The notes under the pieces are model-generated. The model was not told the DNA's origin. It saw nothing but the letters and a program-made list of their open reading frames with translations, and ran no database searches. A DNA stretch of 64,000 nucleotides from assembly GCF_033568475.1 (NCBI RefSeq), contig NC_133123.1:868001-932000 (forward strand). Reading direction: 5' to 3'. Numbering within the stretch: position 1 is the first letter of the stretch; each line of letters starts with the position of its first letter. Source of the DNA: Henckelia pumila. Taxonomy: Eukaryota > Streptophyta > Magnoliopsida > Lamiales > Gesneriaceae. A program made the position numbers and the translations under genes. This document shows positions 1 through 64,000 of this stretch, piece after piece.

Positions 1-442
1 TGCTCGTTCGATAAGTTGTGTGTTGGTAAGGAGAATTGAACTCCTGAACAAAATGTTGAGGGCTAAATAAATTTATTATTAGTAACATAAATAAAGTGTG
101 GTCACTGCAGCTTGTTACTTGTCTCGATTTGGGTGAGACTCGAGACTATGCTATATGTGAAGTTTTATTTTCGGATTCGGAACTATTAAATTTCTAAGAT
201 TTAATATTGAAATAATACGAGTGATTTTTTTTACTACAAAATACTTACGTAACAGCTCATTTAAAAAAATTATAGGATCTATCAGTATTTTTTTATTTTA
301 CAGTTTGTACGAACAATCGAACCTACCAAAAATTCTAGTATGCAATGTGACATATATTTACTCATCCGATTCTATTAGCCGCGAAGGTTTAAACCCGGAC
401 AATTGCGATGGACAAACCTCTGTCTAAAATAAAAATTTTCCT
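1..442. other. Intergenic flank, no gene recognised
   Basis: AT-rich sequence left of the first pararetroviral unit. A 68-codon open frame at 221-427 has no recognisable domain and low-complexity composition, so I do not call it. I see no splice-site series, RNA gene or transposon terminus here. It is probably ordinary intergenic DNA or the edge of something outside the window. Confidence 0.5.
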
Positions 443-451
443 TTCTTTTAA
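443..451. repeat. 9-bp target-site duplication, left (caulimovirid unit 1)
   Basis: ttcttttaa here matches ttctttgaa at 24884-24892 in 8 of 9 positions. The two copies directly abut the GGG and CCC ends of the unit. A 9-bp duplication is the size made by Mutator-like transposases; that link is an inference. Confidence 0.6.
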
Positions 452-588
452 GGGCAACTTACAAATCACTCCCCAAAGCCAAACTTAACTTTGTGTTTAC
501 TCCCTAGTTGTTTAAAATTTGTTTCAACTCCCTATTGCTTAAATTGTTCCAAAAATGCCCTTGTTCTTAATTTAATAATTATCTTAAT
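452..588. repeat. Left terminal region of caulimovirid unit 1
   Basis: Non-coding 137 bp between the unit end and the CP stop. It is built of about four degenerate units of roughly 30 bp, each with a CCC core (ACTCCCC, ACTCCCT, ACTCCCT, ATGCCCTT) in AT-rich context. The right end (24731-24883, reverse complement) has the same kind of structure, so the two ends form loose terminal inverted repeats. Confidence 0.6.
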
Positions 589-2016
589 TTAATCGTTATT
601 ATTTTCAGAATTATCAAATGTAGAATAGGATTCGAAATTTGATTTGCTTGATTCATCAAGATAATAAATATTTTCATCTTCTGATGAACATTCAATTGTT
701 TCTATTGGATAAAATCCAAGAATGTATAATTTTTCTAAAAGTTTAACTTTGTTTTTCCTTTCATTTCGTTTTGGACATTCATTTGCATAATGACCTTTTT
801 CATTGCACAATCAACATGTGCAGTTCTTTCCTTTACCTTTTGGGAAAGGTGGTTTTTTATTATCAAACTTTTTATAAAGTTTTTTTTATAGGGTTTTCTT
901 AAGAAATTCCTTCTAAATTTTTTTTATAGGGAATAAATTTCCTATTAAAATATTTATAAGGTTTATTAAATTTATTTTGTTTCTGTCGTTTTAAATGTTT
1001 GTGTGACATGTTTGTTTTGCAACTGTATTCTTTTACTGTGAATTCCATTTTGTCACAACAAAGTTTATTGTTTTGTTTGTAAGATCTTGATATTCTTTTA
1101 TTTAATGTTACTTCATGACATTTCTTTGTTATAACATCTTTAATAAATTTAATAGCTCCTCCTAGTGTTTTGGCATAAGCGCTAGTTAATAATTCATATT
1201 TACTATTTATTGGTATATTAGGTATTTTATTGAAAATACTTAATTTATAATGTTCTTTTTTATTAGCATCTATTAACTGATAATAGTTTGTTTCATAATC
1301 ACATATAAATTCTTCTAGATAACATAAATTATATAATTTTATATTATCCAGAATAAAGATTGCTCTATTTCTATATTTTTGGCTACTAAATTAGCATCAT
1401 TATTAGAAACTCCTAAAAATTCTTGGTACAAGGCATCAACAAATAGTTCAAAATATCGATGTCCTGTCATTCCTTGTGGTAGATTAGTAATTACTAGGTT
1501 TTCAGCTCAAGTTCTTACTGCTCCTACCAGTGTCATTTTTATCATTCCATGAGTTAAAACTTGAATATTCTCACTTTTGTCTAATAATGATGTTAATTGA
1601 ATTTGTACTGATAGTTCATTTGCCCAATGATCTATCTTTGATTTTCTTTCTTTAGCTGTTGAACAACCTAAATCTAAGATATTCTGTTTCACAAATCCTG
1701 ATGTTTTTGATTCTATAAGAATATCTCTAACATCTTTATAAGATCCAGAGTATTGGTCTTTGTTATATTTAAATTATTCATCATCTTTTCCACCACTACC
1801 TTCTACATTCGTTTGTAGATTTAATCGTGGTCTAGAATCATCTTCAGATTCTGATTCTGAAATATCCATATCTCTGTATTGTTCTGATTCTTGATGTGAA
1901 TGATATAATTCTTCTGTATTTATTTCTATTTGTTCAAAATCAGATTGGTTTGTTTCACTAAACATCAACATACTTATGTTTGCCATAACTAAGGGGATTT
2001 CTATACCATGATTCAA
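589..2016 (-). pseudogene. Caulimovirid coat protein (unit 1), broken
   Basis: The N-terminal acidic part (1774-2016, Glu/Asp/Ser rich) is followed by a basic core remnant (1507-1692). The C-terminal zinc knuckle C-x2-C-x4-H-x4-C lies near 775-820, followed by an acidic tail ending at 589. Acidic N terminus, basic core, CCHC finger and acidic tail are the hallmarks of caulimovirid capsid proteins, which package the genome. The reading frame is broken several times; one TGA falls inside the knuckle at 811-813. The gene follows the VAP-like and MP genes, as in Caulimovirus-type genomes. Confidence 0.75.
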
Positions 2017-2250
2017 TTTTGAATGGTGGTTCTTCTTTCATTTCTTTTTTTCCTTTATCTATTGGAAGAACTTCTTTAAGATAGTTTAATATTTCATTAC
2101 TGTGTCTTTCTTGTTCAATTATTAATCTAGTCGTTGCTAAATCAATATATTCTTTGAAATTTTTCTCTAATTCTTGTATTGATAGATTGACTTATTAATA
2201 TTATTTTCTAAATCTCCTAGATCTTTTTTTAATTTTATTAAGGACGTCAT
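2017..2250 (-). pseudogene. Virion-associated-protein-like ORF (unit 1), frameshifted
   Basis: A start codon at 2250 overlaps the MP stop in an ATGA arrangement. The frame encodes Lys/Glu/Leu-rich sequence that looks coiled-coil-forming, then slips about 25 codons in. Position (between MP and CP), size and composition fit the small virion-associated protein of caulimovirids, which bridges capsid and movement protein. There is no diagnostic motif, so this rests on context. Confidence 0.5.
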
Positions 2251-3188
2251 TGTGATGAGGTTGACTTATTAACAATAGCTTGTTTAATTTTAAGAATATT
2301 TTGATTCATGGTTCCAATCTTTTCAAGAATATCTTCATCATTTCTAGCAAATGATAATGATCTTCTTGGTACAGACTGTTTTGTGGTTTGGAGGTCATCT
2401 GAACTCCATCTTTTATAGGGATTTATTTCTTCAATAAATGCTTTTCGAGGGTGTTCAATTCTTGTAATATTTTCAAACATTCTTTCAACAGAAATAGTTG
2501 GTTTTGTTGAAATTATTCCTGTTTGAGAATTATTACTTATTGCTAAACCGACAACATAGTTTATATTGATCGGATGGTTTCCTGTTAACATAAGATTATT
2601 TCTATAAAAGTAATAATCTAATGTTAAAACGTCATTTATGTTTTTATCAAAAAGAGATATATTGTATTGTGGATAAATACAAAATTTCATCTTTTTGTAA
2701 CATAAGTTTCCTTCAATTTTTCCAAGGATAGAATCCTCAAAATTACGTATCTTTTTGTCACGAACTGTGATTTCAATTGGTGTATCTATTCCTTCTCGGT
2801 AGTGAGCTGATACTATTATTTCAATTCCTCCGATATGAACACATTTCAGTTCAGATCGTTCTTTTTCACTGGCTTTTGCCATGATGATATCAATATCTTG
2901 AGTTGTTAACAATTTCAGAGTATTAGACCTTAATTCGTTATTTATTTTACATGATCGTTCTTTTGTACGAATCGAATAATAAATTAAATTTTTTCTGGGA
3001 TTAATAAAATTTGAAATCTTGCTTAATATTCCTGGTTGATCTATTAGATTAGTTTTTGAATTAGAAAATCCTGTTTTCTGTATTTCGGCAAACTTACTTT
3101 GATTAAATATAATATTCAAATTATACTCTTGGTTTTCTTCAGATTCATCAATCTGACTGTTTTGATTTGAAATTGTTACTTCTGTCAT
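2247..3188 (-). CDS. Caulimovirid cell-to-cell movement protein (unit 1), ORF intact
   Basis: Open frame of 313 codons. The central region around residues 110-215 has the layout of caulimovirid/30K-type movement proteins: an HIGGIEIIV stretch, then EGIDTPIEI with the conserved Asp, then a GKIEGNLCYKK strand region. The family forms tubules through plasmodesmata to move particles between cells. The C terminus is basic and Ser-rich. It is the best-preserved gene of this copy. The paralogous gene of unit 2 (50285-51127) shares the EGIDSPIDI-type core. Expression is not shown. Confidence 0.85.
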   Translation of the reverse strand: MTEVTISNQNSQIDESEENQEYNLNIIFNQSKFAEIQKTGFSNSKTNLIDQPGILSKISNFINPRKNLIYYSIRTKERSCKINNELRSNTLKLLTTQDIDIIMAKASEKERSELKCVHIGGIEIIVSAHYREGIDTPIEITVRDKKIRNFEDSILGKIEGNLCYKKMKFCIYPQYNISLFDKNINDVLTLDYYFYRNNLMLTGNHPININYVVGLAISNNSQTGIISTKPTISVERMFENITRIEHPRKAFIEEINPYKRWSSDDLQTTKQSVPRRSLSFARNDEDILEKIGTMNQNILKIKQAIVNKSTSSQ

Positions 3189-3189
3189 T

Positions 3190-3483
3190 TTAACAAATGA
3201 TAGAACTTTTTAATTTTTTTAAAGCTATTATAAGTCTTTTTGTTGAATCTATTTGTTCTAATAGATTCTGAAAATCTTCGAAATTATCAATTGAAGATTG
3301 ACAATTATTGAGATGTTTCAAATTGTTTTCACAATTTTCTATATCAAAATTTATATTTTGAGAATATAAATTAAAGATATTTTCTTTTGTATTTTCATAT
3401 ATTTTCCATTTAGTAAAAATTGTTACTTTTATTATTTTGTTTTTGTTGATAGGGTTTCGATAACAAAGTTTATTCTTATACAT
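3190..3483 (-). CDS. Small ORF between PBS and movement protein (unit 1)
   Basis: Open frame of 97 codons ending one base before the MP start. It is rich in Asn, Ile and Lys, with a possible helical C-terminal third. No domain is recognised. Small poorly conserved ORFs occur at this place, just after the primer-binding site, in Caulimovirus-type genomes (ORF VII position). It could also be a leader remnant. Confidence 0.4.
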   Translation of the reverse strand: MYKNKLCYRNPINKNKIIKVTIFTKWKIYENTKENIFNLYSQNINFDIENCENNLKHLNNCQSSIDNFEDFQNLLEQIDSTKRLIIALKKLKSSIIC

Positions 3484-3718
3484 AATATATTGTTATGTCT
3501 TCAATTTCTTCATTTTCAGAAATCTGAATTATCATTTTTCAGTTACTGGAAAAATGTTCTTTTTTATTATTTTTGAAATAGAGGGTTTGGAGATCTTTTA
3601 TTCTATTCCAATATTGATTTATTTGTCGTAAATCTTTTAGTAAGATTATTTTGTTAAATAAATTTTTAATCTCAATATCTAAGGTTAATCCAGGCATTAG
3701 TAATCTGTTTTAATAACC

Positions 3719-3730
3719 GCTCTGATATCA
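3719..3730 (-). promoter_or_regulatory. tRNA-Met primer-binding site (unit 1)
   Basis: The minus strand reads TGATATCAGAGC, one mismatch from TGGTATCAGAGC, the complement of the initiator tRNA-Met 3' end used by caulimovirids to prime minus-strand DNA. It sits upstream of the small ORF and MP, where the family places it. Confidence 0.75.
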
Positions 3731-4683
3731 GGTTGCGGAATTCTTCTTATTCTTCTTATTAGTTTACACATCGATTTATAGATCTGATTCATTTGTAACA
3801 GATAAATGATTTAATTCCAATTTGGTTCCATTCATTCATTACTATTACAATTTTTAGTTGATAAACTGATTCGAATATGGTTAGATCAAAATTATTTATA
3901 TGATATTCATGAAATGTATCATATTCATGATCATCCTCTGTTTCAAACCAGTTTTAAATTATTAATCTTCTATTTCTTATAAAGGATGATGACATGATTA
4001 ATATATTTTGAATATTTCTTTAATTATTATTTTCATTATCAATTTCATTATATATTTTTTTTTATACTATGTTCACCAAATCGATCAATTATATAATTTT
4101 CGACAATGAATAATCGTTGATTTATTTTATTCATTTTGTTATAGATCTGAATGTAGAGTGAATTTGTATTTTCTAGATTTTTAATTTTATTTCTCAGAGG
4201 CCAAATCTTTGCTTTTCCTTTATTCATTTTGATTGATTCTTGGTTTTGAGCAGAGGCCAAATCTTTGCTTTTCCTTAAAGATCTCTTGATCGAATGGTAC
4301 TTGCTCTTCAGATCTTCAGGTTTACTCTAATCATGGATCTTCAATTATCAGCTTCCAACCTTCTCACTCCTTTCGCCCTGCTTGTTTAGTTATTAGCCAT
4401 AAGGCTTAATTTTGTTTCTGATTTTTATGTTTCTTAGTTTCTGATAGTTTTCATACGTCTTTTATGAACCAAATTGTAAGAAACTTAAGAAGAGAGATGG
4501 ATACTCAAACTTCGCTTATTCATTTACAACACAAACATCTCCTTTTATAGGCATGGAGAAACGCATACAACATTAAAATAAAGGAAGAGAGGGACCATCC
4601 GACACTTCATAATGGAAAACAACTCATTTTACATCTGAGTGGATGCCTTTCACATGTGGTGTGGTCCACGATTTTATTTGTTT
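3731..4683 (-). promoter_or_regulatory. Large intergenic region with promoter and leader (unit 1)
   Basis: About 950 bp between the TAV-position stop (4684) and the PBS. A TATA box, CTATAAAAGG on the minus strand, lies at 4541-4550, so transcription would start near 4510-4515 and run through a leader of several hundred bases to the PBS. The leader has a 70-codon frame (4048-4260) of unknown worth. It also has a direct repeat of about 27 bp containing AGGCCAAATCTTTGCTTTTC (about 4198-4223 and 4254-4278). This is the equivalent of the caulimovirid genomic RNA promoter. Confidence 0.65.
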
Positions 4684-5045
4684 TTACATTGTGTCACTTT
4701 CTGAATCACTGGTACATTCGGACCATTTATTTATTGGTTTGTCTTCTTTGACAGCTGCTTCTTCTGTCTGAATGGGTTGGCAATGTCCACATTTGTGAGT
4801 GGAATTCATTGTTCTTAGTCTTTGACATAGAATTTGTTGGGTTTCTCGGGTCATGTCAACTCTTGCTTCATAGATTGGAGCTTCAAATTGAGCTAACATG
4901 TCTTGTTCTTTCATTTGGATTGTCTCCTTATGTCCAGAGGTTAATAAAATTTTACTGGTTGCAAAATTTATTTTAACCTTTGAGTTTTCATTAATCTTTC
5001 CTGTCTTTGAGATCATGTCAATCAATGTCTTTATTCTTATATCAG
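4684..5045 (-). pseudogene. C-terminal part of TAV-position protein (unit 1)
   Basis: Encodes the last part of the gene that begins at 22401 and is cut by the nested LTR elements. The tail has a Cys/His-containing segment and an acidic Ser/Asp/Glu end. When one 5-bp duplication and the insertion are ignored, the frame on this side is in register with the frame on the far side (ending at 21557), which shows the two parts were one gene. In this position caulimovirids encode the transactivator/viroplasmin. Confidence 0.6.
5041..5045. repeat. 5-bp TSD of outer Tekay-like element, left
   Basis: atcag here pairs with ctcag at 21552-21556 (one mismatch), directly outside the two LTRs. Confidence 0.65.
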
Positions 5046-6369
5046 TTTAGTGACCCTTACCCGGATCACCTACTAACAGAACTTAGGCATGCAATTAACT
5101 TAATTAAACAGATATCAGAATTAAACTGCGGAAACCATAAACCAAAGTACAATTCCAAGAAAATGAATCTGTAAATACCCAAATAATATACAACCAGATC
5201 GAATAGTTGTATCAATCCAATAACAACAGAAATAAAACCTAGGCGACGCTCCAGCCGGCCAACCACTGCCTATCCCCTCTTGGATCCACCCGTATCGTCC
5301 AAACGCAAAACTGTCCCATGAAATAGGGTATCCAAAAACACAGAGTACAAGACGTGAGCATAAAACGCTCAGTACGAGAGTATGAGTATACATGCATGCA
5401 AAGTGAACTACCTAAAACTCGAGGTCAAGGATCAGATACCAAAAACAGACCGGGCCCTGGTATGTAGCATGTTGTGCCGTCGCTTCAGGAGGTGGCTCAC
5501 ATACCGAGTACATGTGGATACGCCGGACCCAAATCGATAGAAGTCCATCCACTGACAGGATAGGGTACAACCCTACTAATAGACATCTCGAAGGAGATAA
5601 CAGCAAGATGCAAATGTATGCAGCATAAAATCATGACATATAAATCATGCAGTCACATAATGCATGCATACTCAGTCAGGATATCTCGAACAGTACTTCC
5701 GTACCTCAAATCAGTGCAAGCTCTAGCAACTCTAGGTCCACGCCTATAGTCTGCTCTACACTGCCAAATTACACTACTATCATTATAGTGCTCTAAAAGC
5801 CTTAACTAAGCTAAAGCATACTCCTAAATATTTTTAGGAAGCAAAAGCTATACCTTCGTCCGTCGTTATCCCTTTGCTGTTGAATGCCTCAAAACTAGGC
5901 CACAGCTTTGCTACAACGCCTGGACTGCTATGCCACTTTCGGATTCCCAACGGGACGCCTAGAATGCCCTAGATCTGAACTAGAAGGCTAAGGAATCGAA
6001 AGAGAAGAGGTGAATGGTGTGCCTAAATCTGAATCTCGGCTCCTCTATTTATAGGCGATGATCGGAGCCTCCGTTCCTCGATCGAAATGTCCGAACACGA
6101 TCGGAACGTCCGATCCCAACATTGGAGCTTCCGATCTCGCTTATCTGCCACGTGCCAAAATATCACTGGTTGACTTTGGATAGGGCAATCGGAGCTTCTG
6201 ATCCTGATCGGAGCTTCCGATCTTGCCACACGTCATGCCTGACGTAATTTCGATCGGAGCTTCCGATCCTGATCGGAACTTCCGATCTTACCTTCGGAGC
6301 TTCCGATCTGTCCGATACCCAATTTGTTTAATTAGCATTAATTATCCCTTAATCACTGATTTCGGGTAC
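5046..6369 (-). repeat. Left LTR of outer element, main part
   Basis: Matches 20239-21551 along its length with scattered substitutions and small indels. Its last 11 bases (ggggtactaca) are displaced to 15605-15615 by the inner element. The segment 6060-6315 is packed with copies of GATCGGAGCTTCCGATC and variants, which are self-complementary. Confidence 0.9.
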
Positions 6370-8469
6370 TGTGGGGACCCGGGTTGCTAATCTTATCTTA
6401 GAGCAATTTATTGTAATTAACAATTAAACAAGTACTTAAAAGAATTAAAGAAATAAGAGCTAAAACATTTTTTTTTAAAAAGGCTACAGTGTCTCGCTCG
6501 ATCGGTTAAACTTGGCCGATCGAGCGAGCTCAAAAACACAAAAGCTATGTTCCAAAATTCAAGGCCTCGCTCGATCGGTGAACTTCTACCGATCGAGCGG
6601 GCAACAAAAGTCGAATTCTCTATTTTGCTAAATAAGGGCCTCGCTCGATCGGTGAACTTCAGCCGATCGAGCGGGCTCTAAATCCAGAAAACTCTGCTGC
6701 CATATTTTTGCTGTCAAAGATTGAAAAACAAACCATAATCTCTTATATATGCTACCAAACAAGATACATGCTATCTCATAACATCTTATAAGCTTCCATA
6801 CACAAGATATACAAACTATCATGTACCCAACCACAATATACAAAGTTCTTGTATCAATTCTAGCATGGTTTAACAACTCAAAGTACAAGTCTTGCTGCTA
6901 AAACCCGTGTCCTCACTTGCTATGATTCTACCTCGAGCTATCCTTGTCTTTTTTGACTAGCTCCTGCCCCACCTATTGCCATGCACACATACAAAACAAA
7001 GCAATAGCCGGATACCTCCGGTGAGAATAAATCCCAGTATAAACAACTTAAAGTGCGAGATAATAAACGTGAATGCAATTCATATGACCAAAAGAGGCTA
7101 GCAAGCTGATATCAATCGAATATAAGTTCTTGGGATCCCGAGGAAATAAAATCTTTAACCAACACCAACTCACCCAATCGAGGTGAAGTTAAATACTTTA
7201 TTTCCTCTAACTTTGGTGCAACTATAATGAGTCTTCTGGCTCTGGAAGTAAGTCTACAATCCGTGCCACTCAACTACAGTCCTCCAAACGTCATATGACT
7301 CTAGGCTTTTAACCCTCTGTGCTTTTCAGGCTGGAGTTCAAGATGAATGCAACATGTTCTGTATGCATTAAATGCTATAAAACATCTTGAACAACTAGTC
7401 ACATAACCAAGCAAAGCAATACAATCAAGTAATAACATAAAGAACATAAGGAAACAAGTATGTGATTGACATGGGAATACTCGAAACAATAGCTATTTCG
7501 AGCGTTCTATCCCATCTGGATTCGCTGTCATTTATACCTTTCAATAGCATGTCTGGAAGTACTTCAAGTCTGCAATGACATCAATGATAAAGAATATCAA
7601 AAGGTTGCTCAATTTCTCAACTCAATCTCAAGTACAATGCTAGCAAACCTTGCTTCAACTTCTTCCCGATTCGAATCGGAACTCTCGAGTCGTAAATCTT
7701 CGATTGAAAGCTGAGAAATAACATATCAAAGAGCTAACAAGATCAGATGCAACTCAAACCATGATTCTGTGAATCAAGAATATCAAATTCTTGACATTTT
7801 GCGAATCGACGGCGTAACGGCTACAAACCGGCAATCCCAACAATATCCAAATCCATATACTAATCAAGATAACTCAACATATCAATTCAATACCATCAAA
7901 AACCTCATAATCATATAGTGTAGGGTTCGAATATTTGCTTCTTAAAATCATAAAAAATCCGAACGACAGTCTTTTTACGAACCGTCTGCGAATACACGAT
8001 CGGTACAGCTGATATACACATATATCTTAAAATCATGAATTTCCATCTTCAACATAAAAATAAAATCCAAGAAAAGTGAATGAAACTTGTACCAAATCAA
8101 AGGTCTCGGAGCTGTGATCGCAGATATATATTTATCTGGAATTTCTGACAACCGGAGCGCGAGTTATCGAAGCTTTTTCGGATCAAAAATGGTGTTGAAG
8201 ATGGTTCAGCCGAGTCTTCTGCCTATTCCCTTTAATTTTGATGGCTTTCACGTGTAATAAGATATAAATCAAGTGGAAATTAAGATATATATGGCTAAAT
8301 TGCAGTTTAGTCCCTGAACTTTTAGCTATTTGCAATTCAGTCCCCGAAAAAGTGATTTAATTCAATTTCAACCCTTTTAAATTTAAGAATATTAGAATTT
8401 AATTCTAAACTCTAAATATTCCCAAATTAAATATTCTCGGATTAAAATTAAATAATCTCGGGCCTTACA
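6370..8469 (-). repeat. Left LTR of inner element
   Basis: Near-identical to 13508-15599. Three imperfect hairpins lie at about 6489-6528, 6567-6600 and 6640-6671. Each has arms CTCGCTCGATCGGT and its complement, with spacers of about 8-10 bp. The 3' end (plus strand) carries the AT-rich sequence with TTTAGTCCCTGAACTTTT common in plant LTRs. Confidence 0.9.
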
Positions 8470-8480
8470 TTTCTCCCCCA
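8470..8480 (-). promoter_or_regulatory. Polypurine tract of inner element
   Basis: The minus strand reads TGGGGGAGAAA directly next to the 3' LTR (relative to transcription), the place used to prime plus-strand DNA. Confidence 0.8.
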
Positions 8481-8580
8481 CTAAGACATGAGTTCGTCCT
8501 CGAAATCATAAGCAAGCTGTATAGACAATCTGTATACACATAAGATAATGAAATAACATAAAGCAGAATAAGAACTCACA

Positions 8581-9948
8581 TCAATGAAACAACTCTGGAA
8601 ATCTCTGTCTCATATCTGACTCAGTTTCCCAAGTCGCTTCTTCAGTGCCATGTCGACTCCATTGAACTTTGACTAGCTGAATCATCTTATTTCTGAGCTG
8701 TTTATCTTTGCGATTAAGAATCTGAATAGGTTGCTCAAAATAACTGAGAGCCTCGTCAAGTTCAGCTTCATCAGGCTGAAGAATATGGGAAGGATCAGGC
8801 TGATACTTTCGCAGCATAGAGACATGGAATACATCATGAATACCAGACAAAGATGGACAAAGAGCGAGTCGATAAGCAAGATCGCCTATCTTCTCGATAA
8901 TCTCATAAGGACCGATAAAACGTGGAGATAACTTTCCTCTCTTGCCAAATCTGACTGTACCTCTAAACGGAGAAATCTTCAAGAAAACTCTGTCTCCCTG
9001 ATCAAAAGATAGAGGTCGTCGTCTGATATTTGCATACTTTGCTTGTCTGTCTTGAGCTGTTTTCATTCTTTTCTGTATAAGCTTCACTTTTTCTGTCATT
9101 TCCCGGATCATATCAGGCCCAACATCAGGAACGTCTGAGATATCATCCCAATATAACGGTGATCTGCATTTATTTTCGTACAGTGCTTCAAAAGGAGCCA
9201 TCTCAATGCTCGTCTGATAGCTGTTATTATAAGAAAATTCTGCAAGTGGTAATGAATCTTGCCAACTAGTACCAAAATCTAGTACTACAGCTCTCAACAT
9301 ATCCTCAAGTGTCTGGATAGTCCGTTCTGACTGTCCGTCCGTTTGAGGATGATAAGCTGTACTCAGGTGCAATTGAGTACCAAGAGCTTGTTGCAAGCTA
9401 TGCCAAAAATGTGATGTAAATCTAGGGTCTCGATCTGAAACGATAGATTTAGGCACACCATGTAATCTTACCACTTCTCTGATGTAGATTTCTGCCATCT
9501 GATCATGTCTGTACGTCATTCTGTATGGAATAAAACATGCTGATTTCGTCAAACGATCAATAATCACCCAAATGGCATCGCACCCTCTGGATGAACGTGG
9601 TAGTTGTGTAACGAAATCCATGGAAATGTGATCTCATTTCCATTCTGGAACTGATAAACTCTGTAATAGACCACCTGGCTTCTTTCGTTCAGCTTTTACC
9701 TGTTGGCAATTCAAACATCTGGATACAAATTCAGTCACATCTGACTTCATCTGTTTCCACCAATACTGCATTTTCAAATCATTATACATTTTTCTGCCAC
9801 CAGGATGAATACTAAATCGACTGCTGTGAGCCTCTTTCAAGATCTGCTGTTTCAAAGCTGAAACATCTGGAACAACAAGTCTGTTATTCACATATAAAAC
9901 ATCATCAGAACTGACCTGATATTCAGATTGATGTCCAGATCTGACCAT
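8581..9948 (-). pseudogene. Integrase with chromodomain-like tail (inner element)
   Basis: The 9634-9948 segment holds the integrase zinc-binding region (H-x-H followed by C-LNC, with CLNCQQVKAE), ending at a TGA at 9634-9636 where the family has Trp. The frame resumes at 9621 with MDFVTQLP. It carries the catalytic core D (IDRLTK region), D ([10 protein letters not shown]) and E (DGQSERTIQTLED), then the basic C-terminal domain and VQWSRHGTEEATWE near the end. Integrase inserts the cDNA copy; the chromodomain-like tail is thought to steer it to chromatin. The single-base change blocks a full-length product. Confidence 0.9.
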
Positions 9949-9960
9949 AACAATAGAATT

Positions 9961-12885
9961 CTAAATATTCGAATCTTCTTTCTGTGCTTCTTTGATTCTC
10001 ATTAACAGTTCTGGCTCAGCTTTTATAGCACAAACATGAATCGGTCGCATATCTGTTTGAAATACTAATTCAGAAATACAACAATCTTCCACCATTTGAG
10101 ATACACCTATCGTAGACAAGGACAAAGAACATACCTTTCTACTTAAGGCGTCTGCAGCTGCATTAGATTTTCCTGGATAGTATTTGATCTCGCAATCAAA
10201 ATCTTTCAGTAAATCAAGCCATCTACGTTGTCTCATATTCAATTCTGATTGCGAAAATAGATATTTCAAACTTTTGTGATCAGAAAAGATGTCAAACTTC
10301 TCACCATAAAGATAATGTCGACATATCTTCAATGCAAAGACAATAGCGGCAAGCTCCAAATCATGGATAGGATATCGAGTCTCGTGTGGCTTTAACTGTC
10401 TAGAAGCATAAGCAATAACATGCCCTCGCTGCATAAGCACACAACCCAGACCCTTGTGAGAAGCATCACAATATAGAACAAAATCACCCGTACCTGATGG
10501 AATCGTCAAGACAGGTGCACTTGTAAGCCTTTTCTTCAACTCCAAGAAACTCATTTCACATGCTTCAGTCCAGACATACGGCTTATTTTTCTGAGTCAAT
10601 TGCGTAATAGGCTTCGCAATGCTGGAAAAATCTCTGATAAAGCGTCTATAATAACCTGCCAAGCCCATAAAACTCCGTATTTCCGGCATTGATGTAGGTC
10701 TAGGCCAATTCAGTACAGCCTCTACCTTGCTTGGATCCACTGAAATCCCATCACCTGAAATAATATGCCCAAGAAACACAACTTTCTGCAACCAAAATTC
10801 ACATTTCGATAACTTGGCATATAATTTCTCATTTCTCAAAGTCTGTAAAATGATTCTGAGATGTTTAGCATGATCATCCACATTCTTGGAATATATCAAG
10901 ATATCATCAATAAAAATAATGACAAAGTCATCCAAGTATTTTTGAAATACCCGATTCATCAATCCCATAAATACTGCAGGAGCATTGGTTAAACCAAAAG
11001 GCATGACGATGAATTCATAATGTCCATACCTTGTTCTAAAAGCAGTTTTAGGAATATCTTCATCTCGTACCCTCAGCTGATGATATCCAGATCGCAAATC
11101 AATCTTAGAATAGATAGCTGAACCCTGTAGCTGATCAAACAAATCATCTATTCTAGGCAGTGGATATTTATTCTTGATAGTTACCTTCTTCAATTGGCGA
11201 TAATCGATGCATAAGCACATTGAACCATCTTTCTTTCGTACAAATAGTACCGGAGCGCCCCAAGGTGAAATGCTCGGTCTAATGTACCCCTTGGCTAACA
11301 AATCTTCCAGTTGATCCTTCAACTCCTTCAATTCAATAGGTGCCATTCTGTAAGGAGCTTTGGATATTGGTTGCGTACCTGGAATTAACTCAATACTGAA
11401 ATCTATCTCTCGGATTGGAGGTAAACCAGGAATTTCATCAGGAAATACATCAGCAAATTCATGCACAACTGGAATATCTGTTACTGCTGGACTGGATTTC
11501 AATACATCGACTGCATAAATCAGAAATCCTTCCGCTCCTTTCTGCAATAAACGAGTCATAGATAGCACATATATCAAAGGGATCTTGGCTCGAGAACCCT
11601 TACTGTAGAATTTCCATTCTGATGCCATTTCTGGTCTAAAACGAACCACTTTCTGGAAACAATCTACAGTTGCCCTGTGCTTGGTTAACATGTCTATACC
11701 AACAATGCAATCAAAATCTGATAATCCAAGTACTATACAATCTAGATCAATCACATTCCCGTCATATTCCAAAGTACAATTTCGAATCATTCGAACAGAG
11801 ATAATACCTTCACCCAAAGGTGAAGAAATAGAAACAACAGTAGGCAATGACTCAGATGATAAGGAATGCATCATAACAAATTTTTCAAAGATGAATGTAT
11901 GTGATGCACCTGTATCTATCAAAACATAGGCAGGATAACCAGAAAGAAAGCAGTTACCTGCTATGACATCGTCAGGTGCTGCCTGAGCCTGTTCCTCAGT
12001 AAGTGCAAAAACTCGAGCCTGTTGTCTAGGAGGTTGAGTCACAGTCTGGCTTCCTCCTACTCTGGTCTGTTGATGAGGTTGTTGAGGCTGGAATGAATGC
12101 ACTGATTGCCTTTCTGCCTGAGGTGCTGGTCGAGAAGAAATTTTACCGATAGCTTGTTGGGGACATACTTTGGCATAATGACCTGGTTGGCGACAAATAT
12201 TGCAATTACCTGACACACATTTGCACTGATCGATAGCATGTCTTCCACCACACTTACCACAGAACACTCCTGATTCACCAGTTCTCTGACCTGTACTAAA
12301 CTGTCGTTGTCCACTCGAACTGGAAGAACTACTGCCTGCTCTCTTGAATTGCTTCCCTTTTGGTCTGAATCGAGAATCCTTTCTGCCACTGCTTCCTCCC
12401 TCAAATCTGGGAGATGGTTGCTGAAACTGTGGCGGATTCTGTGGAATTAAGGCTGATACAGGCTGGGGAGATGGCTGTGGAATAAATGGTACTCCTCTTT
12501 GTCGCAAAATACCGGCTTCTGCTCCCTTAGCTTTGTTCAAAGCATCAGCAAAGGTATTAGGTCTTCCACTGTTCACCAATGTAAATACATCTGGATTGAG
12601 GCCATTGATAAACTGATCTGCCATTGCTTCGTCAGTTGCTGCTATATGTGGAGCAAACTTCAAAAGACTTGAAAATTTGGCCATATATTCCTCAATATTC
12701 AAGTTGCCTTGCCTTAGATTGGCAAATTCAGCACCCTTATCCTTCCTGTAGGAGACTGAAAAGAAACGTTGATAGAACTCAGTTTTAAAGACAGTCCAGG
12801 TGATAATCGTACCTCGTTGTTCCAATGCCCGTTTTGTAGTAATCCACCAACTTTTGGCAACTTCGTGAAGTTGATGTATTACCAC
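9961..12885 (-). pseudogene. Gag C-terminus, protease, RT and RNase H (inner element)
   Basis: One open stretch of 974 codons. The gag domain has CCHC knuckles around residues 206-235 ([14 protein letters not shown]). The protease has DTGASHTF near residue 324. The RT has the motif [10 protein letters not shown], and the RNase H begins [12 protein letters not shown] and includes the DALSRK end. It is bounded by a TGA at 12886-12888 (gag) and a TAG at 9961-9963 (before the integrase), both simple transitions from sense codons. Family polyproteins run about 1400-1500 residues, so this is the middle of one polyprotein. Confidence 0.92.
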
Positions 12886-13173
12886 TCAGATACGACGATC
12901 ATCGGTATAGTCGAGTGATTCAAACAACTGTTCTATGTCTTCAAGCCAATTTTCACAATCAACTGAATTTTCTGTTCCTTTCAATTTTGGCGGTTTGAAA
13001 GACTGAAATCGCTTCAACAAAGTCTCCATTGGAGTAGCAGTAGGATCCATAGGGTCAGCAGATGTACTACCATGTGCATTCTGAGGTTCAACAACTGCCG
13101 GTGGTATTGGTGCTGGTTCATCTTGGGGAACAACCAATGGATGTCTAGTAGCTGGTGCTTTACGGGGAGGCAT
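12886..13173 (-). pseudogene. Gag N-terminus (inner element)
   Basis: Starts MPPRKAPATR, followed by a Pro-rich linker and FKPPKLKGTENSVDCENWL, a typical start of plant chromovirus gag. It is cut after 95 codons by a TGA that is in frame with the rest of gag (9961-12885). Confidence 0.9.
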
Positions 13174-13490
13174 ATCTGATTGTCAAACAGATTAGTGCAT
13201 AAACAATATCATATGCAATAATTTATTCCATCCTTCTCTGATAAGCATTCTCATGCGTTCTCATAAGAATTCAGGTTCTGACTGAGGATAATCTGGAATC
13301 CAATTGCATATATAGCATGCAGTAGCAATAAAAGCACATAATCATGCAATCACATAATTATTGCAATATCAAGCATGCTAGCATATAATGCACATAATCA
13401 GATACAACATGTAATCTCATGCAATATCAAACAATCAGACAGACTCAATCTACCCCACTCATCAACTTCTATCTAAATCCAGAAACTTAC
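13174..13490 (-). other. 5' leader of inner element
   Basis: 317 bp between PBS and gag start. AT-rich, with repeated CATGCA/ATGCAA words; no ORF or other feature seen. Confidence 0.6.
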
Positions 13491-13502
13491 GCTCTGATAC
13501 CA
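13491..13502 (-). promoter_or_regulatory. tRNA-Met PBS of inner element
   Basis: The minus strand reads TGGTATCAGAGC, the exact complement of the plant initiator tRNA-Met 3' end, 5 bases from the LTR. Confidence 0.9.
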
Positions 13503-13507
13503 CCTGT

Positions 13508-15599
13508 TGTGGGGACTCGGGTTGCTAATCTTATCTTAGGGAAATTTATTGTAATTAACAATTAAACAAGTACTTAAAAGAATTAAAGAAATAAGAGCTA
13601 AAATTTTTTTTTTAAAAAGGCTACAGTGTCTCGCTCGATCGGTTAAACTTGGCCGATCGAGCGAGCTCAAAAACACAAAAGCTCTGTTCCAAAATTCAAG
13701 GCCTCGCTCGATCGGTGAACTTCTACCGATATAGCGGGCAACAAAAGTCGAATTCTCTGTTTTGCTAAATAAGGGCCTCGCTCGATCGGTGAACTTCAGC
13801 CGATCGAGCGGGCTCTAAATCCAGAAAACTCTGCTGCCATATTTTTGCTGTCAAAGATTGAAAAACAAACCATAATCTCTTATATATGCTACCAAACAAG
13901 ATACATGCTATCTCATAACATCTTATAAGCTTCCATACACAAGATATACAAACTATCATGTACCCAACCACAATATACAAAGTTCTTGTATCAATTCTAG
14001 CATGGTTTAACAACTCAAAGTACAAGTCTTGCTGCTAAAACCCGTGTCCTCACTTGCTATGATTCTACCTCGAGCTATCCTTGTCTTTTCTGACTAGCAC
14101 CTGCCCCACCTATTGCCATGCACACATACAAAACAAAGCAATAGCCGGATACATCCGGTGAGAATAAAGTCCCAGTATAAACAACTTAAAGTGCGAGATA
14201 ATAAACGTGAATGCAATGCATATGACCAAAAGAGGCTAGCAAGCTGATATCAATCGAATATAAGTTCTTGGGATCCCGAGGAAATAAAATCTTTAACCAA
14301 CACCAACTCACCCAATCGAGGTGAAGTTAAATACTTTATTTCCTCTGACTTTGGTGCAACTATAGTGAGTCTTCTGGCTCTGGAAGTAAGTCTAAAATCC
14401 GTGCCACTCAACTATAGTCCTCCAAACGTCATATGCACTCTAGGCTTTTAACCCTCTGTGCTTTTCAGGCTGGAGTTCAAGATGAATGCAACATGTTCTG
14501 TATGCATTAAATGCTATAAAACATCTTGAACAACTAGTCACATAACCAAGCAAAGCAATACAATCAAGTAATCACATAAGGAACATAAGGAAACAAGTAT
14601 ATGATTGACATGGGAATACTCGAAACAATAGCTATTTCGAGCATTCTATCCCATCTGGATTCGCTGTCATTTATACCTTTCAATAGCATGTCTGGAAGTA
14701 CTTCAAGTCTGCAATGAAATCAATGATAAAGCATATCAAAAGGTTGCTCAATTTCTCAACTCAATCTCAAGTACAATGCTAGCAAACCTTGCTTCAACTT
14801 CTTCTCGATTCGAATCGGAACTCTTGAGTCGTAAATCTTCGATTGAAAGCTGAGACATATCAAAGAGCTAACAAGATCAGATGCAACTCAAACCATGCTT
14901 CTGTGAATCAAGAATATCAAAGTCTTGACATTTTGCGAATCGACGGCGTAACGGCTACAAATCGGCAATCCCAACAATATCCAAATCCATATACTAATCA
15001 AGATAACTCAACATATCAATTCAATACCATCAAAAACCTCATAATCATATAGTGTAGGGTTCGAATATTTGCTTCTTAAAATCATAAGAAATCCGAACGA
15101 CAGTCTTTTTCCGAACCGTCTGCGAATACATGATCGGTACAGCTGTTATACGCATATATATTAAAATCATGAATTTCCATCTTCAACATAAAAATAAAAT
15201 CTGAGAAAAGTGAATGAAACTTGTACCAAATCAAAGGTCTCGGAGCTGTGATCGCAGATATATATTTATCTGGAATTTCTAACAACCGGAGCGCGAGTTA
15301 TCGAAGCTTTTTTGGATCAAAAATGGTGTTGAAGATGGTTCAGCCGAGTCTTCTGCCTATTCCCTTTACTTCTGATGGCTTTCACGTGTAATAATAAATC
15401 AAGTGGAAATTAAGATATATATGGCTAAATTGCAGTTTAGTCCCTGAACTTTTAGCTATTTGCAATTCAGTCCCCGAAAAAGCGATTTAATTCAATTTCA
15501 ACCCTTTTCAATTTAAGAATATTAGAATTTAATTCTAAACTCTAAATATTCCCAAATTAAATATTTTCGGATTAAAATTAAATAATCCCGGGCCTTACA
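13508..15599 (-). repeat. Right LTR of inner element
   Basis: Partner of 6370-8469. It carries the same three CTCGCTCGATCGGT hairpins, one arm altered (CCGATATAGCGGG near 13725). Ends in CTTACA, followed by the ggtac duplication. Confidence 0.9.
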
Positions 15600-15604
15600 G
15601 GTAC

Positions 15605-15615
15605 GGGGTACTACA
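15605..15615 (-). repeat. Displaced end of outer element's left LTR
   Basis: ggggtactaca matches the terminal bases gaggtactaca of the right LTR (21541-21551) with one change. It directly precedes the outer polypurine tract (15616-15625, GTGGGGGAGAA on the minus strand). It proves the inner element cut the left LTR. Confidence 0.85.
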
Positions 15616-15747
15616 TTCTCCCCCACTTAAGATATTTCGTCCTCGAAAATAGATCTTAAGTACTGAATGTAATACGCGATACAGGAAATTTCCTATTCAA
15701 ATCAAACGTTTACAGAGTTTACAACTGAAAACATCTCAAAACAGAAA

Positions 15748-18705
15748 TCAAAATAACTCAGGATGGTCTTCACGCATCCTGCTCTCAAGCTCCCAAGTAG
15801 CTTCTTCAGTGCCTTGACGCTGCCACTGAACTAAAACCAAAGAAATGACTTTGTTTTGCAGAACCTTATCCTTATAGTCCAGGATACGAGTAGGTCTCTC
15901 AACATAAGTCAAATCCTTATCCACCTGAACATCAGACCGTTGTAGAATGTGAGACTCATCCGCCACATACCGTCGCAACAAAGATACGTGGAACACGTCA
16001 TGAATACTGGACAGATACGGTGGCAAAGCTAAACGATAAGCCAAATCGCCAATGCTCTCCAAAATCTCAAACGGACCGATAAATCTGGGAGATAACTTGC
16101 CATTAAGGCCAAATCTGAGAACCTTGCGGAAAGGTGACACTCTCAGAAATACTCTCTCCCTAACATCGAGCTGCAAAGGTCTACGCTTAGTGTTAGCATA
16201 GCTGGCCTGACGATCCTGTGCAGTCTTAATCCGTTTCTTGATTTGATCGACAATGTCAATTGCCTGCTGGATTAACTCTGGTCCCTCAGCCTATCTCTCC
16301 CCCACTTCTTCCCAGAAAAGTGGAGTATGAAAAAGTCGTCCGTACAACGCCTCAAACGGTGCCATACCAATGCTAGTATGATAGCTGTTGTTGTACGCGA
16401 ACTCAATCAATGACAAATGATCCTGCCAGGCTGAAACAAAATCCATAACACACGCTCAAAGCATATCCTCCAACGTACGAATAGTGCACTCTGACTGACC
16501 ATCAGTCTCCGGATGATAGGCAGTACTCAGACTGAGAGTAGTACCCATCGTATGCTGAACACTCCCCCAGAATCTAGAAGTAAACCTGGGGTCTCGATCG
16601 CTGACAATGCTCACAGGCACTCCATGAAGTCGAACGATCTCATGAATGTACAACCGAGCCATACGATCCACGTTGTACTCTCGGCTATAGGCAATGAAAT
16701 ACACTGACTTGGTGAGTCGGTCCACCACAACCCAGATAGCATCACAATTCCTCGAAGTCGCCGGCAAATGGGTCACAAAATCCATCGTGATATACTCCCA
16801 TTTCCACTCAGGAATAGGCAGACTGTGAAGCAAACCTCCAGGTCGTCGGTGATTTTCCTTGACCTGCTGACACACCAAACATCTCGAAACAAACTGATAA
16901 ACACTGCGTTTCATTCCCTTCCACCAGAACCGAGTACGTAGATCCTTGTACATTTTGTTGCTCCCCGGATGAATACTCAACTTGGTGCGATGTGCCTGAA
17001 ACAAGATCTCCTCTCGCAACTCTGCATCCTTCAGAATCACAAGACTACCAGACAAACACAGAAAACCATCTGGCTGATAGTGAAATCCAGACGTGCTAGC
17101 CTCGTTGGCTAGACGAGCCAACAGCTGGGTCTTCGAATCAGACATCTGAGTATCTCGAATCCTCGAATACAAAGCTGGCTCAGATAAAATCGCAAACATC
17201 TGGATAGTCTGCATACATTTCTTATGCTTGAAGGTAAACCCTGAAGAACAACAGTTGCTGATCGCACTAGACATCGAACAAGTCTGAAGTGCAGATAGTC
17301 GCACCTTGAGACTCAAGGCATCAGCAGTGAGATTAGCAGCTCCTGGATGGTACTTAATCTCGCAATCATAGTCCTTAAGTAAATCCATCAAACGCCTCTG
17401 TCTCATGTTCAACTCCGCCTGAGTGAACAAATACTTGAGACTCTTATGGTCGGTGAAAATCTCAAATTTCTCGCCATACAGATAATGACGCCAGATCTTC
17501 AAAGCGAACACAATGGCTGCTAACTCCAAATCATGGACTGGATAATTGTCCTCGTGCAACTTCAACTGTCTAGAAGCGTATGCAATCACATGCCCATTTT
17601 GAGTCAGGACACAACCTAACCCCTGAAGAGAAGCATCCGTGTAAACCACATACCCTTCAGATCCTGACGGTAAATCCAATACTGGCGCAGAATTCAACCG
17701 CCATCGAAGCTCACAAAAGTTCTCCTCATACTCGGAGGACCACTCGAAATCCACACCCTTGCGGGTAAGATGAGTCAAAGGTCGAGCTAACTGAGAGAAA
17801 TTCAAGATAAAGCGACGATAATAACCTGCTAGACCCAGGAAACTACGGATCTCAGCAACCGTCGTCGGGCGTGACCAATTAAGCACAACCTCAATCTTGC
17901 TCGGATCAACAGAAATTCCCTCCCTGGATATGATATGGCCAAGAAAGACCACTTGATCCATCCAGAACTCACACTTGCTCAACTTGGAGTACAACTGCTC
18001 ATCCCGAAGAGTGTGTAGTACTAGTCGCAAGTGAGAAACATGCTCCTCCGTGTTACGCGAATAGACCAAGATGTCGTCAATGAAAACCACGACAAACTTA
18101 TCCAAATACTCACTGAAGACGTGGTTCATCAAATCCATAAAAATATCCGGCGCATTAGTCAACCCGAATGTCATCATTAGAAACTCGTAATGCCCATAGC
18201 GAGTACGGAATGTAGTCTTGGCCACGTCCTGGTCTCGGACTCTCAACTGATGATACCCAGATCTCAAGTCAATCTTGGAGTAAACTGAAGTGCCCTGCAG
18301 CTAATCGAACAAGTCATCGATACGAGGCAAATAATACTTGTTCTTCACAGTAACTCGATTCAGCTGCCGATAGTCAATGCACAGTCGCATCGACCTATCC
18401 TTCTTCTTTACGAAGAGAACAGGAGCTCCCCAAGGAGATACACTAGGACGAATGTACCCCTTGTCCAAAAGATCCTGTAGCTGATTCTTCAACTCTCGCA
18501 TCTCTGACGGAGCCAGACGATACGGTGCTCGAGAGATAGGATACGTGCCAGGAATCAACTCTATGCCAAACTTGAATTCTCTAACAGGAGGACAACCCAG
18601 AATCTCATCAGGAAAAACATCTGGGAATTCATCCACAACAGGAATGCTCTCTAACCCAATGCTCAGCGGAAAAATCAACTGCATAGATAAGGTAGCCTTT
18701 CCCAC
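15748..18705 (-). pseudogene. Pol region: RT, RNase H, integrase (outer element)
   Basis: All parts are in one frame. The RT N-terminus is 18301-18705 (ending at a TAG). RT, RNase H and integrase follow in 16456-18267, including [22 protein letters not shown], the integrase finger [20 protein letters not shown] and [13 protein letters not shown]. After a gap with stops, the integrase C-terminal domain with EEATWELESRMREDHPE lies at 15748-16176. The link to gag is frameshifted near 18650-18700. It is older and more decayed than the inner copy. Confidence 0.9.
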
Positions 18706-20161
18706 CAGACTCCAGAGCTCGACAGGCTCTCAAAGCAGATACTATGGGCATCGGGGATCGTGCTCCCTCACCATAGAAAAACCAGTTATCACCCTCAACC
18801 GGATGAAAGCGTACTATTCTCTGGTAGCAGTCCACTGAAGCTCGATAGGTAGTCAGCATGTCTATCCCCAAAATGCAATCGAAGTCATCCATCGAAAGGA
18901 CCATGAGATTCGCTAACAGAATATTTCCCTCAAACTCTAAAGGACAACCCATCACTAGACGCTTAGCCAAAGCAGATTGGCCAGTCGGAGTAGAAACAGA
19001 CATCACTACGTCTAGTGCAATGTATGATAACTTATGCCTCTTAACAAATCGTGCAGAAATGAAGGAATGAGATGCACCAGTGTCAATAAGTACAAGAGCA
19101 GGTATACCATAAAGCAAAAATGTACCTGCGATGACCTTCTCATTCTCCTCCACTACCTGATCATGTCTCAAGGCAAACACCTGGCCAGAAGCTCGTGGCC
19201 GCAAATGAGAACTCCCAGCAGGCTGCCCCTGCGTCTTCTGCTGAACGGAGGCCTGAGAACCAGATCCTAAACCAGAACCAAAACCGCCTCCCCCAGATGC
19301 TGGACAATCCCTCCGGAGATGTCCAACCTCTCCACAATGGAAACAAGCTCCAGAAGCTCTACGGCACTTGTCGGACGGATGGTTCTTCTCACAGTGATCA
19401 CACTTGTCCTTCTTCCCAAAACGGACAACACCACCAGAACCAGAGGAAGGAGTAGACCCGGACTTCTTGAATGACTGGGCACGGGGGGCCAAAGAACTAG
19501 CAGGCCTCGACTGAGAAAAAGACCTATTCCACCGAATGCTATCATCCGCCTGGTGACAACGGCTCACCAAACCCTCATAGGACATGCCATCACCTACCGC
19601 CACACGGTCATGGATCTGAGGGTTAAGGCCCTAAAGGAACATGTTGTACTTCATCGCATCACTGTCAGCAATCTCTGGGCAATAGGCTAACAGATCGAAG
19701 AACTTCTGCTGATACTCCTCGATGTTCATATTTCCTTGGAGTAGACTCAGAAGCTCACCTGCCTTCGTCTGTCGGAGCGCAGGAGGAAAATACAGCTTTT
19801 GGAAAGCTGTGCGGAACTCGGCCCAGGTGGCCACTCCTTTCGCCGTAACGAAGGGTGCAGAAATAAACCTTCACCACCTTCGGGCTCGTCCGTCCAGAAG
19901 ATACCCCAGTGTCTCCATCTTATGCTCCTCGGTACAATGAAGCGTCCGGAAAGTCGTCTCCATGCGGTCTAACCAGTTCTCCGCCTCTTCCGGAGACTCG
20001 TCTCCAACCAAGGGCTTAGGACATGTCTGCAAGAATCGACTAATACTGAAACGATCCTCATCACGACGACGATGATGGCGCTCTCGGCGACATTTCCGAT
20101 CCTCATCGCCCCAACGACCACCACCACTACCATGAGAACTCTGGTCATCATAGTTTGCCAT
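18629..20161 (-). pseudogene. Gag and protease (outer element)
   Basis: The gag start MANYDDQSSHGSGGGRW at 20161 is preceded by the leader and PBS. The frame continues through 19631-19834 and 18629-19603 with in-frame stops at 19871 and 19631. Two zinc fingers lie around 19320-19400 (CDHCEKNHPSDKC, then CFHCGEVGHLRRDC). The protease is at about 19040-19110 ([10 protein letters not shown]). Gag packages the element RNA; the protease matures the polyprotein. Confidence 0.88.
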
Positions 20162-20222
20162 CTACAAAAATCACCTCGCGGTTAACTTATGAAGAATCTA
20201 AATCCCAAGAATTCTTTTGCAT

Positions 20223-20234
20223 GCTCTGATACCA
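20223..20234 (-). promoter_or_regulatory. tRNA-Met PBS of outer element
   Basis: The minus strand reads TGGTATCAGAGC, four bases from the LTR boundary at 20239. Confidence 0.9.
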
Positions 20235-20238
20235 TAAA

Positions 20239-21551
20239 TGTAGTGACCCTTACCCGGATCACCTACTAACAGAACTTAAGCATGCAATTAACTTAATTAA
20301 ACAGATATCAAAATTAAACTGCGAAAACCATAAACCAAAGTACAATTCCAAGAAAAGAAATCGGTAAATACCCAAATAATATACAACCAGATCGAATGGC
20401 TGTATCAATCTAATAACAACAGAAATAAAACCTAGGTGACGCTCCAGCCAGCCAACCACTGCCTAGCCCCTCTTGGATCAACCCGCATCGTCCAAACGCA
20501 AACCTGCCCCATGGAATAGGGTATCCAAAAACACAGAGTACGAGATGTGAGCACAAAACACTCAGTACGAGAGTATGAGTATACATGCATGCAAAGTGAA
20601 CTACCTAAAACTCGAGGTCAAGGATCAGATACCAAAAACAGACTGGGCCCTGGTATGTAGCACGATTTGCCGTTGCTTCAGGAGGTGGCTTCCATACCGA
20701 GTACATGTGGATACACCGGACCCAAATCAATGGAAGTTCATCCACTGACAGGATAGAGTACAACCCTACTAATATACATCTCGAAGGAGATAACAGAAAG
20801 ATGCAAATGTATGCAACATAAAATCATGACATATAAATCATGCAGTCACATAATACATGCATACTCAGTCAGGATATCTCGAACAGTACTTCCGTATCTC
20901 AAATCAGTGCAAGCTCTACCAACTCTAGGTCCACGCCTATAGTCTGCTCTACACTGCCAAATTACACTACTATCATTATAGTGCTCTAAAAGCCTTAACT
21001 AAGCTAAAGCATACTCCTAAATATTTTTAGGAAGCAAAAGCTATACCTTCGTCCGTCGTTAGCCTTTTGCTGTTGAATGCCTCAAAACTAGGCCACAGCT
21101 TTGCTACAACGCCTGGACTGCTATGCCACTTTCGGATTCCCAACGGGATGCCTAAAATGCCCTAGATCTGAACTAGAAGGCTAAGGAATCGAGAGAGAAG
21201 AGGTGAATGTGTGCCTAAATCTGAATCTCGGCTCCTCTATTTATAGGCGACGATCGGAGCCTCCGTTCCTCGATCGGAACGTCCGATCCCAACATTGGAG
21301 CTTACGATCTCGCTTATCTGCCACGTGCCAAAATATCACTGGTTGACTTCGGATAGGGCAATGGAGCTTCCGATCCTGATCGGAGCTTCCGATCTTGCCA
21401 CACGTCATGCCTGACGTAATTTCGATCGAAGCTTCCGATCCTGATCGGAACTTTCGATCTTACCTTCGGAGCTTCCGATTGTCCGATACACAATTTTTTT
21501 AATTAGCATTAATTATCCCTTAATCACTAATTTCGGGTACGAGGTACTACA
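20239..21551 (-). repeat. Right LTR of outer element
   Basis: 1313 bp, TG to CA in either reading (TGTAGTGACC to GTACTACA). Contains the GATCGGAGCTTCCGATC palindrome cluster at about 21250-21485. An internal stretch is also found as an isolated fragment at 31828-32239. Confidence 0.9.
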
Positions 21552-21556
21552 CTCAG
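21552..21556. repeat. 5-bp TSD of outer element, right
   Basis: ctcag, pairing with atcag at 5041-5045. Confidence 0.65.
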
Positions 21557-22401
21557 GAAGTGTTGAGATATCCATTACTGATTTCTCTTCATTTGATCCT
21601 TCAAATAAGAACTTGTCTTTATTTCTTCGACATTTTATGTATATCATCGGTTGATAGAATTTGTCATTTTCCCAATCTGGAAGGGTTGAATGAATACTTA
21701 ATGTTAACACTGGATCGTCCTTGAAGACTGCTTTCTTGAACTGGATAATACTATTTCTCAGTTGATATGAAAATGGTTCTATCTCTTGATTGTTGGGACT
21801 GACTTCTAATCCACTTAATAATCCATTTGAAAAAAAATCTTGCGACTTCATGCGCTGGAGCACCCTGCAGTGTTCTTGCTCTTGATATGCTCTGTGTATC
21901 ACAAGTTTGTAGCCAAGATCCTGCAGATGGTTTGGCTATTCTCAAATAGTTTAGTGTTTCAAAGAATTCAGTCTTAATTTTTTCTGGAAAATTTATTTTT
22001 TCAAAAATTGGTTTCTGTGGTCGCAAATTGACCATATTTCTTTCTTTTGTTTCAAGGGTGCTTTTAAACGTCCTTTCTTCTTTTTAATTTTTCTCGGTGT
22101 TGGCTATGACCACCGATTCTTTCTTCTTTTCTTTTTTTTTTTCACCTTCTTTTTCTTGGTTATTAGTGTTGGCTGTGACCACTGACTGTTTTTCATTCGT
22201 CTCCATTATTTTGTCAAATGAAGTTGCTAACTTGATTGGAGTTTTTGGTGAGGAGGATGATGATGATGATGTTGTCATCTTTTCTTTTATCCTCTGAATT
22301 TTTTCATTTATATTCTTTTTTCTTTGTTGAAGAATCTGAATTTCTTCATCTATTTCAATCAATTGTTCTTCTAATTGATTTAAATGCTCTATCCTACACA
22401 A
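21557..22401 (-). pseudogene. N-terminal and central TAV-position protein (unit 1)
   Basis: Starts at 22401 with a Gln/Glu/Lys/Ile-rich stretch (residues 1-40) likely to form a coiled coil, then a Ser-rich run and a Lys/Glu-rich run. A stop at 22084 is followed, in the same frame, by a segment with LQTCDTQSISRARTLQGAP. A frameshift near 21900 leads into the last segment, cut by the LTR element. Position after RNase H and before the promoter matches caulimovirid transactivator/viroplasmin genes. I do not see a clear viroplasmin motif. Confidence 0.55.
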
Positions 22402-22684
22402 GAAAACATATATATATATATATATATATATAAAATGGTTAGAAATTTAACTCTTTATCGTGAGTAATTCGGATAGTTGTATCATGCGTATCATTGCATT
22501 TATGAATTTTTTTGCAAGAATTGAACCAATCTTTATGAGATTGATTATTTTACTCATAGAGTAATTCATGTTTCTGAATATAAATCTTATTTCATCAATT
22601 TATATTCTCCATGCTTTCTGAGGCATGTTCGGATGACTTGAAGCCATAAAATAATTCATGTTTATGAATATAAATCTCATTTCA
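22402..22684 (-). repeat. TA microsatellite and 91-bp tandem duplication (unit 1)
   Basis: (TA)n at about 22408-22431. A unit of 91 bp then starts at 22562 (TAATTCATGTTT) and again at 22653, carrying ATGCTTTCTGAGGCATGTTC in both copies. The second copy covers the RNase H stop region, so the duplication copied the 3' end of the pol gene into the spacer before the TAV-position gene. Confidence 0.7.
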
Positions 22685-24730
22685 TCAATTTATATTCCCC
22701 ATGCTTTCTAAGGCATGTTCGGATGACTCACAGTCATTTTCTGGATCACTTAGAATCTCCTTTGTTATTTCGTTACTACGAATAATATAATTTGGATGAA
22801 GTTCTCTGGTTAATGCGTTGGGTAATGAATTATCCGTTCCTTTGACATGCTGGATCTCGAATTGATAATGGTTCAATTCCAATTGCCATCTAATTAACCT
22901 TGTTGCATTTCTCCCTGCATTTCTTGATATTTTACTTGTCTTGAAATATGTTAAATTCATATTATCTGTTCTTACTAAAAATGGTTTAGAAATAAGATAA
23001 ATTTCATAAGTTCTAATTGTAAATATTAAAGCCAATAATTCTTTTTCGTTTGAATGATAATTTAGTTGTGCACCTTGAAAAGTTCATGATGTATAATTAC
23101 ATAATTCTTCATTGTTTCTGGTAGCTGTTTTAGTAAGTTTTTCTAAATTTCTTTCTCCTATAAAGCTTTTAAACATGCTCCCCAGTATTCATCTGAAGCG
23201 TCTGTTTCAATTATTATTATATCTTTATTTGAAGAAAAATACAACTCAGGAAGATTACTAATTATTTTATTTTTAATAGTGTCAATATAATTAGTATATT
23301 CTTTAGACCATTTTCACTTATAGTCTTGTTTAAGTTTTGCCTGAAGAGATTTTCTAATTTCTGCAAGTTTCTTAATGTAATTTTTAGAATAAGTTAATAA
23401 TCATAAGAATCTTTTTAATTGATCTTTATCCTTGATTTCACTAGAAAAATCATGAATTTTCTTAAGTATATGATGTTGTAAACAATGTTTTCCGTCTTCT
23501 ATTTGTAGTCCTAAATAATTTATTTTTGTTTTAAACAATTGTGCTTTCTTTTCAGAAAGTATAATTCCATATTTATGACAAATATCTAATACAGTCATGA
23601 GGTCTTTATAATGTTGATCTAGTGTTTTTGAGTAAATTAATATGTCAGCTATGTAAACACAACAAAAATCTACATATGATTTAAAAGATTCATACATATA
23701 TCTTTGAAAGATACCTGGTGCTTGTTTGAGTTCGAAAGGTAATACAGTCCATTGATATTGTCCTTTTAGACAACTGAATGTTGTAAGTAATTGTGTTTGT
23801 GGTTCTAGCTGAATTTGTCAGAATCCTGATTTACAATCTAAACTAGAGAAATATTTCATTCCTCCTATATAAGATAGTAAATCATTTTTGTTTGGGATGT
23901 AATATCCATCCATAATTGTTGCACTATTCATTTTTCGGTAATCAATTACCATTCTTTTCTTATCAGTATCTTTCTTACTGACATAAAAGGCTGGTGAAGA
24001 GTGTGGACTCTTGCTTGGAGTGATTATCTTAAGTTTTAGTAATTCTTGAACCTCTTTTTCGAATATTTTTACATCATCCATGTTACATCTTCTTGGTGTT
24101 TCACGAATTATGATATTAGGGTCTTTGAGTTTTATTGAAGCAATGAATTGTTTTCTTTTTTTAATTTTGTCCTGAGGATTTTCAGAACAAATATCATGAA
24201 ATTTTTTTCATGATTTCGTTTTCAGGATTAATCGTTAAAATATTCTCTATTTTTAGTTCTATTGGATTTGTATTTTGTTTATGAAAATTCTTTGTAAATC
24301 CTTCATTTTCTACACGAAATGCTATTCGTATTTTAGGAATGTAAATCATTGATTATCCTTTGTTTAAAGTTATGTGATTTTCAAATTGTGTAAAAGGAAG
24401 ATATTCTCTTAAAAAATTATTTCCTATTATAATGTCCATTCCTGATTCTATTTGGTATATAATGGGTATTACAAATTTTGTTTCCTCAATTTCTATTTTT
24501 AATTTTTTCGCTACTGTATCAAGTATGATTACTGATCCATCTCCTATTCGAACTTTTAATCCTTTATCGTATTTCTTCCAATAATGATTTGGAAGTATAT
24601 GTTTGCTTCCTAAACACATACTTGCTCATGTATCAACATAAGCATGTATATGATATGGTTTATATTCTTTGATTTTAATTTGAATTTATATATATATACT
24701 ATTTGGATTAGTTTTGTTTTTATTATCCAT
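22685..24730 (-). pseudogene. Caulimovirid protease-RT-RNase H polyprotein (unit 1), broken
   Basis: Start codon at 24730. The protease active-site region is at about 24620-24640, with a TGA (24626-24628) in place of the Gly codon of D-T-G. It continues to IIIGNNFLREYLP (24353-24619). RT segments are 23818-24081 (VIDYRKMN, FSSLDCKSGF) and 23401-23697. The RNase H C-terminal part is 22685-23035, ending after HVKGTDNSLPNALTRE. The RT box reads YIAD instead of YxDD, so one catalytic Asp is lost. It has multiple stops and frameshifts, so it is inactive as it stands. Confidence 0.85.
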
Positions 24731-24883
24731 TCTCTCATATATATATATATTTTTTAAAATAAGGGTATATTGGGGATTTGTGGAAAAAGTTTCTTTCTTC
24801 AGGGACTAAAAACTAAGTTTTAATTAGGTAGAGATTTATAAATAAGTTGATTATAGGTTTAGGTATTTATAAGCAATTTACCC
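24731..24883. repeat. Right terminal region of caulimovirid unit 1
   Basis: Non-coding 153 bp from the pol start codon to the unit end. Read as the reverse complement it starts GGGTAAATTGC and contains degenerate repeats of about 30 bp with CCT/CCC cores (AATACCT, TCTCTACC, TAGTCCCT, ATCCCCAATATACCC). Short (TA)n runs lie at about 24688-24702 and 24737-24752. Confidence 0.6.
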
Positions 24884-24892
24884 TTCTTTGAA
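24884..24892. repeat. 9-bp target-site duplication, right (unit 1)
   Basis: ttctttgaa; 8 of 9 bases match 443-451. Confidence 0.6.
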
Positions 24893-25195
24893 CTTAGAAT
24901 AATAACTTTTAATTAAAATAAACTTTTAATTGATTAAAAAAAGAAAATGGAAGATATAGGTTTGAAGGTCGTTGAAATATGTTACATGTTACATCGCGTC
25001 TCCTTGCGTCTGGAAATTAGCTTGGGAATAGAGAGTAGTTGATTTGTTAGTTACTCCACAGGTTTAGGGTTCTTTGCCCCAGGTGAATTTACCGGTGTAG
25101 TATTATTAATTTTCTAATTAACATTTCTTTGTATTGAGGACTTAAATCTGACATATGCGTTCGTTATACGTGCCTGATGATGCACAGCAGTGAAT
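24893..25195 (+). promoter_or_regulatory. Upstream region of the nuclease gene
   Basis: 303 bp between the virus unit and the nuclease start codon. No clear TATA box stands out. If the pararetroviral unit inserted here, it landed about 300 bp upstream of the coding start and would have separated the gene from its distal promoter. Confidence 0.35.
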
Positions 25196-25825
25196 ATGAC
25201 GGGCGGCGGGTTCGAGCTGCGGTGGAAACGAAGGATTATCAGTTTCTTGGTATTACTTCTACAAGTAAATGGTTGGGGAAAAGAAGGCCATTATGCTATT
25301 TGCAAGATCGCTGAGGTACATTATTAATTGTATGTTTTAGAACTTTTTTATTTGCCTGTGAGATCTTGACGTGTTAAAGTATGGATTTTGGTTGTTAAGG
25401 TTTGTTTACTGGAGTTTGATTCTTCGTTTTAAAGGCCATTGGTTTTTGTAGAGTTTTTTTTACAGAAGATGCTTTGACTGCTGTCAAATCCTTGCTCCCG
25501 GAGCGTGCTGAAGCCTGAAGGTGATCTAGCTTCTGTTTTCTCCTGGCCAGATGAGGTCCGGCGTGACCCCCATTATGGTTGGAGTAGTCATTTGCATTAC
25601 GTGAATACTCCTGACTCCGTATGCAACTATGAGTATGCCAGTTACGCATATTTCTTTTGCTCAAACTTTTATTCCTTACACATCTTTATACATCTTGCCT
25701 TTGATTTTCATATTAAGCATTTTCATAAAAGATCGGATGTCTGTGTCAGATACTTAATTCTGTTTGTTATACTTGTGCAATGATCATTTCATAATTAATC
25801 ACAGGGGATTGCCATAAAGATAGAT

Positions 25826-25833
25826 GTGTCACT
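25826..25833. repeat. 8-bp TSD of hAT-like insert, left
   Basis: gtgtcact, identical to 26407-26414, both inside exon 3 of the nuclease gene. Confidence 0.9.
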
Positions 25834-26406
25834 CAGGGACGGAACCAGAGTTATGTAGTAGGGAGGGCTAAATTTTTATGTTTTTATTGTTAAACAGGTT
25901 AACAAGTTCTTTACATTGCATTAATATTTAATACTATTAAATTATATATCTTATATTTCCTAATTATATATATTTTTAAAAAAAACAATTTTGTAAAAAT
26001 TTGACTGCGTGATTAGAAATTTATTTTTGATTTTTAATTTGCTTGAATTAATAGTTTATTATATATTATCCAAATGTACCAATTGTCTTGCAATTTTCTA
26101 TTAGTATTTTTCAAAGAAGAAAATTGAAAAAATATAAACAAACTCCCCTGCAAATCCATAAGTTACGAAAAAATAAAACTAAAAAACGCACTAAATTTTG
26201 AACTCAAGATTACATTTTCATAGCCAAAATATTTCGTAAACATGCTAAGAAGCATTAAGCCTAATAAATGTAGTGAAGATTTGGGTTGTACTATAAAAAT
26301 TATATTAAGCTCAATACATATACAAATATACATATACATGTGAGGGGTTAAGGGTGTGGGCTAGACTGGGCTGCCCAGCCTAGCCCACACAATGGGTCCG
26401 TCTCTG
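25834..26406. mobile_element. hAT-like non-autonomous transposon in nuclease exon 3
   Basis: 573 bp with ends CAGGGACGGAACC and, inverted, CAGAGACGGACCC, and an exact 8-bp TSD, the hAT signature. There is no coding capacity. The subterminal sequence has GGGCTGCCCAGCCTAGCCC-type GC-rich repeats. Removing it with one TSD copy restores the exon 3 reading frame, so it inserted into coding sequence. Confidence 0.9.
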
Positions 26407-26795
26407 GTGTCACTGGAGCAATTTACAACTACACAATGCAGCTTATGTCAAGGCACAATAACTATTCAGATTCAACAACAATTAAGTGTAAGCATGAAGT
26501 GCAAACTTATTGACTACCTAGAGGAACTTGGTATCTAATTGCTTCAATGACAGACAACTTGACAGAGGCACTTATGTTCCTATCACATTTTATTGGCGAT
26601 GTCCATCAGGTTAGCCAATTTTATTCAAACATTCCAATTTGCTATGACATATGCATGCTAGTTGTAACTTGCATCTCATGTATCGTACCTACTTTCCACT
26701 TTTTCACTGAAAAAGATTAATTACAGAAGAGTTTTTTTTTTTTTTAAAAAAAAAAAAAAATCTAATTACAGAAGAGTTAAAAGTCATCTGTTTTG

Positions 26796-26909
26796 TTATT
26801 TCCTCCCCCTCGTCTTTTGTTTGGGAGATTGGGAATTTACCCGTTTGGTTGGTTTAGATTGTAATGAACTCTGAATCTTAATAATATTACAATCTTCTGT
26901 TTCAAAAAA
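26796..26909 (+). mobile_element. Short 5'-truncated retroposon with poly(A)
   Basis: 114 bp ending in a run of A, flanked by a 17-bp direct repeat (26779-26795 and 26910-26926, one mismatch, aaaagtcatctg core). That is the footprint of target-primed reverse transcription by LINE machinery. It could be a LINE 3' end or a SINE fragment. It sits in the intron before exon 5, just upstream of the acceptor at 26952-26953. Confidence 0.75.
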
Positions 26910-27198
26910 AAAAGTCATCTGCTTTGTCTAAAAAATTTTGTATTGGATGGCAGCCATTGCATGTTGGTTTTAAAGGAGATGAAGGTGGAAACACAATTAT
27001 CGTGCGTTGGTACCAGAGGAAAACAAATTTACACCATGTGAGTGACATGATGTTATGGCATCAGATATCAGAAAATTTTCTGTATATTTCATACTTTTTC
27101 CTCAGATTGGCTCTAAAGGAGTCAATTAATCAAATTTAAAGATTAATTACAGCAGTCAGCGAATGTTATATACTTAAGGTCTAAGAAAATGGGATGCC

Positions 27199-27203
27199 CG
27201 GCA
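27199..27203. repeat. TSD of solo LTR, left
   Basis: cggca, identical to 28744-28748. Confidence 0.9.
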
Positions 27204-28743
27204 TGTCACGCCCCGAAACCGAGACGTGCCACCGAAGTTGTTTCAAATTCACAAAAATTATAAAACAACCAGCCTCGTAGTACAGTATAGACCAAACCAG
27301 TCTATTATCATAAATAAATTCCAAAATATCGTCTTTACAACTCGATAAATCCAAAATAACAAAACTAACAAACTCGCGAAAGCGTCTAAAAACTTAATAT
27401 CAAAATATTAATGCAAAAATCCTAAAATAAACATAACGAAATTAAATCTTAAAATTCTTCTATCACCATCCCCAAAACATATCTTGTTCACGAACTTCTA
27501 CATCATCATCTTCATCATCTGGGAGGGAAAAGTAAGGGGTGAGTGTTTTGGGAAACACTCAGCAAGTAGGGGCCATTCGAGACATATACCAAATATATGC
27601 ATAACATAAAATAATAATCGTGAACATGAACATCAACATAAACATAACTCAATACTTGGGCCATCGGGCCATAACATCATCATGATACATAAACTTTCAA
27701 CACATGAACATAAGCACTGAAATTCATCTCCTTTCCATGATTTACTGTCTCCTATATGTTAATCCTCTAAGGAGCGAGGCCATGTCCAATATGTTAATCC
27801 TCTATAGAGTGAGGTCATACAACGGTTACAATCCCACCGTATAAGGGTCATATCATTATCATATCTATTCGAATCATAACAGTGCTTGACAACATGCATG
27901 ACATAACATGAACCAACATGACACGAATAAAAGACACATGCTCGAACGAATTTCGAAAACCAAAATACCATGACTCATCAATAAATATTTTTAAAATCAC
28001 AACAAGAAATATACATATAAAAGCCCACTTACATTTGCTGCGAGTATCAAATATTCCAATAGGCGAAGCTTTGACCGAAAGTATTACAGGAGCAAAATCT
28101 CAAAAATTCAGAATTGAACTTTCGGCAATGAGTTAGGATAGTTTCTGAAGGTTTTATTTCCCAAACTCTCAAGCACTAACCTTCGAAATTAAAAGAAAAA
28201 CTTTGACAGATTAATGGCATACTCACGACTCTCAATAAAAGAAAGTGGACAATTTCTAGGAGTACCTTTCCACCTCAAGTCTCGAATTTAAGGCAGACTA
28301 GATGACAAGTATTAACAAGACTTGTCTTCCCAATTCCCTAGGCAAAATTCCCACGTGATAATAAAAGAGAAAGTTGGAGAAATCTTTGACTCCACTTCTT
28401 GAAAATATTGGAAGAAAAATTGGTAGCCTTTGACTTCAAATTATGGAGAAAATAGCACTTTCTGAATGTGACTCGGAGAGCTAAAGAGGCCGCTCCTTTG
28501 CACTTAAATAGGAGACTACAAATCGTCCAAATAAAAGAGGAAGATCTGCCTTGATTTCAAAACTTTGGAGAAGGAAAATCTTACATATTCATTCCTTGAT
28601 TTAATTTCTGAAATTATAATGATTGTGTCCAAATTTCAGCCATTATCTTGTCATCACAAAAAGGAAAGATTTTTTTTTTTATTTTCATGCTGAGAGTTTA
28701 TTCCTTAATAAATAAACTTGGAGACCAAGTTTCGGGTTTCACA
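27204..28743. mobile_element. Solo LTR in nuclease intron
   Basis: 1540 bp starting TGTCACGCCCCGAAACC and ending GGGTTTCACA with an exact 5-bp TSD. There is no internal coding region, PBS or second LTR, so it is a product of LTR-LTR recombination. Short frames inside (27759-27971, 27918-28136) are not convincing. Family unassigned; the GTCACGCCCCGAAACC start is common among plant LTRs. Confidence 0.85.
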
Positions 28744-29887
28744 CGGCACCATTTCAGAAAGTCTAAAAAAATGGCTAATCTGTCCTTTTTCCGTAACTTT
28801 TTTTAGTGGCAGATGCAATAATTGTTTAAGTTCTTTCAAGTGATGGTATTTTGACTATATTAAGAAAGAGATGAAGATGTGAAGGTCGAATGATTTTTGT
28901 AGTTCAGAATGTTTTACACCTATCTCCATTCCTGAAACGAACAAATATTTCTTTAGTTCGATAAGTTCATAAAACGTGTCAATTTGATCGATATGCGCGT
29001 ATGCTCGTTTATTATGTTCATGTTATTTCAGGTGTGGGATGATATGATAATTGAATCTGCCTTAAAGAAATTTTACAACTCTGAACTCTCTACAATGATT
29101 CAATCAATTCAGAGCAACATCACGGTATATTCATGAGATTCTCTATTTTGTCATGACAGATACTTTCTAGTGCTCAATATTGCTGCAAGAAACATACCTT
29201 GTTAATTTCTATGTCGTTCCTTTAATCTAATCAGACTCTTTAATTTTTCTCGTCTAACTGGAGAATAGGATGGATATTTTGATGATGAATCATCTAGGCA
29301 GAATTGCAATGAGACAGTTTGTCTAGATACGTTGAGTACCATACACTTGACTACCTCGCCTTCCTGTCCCTCAATCCCTTTTTTTTGTCTGCCTTTATGA
29401 CATGTTTTTTTATCCCACTTCATATTGTATCGCTCCTATTGCAGTTATGCTTCTGAAAGCATCCATTTAGCATGTAAATTTGCATACAGAAACGCCACTC
29501 CTGGAACCACCTTAGAAGGTACAGATCCTTATTTTTGTTTCTTGTTGATTTGTTTTTCGGATACATCTCAATTGACTTGTAGTCTTCATTGGTTTTATTT
29601 AGATAAATAGTAAACCACTACTTGATCTTTTAAAAGGACTCCAACATCTTTGTACTTTACAGAGAAATTGCCACCATATAAGAATCCTGAACTTCTATCA
29701 TGGACCGACTTAGAATGGTAAATCTATAATCCCGTGTTTGTTTGTGTTTCCATTTTGAGCAGATGAATACTTCCTCAGCCGACTGCCAGTTGTTAAGACG
29801 AGACTGACTCAAAGTGGGGTTCGTTTGGCATCTCTTCTCAGCGGTATTTTCTCATCTTCGGCACATATATTAGTCGCAAAAGAATGA

Positions 29888-30429
29888 ATCTCTCTGGGTG
29901 ATAGAGATGAATTGCATCTTTCCATTTGTCACAGAAGAAAGTTCACATTTATTTAGCAACCTTCAGGCCTTGGACATCCCTGAAGTCAGCATTTGTTGTA
30001 AACTATTCGCCAAACTTTCCTTTATATCATTTTATAAATGAGTAAAATGTATTTAGGTACACGAACTATTGATAAAATGTCATATTGATACACGAATTAT
30101 TGAAAATGGCTTAATTGGTACATGATCCAAATAAAAGGTCAATTTTATCCTTAATATGAATTAATATTATATTAATTAGTTTTAAAATATCATATTTATT
30201 AAAAATTAATATATATATATATATATTAATGAAACCACAAACTCAATAAATAAATCATATGCATGTAGGACTAAAAATACTCATTAATAAATTATTTATA
30301 TTTTAAAATTTAAATAATTTATTAATGAATTATTTATATTTTTAAAATATAAATAATATATAATGAAATGATATTTTTTTCTATCAATGTAAATAATTAT
30401 CCATTTAAAAAAATTTATATAAATTATAT
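29888..30429. other. Intergenic, degenerate short repeats and TA run
   Basis: No gene. At 30040-30140 a degenerate unit of about 36 bp repeats about three times (GGTACACGAACTATTGA, GATACACGAATTATTGA, GGTACATGATCC), resembling the degenerate terminal repeats of the pararetroviral units. A (TA)n run lies at about 30208-30226. Confidence 0.5.
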
Positions 30430-31501
30430 TCTGATTCTGCATGCACGGACCCTGTACATGGGTCCGTGCATTAAACTGGAACTCCGATTTTTTTACGAAG
30501 ATGCACGGACCCTTATCCGGACCCATACATGGGGTACGTGCATACCTCTCTTTCAGCGCGCAGTTTTGTTGAAAAAATCATATCTCGAGTTCTAGCCGTC
30601 GGATTGAGCCAAAATTTGGACAACAGCTTCAAAACATCTTGAAATTGATTTTGAATGGTGAAGATCGGATTTGAATCTTTCTAGAATTAAAAATAGAATT
30701 TTGACCAGTATTGCTCCGTAATTCATGCATGCGGCTCTTTTCTTGCTCCAAAAATCATGATTTTTTCAATATTTCTACAAAAATAAATCCGAAGAGTAAA
30801 ATTCACACACATGCAATAAATCATGAATAAACCTTATAAAAACTATGAATGCATGCAAAATAAATATAAAAACAACACCAAATATGCACACTTATCATAA
30901 GAAAACAAAAATATTTATACTATTGCAAAGGACCATTTTCAGTATAAAAATAAAAAAATAAAAAAAGGTTGTCCAACAAAGAACCAAAGAATAAAAGTAT
31001 AAAAATGAAAATAATTAATAAAGCAACATTAAAACTATGGAAAACAAAAAAATTGTGAAAGAAAATAATGGTTATATAAAGGAATAAAAGACGTAGAAAT
31101 GTAATGCATTATCTATTTTTTTTCACATAACCTTTAGTGATAAAATAATTTTTTAATGATATGTATTTTTATATCTTTTATTAAATTTTATTTTATTAAA
31201 TACGTCATTACATCAAATTATATATTTTTCTCAATGTTTAAGTTATACAAAATTATAATATTTATTATAATCATGGTTTGCAACAACTATAAATTTAATT
31301 AGATTTGTAACACATAAAATATTGAACAAAGATTGTTCGCACTAATTTTATAATACATGTTGTATATATTATATTATATTATATTTTACTATTGACTAAA
31401 TATCATGAAAATCATTACTTAATATTCTTATCTCATTTATTCAACAACACTTAGCGATAATAAAAAGTGTTACTACGTGCGATGCACGTGACTTTTACTA
31501 G
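30430..31501 (+). mobile_element. Repeat copy A, left part, with Helitron-like 3' end
   Basis: Direct copy of 44460-45393 plus 53488-53620. It begins with a perfect 12-bp inverted repeat, ATGCACGGACCC and its complement (30441-30452, 30460-30471). It ends with a hairpin ACGTGC-gat-GCACGT (31475-31489), then GACTTTTA and CTAG (31498-31501) followed by T, the classic Helitron 3' end. No coding sequence; the 5' boundary is not resolved. Confidence 0.55.
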
Positions 31502-31827
31502 TTTAAATAAATATATAAATAAAATTATTAATTTAAAAAAATTGCTTTTTTTGTCGTTTTGGTTTTGAAATATGTAATTCGAAACCGAACGAAATAAATT
31601 TTAGTTTCAACATCTATATCCGAATTTCAAAATTTGATTTTCATTTCGGTTCGGTGTTTTGTTTTTTCTTATTGGATTTACGACTTTTTAAATTTTATTC
31701 AAAGTTTGAACACCCTTACTATCAATGAAATCATAATTAAAATAACAATTTCTATTTCTGATATTAATTAGGAAATAGGAAAACCTTCGTTTTCGTAATC
31801 CCCATCTTGGAAAATTGTTTTTAATAT

Positions 31828-32239
31828 ATAATAAAACCTAGACGAAGCTCCAGCTGACCAACCACTGACTAGCCCCTCCTGGATCCACCCTCCTCGTCTA
31901 ATCGCAAACCTGCCCCATGGAATAGGATGTCCAGAAAATAAAGAGTACGAGACGTGAGCATAAAATGCTCAGTACGATAGTATGAGTATACATGCATGCA
32001 AAGTGAACTCCCTATAGACTCGAGGTCAAGGATCAGATAACAGAAACAGACCGGGCCCTGGTATGTAGCACGTTGTGCCATCGCTTTAGGAGGTGGCTCC
32101 CATACCGAGATAACCGTGGATACGCCGGACCCAAATCGATGGAAGTCCATCCACTAATAGGATAGGGTACAACCCTACTAACAGACATCTCGAAAGAGAT
32201 ACAGCAAGATGCAAATGAATGCAGCATAATATCATGACA
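31828..32239. repeat. Internal fragment of a Tekay-like LTR
   Basis: About 412 bp similar to 5233-5640 of the outer element's LTR, including the stretch from AATAAAACCTAG to AATATCATGACATA. It lacks both LTR ends and a TSD. It interrupts sequence that is continuous in copy B (53930-53950) and in the inverted arm (43720-43740), so it was added to this arm only. Confidence 0.75.
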
Positions 32240-32940
32240 TATTTCAATTTTGTCAAGATACATATAAATGGCTTCTTGTTCTTTATCTTTTTCATTTTTC
32301 TAGCAAAAAAAAAAACCCATAAATGTCACCACGCCATATATATACAATCAGCCATCAACCATTTTGACTAAACAAACTTCGAATCCATTACTAATTTACC
32401 ATATCTATGTAGAAGCTTATGTCTTTAACATTCTCTATAAATGTCACCACGTACGCCATATATACACAATAATTTTCTCTACAAATTACATGTATCCGAC
32501 GCAGAACATGAAGCTGATTGGGTGGCTCTCATCATATGTTATAATATATTAGAACATGCTCAAAATCAAAATCAAAGCTACGTAGCAACCAGAATGGGGA
32601 GATTGTACAACGCGATGAAACTCCTGAAGCCGACAATGATGATGGTGTTACTGCAAATTGCTTCAACCGTTGTGAACCTGTTGTACAGAATGGAAACCAA
32701 TGACGGAATGCACATTCGAGTTCTTGTCGCCTATCGTCTCATTTTCGCGGCCTCCACTATTGTTCCCATCACCCTTATCTTTGAAAGGTGGGTTGCATTA
32801 ATTGCAGGAAAAAAAATATTTGAAAGGAAATTTTTCAAGTCAATTTTGGCCTATTTTTCCTATAATTAATTTAAGATTTATACAAATAATTATATATGCA
32901 TTAATATTTCAATCTCAAAATCACAAAAGCAAATTATATA
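32240..32940 (+). repeat. Left arm of WAT1-containing inverted repeat, copy A
   Basis: Together with 31640-31827 this arm is the reverse complement, with divergence, of 32941-33383 continued at 43531-43918. The arms carry the captured WAT1-like exon, a poly(A)/AAAAAG run and AT-rich flanks. The palindrome spans over 800 bp per arm once the LTR element is removed. Confidence 0.8.
32594..32787 (+). pseudogene. Captured first exon of a WAT1/UMAMIT (EamA) transporter, copy A left
   Basis: From ATG at 32594 the frame reads MGRLYNAMKLLKPTMMMVLL and then NDGMHIRVLVAYRLIFA. It ends FER at a GT donor (32788-32789). This is the usual exon 1 of plant WAT1-related/nodulin-21-type drug/metabolite transporters, holding the first transmembrane helix and part of the second. 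No further exons follow, so it is a captured fragment, not a gene. Four versions exist in the window. Confidence 0.8.
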
Positions 32941-32991
32941 ACTGGATCGACCAACCGTATTACAGAGATGAATCTACTTAATGCAACCCAC

Positions 32992-33188
32992 CTTTCAAAG
33001 ATAAGGGCGATCGGAAAAATAGTGGAGGCCGCGAAAATGAGACGATAAGCGACAAGAACTCGAATGTGCATGTTGTCATTGGTTGCCATTCTGTACAACA
33101 GGTTGACAACGGTTGCAGCAATTTGCAGTACGTAGCACCATCATCATTGTCGGCTTCAGGAGTTGCATCGCGTTGTACAATCGCCTTA
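32992..33188 (-). pseudogene. WAT1 exon fragment, copy A right (inverted)
   Basis: Reverse-complement counterpart of 32594-32787. The start codon region is altered (ATG lost), and a short rearranged segment near 33118-33145 replaces part of the exon. With the left arm it would form a long hairpin RNA if transcribed. Confidence 0.75.
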
Positions 33189-33378
33189 TTCTGGTTGCTA
33201 CGTAGCTTTGATTTTGATTTTGAGCAGATTCTAATATATTATAACATATGATGAGAGCCACCCAATCAAATTCATGTTCTGTGTCGGATACAAGTAATTT
33301 GTAGAGAAAACTATTGTGTATATATGGCGTACGTGGTGACATTTAAAGAGAATGTTAGAGACATAAGCTTCTACATAG

Positions 33379-33383
33379 ATATG
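33379..33383. repeat. TSD of Tat-type element, left
   Basis: atatg, identical to 43526-43530. Confidence 0.9.
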
Positions 33384-33971
33384 TGATGATGTCGTAATTT
33401 TACCTTGGGTTCGGTCTGGTAGAATGGATCCTTCAAATCCTTAATGAAGCAGGTCGGGTCGGGTATGACGAAACTGCACAAGCAACAGCTAGGTCAAAGG
33501 GACGCCGAAAGTGTTTTCGGCGTAACCCCTCCGATGCCTAAGTCAGTATCTTGAAGGCAGAGGGTATGATTAATGCGAAAACTAAAAGATATGAATATGT
33601 GAATGTCAAGTGAGTAATGAATAATGAATAATACCTGTATTTATAGTAAAAATAGAATAAGTTACCTAGTCGAATTATAACATGTTAGGGAGTAGGACTC
33701 CTCACTCATTGGTCCCTTTGTAAGCTTATCTCTATCTCATAAATATTTGATAAGATCTAAGCTTATCTCGTATATATCAAAATCCCACTTGAATTAGAAA
33801 AAGATTGTACATGGCCCATTAAAGCATAACCTAGCTCGGCCCCTTATGACCAGCCCAGGTCATGACAAAGCCCAACATAGCTTTGGACTGGACTGGACCC
33901 TACCACCTTGGGCTATGCTAGGTAAACCCATTATAAACGGGCTCGGGTGGAAATATTTTATCGAGGTAACA
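33384..33971 (-). repeat. 3' LTR of Tat-type element
   Basis: TGATGATGTCG to GAGGTAACA on the plus strand. Flanked inward by a purine-rich tract on the minus strand (TTAGGGAGGTACTAT, 33972-33986). Confidence 0.92.
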
Positions 33972-34235
33972 ATAGTACCTCCCTAACTGGTCTAAAAGAA
34001 GAATGAGTTTAGACCAATTACTCAGTCCTGACCCCGTTCTATACAGGCTTTGTACAGACAGCCCAGAATTGAATCCACGAGATGTGTTTCTTTGAACGGT
34101 CCAGATCAAGATCCGCGTGATGTGCTTTTAATGGACGGCTCAGATGTCTCAGGACGGTTCATCTATCGAAGCCAAAAACCTTGACTTGTCCCGTCCCGAG
34201 CCGTAGATCCAGTAAAAAATCAACGGTCCAGATCG

Positions 34236-34290
34236 ATTCACCACCTCTATATATATACTAGGCGGTAAAAATTTATTTTTTCACCTTTCA
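34236..34290 (+). promoter_or_regulatory. Candidate promoter for the antisense gene
   Basis: A TATA-like CTATATATATA lies at about 34245-34255 on the plus strand, some 180 bp before the start codon at 34436. It points away from the 3' LTR and opposite to gag-pol. Inferred only from sequence and position. Confidence 0.4.
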
Positions 34291-34435
34291 CTCTCGTACT
34301 GTTACGCTGCAAAAATTTCAAGAGCCCTCCCGACCTGGACTGCGCAATCCTGAGCTGCCTTTATCGTTTGTGTCAATCCCGGGCTACAACTCTCTCACCT
34401 GTAAGTCCTACCGTCCTTATACTAGGTTGATTAAT

Positions 34436-36446
34436 ATGTCCTCCCCAGACGAGACTTCTGTTCGGGAAATAGTAGCCTTTTTTGAAGCATCCAATTCTCC
34501 TTCTAACAACCCCGAGCCCTCCGATTCCAATAATCCAAGCTCAGAGCTGGATCTGTCGGAGACTCGTATAGAAAAATTAAAGCGATTGCACAAACTCAGG
34601 TCGGATAAAGCCCGATTATCTGCCAAAGGGAAACAATGGTATGAAGTCCTAGCCTCCCATCTAAGTCCAGACCTAGGTCCCCTCATCAGGGAGAAATCGG
34701 GAATGCCCGATACCTATGATCTTATAATCCCGGGCCGTAAAGACCGGGCTCACAGACCCCCTCCTAATTTCTTGAGCTTCAGCCTAGATCAAATCAAGAT
34801 GGGTTTAAGATTTCCAGTCCCGAACTGCATTTCCTACTTATGTCAATACTTTTGTGTGTGCCCGAGTCAATTATCCCCGAACTCTTTTAGTTCAATTCTA
34901 TCATTAGGTGTACTTTTCTGTTTCTTCCGAATTCCCTTAGACATAGGAAATTTCATTTACTTCTTGCAAATTAAGAAAACCGCCCCGGGCCGCTTCTATA
35001 TTTCCATGCGACCCGAATACCCCTTTCTGAAGGGTAAGCCTAGCTCCCACAAAGGCTGGACAAACAGATACTTTTTTGTCAACCCCAACCAGCCATGGGA
35101 ATGCCGGTCTAACTGGGCTATGAACTTTACCAGTCCTGAACTGCCAGCTTTACCTACTCACAACTTTACCAATTTTATCAATACCATGTCTGCGCAAACT
35201 TTTGATATTGAGAGCCTGATTGAGGAGGATCTGCTCTGTCATTATGGCTTCAGTGGGAAGGGAGTAGAGATCCAAGGGGATGTAGGTAGTACCCTTGTAC
35301 CCGTGCTATCCTTATCTTAGACTGATTCCCCTTATGCCTTTGATTTACCGTATTTTTATATATGTATACATTTTTTTATTTTTAGACGACAGGATCAAAT
35401 CTGCCGCTATGCCTGCCAACTTCAGAGTTGCACTGAAGAACTTGAAGAGGAAGAAAACAGAGGACAGTGAGGCCAGAACTCATCCCGAACCTCCTCCCCC
35501 TGAACAGTCAAAAAAGAAAGCTTCCAAACCAAGGAAAAGCCCAGCGCCAATCTTCCCGAGCTTGAACAGCCGTCCCTTGTTTCCTCGTCCCGAGCCCGTG
35601 GCAAAGAACCCATAATAGAGTTCGGGTCCCTACCTGACGCTGAACCTCAGGGAATGCCAGATCAGCCCGGGGTTCCAGAGATGTCATTTTTCTCGAAGCC
35701 CGACCCCCAAGGGTGCCTAGGCATAATGCAGAACCTGATTTCTCGTTCTGATTTAAAAATCCTTCAAGGAGTGCCTACCTTGGAGGCTGAACAGAACTTC
35801 GCTCTTGCATCCCTGCAGGTATATTGCATTTTTCGATCTTACCTTGTATACGGAGCTGTCATGTACCGAGCTGGGTTTTAACCTTCATGTTTTCACAGGC
35901 TCTAGCTTGGGGAGGGGAGATCACCAGCCGAGCTTTCAAAGACCGGGAGGAACACAACCTGAACCAGGAGGCCTTTGTTGCTCGGATTTCTGAGCTCACA
36001 CGAAAAACCCGGGAAATGAAGGCTGATCATGATGAAAAGGTGACCGAGATGAGGGTGGAGATTGAATCCATACGGGATGCTCTGGAGGCTGCTCATAAAA
36101 AACTGCCGAGCTGGAAGTGGACAAGATTGAACTAAAGAACCAAGTACGGGCCCTGACTCGGGAACTTGAGGCTGCGAAGGAGGTCGGGAAAAGAGAATTC
36201 TTGAATTCCGCTGATTTTGCTAACGCCGTAGCTGAGAAGGCAGCTACTTTTTTTGACGAGGGTTTTAAGGGGTGCTTAGCCCAGTTCAGGGCTAATGGGT
36301 ATTCAGAGACCGAGCACCCCGCCCTTTTCCTGGACTGTTCCAAGGCCCTAGATGACATGCCTGATGAGGACTCCGAGGAGGCCGGGCCGGAGAGAACAAC
36401 AAGTCCCGGCCAAAACTCAAGGCCACAGGATGCCCCCACCCCTTGA
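34436..36446 (+). pseudogene. Antisense gene of Tat element (Transposase_28-like), spliced, damaged
   Basis: Plus-strand gene opposite to gag-pol. Exon 1 from ATG 34436 holds IKMGLRFPVPN, then CPSQLSPNSF, and WTNRYFFVNP, as in the 'putative gypsy type transposon' family (Pfam Transposase_28, from memory). It runs to about 35288, with intron end TTTTTAG at 35385. Exon 2 runs to 35818; a second intron 35819-35898 has GTATAT and TTTCACAG ends. Exon 3 to 36446 is Glu/Lys/Arg-rich and coiled-coil-like. Single-base frame slips occur near 35530 and 36108. Function of these antisense ORFs is unknown. Confidence 0.65.
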
Positions 36447-36619
36447 TTATTTCTTCTTCCTGCTCTGAATTGTCTAAAAACATGATATGAATGATACCCT
36501 GCGTGGTCATCGATTTTTGTTATTGCCCAGGTCGGGCTGATACATTGTTGCTATGAATGAACGTTTATTTCTTATTCTATTTTTAGTTCGGGTTTCTTTA
36601 AAAAATGCGAGAAATTTTA

Positions 36620-36880
36620 CCAAGTCCGACTATTTTAAGGCCCCGATCTGCGTGTGCCCGGACTGTTTTAATAACTGAAACCAAACTTATCATGAAAGTT
36701 TATAAGATCCCGACCTATATGTACCCGGACTGGTTTAATAACTGAAGCCAGACTTATGAGTTTTATAAAGCCCGACCTATATGTGCCCGAACTGACTTAA
36801 TAACAGAACAAACATGCAAGTTTATAAAGTCCCGACTTATATATGCCCGAACTGACTTAATTACGGCACGACGATAATGA
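36620..36880. repeat. Tandem repeat of about 62-66 bp, four copies
   Basis: Units carry CCCGACCTATATGTGCCCG, then ACTGACTTAATAAC and AAGTTTATAAAG, diverging gradually from copy to copy. Lies just downstream of the antisense gene and upstream (plus strand) of the 45-bp array. No coding role seen. Confidence 0.75.
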
Positions 36881-36959
36881 ATTTGTTCAACCTTAATTCA
36901 GCCCTTGAGATCGATCCATATTTAAACTTTTAAGTTCTAAGTACCGTTAATGGAAATTG

Positions 36960-37615
36960 TTTTAATGCTAGACCTGCTTACTACCGAAGTAGTTGATGTG
37001 CTGGACCTGCTCAGCTATTAAGCTCTAATACTGATATGGGTTTTAAGTTCCAGACCTGCCTGGGCTTTGAGACCACTGATGTGGATTTTGAGTTCCAGAC
37101 CTGCCTGGGCTTTGAGACCACTGATGTGGATTTTGAGTGCCAGACCTGCCTGGGCTTTTGAGACCACTGATGTGGATTTTGAGTGCCAGACCTGCCTGGG
37201 CTTTGAGACCACTGATGTGGATTTTGAGTGCCAGACCTGCCTGGGCTTTGAGACCACTGATGTGGATTTTGAGTGCCAGACCTGCCTGGGCTTTGAGACC
37301 ACTGATGTGGATTTTGAGTGCCAGACCTGCCTGGGCTTTTGAGACCACTGATGTGGATTTTGAGTGCCAGACCTGCCTGGGCTTTGAGACCACTGATGTG
37401 GATTTTAAGTGCCAGACCTGCCTGGGCTTTGAGACCACTGATGTGGATTTTTAGTGCCAGACCTGCCTGGGCTTTGAGACCACTGATGTGGATTTTGAGT
37501 GCCAGACCTGCCTGGGCTTTTGAGACCACTGATGTGGATTTTGAGTGCCAGACCTGCCTGGGCTTTGAGACCACTGATGTGGATTTTGAGTGCCAGACCT
37601 GCCTGGGCTTTTGCA
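36960..37615. repeat. 45-bp tandem repeat array
   Basis: About 12 near-identical units (GAGACCACTGATGTGG, then ATTTTGAGTGCCAGACC, then TGCCTGGGCTTT). Some are 46 bp through an extra T after GGGCTTT. Degenerate copies start at about 36960. Because 45 is a multiple of 3, several frames stay open on both strands; these repetitive ORFs are not genes. Hypervariable repeats between pol and 3' LTR are known from Tat elements and can seed satellites. Confidence 0.92.
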
Positions 37616-37803
37616 AGGTATGTTTCTCAAGAAATTGTTTTATAAAAACAGACCAAAACTTTTCAGCGCCATATTTCCAAAATAAAATTGACACTAGACA
37701 GGAATGATCCTAATGTAAACAAGAAAACTTCAAAAATATAAATAACTGGTTAAGTGCCAGTTTAGTGAAAAATAGATAACATGATGAGGCCCGAACTGAG
37801 CTG

Positions 37804-38757
37804 TTAGGGATAATATTTTTTCAAGTGCTGAGCGTTCCATGGCCTTTTTCCCTTTTTACCTTGAGCATCTTCCAAGTAATATGCGGCTACTCCGGCTTTT
37901 CCTATCACTTTGAATGGGCCTTCATACTTGGCTTCTAACTTTCCTCGTTCCCCTTGATGTTGTATTTTTCGCATAACCAGGTCTCCCTCTTGGAAAACCT
38001 TGGGGTATACTCTTTTGTTGTATGCTTGGGTCATTCGTTTGCGATAGGCCGCTAGCCTAATTGCGGCTCGGGACCTGTTTTCTTCGAGTAAATCTAGATC
38101 CATTGCTCGTAATTCTTGATTGTTTTCCCCATATGCCATGATTCTTGCACTCTCTTGCCCTATCTCTGCTGGGAGCACAGCTTCAGTCCCGTATACCATG
38201 CTGAAAGGGGTTTCACCTGTACCGGACCGAGTTGTAGTTCGATAGGACCACAATACGGAAGGGAGCTCATCTGCCCACTTGCCCTTAGCCGCATCCAGTC
38301 GTGTCTTGAGAGCTTGGACTATCGTTCTATTGGTAACTTTGACCTGTCCATTCCCCTGTGGATACGCGACAGAGGTGAAAACCTATTCAATCTTCATTTC
38401 TTGACACCATGCTCGGACTTTAGATCCACAGAACTGTCGCCCATTGTCTGATACTAGCCTGCGAGGGATCCCAAAGCGACATACTATATTTTTCCATAAA
38501 AAATTGAGCACTTCGTTCTTCGTAATCTTCGCAAGGGGTTCGGCCTCCACCCATTTGGAAAAGTAATCGACTGCGACCAACAAAAATTTCCTTTGTCCTG
38601 TGCTAACAGGGAATGGCCCTACTATGTCCATCCCCCATTGGTCAAAAGGGCAAGCAGCCACCACTGCCTTCATGTATTCTGCAGGTCTCCACTGTAGGTT
38701 AGCGTGTCTTTGGCAATTATAGCACGAATGAACCAGATCTGAGGAGTCTTTGCGCAT
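37804..38757 (-). pseudogene. Integrase (Tat element)
   Basis: 38383-38757 has the finger remnant CYNCQRHANLQ, then the core (GMDIVGPFP, VDYFSKWVEAEP, LVSDNGRQF). A stop at 38383 is followed by the same frame at 37804-38253 with the end of the core and the C-terminal domain (VYGTEAVLPAEIG, then GDLVMRKI, KYEGPFKV). There is no chromodomain, as in Tat/Athila lineages. It ends in KRPWNAQHLKKYYP. Confidence 0.9.
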
Positions 38758-38844
38758 AGTAGGCCAAAAGAAACCAGCAAGAAGAGCTTTGCGAGCTAGG
38801 GCAAGACTGCCCAGGTGACTTCCGCAAGACCCTTCATGAATTTC

Positions 38845-40596
38845 TCATAATACGTAATTTGCCTCGTCAGGGCCTAAACACTTTAACAAGGGCTGAGAGA
38901 AAGATCTCTTGAACAAAATTTGATCGATCATGACGAAGCGAAGAGCCCTTCTTTTTACTTCCTTGGCCTTTTTGTTATCATTTGGTAATTCCTTCTTAGT
39001 CAGATATGTGTGTATGTCATATCTCCAATCCCCTTCTGGTACTTGAGTTAGCATATCATCAAGAGTTTCCAACTGAGACACAAGTTCCCGACCTGCAATA
39101 ATGGGATCAGGCCGATCATTCAATGCACTAGCTAGGCGAGCCAAATGGTCGGCCTTGATGTTCTCAGCTCGGGAGATGAGCTCTAAATTCAGCTCGGTGA
39201 ATCCTTCCTTAGCTGTGTCTAATGCCTTAACATATTTCCTCATTTTATCATCTTTGATCTCAAACCTTCCGTTGCTCTGCTGAATAGCTAGTTGGGAATC
39301 GGAATATAGAGTAGCCCGGGAGATACCCAAATTTCGTGCTGCCTTAAGTCCGAGTAGCAATACCTCATATTCTGCTTCATTGTTAGAGGCTCTGAAGTCC
39401 AATCTGATTGATATATTAGTTTCTTCACCCCAAGGTGAGATGATCACGATTCCAGCTCCGCTCCCTGACTGACATGATGACCCATCTACAAAAATCTTCC
39501 ATAGCTCTTTTTGTTCTAGCTGGACTGTCTCTGCCAAGAAGTCAGCCAGGGCTTGAGCTTTTATAGCTGTCCGAGGTTCAAACTTGAGATCGTACTCACT
39601 CAATTCTGTGATCCATCTGACCAGTCTACCTGATGCATCTGGATTAGTTGCAATTTTTTCCAGGACGCTATTGGTGAGCACGGTGATGGGATGTGACAGA
39701 AAGTAAGGCCGTAATTTTTTTGCGGTGATTACCAGAGCTAAGGCAAGTTTTTCTTGGGTTAAATAATTGAGCTCGGCTCCCTTCAAGACATGACTCACAA
39801 AATAAACAGGCTGATGATTTGCCCCGTCCTTCTTGACCAGGACTGAACTGGCTGCTCGGGGTGTGACTGCCAGATATAGGAACAACTCTTCCCCTGGAAT
39901 AGGCTTATTCAGCACGGGCAATTGTTTTAAATAGGTCTTCAAATCCTGGAAGGCCTTCTCACTTTCCTCATTCCATTCGAAATTTTTGGTCTTTCGCAGT
40001 GCCTTGAAGAAGGATAAACTTTTATCTGCAGATCTTCTTATAAACCGGGCTAATGCGGTAATTCTTCCTGTCAGCCTTTGTACTTCCTGTACATTTCTGG
40101 GTGAGCTCATAGAAATGATAGCTTGGACTTTTTCAGGATTTGCCTCAATTCCCCTTCTCGTAACCATATAACCTAGGAATTTACCAGCCCGGACTCCAAA
40201 AGTACACTTGCTAGGGTTTAGCCTCAATTGATAATTTCTCAATGTCTGAAATGTTTGAGCCAGGTCGGTGATGAACTGGTCTGCAGTTCGGGTTTTGATC
40301 AGGATATCATCAACGTATACCTCAATGTTTTTCCCAATTTGTTGCTCGAACCCTTTGTCCATTAGTCTCTGATATGTTGCCCCGGCATTTTTGAGTCCAA
40401 ACGGCATGACCACATAGCAATAAGTTCCAGTTGATGTGACAAAACTCACTTTGTCTTTGTCCTCTTTTGCCAAGGGAATTTGGTGATATCCCTGATAAGC
40501 ATCCAAAAAACTGAGTAATTCATGCCCTGCAGTCGAATCAACCAGCTGATCGATTCTAGGTAGGGGGTAACAATCTTTAGGGCATGCTTTATTCAA
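38845..40596 (-). pseudogene. Reverse transcriptase, RNase H and second RNase H (Tat element)
   Basis: 583 codons. RT palm with YVDDILIKT and the thumb, then the retroviral-type RNase H-like connection (LFLYLAVTPRAASSVL, where catalytic residues are degenerate). A second RNase H beginning KIFVDGSSCQSGSGAGIVI includes SNNEAEYEVLLLGLK and the last active-site D (ENIKADHLARLAS). The second, archaeal-type RNase H is a known hallmark of the Tat lineage. It is separated from the upstream part by TGA at 40600-40602 (CGA to TGA type). Confidence 0.9.
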
Positions 40597-40599
40597 ATC

Positions 40600-42312
40600 T
40601 CAAAAATCTACACACATGCGCCATTTTCCCGTAGACTTTGGAACTAGGACTATGTTGGACAACCAGGTCGGGAAGTGGATTTCTTCAATGTGCCCCGCCT
40701 TGAGTAACTCGTCCACTTGCTCCTTTATTACTGCATCCTTTTTAGGACCAAAGTGTCGTTTCTTTTGAATAATAGGGCGATAACCTTTTATCACATTGAG
40801 CTTGTGTTCTGATATTTCCCGATGGACCCCTACCAGGTCTGAAACTGACCATGCAAAGACGTCTTTATTTTTTTGCAGGCATTCCAGCAGTGTTCGCTTC
40901 AACTCTGCTTCCAGGGTTCGAGCAATTTTTACTACCCCGAAAGGAGGGGAGATTATTACTTCTTCAGTTTCTTCTTCAGTGGTGACAGATGTGTCTTCTA
41001 TCAAGTTGATTTTTTCCATGCCAGAAATTCCAGGTCGGTCGACGTTGTCAGTCCTGGCTACTTTTTTCTCTATTCTGACCTCCTCCACATAACACTTGCG
41101 CGAAATAACTTGATCACCTTGCACCTCCCCAACCTCATTACCCACTGGGAATTTCATTTTCTGATGCAGAGCTGATGCCATAGCCATGAAAGTGGTCATG
41201 GCAGGTCTGCCTAGTATAGCATTATAAGCGGATGGGGCGTCCACTATAATGAAACTTACAATTTGGGTTTTGCGAGTGTTGTTTTTTCCAAGAGTTAAGG
41301 GTAGGTGGACTAATCCAACAGGTCGGATGGCATGACCCGTGAAACCAAAGAGTGATGTTACCACAGGCTCCATCTTGTACTGTCCCAAATCCATTTGATT
41401 TATTGCTTCTTGGAATAAAACATTGACTGAACTGCCTGAATCCACGAATATCCGAGCTACGTCATAGTTTGCGACTGTGGCCCTTATTACCAGCGCATCG
41501 TTATGGTTGCTGGAAACCCCTTTCAAATCTTCTGGACCAAAGGAGAGGGTCAGGCCAGTATGGAAGATTTGATTCCCAATCTCCATATTTATTAATTTTC
41601 TACTGCTAGTTTTCCTAGCTCGATTGGAATCTCCGTCAGTAGGGCCTCCAGAAATCATGTTTATAATTCCTCTAGCAGGCGGAGCTGGTCTTTGATGAGC
41701 TCGGTCATCGTCGGGCTGGCCCTGATTCGGGTGATTGAAATCTTCATGGGGAGGAGCAGTCCTGGCTCTTTGCCTTGGTCTTTCTTGCTGTCTCTTGTTC
41801 AGGCGATATCCCTCTTGACGGGTCAATATATTTTTTAATTCAGCATGTTGTTGTATTATTCTTTCAATCTCTTGATCTAATTGACGACAGTTCTCAGTAA
41901 TATGCCCATACTCATTATGAAAGTGACAATATTTATCTGATTCCCTGTTCCGAGGTCCCTTCTCAGTCCATGGAGGCCTTTGTGTGAGCTTCCGATCATC
42001 ACAAATTTGGAGGGCTCGGACTTTACTCATGCGCAAGGGAGTGAAAGAGCTGAATTCTCCCAACAGCGCAGGTCGGAATGGTTGTCCCATTCCTGTCCCA
42101 TTGCTCGGAACCCTATTGCCCTTTGGACTTTTTGGTCGCTCCCTCTTCACAGCCGCTCGCGAGACCTGAATCTCTTCCATATTGACATATTTCTCAGCTC
42201 GGGCAAGTAATTCCTCATACGTCTCCGGCGGCCTTTTTATTAAAGATTTAAGAAAATCTTTTGTATCCAGCCCTTGCATGAATGCGCTGATGAGCAGGTC
42301 TGGGGTAGCCAT
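40600..42312 (-). pseudogene. Gag C-terminus, protease, RT N-terminus (Tat element)
   Basis: Gag with the Cys/His segment CHFHNEYGHITENCRQL (about residues 130-146), then a basic linker. The protease has IFVDSGSSVNVLF near residues 289-301. The RT N-terminus has WLSNIVLVPKSTGKWRMCVDF, where it stops. The frame is the same as the flanking segments, so only point nonsense changes separate them. Confidence 0.9.
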
Positions 42313-42327
42313 GGGTACCTCGAGAGC

Positions 42328-42897
42328 CTAGGCACTAAACCTTCGAATGTATGCCCTCAAATTTTCATGTTCCCGTTGTTTGATTGCAAAGAGACTGAAA
42401 GTAGTGGTAGGATGCTTTTTGCTACTAGCAAAGTGATGCAAAAAGGATTTGCTAAAATCCTTGAATTCCTTGATCTCCCTAGCGCGTAACGTATTGAACC
42501 ATTGCTGGGCTGGTCCTATGAGAGTAGTAAGGAAAGCCCTACACTTGATCGGATCCGAATATTTATGCAGCAGAGCTGCATTCTCGAAGCGTGCTAAATG
42601 TTCCTCTGGATCGCCTTTACCATCGTACTCCCTGACGTGGGGCAATTTAAATTGTTTGGGAAGGTCAGCGTCCAATATCTCCTGAGTAAAAGGAATGTTT
42701 CTGATTGTGGTAGCTAGGTACCCGGCCTGCTTCTTCCTGAGCTGCTCCATTTCTTCCTTCAATTTTTTGATCTCCTCAAGGTGGGCATTATGATCGGGGT
42801 GCGGAATATTTGCCTCATCCCTCTCTGCCAAAGCCCTCTGAACAGCCTGAGCTATTAACAACTCTAAATTAGGATGATTTCCATTCTGATCAGCCAT
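42328..42897 (-). pseudogene. Gag N-terminus (Tat element)
   Basis: Starts MADQNGNHPNLELLIAQAVQ about 20 bp from the PBS. Coiled coil at residues 45-60 (EEIKKLKEEMEQLRKK). The conserved retrotransposon gag block is PFTQEILDADLPKQFKLP then YDGKGDPEEHL. It ends at an in-frame TAG. Confidence 0.9.
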
Positions 42898-42917
42898 CGA
42901 AACTCTTTTTCTTCAAT

Positions 42918-42935
42918 TTCCCACAGACGGCGCCA
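42918..42935 (-). promoter_or_regulatory. PBS of Tat-type element
   Basis: The minus strand reads TGGCGCCGTCTGTGGGAA, two bases from the LTR. The tRNA identity (a non-Met tRNA) was not determined here. Confidence 0.8.
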
Positions 42936-42937
42936 AT

Positions 42938-43525
42938 TGATGATGTCGTAATTTTACCTTGGGTTCGGTCTGGTAGAATGGATCCTCCAAATCCTTAATG
43001 AAGCAGGTCGGGTCGGGTATGACGAAACTGCACAAGCAACAGCTAGGTCAAAGGGACGCCGAAAGTGTTTTCGGCGTGACCCCTCCGATGCCTAAGTCAG
43101 TATCTTGAAGGCAGAGGGTATGATTAATGCGAAAACTAAGAGATATGAGTATGTGAATGTCAAGTGAGTAATGAATAATGAATAATACCTGTATTTATAG
43201 TAAAAATAGAATAAGTTACCTAGTCGAATTATAACATGTTAGGGAGTAGGACTCCTCACTCATTGGTCCCTTTGTAAGCTTATCTCTATCTCATAAATAT
43301 TTGATAAGATCTAAGCTTATCTCGTATATATCAAAATCCCACTTGAATTAGAAAAAGATTGTACATGGCCCATTAAAGCATAACCTAGCTCGGCGCCTTA
43401 TGACCAGCTCAGGTCATGACAAAGCCCAACATAGCTTTGGACTGGACTGGACCCTACCACCTTAGGCTATGCTAGGTAAACCCATTATAAACGGGCTCGG
43501 GTGGAAATATTTTATCGAGGTAACA
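42938..43525 (-). repeat. 5' LTR of Tat-type element
   Basis: 588 bp, partner of 33384-33971. Followed by atatg TSD at 43526-43530. Confidence 0.92.
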
Positions 43526-43530
43526 ATATG

Positions 43531-43918
43531 ATAAATTAGTAATGAATTCGAAGTTTGTTTAGTCAAAACGGTTGATGGCTGATTGTATATATATGACGTG
43601 GTGACATTTATGGTTTTTTTTTTTTTTGCTAGAAAATGAAAAAGAAAAAGAAAAAGAAAAAGAAAAAGAAAAAGAAAAAGAAGCCATTTATATGTATCTT
43701 GACAAAATTGAAATAATTATATTAAAAACAATTTTTCAAGATGGGTATTACGAAAACGAAGGTTTTCCTATTTTCGAATTAATATCAGAAATAGAAATTG
43801 TTATTTTAATTATTATTTCATTGATAGTAAGGGTGTTCAAACTTTGAATAAAATTTAAAAAATCGTAAATCTAATACGAAAAAACAAAACACCGAATCGA
43901 AATAAAAATCAAAATTTG
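43531..43918 (-). repeat. Distal part of the right arm of WAT1 palindrome, copy A
   Basis: Reverse complement of 32240-32400 and 31640-31827, without the LTR fragment of the left arm. Contains a (GAAAAA)n microsatellite at about 43630-43682, which gives an artefactual Lys/Glu-rich frame. Confidence 0.8.
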
Positions 43919-44459
43919 ACGGATTAATTTTCATAATTATAATCAAACATGAATGCATTCAATATTTGTGATAATTCATTTTTCAACCTAAAACTGCATA
44001 CTGAAACCGAATACTATTTCTAGTCGGTTTAACCATATGTTAATTATTGGAGTGATCAAAATCTATTCCTAACCTTTCGACTCGGAATTAATTAACAAAC
44101 AAGTAATTAATTGATCAGGTTATTCACAGGACATAATTTAAATCCAATAATCAATAATTTGAAGAAAAATCTAAAAATCTCAAATCAAAATCCACATGTT
44201 CAACATAAAATTATTTGTCCCAATCTCGCCGTCTTTTTTGAAAAAAACTAATCAATAAACAAAAATATAGTTCAACTAAAAGTTTAATAATCAAAAGAAC
44301 AAGGGAAGAAAAACTCGAATGGAGCGTTCTTCAATCTCCAAGCCTTCTAGCCGCCGCCGCCTCTTTGATGCAATTCGAACCCCTTAATCACGCTCTGAAC
44401 TCTCTTATTTATATGTCTTTGAAAGCCCATAAAATAAAGCCCGGAAAGTTAAGAATTTT
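43919..44459. other. AT-rich spacer between repeat copies A and B
   Basis: No gene, transposon end or RNA gene recognised. A short Arg-rich stretch with GCCGCCGCC at 44351-44359 is isolated. Confidence 0.4.
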
Positions 44460-45393
44460 AATTTCTGAAAATTTTATTTTTATGATTCTGCGATTTTACG
44501 AAGATGCACAGACCCTTATCCGGACCCATACATGGGGTCCGTGCATACCTCTCTGCCAGCGCGCAGTTTTCTTGAAAAATCATATCTCGAGTTCAGTCGT
44601 CGGATCGAGCCAAAATTTGGACAACAGCTTCAAAACATCTTGAATTTGATTTTGAACGGTGAAGATTGGATTTAAATATCTCTAGCATTAAAAATAGATT
44701 TTTTGACAAGTGTTGCTTCGTAATTCATGCTTGCGGCTCTTTTCTTGCTCCAGAAATCATGATTTCTTCAATATTTCTACAAAAATAAACCCGGAGAGTA
44801 AAATTCACACACATGCAATAAATCATGAATAAAACTTATAAAAAACTATGAATGCATGCAAAATAAATAAAAAAAACAACACCAAAATATGCACACAAAA
44901 TGCACTTATCAGAAGACAACGAAAATATTTATACTATTGCAAAGGACTATTTTCAGTATAAAAATAAAAAAAATAAAACAAGGTTGTCCAACAAATAAAC
45001 AAAGAATAAAAGTATAAAAATGCAAATAATTGATAAAGCAACATTAAAACGATGGAAAACAAAAAAATTGTGAAAGAAAAAAATGGTTATATAGAGGAAT
45101 AAAAGACGTAGAAATGTAATGCATTATCTTTTTTTTTTTTCACATAACCTTTAGTGATAAAATAATTTTAATGGTATGTATTTTTATATCTTTTATTAAA
45201 TTTTATTTTATTAAATACGTCAAAACATCAAATTATATATTTTTCTCAATGTTTAAGTTATACAAAATTATAATATTAATTTATTATAATCATGGTTTGC
45301 AACAACTATAGATTCAATTAGATTTGTAACACATAAAATATTTGAACAAAGATTGTTCGCACTCATTTTATAATACATGTTATATGTATTATA
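44460..45393 (+). repeat. Repeat copy B, left part
   Basis: Direct, diverged copy of about 30470-31372, including the ACGAAGATGCAC-GACCCTTATCC segment, TCAGTATAAAAATAAAA and the AT-rich tail. Broken at the TA of a Stowaway-like MITE; it resumes at 53488. In copy A the site is uninterrupted. Confidence 0.85.
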
Positions 45394-45481
45394 CTCCTTT
45401 CGTGCCAATTATATTGTTCACATTTTTTTTTGTTTATTCCAAATATATAGTCATACATCATATTTAGTAATACTTTTTTTA
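45394..45481. mobile_element. Stowaway-like MITE, left part
   Basis: Starts CTCCTTTCGTGCC next to TA (45392-45393). The matching inverted end is GGACGAGGTGAG at 53476-53487 with TA at 53488-53489. After removing the caulimovirid unit and one 9-bp repeat, the MITE is 259 bp. TA duplication and CTCCnTCGT-type ends are the Stowaway signature. Confidence 0.75.
45473..45481. repeat. 9-bp TSD of caulimovirid unit 2, left
   Basis: cttttttta, identical to 53308-53316, both within MITE sequence. Confidence 0.8.
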
Positions 45482-46080
45482 GGGATAATTCCTAAATATA
45501 TCCCTCTAGTTTCGCTAACGAGCCAATTATATCCCTTTTGTTTTTCTTGCCCTGAAAATATCCCTTAATAATTAAAAAGTGTCTCGAACATGTCCTTGAA
45601 ACTAAATAATACCTATTCTTCCCTTTATTTCCCAATTTTATAACATTATGCATATGCCCATCATGCTTCCGTAAGATTAATTAAATTAAATACCTCTTTG
45701 ACCAAAGTGTCGTCGGGTCATACCTGCCGAGTTTTACGAAGTGTTCCTCACACCTCAACCACGCAGTCGCAACAGATGGTTTCTGCACAAGCTCCTTCAA
45801 CGACACCCAGCACAGCCTTAATTCGTTTTCTACCTTAAGGCGTACGGTATATAATATTAATTATAAAATATGAGCATGGATGAACAAGAGACTTAAGGAA
45901 ATTTATTCAGACAACATATTATTACATAAATCAACCTTCTTTGAAGAAGAGGAGATAACTAGTTTAGGTACTCATGGTAGCCTGATTCTTGAAATACATA
46001 AAATTAAAACTGAATACAAAATTAGAAAGAGAAATATTACAATGTTTTATTTGTAAGAAACTGAAGGGAATGATCGATGT
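45482..46080 (-). repeat. Left terminal region and leader (unit 2)
   Basis: About 600 bp downstream of the promoter on the minus strand. The outer 150 bp has degenerate units with CCC cores (ATATCCCT, ATATCCCTT, AATATCCCTT, TTCCCTTT). AATAAA on the minus strand lies at 46046-46051, about 55 bp after the TATA box, a spacing seen for caulimovirid polyadenylation signals. No ORF. Confidence 0.6.
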
Positions 46081-46102
46081 CTTCAGCTTCCTCAAAGGCC
46101 TG

Positions 46103-46111
46103 TATTTATAG
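46103..46111 (-). promoter_or_regulatory. TATA box of caulimovirid unit 2
   Basis: The minus strand reads CTATAAATA inside GAGCTTCAGCTATAAATACA, downstream of the last gene, in the position of the genomic RNA promoter. Confidence 0.65.
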
Positions 46112-46151
46112 CTGAAGCTCCACGCGTTTCACCGAGAAACTTCAGGGAATC

Positions 46152-46439
46152 TTACAGCTGTCTTGAATTATTTATGCCATTATTGATGGCATCTTTTGCC
46201 AGTGGAGGAGTCACATGTTTGACTTTTTTTTTGGATTTATTCTCCTCACATGCCTCCTTTATTGTTGTCGGGGCATCTTTTGCTTTTGCAGTGGGCCCCT
46301 GGGAAAACGCGGTTTTGGTGGTCCCTGTCCACCTTTGCTTGTCTCGGAAAAATCTTTTCGATCCGTTCGGGGTTTGAAGGTTTTTCTGAATTCTGGCTCC
46401 TTCTGGTTTGGACATTCTGGGCAGATATTCTCTGATCAT
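46152..46439 (-). CDS. Basic ORF overlapping the TAV-position gene (unit 2)
   Basis: 95 codons starting in an ATGA overlap with the upstream stop (46436-46438). Rich in Lys, Arg, Pro and Ala. It may be an independent reinitiated ORF, or the natural C terminus of the upstream gene after a frameshift. No domain recognised. Confidence 0.4.
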   Translation of the reverse strand: MIREYLPRMSKPEGARIQKNLQTPNGSKRFFRDKQRWTGTTKTAFSQGPTAKAKDAPTTIKEACEENKSKKKVKHVTPPLAKDAINNGINNSRQL

Positions 46440-47356
46440 CTTTCGATATGAGCCATGTTACAAAATTTTCGGCGAGTTTCTTTACTCCCTGGCAGCTTTC
46501 TGTTCCACAAAAAGTTACTCTTCTTTTCGAAGAGTTCTTCCGCAAACGCTGTAGTTTTTCCTGTCATTTTGTTTAACATGAATGATCCGTTCACAGAATT
46601 CTGATAAAATTTGAACGGAAACTTGACCTTGTCCATCTCAGTGAGACAAACCCAAATACCCCATGCCCTTCTGGTTGAAATTTCATTTTCTCCAAAAGTG
46701 GACACCAATGGTATTTCTTCAGATGTAGGATCCTTGATAAATCTCTGATTATTTATGTCAGGTCTCCTTAGCTTGATGAAATGAAAAGGCTCGTGTGATC
46801 CTTTCCCTGTAGGTTCTAGAGCTGCACTAAAGAAGTATAACTCGAGCGCATCTCCTCTGGACAAATGGTCATTATTCGCCCATGTTTCTTGGACCGCTTC
46901 CTGAATCCATTTTGGTAGCTGAGATATTTCCTGGAAGCCTGGTGAAGTTGTATAAACTGAGGCTAAAGCCCCAAATTCATACCATAGTTTTACATCCTTA
47001 TGACTGACATTATTTTTTAGCCAAACCCTTGGATATATTCCTGCAACATCAACCCTGCAAGTGATCGGGTTGATTTCACTTCTTGTACTTAATTTCTCCC
47101 ATCTTTGTTGATAAACCTGAAATGGAGAAATGACAGCTGGGTTAGTATCAATCTTAGATTTGCCCTTGTCAGTATTGGGCCTAAGATTAATCTCTTCCTC
47201 TTTTACCCCAGAGGCGGAGGATTGACTTGATGAGTTATCCTCATCAATTGTTGCTTTGCCTAGATCATCAAAAGCTGATGATAGATTAGCGCTTGTTTCT
47301 TGATTTACAACCTGTGGCTGTATTTTTTGTTTTTGTAAAACCAATGGTTTTAACAT
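46436..47356 (-). CDS. TAV-position protein (unit 2), ORF intact
   Basis: 306 codons. The Ser/Glu-rich N-terminal third is followed by a globular part from about residue 85 (FQVYQQRWEKLS, then PRVWLKNNVSHKDVKLWYEF and DALELYFFSAALEPTGKG). The place after RNase H and before the promoter is that of the caulimovirid inclusion body/transactivator gene. Its fold is not recognised with certainty. The start is three bases from the stop of the preceding small ORF, compatible with reinitiation. Confidence 0.55.
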   Translation of the reverse strand: MLKPLVLQKQKIQPQVVNQETSANLSSAFDDLGKATIDEDNSSSQSSASGVKEEEINLRPNTDKGKSKIDTNPAVISPFQVYQQRWEKLSTRSEINPITCRVDVAGIYPRVWLKNNVSHKDVKLWYEFGALASVYTTSPGFQEISQLPKWIQEAVQETWANNDHLSRGDALELYFFSAALEPTGKGSHEPFHFIKLRRPDINNQRFIKDPTSEEIPLVSTFGENEISTRRAWGIWVCLTEMDKVKFPFKFYQNSVNGSFMLNKMTGKTTAFAEELFEKKSNFLWNRKLPGSKETRRKFCNMAHIER

Positions 47357-47359
47357 TTT

Positions 47360-47608
47360 TTATTTCTGAGAAACCAATGGTTTCTCTATGGCACGCATAA
47401 TCGGCCCTTGAATAGCAGCCCATAGTTGAGTTTGAGCTTGCATACATCCTGTGATTCGATTGGATACTTTGATCCGATCAGCTTGTTGTAACCTTCCTGC
47501 CATATCAACACTTATGACAAGTTGGTTGAACTCAGTTTGAAGCAACCCAAGGTGTTCCCTGAGATGCCTCTGCATTTTCATGATGGAATCTACGTCATTG
47601 CCTTCCAT
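47360..47608 (-). CDS. Small helical ORF between RNase H and TAV-position gene (unit 2)
   Basis: 82 codons, predicted mostly helical by composition (MQRHLREHLGLLQTEFNQL). No family recognised. Its start overlaps the end of the pol frame. Confidence 0.4.
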   Translation of the reverse strand: MEGNDVDSIMKMQRHLREHLGLLQTEFNQLVISVDMAGRLQQADRIKVSNRITGCMQAQTQLWAAIQGPIMRAIEKPLVSQK

Positions 47609-49619
47609 CTCTTGTTAAGAAATCTGCAAGAATATTTTCATGAGATTTAATAATAACAATATCAAAAGTATAATTTTGACATAAAGCTTGCCACCTTAAT
47701 AACCTAGCTTTCTCAGGTTTAGATTCAATCTTATTTCTTAAGAAAGCTTTTACCTGAGTGTTATCAATTTTCAAAGTGAATTTTTTAGCAAGTAAAAATA
47801 ATGGCCATTTTTCGAAATCTCATTTAACTGCATAAAATTCCTTCTCGTTGATATGCCATCTGATTGCCTCGGATTCTGAAAAAATACCGCTACAATATCT
47901 GCATGGTATTTCTCCATCTGGAGTGATTTTAGTAAGCACTGCTGCCCACCATTCGTCACTGGCATCCGTGAATAACACCAGATCATCTTCATCCATGGGT
48001 ATAGCCATTTTTGGGAGATTCTTACATATCTCCTTTAATTGGTTCACCCCTTTAGTGTGGTCATCGGTCCATATAAACCTTGCATCCTTTTTTAACAAAG
48101 GACTGAACACCTTTCGGTACATTGCCTGATTGTTTATGAACATTCCTGCAAAATTAACTACACCTAGAAAACTTTGAAATTGTTTTACATCTTTGAGTTT
48201 ATCTGGAAAATTCTTTACCTTTTCCACAATATGGGGTTGTAGAATTATTCCAGTTTCATCAATCTCAATTCCAAGGAATTCAATTTTCCTTGTTGCTATG
48301 ACGGCTTTCTTCTCAGATAAAACCAGTCCTTCCTGTTTACAAATTTTAGAGAAAATCTCTAAATGTTTAACATGTTCATCTATATTTTTTGATGCTATAA
48401 GAATATCATCAATATAAACAAACATGAAGTTTAAATAATCTTTAAAAAGATTATCCATCTTTCTTTGAAATATTTGGGGTGCATTTGCCAATCCCATAGG
48501 CATAACTTCCCAAATATAGTGTCCTTGTGGCGTAGAGAAGGCTGTGAATTTTTTACTGCCTTCTTCCATCTGAATCTGGTAAAACCCAGACTTACAATCA
48601 AATTTTGAGAACACTCTAGCATTTCGCGCACAGCTAATTAGATGTTCTCTACTGGGTATGAAGTACCCATCAAACTCTAGGATTTTATTAATACCTTGGT
48701 AGTTAATAACCAACCTGGGTTTCCCTCTTTTTATTTCACCATGATTTCTGAAAAGAAAACCTAGGCTGCTATATGGTGAAACTCCTTCTTTGATTAGGCC
48801 AAGATCCAGATGTTTCTTGATAATCATTCTCATATCCTTTTGATCTGTTATGTTCATCGGGATGGGCTTATATCTGACAAATTCATACTCTTTGCCTTCC
48901 TTTAAAGTAAGGTTGTCTTTGAGTTGATTTCTATCCCACCAAGCCAAAGGATGCTCGTTGTAACTTTCTTTGAGCCTCTTCTTGACATCTTCAAGGGATA
49001 TTTTATTTTCTAACTCTATATCTCTGTGATTTAGAGTTACCTTGAGAAGCTCCATATCTTCTGTTTGGAGTTCTTGTTTTGTTGTTATCTTCAACATGGT
49101 TTCTCCAAACCTTCTTGGATCTTTCATTTTTGGGTGAAAAAGTTGTCCTTTATCACCACGCTGGCTGCAAAATATTATCGGCAATTGTCGATAAAAAGCC
49201 ACCTTGAGTCTTTGAACGATGATTTTATGATCACAAATTGTAGTGAACATAAGTTTTCTTGACTCATTTTCTTGTGTGTACTTCTTAAACATTTGTAAGA
49301 AGTTATTTCCTAACAGGATATCAGCTCCTGTATCATGGAAATAGATTGGTGGTGTCTTTATCTTGTACCAAGGTGTCTGACCTGCTCCTCCCATAAGGAT
49401 CTCTGCTTGTTTTATTCCTTTACAAAGAATTAAAATTCTTCGAGAGAAATCTCGTCCAGCAGTTTTTGGTAATTCTTCTTCACATTCTTCAGGGAAGACT
49501 CCTCTTTTTGCTGTACAAATTCCTGCTCCTGAATCAATATAAGATGCAAAGTATTCAGCCTTATATTGTTCATACAACATCCCTATCGGAATGTATATGG
49601 AGAATGGACTTGTTTTCAT
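47605..49619 (-). pseudogene. Caulimovirid protease-RT-RNase H polyprotein (unit 2), one stop
   Basis: Starts at 49619 in an ATGA overlap with the preceding ORF. Protease with YIDSGAGICTA (near residue 30) and DILLGNNFLQMF. RT with FSKFDCKSGFYQIQM and catalytic YIDDILIAS. RNase H starts VLFTDASDEWW. A TGA at 47820-47822 falls within RNase H (after EFYAVK); the same frame then continues to about 47605 and ends just past a DFLTRD-type motif. Apart from this stop the frame is intact and RT catalytic residues are present. Confidence 0.9.
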
Positions 49620-49882
49620 TTTTTAAAGGGATTACTAAATGGCTCTGCCATTTTTAACAGACTGTGTTGTAACTCAGTAATCCGATTAAGACTATTCGCC
49701 TTTAGTTTTTCTAAGGCTTCAGAAGGTAGAGTATGGTTGCATCTTTCTACCTCTTCAATGCGTTCTAGTAAATCATGTTCATGACTTACTAATTTCAACA
49801 ACTGCTTCTTCCTCTGTTTGTATACAGAGTTTTCAAATTTGATTAAGGGATTGTCCCTTATCCACTTCTCTTGATTTTCCAT
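49616..49882 (-). CDS. Coiled-coil small ORF (unit 2)
   Basis: 88 codons, Leu/Glu/Lys-rich with heptad-like spacing at residues 28-75. The stop overlaps the pol start. No family recognised. It could be a nucleic-acid-binding or virion-associated partner, but that is speculation. Confidence 0.4.
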   Translation of the reverse strand: MENQEKWIRDNPLIKFENSVYKQRKKQLLKLVSHEHDLLERIEEVERCNHTLPSEALEKLKANSLNRITELQHSLLKMAEPFSNPFKK

Positions 49883-49894
49883 CTCGTAGAATTC

Positions 49895-50260
49895 TTATTG
49901 AATCCTCCAAGTCTTTTCTTTTGCCATGAACTCTATTCCTTTTTCAAGGCGTTTCCATGGTTTATGGTCCTCCAAAAATTCTAGGCCAAGAATGAGCGGA
50001 TCCACTTTTTTTCCTGGAATTCCACTGATTTGAATTTCCAATTCTCCCACATTTATCACTCCTTGGTAAGTTCCTTTTTCATGTTGTTCCAAATAGTAAA
50101 TCGAGTTACAAGGGAACTGGTTTCGGTGACTTGTAATTTCGAATACTATTTTTATTTCTTTCCATCCTTCTGGAGATCTAAATTTTCCTATTATAGAAAA
50201 CTCTTTTTCCTCTGGTGGAATTTCTTGAATAGGAGATTTGTCACATCTTCTGCTTGTCAT
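49895..50260 (-). CDS. ORF before pol with a protease-like stretch (unit 2)
   Basis: 121 codons. Near the end DPLILGLEFLEDHKPW resembles the ILGNNFL-type helix-loop of retropepsins, but I see no D-S/T-G active site in this ORF. The true protease lies in the downstream polyprotein. It may be a protease-like relic or an unrelated protein. Confidence 0.35.
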   Translation of the reverse strand: MTSRRCDKSPIQEIPPEEKEFSIIGKFRSPEGWKEIKIVFEITSHRNQFPCNSIYYLEQHEKGTYQGVINVGELEIQISGIPGKKVDPLILGLEFLEDHKPWKRLEKGIEFMAKEKTWRIQ

Positions 50261-50284
50261 TCGGTTTCCTTGGAAAGATAACCT

Positions 50285-51127
50285 TCAGGGTTCTATTTTT
50301 AGATCTCTGTATAGAACCGGTCTGTCTTGAATTTGAATGTCTGTTTCCTGAATTAAAGGAAACTCGATTCTTTCCGGATATATTGCTTGAGCAACTTTCC
50401 CAAAGATCTCTGGAATTTCAATGAACTCATTTCTAATAAATAATTCAGAATGGTGAGTATTAGAAAGAGCATATGAAATTTGATATGTAATAGAATATGG
50501 TCTATTACCTTCCTTCATTAGTCTTTTTTCCTTGAAGTTTTGATGCAATGTTAAGGCTCGACTAAAGTCCCTGTCAGCTAAATTGTAGGCTATTCTTGGA
50601 TAAATAACTCCTACAATTTTTCCTGCACAAAGATTACCTGAGATAGTACCCAGGACAACATCTTGAATATTCCCCATTCTTTTATCGCATACTACGATAT
50701 CTATGGGTGAATCTATTCCTTCTTTAAAAGTTACTGCCTTAATCATTATTTGGATTGCTTCAATATGAATCCAAGACATCGTCCTTGCTACTTCTCCTTT
50801 CAACTTTTGTAATTCCTCTCTTATTTCTTCAAAAGGAATTAACTGCATCTCGATTTGATTACTGGTTAATTCCATAGGGATTGCCATTTCTCTTCTGGAT
50901 ACCTTATAAATCAAATTATGTCTTCTTTGTCTTAGTCCTAGATTACCTAAGACTCTTTCAACTTGTCCTGCCGAAAATCCTTGGTACTTTTGTAATGTTG
51001 GATTTTCTCTCATAATTCTTTGAACCATATTATGAGATATCGTGGTTTGACTAAAGAACCCAGCCAAACTTTCGTGTGTTTCATGCCGAAACACTTCCTC
51101 TTTACTCTGATTCTGATTCTGATTCAT
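50285..51127 (-). CDS. Caulimovirid movement protein (unit 2), ORF intact
   Basis: About 280 codons from the ATG at 51127 (MNQNQNQSKEE); an in-frame ATG at 51178 is also open, but the viral start is probably 51127, overlapping the CP end by 26 bp. The core has WIHIEAIQIMIKAVTFKEG, then IDSPIDIVVCDKR and LGTISGNLCAGKIVGVIYP, parallel to unit 1's HIGGIEIIV, IDTPIEI and GKIEGNLC. Tubule-forming transport through plasmodesmata is the known family role. Confidence 0.85.
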   Translation of the reverse strand: MNQNQNQSKEEVFRHETHESLAGFFSQTTISHNMVQRIMRENPTLQKYQGFSAGQVERVLGNLGLRQRRHNLIYKVSRREMAIPMELTSNQIEMQLIPFEEIREELQKLKGEVARTMSWIHIEAIQIMIKAVTFKEGIDSPIDIVVCDKRMGNIQDVVLGTISGNLCAGKIVGVIYPRIAYNLADRDFSRALTLHQNFKEKRLMKEGNRPYSITYQISYALSNTHHSELFIRNEFIEIPEIFGKVAQAIYPERIEFPLIQETDIQIQDRPVLYRDLKIEP

Positions 51128-52416
51128 CCTCAGAATCTTCTTGACTAAACAATATCTCTTCTTCGTATATGCTTTCATCTAAGGGGATATCCTCAAATTG
51201 ATATACTTGGACTAGATTTTGAAAGAAGACTGCATCATCCATATCTGAAGTTGCCTCAAAGAGTTTAACTCCTTTTTTCTCGTTTTCTGGACAATTTGTA
51301 GATATATGTCTTCTTGCTCCACATGTCCAGCAGTTGCAATCTTTGAAACTTTCACTTGCTCTTGTTTGAGTTCTTCTGAAAGTTCTTCTTGATGGTGTTC
51401 TTCCCCTGCTTTGTGATGAACTAGTTACTGGGGATGTTCTTGTAGGTCCACTTCTTCTTCCTGATCTATAAGATCTGGTCTTTTGTTTGGATCAAAATGT
51501 TCTTGGTTTCCAAGAACTTCTCATTCTTTTATTATAGGGATTATTTCTAAATTTCTTCCTTTTAAATCTCTGTGATCTATTTCAAATGATCGTTGGAAGA
51601 TCATTTTCTCTACAACATAAAGGTGTACGTTTATTTATATCCCTTATTTTCTTGTAGTTCTTCTGTAATGCTGCCATATGACACCATTCTGCCAATTTTC
51701 CTTTTAAAAAGGACGCACGTCTTGCCAATATATCAAGATGACCTGGAACGTATTCTTTAATCAGCATTTCTCTCCAAGGACTTGGCATTTTTGCGAAAAA
51801 TAGCTGAATAGCTACATTTTCTTCAACTCCTAAATTCCATCTGTATTTAGTGAATAACATAATGTATTCATCAACTAAACAGATGTCATGTAATTCGAGG
51901 CTGTACAGAGCTTGAGTATATCTTCTCTTTTTTTCTGTATCTTGATTATTGAAATAGTCTACCCCTATGAATTGTGCTTTGAATAGGGTGGCTATTCTTT
52001 CTCCAATCTCGCAGGGATTCTCCTGCTAAGATTGATTCCTTTGTGTCTGGCATAGTCATCTCCCAAGCAATCTTGACAGATCCCATTAGACTCATTTCTA
52101 GATGTTTAATGAATCCTTCTTTATTGAGATCTAATGTCCCTGCTGCAATTCTCATAGCTGACGTCCAATCATCTATAAGATCTTCTCTGTTTTTGAAGTC
52201 CAAAACATCAAGGTTTAACATAACCCCATAAGGATGTATTGGGTCTAAAACAGTTTTCCCGTAAGGAGTTTGATGGAGTGGGATTTTATTCCTTCTTGAT
52301 CTGGTACCTGCTGGATGTGAATATTCTCCAACCTGGAACTCACTATGTGGTTCTTCTGTTTTAACCACATATCTTGGGGGATTCCCTATGGGATGTTCAC
52401 ATTCAGGGGAATTCAT
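51102..52416 (-). pseudogene. Caulimovirid coat protein (unit 2), broken
   Basis: The N-terminal part is open at 51946-52416 (PHPYGVMLNLDVLDF, then a helical core). A different frame is open at 51582-51860 (PSPWREMLIKEY). The original frame family then carries the zinc knuckle C-W-T-C-x4-H-x4-C at about 51285-51330 and an acidic Glu/Ser tail ending at 51102. Two or more frameshifts or stops between 51360 and 51946 break it. CP precedes MP here, unlike unit 1. Confidence 0.75.
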
Positions 52417-52499
52417 TTTTAGATCTACTACTTTGAGATTCGCAAAAGAATCCGCAAGATCTTATAGATCCTCGAGATTTAATCTTTCTAAAGTAGTCA

Positions 52500-52871
52500 T
52501 CAGAAAGTGTTTTTCTCTGATACTGCTTTTATAAGATTAATCATCCTTTCATCATCAGTTAAAGGTTTTTGAACCATTTTGGTTTTACCTTTCTGATGTA
52601 ACAGAGGTTCGGTACCAAATGAGAGTGGTAGTTTTCCTCCTGTATTTCCCTTTCTAGAACCAGAAGAGTGTTCTAGATTTGTGATTTTGGTTTGAAGATC
52701 CTTTAGAGTTCCAAGAATTTCTTCTTGTTTCTTAAGGATTTCGTCCATTTTCCGAGGTATCTCATACAGCTGATTGCTGTAATATTGTACCGTCTTTTGA
52801 ATTTCTCTAAGATCTCCGGAGAGTTTAGAGGAATCTGGTGTGATCTTTAAAAATTGAGAATTAGAAATCAT
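52500..52871 (-). CDS. VAP-like coiled-coil ORF (unit 2)
   Basis: 123 codons. Residues 20-70 have a clear heptad pattern (KTVQYYSNQLYEIP, then ILKKQEEILGTLKDLQTKI), followed by a basic Gly/Lys-rich C-terminal region. This layout (N-terminal coiled coil, basic tail, about 130 residues) is that of caulimovirid virion-associated proteins. First gene after the PBS. Confidence 0.6.
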   Translation of the reverse strand: MISNSQFLKITPDSSKLSGDLREIQKTVQYYSNQLYEIPRKMDEILKKQEEILGTLKDLQTKITNLEHSSGSRKGNTGGKLPLSFGTEPLLHQKGKTKMVQKPLTDDERMINLIKAVSEKNTF

Positions 52872-53088
52872 AATTCTTTAATTTCTTTAGAGAGCATAAA
52901 AGACCTAAGCCTCCTTAATTTTTGTAAAAAATCTATTTTAAATAGATTCACTTGTTCATAGGATTTCATATAAATGAAATCCTCCTGGTTCAAACTTTTG
53001 TTTGAATCCATGGTTTGTTGAAAATCTCTTCTCAACAAAGAAAAGTATGATTTAATGAATAATATAAAGTCTGAATAAAATTACCTAG

Positions 53089-53100
53089 GCTTTGATACCA
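53089..53100 (-). promoter_or_regulatory. tRNA-Met PBS (unit 2)
   Basis: The minus strand reads TGGTATCAAAGC, one mismatch from the initiator tRNA-Met complement, about 200 bp from the right end of the unit. Confidence 0.8.
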
Positions 53101-53307
53101 TTTTGTGAGCCAAAGGGAAAAAAAATTAAAATAAGGATAGTATAGGAAATTTTTTAGTTTGGAGGACATATCAGGGAACCTTTTTAGTTTGGAGGACATT
53201 TCAGGGAACTTTTTTATAAAAAGAGAGACGTAATTGGCCTCGAAAAATGTGTTAGTATATTTTTGGGAAAGTTAGGAAACTTTAGGGGCATAGTCAATAA
53301 TTATCCC
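53101..53307. repeat. Right terminal region (unit 2)
   Basis: Read as reverse complement: GGGATAATT, CCCCT, AGTTTCCTAAC, then two near-identical copies of a 30-bp unit with TTCCCTGA-ATGTCCTCC and AAACTAAAAA. The structure mirrors the left end and resembles the termini of unit 1. Confidence 0.65.
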
Positions 53308-53487
53308 CTTTTTTTACAATCTTTACTAATATACCCCTATTAACTACACCTTGAAAATTGTGCAATAATTTTTTAATAAATTAAATAGGGATAAAATAGA
53401 AAGTTTATATAAAATTTACTTTCCCTATAAATTTTTCTTAATTCATGTGAAAACTAAAACAAGACAACATATATAGGACGAGGTGAG
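53308..53487. mobile_element. 9-bp TSD and right part of Stowaway-like MITE
   Basis: 53308-53316 is the cttttttta duplication. 53317-53487 is the rest of the MITE, ending GGACGAGGTGAG before TA. Confidence 0.75.
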
Positions 53488-54290
53488 TATTATATTAAAT
53501 TTTACTATTGACTAAATATCATGAAAATCATTAATTAATATTCTTATCTCATTTATTTAATAACAGTACTTATCTATAATAAAAAGTATTACTACGTGCG
53601 ATACACGTAACTTTTACTAGTATAAATAAATATATAAATAAAATTATTAATTTAAAAAAATTGGTTTTTTTTGTGGTTTTGGTTTTGAAATATATAATCC
53701 GAAACCGAACGAATTAGTTTCAACATCTATATCCGAATTTCAAATTTTGATTTTCATTTCGGTTCGGTGTTTTGTTTTTTCGTTTTGGATTTACGATTTT
53801 TTAAATTTTATTCAAAGTTTGAAAACTCTTACTATCAATGAAATCATAATTAAAATAACAATTTCTATTTCTGATATTAATTCGGAAATAGGAAAACCTT
53901 CGTTTTCGTAATCCCCATCTTGGAAATTTTTTTTAATATAATTATTTCAATTTTGTCAAGATACATATAAATGGCTTCTTTTTCTTTATCTTTTTCATTT
54001 TTCTAGCCAAAAAAAAAAAAAAAAACCATAAATGTCATCACGCCATATATATACAATCAGCCATCAACTTCGAATTCATTACTAATTTACCATATCTATG
54101 TAAAAGCTTATGTCTCTAACATTCTCTATAAATATCACCACGTACGCCATATATACACAATAATTTTCTCTACAAATTACATCTATCCGACGCAGAACAT
54201 GAAGTTCATTGGGTGGTTCTCATCATATGTTATAATATATTAGAACCTGCTCAAAATCTAAATCAAAATCAAAGCTACGTAGCAACCAGA
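53488..54290 (+). repeat. Repeat copy B, continued
   Basis: Continues the direct copy of 31373-32593 without the LTR fragment. Includes the Helitron-like end ACGTGCGATACACGT and CTAG at 53617-53620 (hairpin degraded), AAACCGAACGA, ACCTTCGTTTTCG and a poly(A) run at 54007-54023. Confidence 0.75.
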
Positions 54291-54411
54291 ATGGGGCGAT
54301 TGTACAACGCGATGTAACTCCTGAAGTCGACAATGATGATGGTACTCCTGCAAATTGCCGCAACCGTTGTCAACCTGTTGTACAGAATGGCAACGCCCTT
54401 ATCTTTGAAAG
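54291..54411 (+). pseudogene. WAT1 exon fragment, copy B left
   Basis: Shorter version of 32594-32787. It starts ATGGGGCGATTG; a TAA replaces the Lys codon after the second Met, and an internal deletion joins the helix-1 end directly to CCCTTATCTTTGAAAG at the splice donor. Confidence 0.75.
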
Positions 54412-54807
54412 GTATTGGGTTGCATTAAGTAGATTCATCTCTGGAATACGGTCGGTCGTGGTCAGTTCCGAACTCTCCGCATATAAATTTTGTGCCATCA
54501 ATCCCCTGCAGTATTCATAATATATTCAAATTAAAAAAATATTTTTAATTAATTTTCGACTTTTAAAATGTAAAAGAAACGAAAACAAAATATGTACGCA
54601 CTCACCCAAACAACGCAGAAAGAAATATTTGAAAGCCAATTTTCCAAATCAATTTTGGCCTCTTTTTCCTGCAATTAATTTAAGATTTATACAAATAATT
54701 ATATATGCTTTAATATTTCAATCTCAAAATCACAAAAGCAAATTATAACTGGCCTGGATCGACCGACCGTATTCCAGAGATGAATCTACTTAATTAATGC
54801 AACCCAC
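54412..54807. other. Spacer of copy B palindrome
   Basis: About 400 bp between arms, with intron-like AT-rich sequence similar to 32800-32990. No gene. Confidence 0.5.
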
Positions 54808-54967
54808 CTTTCAAAGATAAGGGCAATCGGAACAATAGTGAAGGCCGCGAAAATGAGACAATAAGCGACAAGAACTCGAATGTGCATGCCGTCATTGGTT
54901 GCCATTCTGTACAACAGGTTGACAACGGTTGCATCAGGAGTTGCATCGCGTTGTTCAATCGCCCCAT
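54808..54967 (-). pseudogene. WAT1 exon fragment, copy B right (inverted)
   Basis: Reverse-complement counterpart with a deletion in the helix-1 region, ATG retained at 54965-54967. Followed by a (GATTTT)n run at about 54988-55012 matching the CAAAATCAAAATCAAAG of the left arm. Confidence 0.75.
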
Positions 54968-55035
54968 TCTGATTGCTATGTAGCTTTGATTTTGATTTTG
55001 ATTTTGATTTTGAACATGTTCTAATATATTCTGGT

Positions 55036-55577
55036 TGCTACGTCCATCATGCTAAAGATTGAGTGGAGGATATCATGCTCCTCATCAATCACACGTCCCT
55101 CACTTCCCTCTTTTGAGGGAAGTAATTTTTAAATTTTAAACAAAATATTTGTTTAAATTTTATAGGAAATAGATGAGATGGTTGAGATCATATCTCAACC
55201 AATTGAGATAAAATAATACGTAAAGATATTTTTTTTTTCCTCAAAAAATTTGAGGAAGAGAGATATATATCTATATATATAGATATACAGATTGGGAATA
55301 CGATAGGGTGAACAATTTTAAGCATACTTCATAGTGCATATTGATATATTTTCTATTCTTAGTTGATTTGATGTTAAATTAATATAGATATTGATTGTTA
55401 AACAAATTTTGATAAGAAAATTGTTTTTATACAATTCGATCTATATCATATTTTCGTTACAAAAATTTGAAATTTGATTTACGAAATCAACAAATGATAT
55501 TAGCGGTCAATTATCTATATTGATTTATTATATTTTATTTAAAACTATTACGGTCATGTTCCATTTTTTATTGTATT
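55036..55577. other. Intergenic, no feature seen
   Basis: AT-rich sequence. (TA)n-like run at about 55262-55286. No gene or transposon end recognised. Confidence 0.45.
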
Positions 55578-58500
55578 TCTTTCTATTATATTAAGCATGA
55601 GACACTTTTAAAAACTGTTTTTGGTGTGGCTTTAATACACCAAAACATTTTTCCTATTTTACCCTTCTTTTATACGAATTTATACAAAAGTTCTCCGTTA
55701 AAAAAACTCAACCGCTGCAACATCACATCTCCCAACCCCTTCAACACGTCTGCAATCTTCTCCAAAAAGTGCGAACTTCTCTGTTCAAAAAAAAAATCCA
55801 AACGCACAGGATCCACCAAAGACCCCCAATCGGTTTCTGCCATCTATATTAATGTTTATTTAGTTATGGTGTTTGTTCTCATGTGTGATATATGTTTCGT
55901 GTTTTATGGATATAAGTTTGTGTTGCTCCACGAATTCCGTGATCTAGAGCGACTCACACTGGATACTATTTGCGATTGATAGGTATATATATTTATTTAC
56001 AGTTTAGCTTTCCATGGCACATATTATTCCAGAATGTTAGTTTTACTCAATTGTAATAAAATTTGAGTTTCAGAAGGCTTCTTTAGCTTTATAAAACTCT
56101 TTATTCTCACATACCAATACCAATACGTGAAACACCTATGATTATTCAACCATATTTTATTTTTTCTATTTAATCGAAAATTAAGTGAGCCTTTTAATAT
56201 TCAAGTAAGTTTCTTGCTATATACTATTGAACATTTTCTCAGAACATACCTTTGGCTTTTAATTTCAACATCTTTTTGCAAATTCATTGCTTCATACTCT
56301 TCTTGAGGATTGAGGTTAATGAAAACTATTACTAGGCTCTCACAACCAATTATGCTCTTCACGTTGGAAGCTATCATGTCTATTTGTAGTTATATACTCT
56401 TTTGTCTGTCATTGTTTGTTTATTATCCACTTTTTACTCCTACCTCAGTTAAACATGGTGTTTTTCACGTTATTGTAGCCTTTTTAAATAAAACAATTGA
56501 TTGTGTGTGGATTTGGGGCATTATGATCGCACAATGGCATGCTTTCCCAAGGAATGAAAAAGATCAGAATGTATGATTCTTATCAGAGTGGTTAGGTAAC
56601 CTCTATTCAGAATTTTTTCCTTATTTGGCTTTTTGTATGGTATCTCTTACTATTCTATTAAAGATGTGGGCCTAATACTAACTTATTGGATATGGTGCAT
56701 TGGTATCAAAAAATTAAAACTTGCCTCCTATTCTCACAAACGTGGGTAAAAAACCGTCCCACTTTATCTCAATGTCGCATCGTGCTTGAACGCGACAATT
56801 GAATTCAGATACCTACATAAGAATAGAGCAAAGGACTCGCAGAGTGAGCGAGAAATTCGGAGATTCGAATCTTTTACAGTGAATAATGGTGAACTACATG
56901 TGTCAGCGCAGAGCTTGGGAATCTTACCAGCCTCCAGCCTCAGGACGGTTGCGAAATGCTAACTTCACTTACTACTTCAAGTTATCTCCCTTTTTTTGTT
57001 TGTTTTTTTTTTCTCTCCTTGCTGTTTATTTTTGCTCGATTTTGTACATGACCTTTGACTAAATCGGAAATTTTTCATGAATTATGATCGTATTGAATTT
57101 TTATGTCATATTCGGTTGCTCTGATTACTCATAGGTTGCGATATATATGATCTTAGTTTTGTCGCTTTAGTTCGATTATCGTTTATGTTTGAAATGGTTT
57201 TCTTTTGGTTAATGCGTTGATTTGGTTTCCTTTTCTGTGTTTTTCATGGGCAGAGATTTATGTATGTCTGTTTAGTTTACTTCTCACTTTCATTTGTTTC
57301 ACATATGGTTTCTTCCTTCCTTTTCTCACAAGAGTTCCTGGCCGGCGGTATGCTGGTCCAACAGTGCTTGGAAGAATATAATAAAAGCGTTCTACCTCCT
57401 ATAATTCTGATGCGATTCAAGTATGGCTCGGTTTACCATTATATTCTCATCATCTCGCAAGCCAGTTTTGGTAATTTTCTAACCCTAGAAACATTTCAAA
57501 ATCTTCAAACTTTATGCTCTGAAATACCTTCCACATCTCTTGCTTTCGAACTCAATGGGAAATAAGTTTCTCACAGTCAAATTCTAAAATTTGTGCACAA
57601 ATTTTATGTTGTTTTCTAGATTTTATGTCTTCTGATGGGATGATAAGCAATTATGTTGTCCAAAAAAAATTTATTAATAAATTTTTAAACATGTAAGAGT
57701 TTTGTTTGCTAACCAAAGCTTGAATTTTAATGTATCGTGGTCACACTATTATTTACTGATGGATGACTTGGTCGTTCTAGAATTTTAAACATAAGAAACA
57801 TTTTTTTTTATTTATTGTGTTTAAATAGGGGCTATTATTTTTTAATAATTTTCTCCTAATATATCCCCAAGACAAGATTGTTATAGTTATTTTATACTCA
57901 TTTTTTGTTAGTGAGAAATAAATCATTAAATGTTCGATTGAATGTGTAAAAAAGAACAATATTTTTGCTAAAAATTATGACTACGCTAACTTACAGTGAA
58001 TTTTTCTTTCAAATTAAACTCACTTATTTTGTGTTGGTTTTTTAGGTACCTTTAATGAACTTGGAAGAAGATGAAAAGTAATTAAAGATATCACCGAAAG
58101 AATGGTAACTATTTTTAAATTCATTGGCTGTTAAAATTAAAACACTTGTATGATGATTTGTTGATACTCTTATTAAATTGACACTACGGTTGGTATGGCC
58201 ATAGGCCCATAGTTATTACAAAAACTCTCCTCTTCCGTCCAAAAAAAAAAAAAAAAAATTTCCCACTCTTCTTCAGTGGTCGTGGGTGATAAAATGGAGA
58301 GATACTACAACTGCCTTGACATTTTATACTCCCAATTTGCATAATAGGCCTTTTGCAACAAATTCCTTCATATCGCAGGTTTAAAATATTCTCCCTCTCT
58401 TCACTTACCGTTAGTTTGATGACCTTTTACATATATTTTTATTTTATTATTATTTTATGTTTTCCTTTTTTAAAATTCAAGAATGACGAACCATGTTGGA

Positions 58501-58987
58501 AGAGAATTGATTCACAGTTATTTGGAATTTTAAACGACTAATGGTACTAGGTTTTTTATATAGATTTTTATCACCGGGTTGTGTTTTATGTTGGTTTACA
58601 TTATTTTTTTTTTGTGAACCAATTTTTTTTGTTACTCTGATAATTGAAGGATTGGTGCATATATTGGTCGCAAATTAATCGTTTGTGAAAATTTCATAGT
58701 TACTTTTTCCCTATTTCTTCCAAAGACTTTAAATATTGTGATGGTTTGCAAATAAATTTGACCTTATGACTTATCGTTGTTATAAACTTTTATGCTTATC
58801 ATTGTTAAAATTGATATATATATTTTTTCATTGTACAAATAAATGGAGTACATTTATATCTCATGAATATGAAAATTAAAATGTACTGACTAAAAATAAT
58901 ACTTTAGAAAAAAAAAATTATAAAGCAAAATCCATATATAAATTTATGCATTAGGTTACACACGCAACGCGTGTGCCCAGTCGCTAG
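55578..58987 (+). mobile_element. Helitron-like element
   Basis: The left end has TCTATTATATTAAGCATGAG (from about 55582), a Helitron-like 5' start. The right end has hairpin CACACGC-aac-GCGTGTG (58959-58975), then CCCAGTCG and CTAG (58984-58987) followed by T. There is no Rep/helicase, so it is non-autonomous. Short frames at 55626-55979, 56310-56576 and 57260-57565 lack recognisable domains; they may be captured gene scraps. The 3' end is firmer than the 5' end. Confidence 0.6.
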
Positions 58988-59258
58988 TTTATAATGATAA
59001 ATATGTGGTTGGAGTATGAGGTATGGTTTTGAGATTGACATCATCTCCAGTAATTTTCCTATTACTTTTGTACGATGCCACTTGTTTTGTATATTTATGT
59101 TTATGAATGTTTATGTGTATGTCTTGCTAAATGATTTAGTTTAAAAGTTTTAAACTTATATTTCATATTTTATTTTCGTAGTCAAATTATTCACAATATC
59201 TTTTATGATTTAATTTTCTCATGTGAGATGATAAAATAAAAATCATATCAGTTATTAA

Positions 59259-59860
59259 GTGTGTGTTTGACTAAACTTATTAAAAATAGCTTATAAGCTC
59301 CTAGTGCTTAAAAGCTGTTTTACGAGCTTATAAGCTGTTAGAACTTATTTTAAAAATAAGCTGTTAAAGTGTTTGAGTAAACTTATTTTAAACAACTTAA
59401 AGATGTCGATATGTTTGGTATTATAAGATCTTTTTATTGTCAAAATTACCAAAAAGGGTATAATTCTATGAAAATAAAATTTTGAATTATACACATACGG
59501 AAATAGTTTTAGAATAAACATATATTAAAAAATAAAATTGTTTTAATATTTTACTTTAGAAAATTTATGTGATTTGTAATTTTTTTAAAAAATAATATTT
59601 TAATGAGTGGAGGATATGATAGAGATTTATGAAAATATTCAAGGATATTTTAGAGAGATAGAATATTAAAATAAGATCTTTTTGAAAAAAGTATCTCCCC
59701 CTTACTTTTTTAAAAACAGCTTATAAGTTGTCAAACAATTTATTTTGACAGCTTATAAGCTGTTTTTAAAAATTTTTGCCAAACAAAATTTGAGAGCTTA
59801 AAAGCTCTAAAACAGCTTATAAGCTGTTTGGAAGAGCTTTTAAGCTCTCCTAAACACCCT
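59259..59860. mobile_element. MITE with AGCTTATAAGCT-rich termini
   Basis: About 600 bp with ends GTGTGTTTGACTAAACTTA and, inverted, AGGGTGTTTAGGAGAGC. Both ends carry multiple AGCTTATAAGCT and AAAAGCT motifs that are self-complementary. No coding sequence. It resembles plant hAT- or Harbinger-type MITEs starting (A)GGGTGTTTG; I could not fix a TSD. Confidence 0.6.
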
Positions 59861-61080
59861 CTAAATCGGATTTTAAATCTGATTTTGTTTCTTGATATTC
59901 GGTTTAGGCACTGAATTAGATTAGTTTGTATATTTATCAAGTTTTTTATATTGCAGGATTTTATGAGATTAAATTGAGATATTATAATATGTTTTTGCAT
60001 TGGATATGCAAAAAGGATATATGAATGGATATAATTGTTAAATTTCATTCATTGCCATCATCGATTTATAATTTTAAAATCTTTAAAATTATAAAAACTT
60101 TGTGGTTTAAAATGTTTAAATCCAAGATTATAATCTAATGGTGATTTTATAATATTGGATTTTATAATAACTTTTTTTTATCCAGTTATAATTTTATTCT
60201 GCATATCTAAAACTTTTTGTTCAATTATTTCGTGATTCTAGTACCTCGTGTGCAGTATACTATATTTCATGATGATTGATTTATTATCAACATAGGCATG
60301 GTGCATGTGTATTATTCTTTATTATTTTACATTCCCTGTCTTGCCTCTTGTCTGTTTTTGCATTCTTAATATGCTTTACCTTAATTTTAAATTGTTTAAA
60401 ATATTACGTGATTGATAATTTACAAAATAATGGTTATTTTGTTATAAGTGGTTTAAAATGTTTAAATTCACTGCATATTATAAAATAAGAGTTATTTTAT
60501 AAATAAAATACATTTTTTTTAAAATGGTGAGTGGGAGCGGGTAATATGACAATATTAACCTTCAGTCTCCACCGTTTGAACAAAAACGTGAGTTTTTAGT
60601 AGTGCCTTGAGATGCTTTGATTATGTTTGTCCCTATGGAGGGTGTCTACTAATTACAATAGCAAGGTTGTCTTCCATGAGATAATATTTTAAAATCTATT
60701 TTAGTATTGACATATCCTACGGAGGCAATTTCTAAATTAAGTTTTAAAATCTGATACGGTAGGTTACATCATAAAGAAATAATTTATATTTTTTAAATTA
60801 TTTCTTGACTAAATTTTATAGGAAATTATGATATGCTAGAAATATGAGATATTTTAGATAGCATTGATTAATTGAGAAAGTGATCTCATTATAATTAGCA
60901 ATTTTTGACCTACCCTACGGATGCATTTAATTGTGGTGATTATAATTCCTTAAACTTTGAGTAAACATGTTTTGTGTATTATCATGTGCTCTTATGCATT
61001 ATATCTACTCTATCTTTAATTGTTAATGATATTTATGCATTCATATATATTGAAAATATTTCTCATTTTTTTCAGCAAGT
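59861..61080 (+). other. AT-rich region upstream of copia gag, possible leader
   Basis: No gene. The segment 60600-60960 has recurring CCTAYGGAGG-type words (CCCTATGGAGGGTGTC, CCTACGGAGGC, CCCTACGGATGC) before the copia start. It may be the element's leader or LTR, but no tRNA-complementary PBS or TG-CA pair was found. Confidence 0.35.
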
Positions 61081-61907
61081 ATGACAAATCCTATCCTTCT
61101 TCTTCTTTCATCTGAAATTTTGACTGGTGAAAATTTCGTTAAATGGAAAAGCAACATGAATATTCTATTGATCAATGAAAGTTACCATTTTGTCCTCAAG
61201 GAGGATTGTCCTCCAGCACCTCCAGCCAATGCTTCAAGGACTGTCTCACAAGCTTATAACAATTGGATTGTTGCAAACAATAAGGCACGTTGCTATCTGT
61301 TAGCTTTGATGAATGAAGTTCTTAGAGCTAAGCATATATGAAGCCTTAGAGACTGCTAAAGGGATCATAGAATCTCTATATAAAATGTTTGGATGCATGT
61401 CCATCTGAACAAGCACGCCATGAAGCTGTGAAAGTGGTTATGAACTGCAAGATGAAGAATGGTTCTTCAGTCCGTGAGCATGTATTGAAACTGATTAATC
61501 ATTTCAATGATGGTGAAATCAATGGTGCGAACATTGATGAAAAAACTCAAGTTGGCATGATCTTGGAGACACTTTCTTCTGCCTTTCTCCAATTCAGGAC
61601 AAACTATGTGATGAATCATAGGGTCTATAACATGACACAACTCCTGAATGAGCTACAAATTTATGAATCTCTGATTGATTACAAAAATGGCAAGGCAAAT
61701 GTTGTTGAAGCCAATGTGGCTATGGGAAAGGCTTCTTCTTCTAAGAATACAAAGAAGAAAAATGTGAGAAAGTTTAAAGGCAAGAAAAAGATCCAAAAGA
61801 ATAAAGGGAAATGTGTTGAACCTAAACCAAAAAGAAAATGTTTCCATTGCAATGTGGATGTTCATTGGAAAAGGAACCGTAAGAAGTACCTTGATAAGCT
61901 GAAATAA
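61081..61907 (+). pseudogene. Copia-type gag (decayed)
   Basis: Starts MTNPILLLLSSEILTGENF, then VKWKSNMNILL, the usual Ty1/copia gag N-terminus. A stop at 61339 and a frameshift lead to 61389-61907 with the UBN2-type gag core (SVREHVLKLINHFND, QTLSSAF-like). The knuckle CFHCNVDVHWKRNRKKY has lost its last Cys. Lys-rich linker before the knuckle. Confidence 0.85.
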
Positions 61908-61940
61908 AAGAAAAAACAAGGTAAATTAGATTTATTAGTC

Positions 61941-62198
61941 ATGGAAGCATGCTTTGTTGAGAATGATTTCTCAAGCTGGATAATTGATTCAGGTGCATCT
62001 AACCATGTTTTTGTTTCTTTGCAGATGTTGGAGTCGTCCAAGGATCTTGAAGAGGGAGCTTTCATGATGAGAGTGGGTAGTGGGGAAAGATTGTCAGTGA
62101 CGGAAGTTGGGACAATGCGACTGTCATTTAAGAATGATATTTTTTTACTTTTGAACAATTTTTACTTTATTCCCGGTTTCCAACGCAATTTGATTTAA
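61941..62198 (+). pseudogene. Copia-type protease
   Basis: Has WIIDSGASNHVF, the copia aspartic protease active site (D-S-G), separated from gag by an in-frame TAA (61905-61907). Ends at a TAA after GFQRNLI. Confidence 0.85.
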
Positions 62199-63553
62199 GT
62201 TTACAAGTTGCATGAACAATTTATTTTTGTTTCTTTTGAGATTGATTCTATTTCAAATAATAAGAATGGTATGAATATTTGTTCTGGTTATGTTGAGAAT
62301 GGTTTATATTTCATTAACCAACTTCACATAATTTACTTCAAACTGAAATGCTCAAAGTCGCTGAACCAACCCCTAAAAGAAGGAAGATTTCTCATGAAAA
62401 TAATGACACTTTTTTGTGGCATTTAAGACTTGGTCATATTAATGTAGAAAGGATAGAAAAACTAGTAAATGATGGTCCTTTGAAGGAGTTAAACGTTGGC
62501 TCTCTATCAGTCTGCGAGTCCTGTCTTGAAGGAAAGATGACCAAAAGATAATTTTTGGCAAAAGTTGAAAGAGCGAAGGCACCTCTAAAAATTATACATT
62601 CTGATGTATGTGGACCTTTGAATGTCAAAGCAAGAGGAGGCTACGAATATTTCATCGCATTTATTGATGATTATTCTAGATATTGATATGCATTTCTAAT
62701 GCAAAGAAAGTTCGAATCTTTTGAAAAGTTCAAACAATCTCGTGCTGAAGTAGAAAATCAACTAAGCAAATCAATCAAGATTCTTCGATCTGATCGAGGA
62801 GGAGAGTACATGGATTATGAATTCAAAGACCACTTGATTCATGACAATGGAATACTATCACAGCTCACTGCACCTGGGACACCACAACAAAATGGTGTGG
62901 CCGAAAGAAAAAATCAAACACTGCTTGACATGATGAGATCAATGTTAAGTTATTCTTCTTTGCCTAACTCATTTTGGGGTTATGCACTACAAACAGCTGT
63001 ATACATTTTGAATATTGTTCCATCTAAATCAATTCCTAAAACTCCCCTAGAGTTGTGGAATGGTCACAAACCTAGTTTGAGACACATTCGCATATGGGGG
63101 TGTCCAGCACATGTGCTGAAAGGAAATACTAGAAAATTGGAACCTCGTTCAGAAGTGTGTATTTTTGTGGTCTATCCTAAGGGAACAAGAGGAGGTTTAT
63201 TTTATAGTGCTACCAAAAACAAAGTATTTGTATCGACAAATGCTACTTTTCTTGAGCATAACTATATGAAAGACTTCAAACCCAGAAGTAAAGTAGTTCC
63301 AGAAGAGTTGCTGGCTGATGAGATTAGCCTCATACCAACAAGAGTTGTTGAACAACAAATAGTGGAGACCAATACTCAAGTTCCAACTCCACCACCTCCA
63401 CCACGACGTATTGAAAGGGAAATAAGATTACCTATTTGCTATCGTGAAGAAGGAGAAGCACAAGTTGCAGTTACTGATGGAGGTGACGATGATCCATTGA
63501 CATATAAGATGGCAATGCTTGATGTTGATCAAGAAAATGGCAAGAAGCCATGA
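62199..63553 (+). pseudogene. Copia-type GAG-pre-integrase and integrase
   Basis: 62348-62551 has LWHLRLGHINVERIEKL and CESCLEGKMTKR (HHCC finger). After a TAA (62549-62551) the same frame gives IIHSDVCGPL (first D) and a TGA near 62685. 62699-63553 has LRSDRGGEY (second D) and [17 protein letters not shown] (catalytic E), then the [15 protein letters not shown]-terminal region. Integrase precedes RT, which defines Ty1/copia. Confidence 0.9.
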
Positions 63554-64000
63554 AACTGGAAATGGAGTTCATGTACTCGGATTCAGTCTGGATACTTGTA
63601 GATCAACCTGAAGGTGTTAAGCCTATTGGTTGCAAATGGATCTACAAGAAAAAGAGAGGACCCGATGGGAAATTAAAGACTTTCAAAGCTAGGTTAGTGG
63701 CAAAGGGTTTTACCCAAAGGGAAGGAGTAGACTATGAGGATACTTTTTCTCCGGTTGCCATGTTGAAATCTATGCGGATTCTTTTATCCATTGTTGTAAA
63801 TTATGATTATGAGGTATGACAAATGGATGTTAAGACGGCGTTCTTGAACGGCCATCTTGAGGAAACCATTTTTATGGAACAACTAGAGGGTTTCATAGTT
63901 AAAGGCCAAGAGCAGAAATTCTGCAAGCTGCAAAGATCCATTTATGGACTTAAGCATGCTTATAGATCATGAAATATCAAATTTGATGAAGCTATAAAGT
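63550..64000 (+). pseudogene. Copia-type reverse transcriptase, 5' part, runs off window
   Basis: GCKWIYKKKRGPDGK and FKARLVAKGFTQREGVDYEDTFSPVA are the start of copia RT. A TGA at 63817-63819 interrupts before QMDVKTAFLNGHLEE; SIYGLKHAYRS is followed by another TGA near 63970. The catalytic YxDD motif lies beyond the window. It is shifted in frame relative to the integrase. Confidence 0.9.

What the first reader, a model, noticed from the sequence alone, without database searches (positions are those of the whole stretch)
45473..53316. A whole caulimovirid genome behaves like a TIR transposon: 9-bp TSD inside a Stowaway-like MITE
The unit 45482-53307 ends in GGGATAATT and its exact inverse, and is flanked by identical 9-bp repeats (cttttttta). 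Deleting the unit and one repeat leaves a 259-bp Stowaway-like MITE with proper ends and TA flanks, which independently fixes the borders. Endogenous caulimovirids are normally thought to integrate passively by end-joining, without defined ends or target duplications. 9-bp duplications are typical of Mutator-like transposases. So the viral genome was either captured by, or evolved as, a transposase-mobilised unit.
Basis: partly seen in the sequence, partly recalled or inferred. Interest (0 to 1): 0.88.

Follow-up and report, generated by a model that had tools for sequence, protein, structure and literature searches.

The report
Plant virus genome with transposon ends
A plant genome carries many copies of a caulimovirus-type viral genome whose intact copies begin and end at the same transposon-like borders, flanked by short target duplications, which suggests that this virus was pasted into chromosomes the way a DNA transposon is.

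Summary
Unit 45482-53307 has inverted ends and a 9-bp duplication; the joined flanks match an uninterrupted MITE family (40 of 43 matches span the insertion point). In the window's own 885-Mb genome the left end joined to viral DNA recurs at dispersed places. Of 41 copies examined (window included), both ends were found in 24; a perfect 9-10-bp duplication flanks 19 of these, 21 allowing one mismatch; swapped pairs gave 0 of 272 and 0 of 20. The virus (about 45655-53100) lies between arms of about 158 and 186 bp, opened between leader hairpin and primer site. All 12 further left termini fetched are virus-joined. Variants shared by four or more copies are mostly silent in RT, MP and ORF1. Arm and leader types recombine. 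So a replicating caulimovirid lineage probably carried the ends, and a transposase, most likely Mutator-like and host-encoded, inserted it. No transposase, episomal form or spread to other plants is shown; 17 of 41 copies gave no second end, and one arm group has no tested duplication.

The parts
45394..45481 (.). left half of the interrupted Stowaway-like MITE (TA flank at 45392-45393)
   Evidence: uninterrupted relatives
45473..45481 (.). left copy of 9-bp target site duplication CTTTTTTTA
45482..45639 (+). left terminal arm beginning GGGATAATT
   Evidence: same border in 7 of 7 other loci (one with a changed first base)
45655..45886 (-). viral leader hairpin (shunt-type stem-loop), next to the left arm
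   Evidence: fold of 45640-45895: z -2.38; 4 of 200 shuffles fold as well; a longer stretch is not better than chance
46046..46051 (-). AATAAA poly(A)-signal-like motif
46104..46110 (-). TATAAAT promoter-like motif; it reads outward through the leader and left arm
46436..47356 (-). open frame after pol (transactivator-like by position only; no Pfam family); 82 relatives
47820..49619 (-). protease, reverse transcriptase, RNase H (frame ends early relative to homologues)
49616..49882 (-). 88-aa open frame, no family above cut-off
49895..50260 (-). 121-aa open frame, no family
50285..51178 (-). movement protein (PF01107)
51582..51860 (-). coat-protein domain fragment (PF22909, E 7.7e-4, below cut-off)
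51946..52416 (-). 156-aa open frame upstream of the coat domain, probably part of a broken coat gene (inference from position)
52500..52871 (-). ORF1, 123 aa, only weak sub-cut-off hits (best E 0.0026)
53090..53100 (-). tRNA-Met primer-binding-site-like TGGTATCAAAG (motif recalled)
53122..53307 (-). right terminal arm ending AATTATCCC, with two 30-bp direct repeats at 90%
53308..53316 (.). right copy of 9-bp target site duplication CTTTTTTTA
53317..53487 (.). right half of the interrupted MITE (TA flank at 53488-53489)

Best explanation
This is one insertion of a multi-copy, terminal-inverted-repeat caulimovirid. A caulimovirid lineage carries two outward-facing transposon ends between its leader hairpin and its primer-binding site. 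The viral DNA is taken as a unit by a transposase acting in trans, most likely a host Mutator-like one, which pastes it into chromosomes with a 9-10-bp target duplication. Between insertions the source lineage kept functional reverse transcriptase and movement protein; after insertion each copy decays. Shown: fixed ends and duplications in copies where both ends were found, empty site, near full-length units of about 7.8 kb, joint descent of arms and virus, the selection pattern, recombination between arm and leader types. Inferred: the transposase and its source, the episomal phase, and that integration goes from virus to chromosome rather than from chromosome to chromosome.
For: Left 400 bp (arm plus viral leader): 40 of 40 scored places match at 91-100% (window included), on six contigs. 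Flanks unrelated: scores 16-36 against 600 for self, 8 loci. Both ends found in 24 of 41 copies, window included; duplication perfect in 19 of 24 and within one mismatch in 21 of 24; swapped pairs 0 of 272 and 0 of 20; no swapped control. Empty MITE. RT piece present in 20 of 20 other copies. Pairwise distances of left and right arm correlate with RT in 17 copies: r 0.49 (1 of 500 permutations as high) and 0.35 (2 of 500). Nonsynonymous:synonymous, variants shared by 4 or more copies vs singletons: RT 6:31 vs 148:50 (p 2e-11), MP 11:21 vs 117:60 (p 0.0013), ORF1 5:11 vs 59:34 (p 0.026). In the two wrong RT frames the shared class is 33:4 and 31:6. 12 of 12 further left termini are virus-joined. 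Arm-leader spacer 14-18 nt in 11 copies of other arm types (a twelfth lacks the leader and was left out), so one junction, not several captures. All four combinations of two arm groups and two leader types occur, the fourth in one copy, L163.
Against: No transposase among the 10 frames scanned, of 13 frames of 80 aa or more in the unit; a search for host Mutator-like transposases did not complete. RT sites (918) far outnumber left termini with up to 2 mismatches (178). Of 16 RT copies without such a terminus, 7 had an arm in place (5 with an intact GGGATAATT), 1 had leader but at most about 25 bp of arm (score 38, control 35), 8 had neither leader nor arm there. No right arm in 4 of 20 copies even with 5 kb more, 5 of 10 and 8 of 10, the last two in 651-bp stretches. 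For the second arm group (6 copies) no right end was found, so its duplications are untested. No abutted-end junction (0 exact matches). Arm-to-leader distance correlation is weak (r 0.26; 22 of 500). Variants shared by 2-3 copies: RT 36:32, MP 17:31, ORF1 17:4, the last against selection; MP and ORF1 singletons (1.95, 1.74) lie below the neutral ratio (2.9, 2.8). The right end was chosen by similarity or motif, and one copy has a 6 of 9 duplication.
Confidence: 0.7

Rival explanations
1. Passive passenger. A Mutator-like element captured one provirus (Pack-MULE style) and a host transposase has since moved the viral DNA from chromosome to chromosome; the virus plays no part in spread.
For: [quoted passage not shown] No transposase in the frames scanned. 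The ends alone explain borders and duplications.
Against: Variants shared by 4 or more copies are mostly silent in RT (6:31) and MP (11:21), while private ones are near neutral in RT. Arm types diverged to about 75% identity keep the same junction and recombine with leader types. The viral part is opened between leader hairpin and primer site, next to the minus-strand discontinuity of viral DNA (PMC5902531, passage).
Confidence: 0.2
2. Two or more independent events: an ordinary transposon sat in the MITE and a virus later inserted in it by end-joining.
For: A single copy cannot tell this apart from a mobile composite; it was my working model until.
Against: The same arm-virus junction recurs at dispersed sites with different duplications.
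Confidence: 0.01
3. The ends are used by another enzyme (an LTR-retrotransposon integrase or a non-Mutator DDE transposase).
For: No transposase is identified. A review names LTR-retrotransposon machinery and hijacked transposon-derived integrases as possible routes for caulimovirid integration (PMC10377300 section 3.1, read).
Against: Duplications are 9-10 bp; published ranges are 9-11 or 8-11 bp for Mutator-like elements (PMC3310237, PMC6446971, passages) and 4-6 bp for most LTR elements, which end TG..CA (PMC12440569, abstract and passages). These ends are GGG..CCC.
Confidence: 0.08

Closest known systems
Endogenous caulimovirids (Caulimoviridae; primer site after the leader hairpin)
   Same: Protease-RT-RNase H, movement protein, weak coat domain, leader hairpin and primer-site-like motif; many degraded copies in a plant genome. 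The genus was not determined.
   Different: Fixed terminal inverted repeats and 9-10-bp duplications. The review section read calls the mechanism speculative: repair of breaks, often at TA repeats, or LTR-retrotransposon machinery (PMC10377300 section 3.1).
Pack-MULE / non-autonomous Mutator-like elements
   Same: Non-autonomous, arms of about 160-190 bp, foreign cargo between them, 9-10-bp duplications.
   Different: The cargo is a whole viral genome whose genes stayed under selection in the source lineage; the two arms of the window copy are only 64% alike.
Teratorn (piggyBac-herpesvirus fusion in fish)
   Same: A whole virus moved as a cut-and-paste transposon; the 2023 review calls Teratorn the first fusion of a cut-and-paste transposon and a DNA virus (PMC10175614, passages).
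   Different: Teratorn is a 180-kb herpesvirus fusion carrying a piggyBac transposase; this is a 7.8-kb reverse-transcribing virus in which none was found.
Retrotransposon-assisted badnavirus integration in banana
   Same: A proposed case of caulimovirid integration through a transposable element.
   Different: There a recombinant with a Ty3/Gypsy element is proposed (PMC10377300, passages and section 3.1), not terminal inverted repeats with duplications over many copies.

Membership tests
Caulimoviridae | RT-RNase H with aspartic protease, plus movement protein | tested here: met
   PF00078 7.4e-36, PF02160 3.1e-13, PF01107 3e-27
Caulimoviridae | tRNA-Met primer site and structured leader with the primer site downstream | tested here: met
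   (motif match and fold only); layout described in PMC5902531 (passages)
Caulimoviridae | coat protein | tested here: inconclusive
   PF22909 at E 7.7e-4, below its cut-off
Caulimoviridae | circular episomal DNA and virions | not testable with these tools
   only integrated copies seen
Mutator-like element (MULE) | 9-11-bp target site duplication | tested here: met
   21 of 24 copies with both ends, within one mismatch
Mutator-like element (MULE) | long terminal inverted repeats | tested here: inconclusive
   9 bp perfect, about 160-190 bp at 64%
Mutator-like element (MULE) | mobilised by a MULE transposase | not tested
   family search not answered; none in the 10 frames scanned
Pack-MULE | virus-free relatives with the same ends | tested here: inconclusive
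   none among 12 further termini fetched; 178 termini exist with up to 2 mismatches, most not looked at
LTR retroelement | direct LTRs, TG..CA ends, 4-6-bp duplication | tested here: not met
   ends inverted, GGG..CCC, 9-10 bp; longest direct repeat reported in 44500-54500 is 34 nt
Stowaway-like MITE (target) | short AT-rich element flanked by TA, many copies | tested here: met
   259 bp flanked by TA; 40 of 43 matches continuous
Teratorn-type virus-transposon fusion | virus encodes the transposase | tested here: not met
   none among the 10 frames scanned, of 13 of 80 aa or more

The most novel reading that the evidence does not exclude
A reverse-transcribing plant virus acquired DNA-transposon ends and carried them through ordinary viral replication, so that its circular DNA was a ready substrate for the host's Mutator-like transposase: a pararetrovirus with a borrowed integration system, the reverse-transcribing counterpart of Teratorn and possibly a stable lineage in Lamiales.
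Probability: 0.45. Interest if true: 0.97.

Novelty: categorically new. Interest (0 to 1): 0.93.

Why it matters
How caulimovirids enter plant chromosomes is called speculative in the review section read. Here ends, duplications and an empty site point to a definite mechanism that can be tested. It would join a class I life cycle (reverse transcription) to class II integration (cut-and-paste ends) in one entity, help explain how one virus multiplied in a genome, and show that a virus without an integrase can use a transposase of its host.

Tried and rejected
Nested insertion (transposon in MITE, virus later in transposon) was my main model through; the genome search refuted it (onward). Reading 45690-45860 as a captured host gene fragment, from its GC content and one open frame, was dropped for a leader hairpin, although a longer fold gives no signal. 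Relatives in viral contigs: none by two scans (no pattern match, 15 pattern matches, none confirmed). A second copy of the arms in the window: none convincing. Abutted ends in the genome: none (exact pattern). Literature: ten searches; judged from the listings and the few papers opened, none reports a caulimovirid with terminal inverted repeats and target duplications. One search listed 25 of 410 papers; the library lacks most subscription journals and preprints. Rows dropped before counts: one copy without an MP match, three copies with no or too little ORF1 match, one copy without a leader. One search picked a wrong right end for one copy; correct it. One search found one terminus on the wrong strand; one search shows it correctly. 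In one search one misaligned MP row inflated the singletons; one search replaces it.
Full report
What is there. The unit at 45482-53307 (7826 bp) ends in GGGATAATT and its inverse and is flanked by CTTTTTTTA on both sides. Taking out the unit and one repeat leaves a 259-bp AT-rich element flanked by TA. As a 263-nt query it gave 43 matches in the window's own genome: 40 at 89-93% span the insertion point and 3 are fragments. In 4 of 4 aligned in detail a single T-run stands where the unit sits here, one base different from the nine letters. The empty site is therefore real, though paralogous.

Inside the unit. The viral frames lie on the minus strand: ORF1, coat-like fragments, movement protein, two short frames, protease-RT-RNase H, and a frame in the place of a transactivator. 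A TATA-like box (46104-46110), an AATAAA (46046-46051) and a primer-site-like motif (53090-53100) are present. The stretch 45655-45886 folds into a long hairpin (z -2.38, 4 of 200 shuffles as good; the longer stretch is not above chance). In many caulimovirids the primer site lies after such a leader hairpin (PMC5902531, passages). So the viral part is a linear genome of about 7.4 kb opened between hairpin and primer site. It lies between a left arm of about 158 bp and a right arm of about 186 bp, alike at 102 of 159 columns, with 15 and 21 bp between the end of that likeness and the nearest viral landmark. The promoter reads outward at the left end, so a single inserted copy cannot make a full-length genomic RNA from its own promoter; this follows from the coordinates and makes a circular form likely in the life cycle (inference).

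Host. Among the best 120 of 718 RT relatives the named ones are Sesamum, with two Centaurea entries. The named relatives of the last frame belong, to my knowledge, to Lamiales genera (Sesamum, Salvia, Perilla, Phlomoides, Phtheirospermum, Dorcoceras, 82 proteins). So the host is probably a Lamiales plant (inference). The genome holds 884.66 Mb in 133 contigs.

Other copies. A 400-bp query of left arm plus viral leader gave 1181 first-look candidates; 40 were scored and all 40 match at 91-100% (window included). In eight loci (window included) the likeness stops at the terminus and flanks are unrelated (one copy has a changed first base). Right ends were fetched at the predicted distance. In 17 of 21 copies, window included, both ends are present: the duplication is perfect in 14, within one mismatch in 16, and 7 of 9 in the last; swapped pairs gave 0 of 272. 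Of 10 further copies 5 had both ends, 4 perfect and one 8 of 10, swapped pairs 0 of 20. Of 10 copies chosen by their termini, with other arm types, 2 had a right terminus in the stretch, one 9 of 9 and one 6 of 9 (no swapped control; neither is of the second arm group). Together: both ends in 24 of 41, 19 perfect, 21 within one mismatch. Lengths are 7813-7915 bp for 13 copies (a fourteenth value there is a wrong pick), 7536-7908 for five, and 7857 and 7851. The first 25 bases with up to 2 mismatches occur 178 times in the genome (25 exact), the reversed control 0 times. An RT 25-mer with up to 2 mismatches occurs 918 times, control 0.

Are the ends part of the virus? Of 12 further left termini chosen for not being among the 40, 12 of 12 are followed by viral promoter-region sequence (87 bp of it in one), 11 of 12 by the leader and 11 of 12 by the last frame. 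No virus-free element with these ends was met, but most of the 178 termini were not looked at. Of the 36 exact RT sites listed on contig C1, the first 16 without a listed left terminus were taken in order. Seven have an arm at the predicted place (five with intact GGGATAATT), one has leader but at most about 25 bp of arm, and eight have neither leader nor arm there. Arms fall into at least three groups, about 75% alike between groups, one known from a single copy (L154); leaders into two. All four combinations of the two main arm groups and two leader kinds occur, the fourth in one copy, L163, so arm and leader appear to recombine. The arm-leader spacer is 14-18 nt in 11 copies of other arm types, which speaks for one original junction. 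Pairwise distances of left and right arms follow RT distances (r 0.49 and 0.35; 1 and 2 of 500 permutations as high).

Selection. An RT piece of 380 codons is present in 20 of 20 other copies; 7 of 21 copies have no stop or frameshift in it. Variants private to one copy are 148 nonsynonymous to 50 synonymous (2.96; neutral expectation 4.2, 3.1 or 2.7 for transition bias 1, 3 or 5); shared by two or three copies 36:32; shared by four or more 6:31. In the two wrong frames the last class is 33:4 and 31:6. MP gives 117:60 private, 17:31 and 11:21 shared (20 copies); ORF1 gives 59:34 private, 17:4 and 5:11 shared (18 copies), its middle class against the trend; the last frame, 8 copies only, gives 49:32, 11:23 and 0:3 (p 0.07). 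So the lineage that seeded the copies kept RT and movement protein working, while inserted copies drift. Retained movement protein suggests spread between cells, as a virus does, not only jumping within one nucleus (inference). The mean terminal branch of the RT tree is 1.7%, very roughly one to three million years at plant neutral rates recalled from memory.

How it probably works. Step 1 (inferred): the viral DNA circle has the two ends abutted between leader hairpin and primer site. Step 2 (inferred): a transposase supplied in trans cuts at GGG/CCC. Step 3 (shown for copies with both ends): the unit is pasted in with a 9-10-bp duplication at unrelated sites; the duplicated bases are 46% T. 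Step 4 (shown): copies decay. Mutator-like transposition is the best match by duplication length (PMC3310237 and PMC6446971, passages) and by end sequence; the terminal GAGATAATT of maize Mu is recalled from memory, not from a call. No transposase was identified.

What is known. The review of endogenous caulimovirids describes break repair and LTR-retrotransposon routes, and calls the mechanism speculative (PMC10377300 section 3.1, read). Teratorn, a piggyBac-herpesvirus fusion, is called the first fusion of a cut-and-paste transposon with a DNA virus (PMC10175614, passages). Ten literature searches listed nothing that looks equivalent for caulimovirids, within a library that lacks most subscription journals and preprints; the listings were judged by title and abstract start, a few papers by passages.

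Limits. Many copies lack a recognisable end. The abutted-end form was not found (exact pattern only). The search for host transposase genes did not complete. These leave open whether integration goes from virus to chromosome or from copy to copy.

Noticed in passing
window 2247-3188 (-) and about 23170-24715 (-): A second, distinct caulimovirid: a movement protein (PF01107, E 1.1e-33; 32% identical to the first) and protease/RT-like stretches (RT part 38% identical), with Ty3-type retrotransposons between them.
   Followed up: partly
window 6330-21540: One Ty3 element (LTRs about 6370-8469 and 13508-15599, GGTAC next to both outer ends) seems nested in the LTR of another: nearly the same stretch of about 43 bp lies at about 6327 and 21498.
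   Followed up: partly
window 6493-6673 and 13630-13810: Near-palindromic 34-36-bp repeats (CTCGCTCGATCGGT..CGATCGAGCG) repeated inside both LTRs.
   Followed up: no
L154, 215-373: A left arm only about 75% alike to each of three other arms, joined to a window-type leader.
   Followed up: no
window 45894-45938 and 53043-53087: A 45-bp inverted repeat (76%) just inside both viral ends, which would flank leader hairpin and primer site in circular form.
   Followed up: no
proteins P0034 and P0112: RT clusters listed with 133 and 221 member sequences: high copy numbers of related caulimovirids in other, unnamed sources.
   Followed up: no
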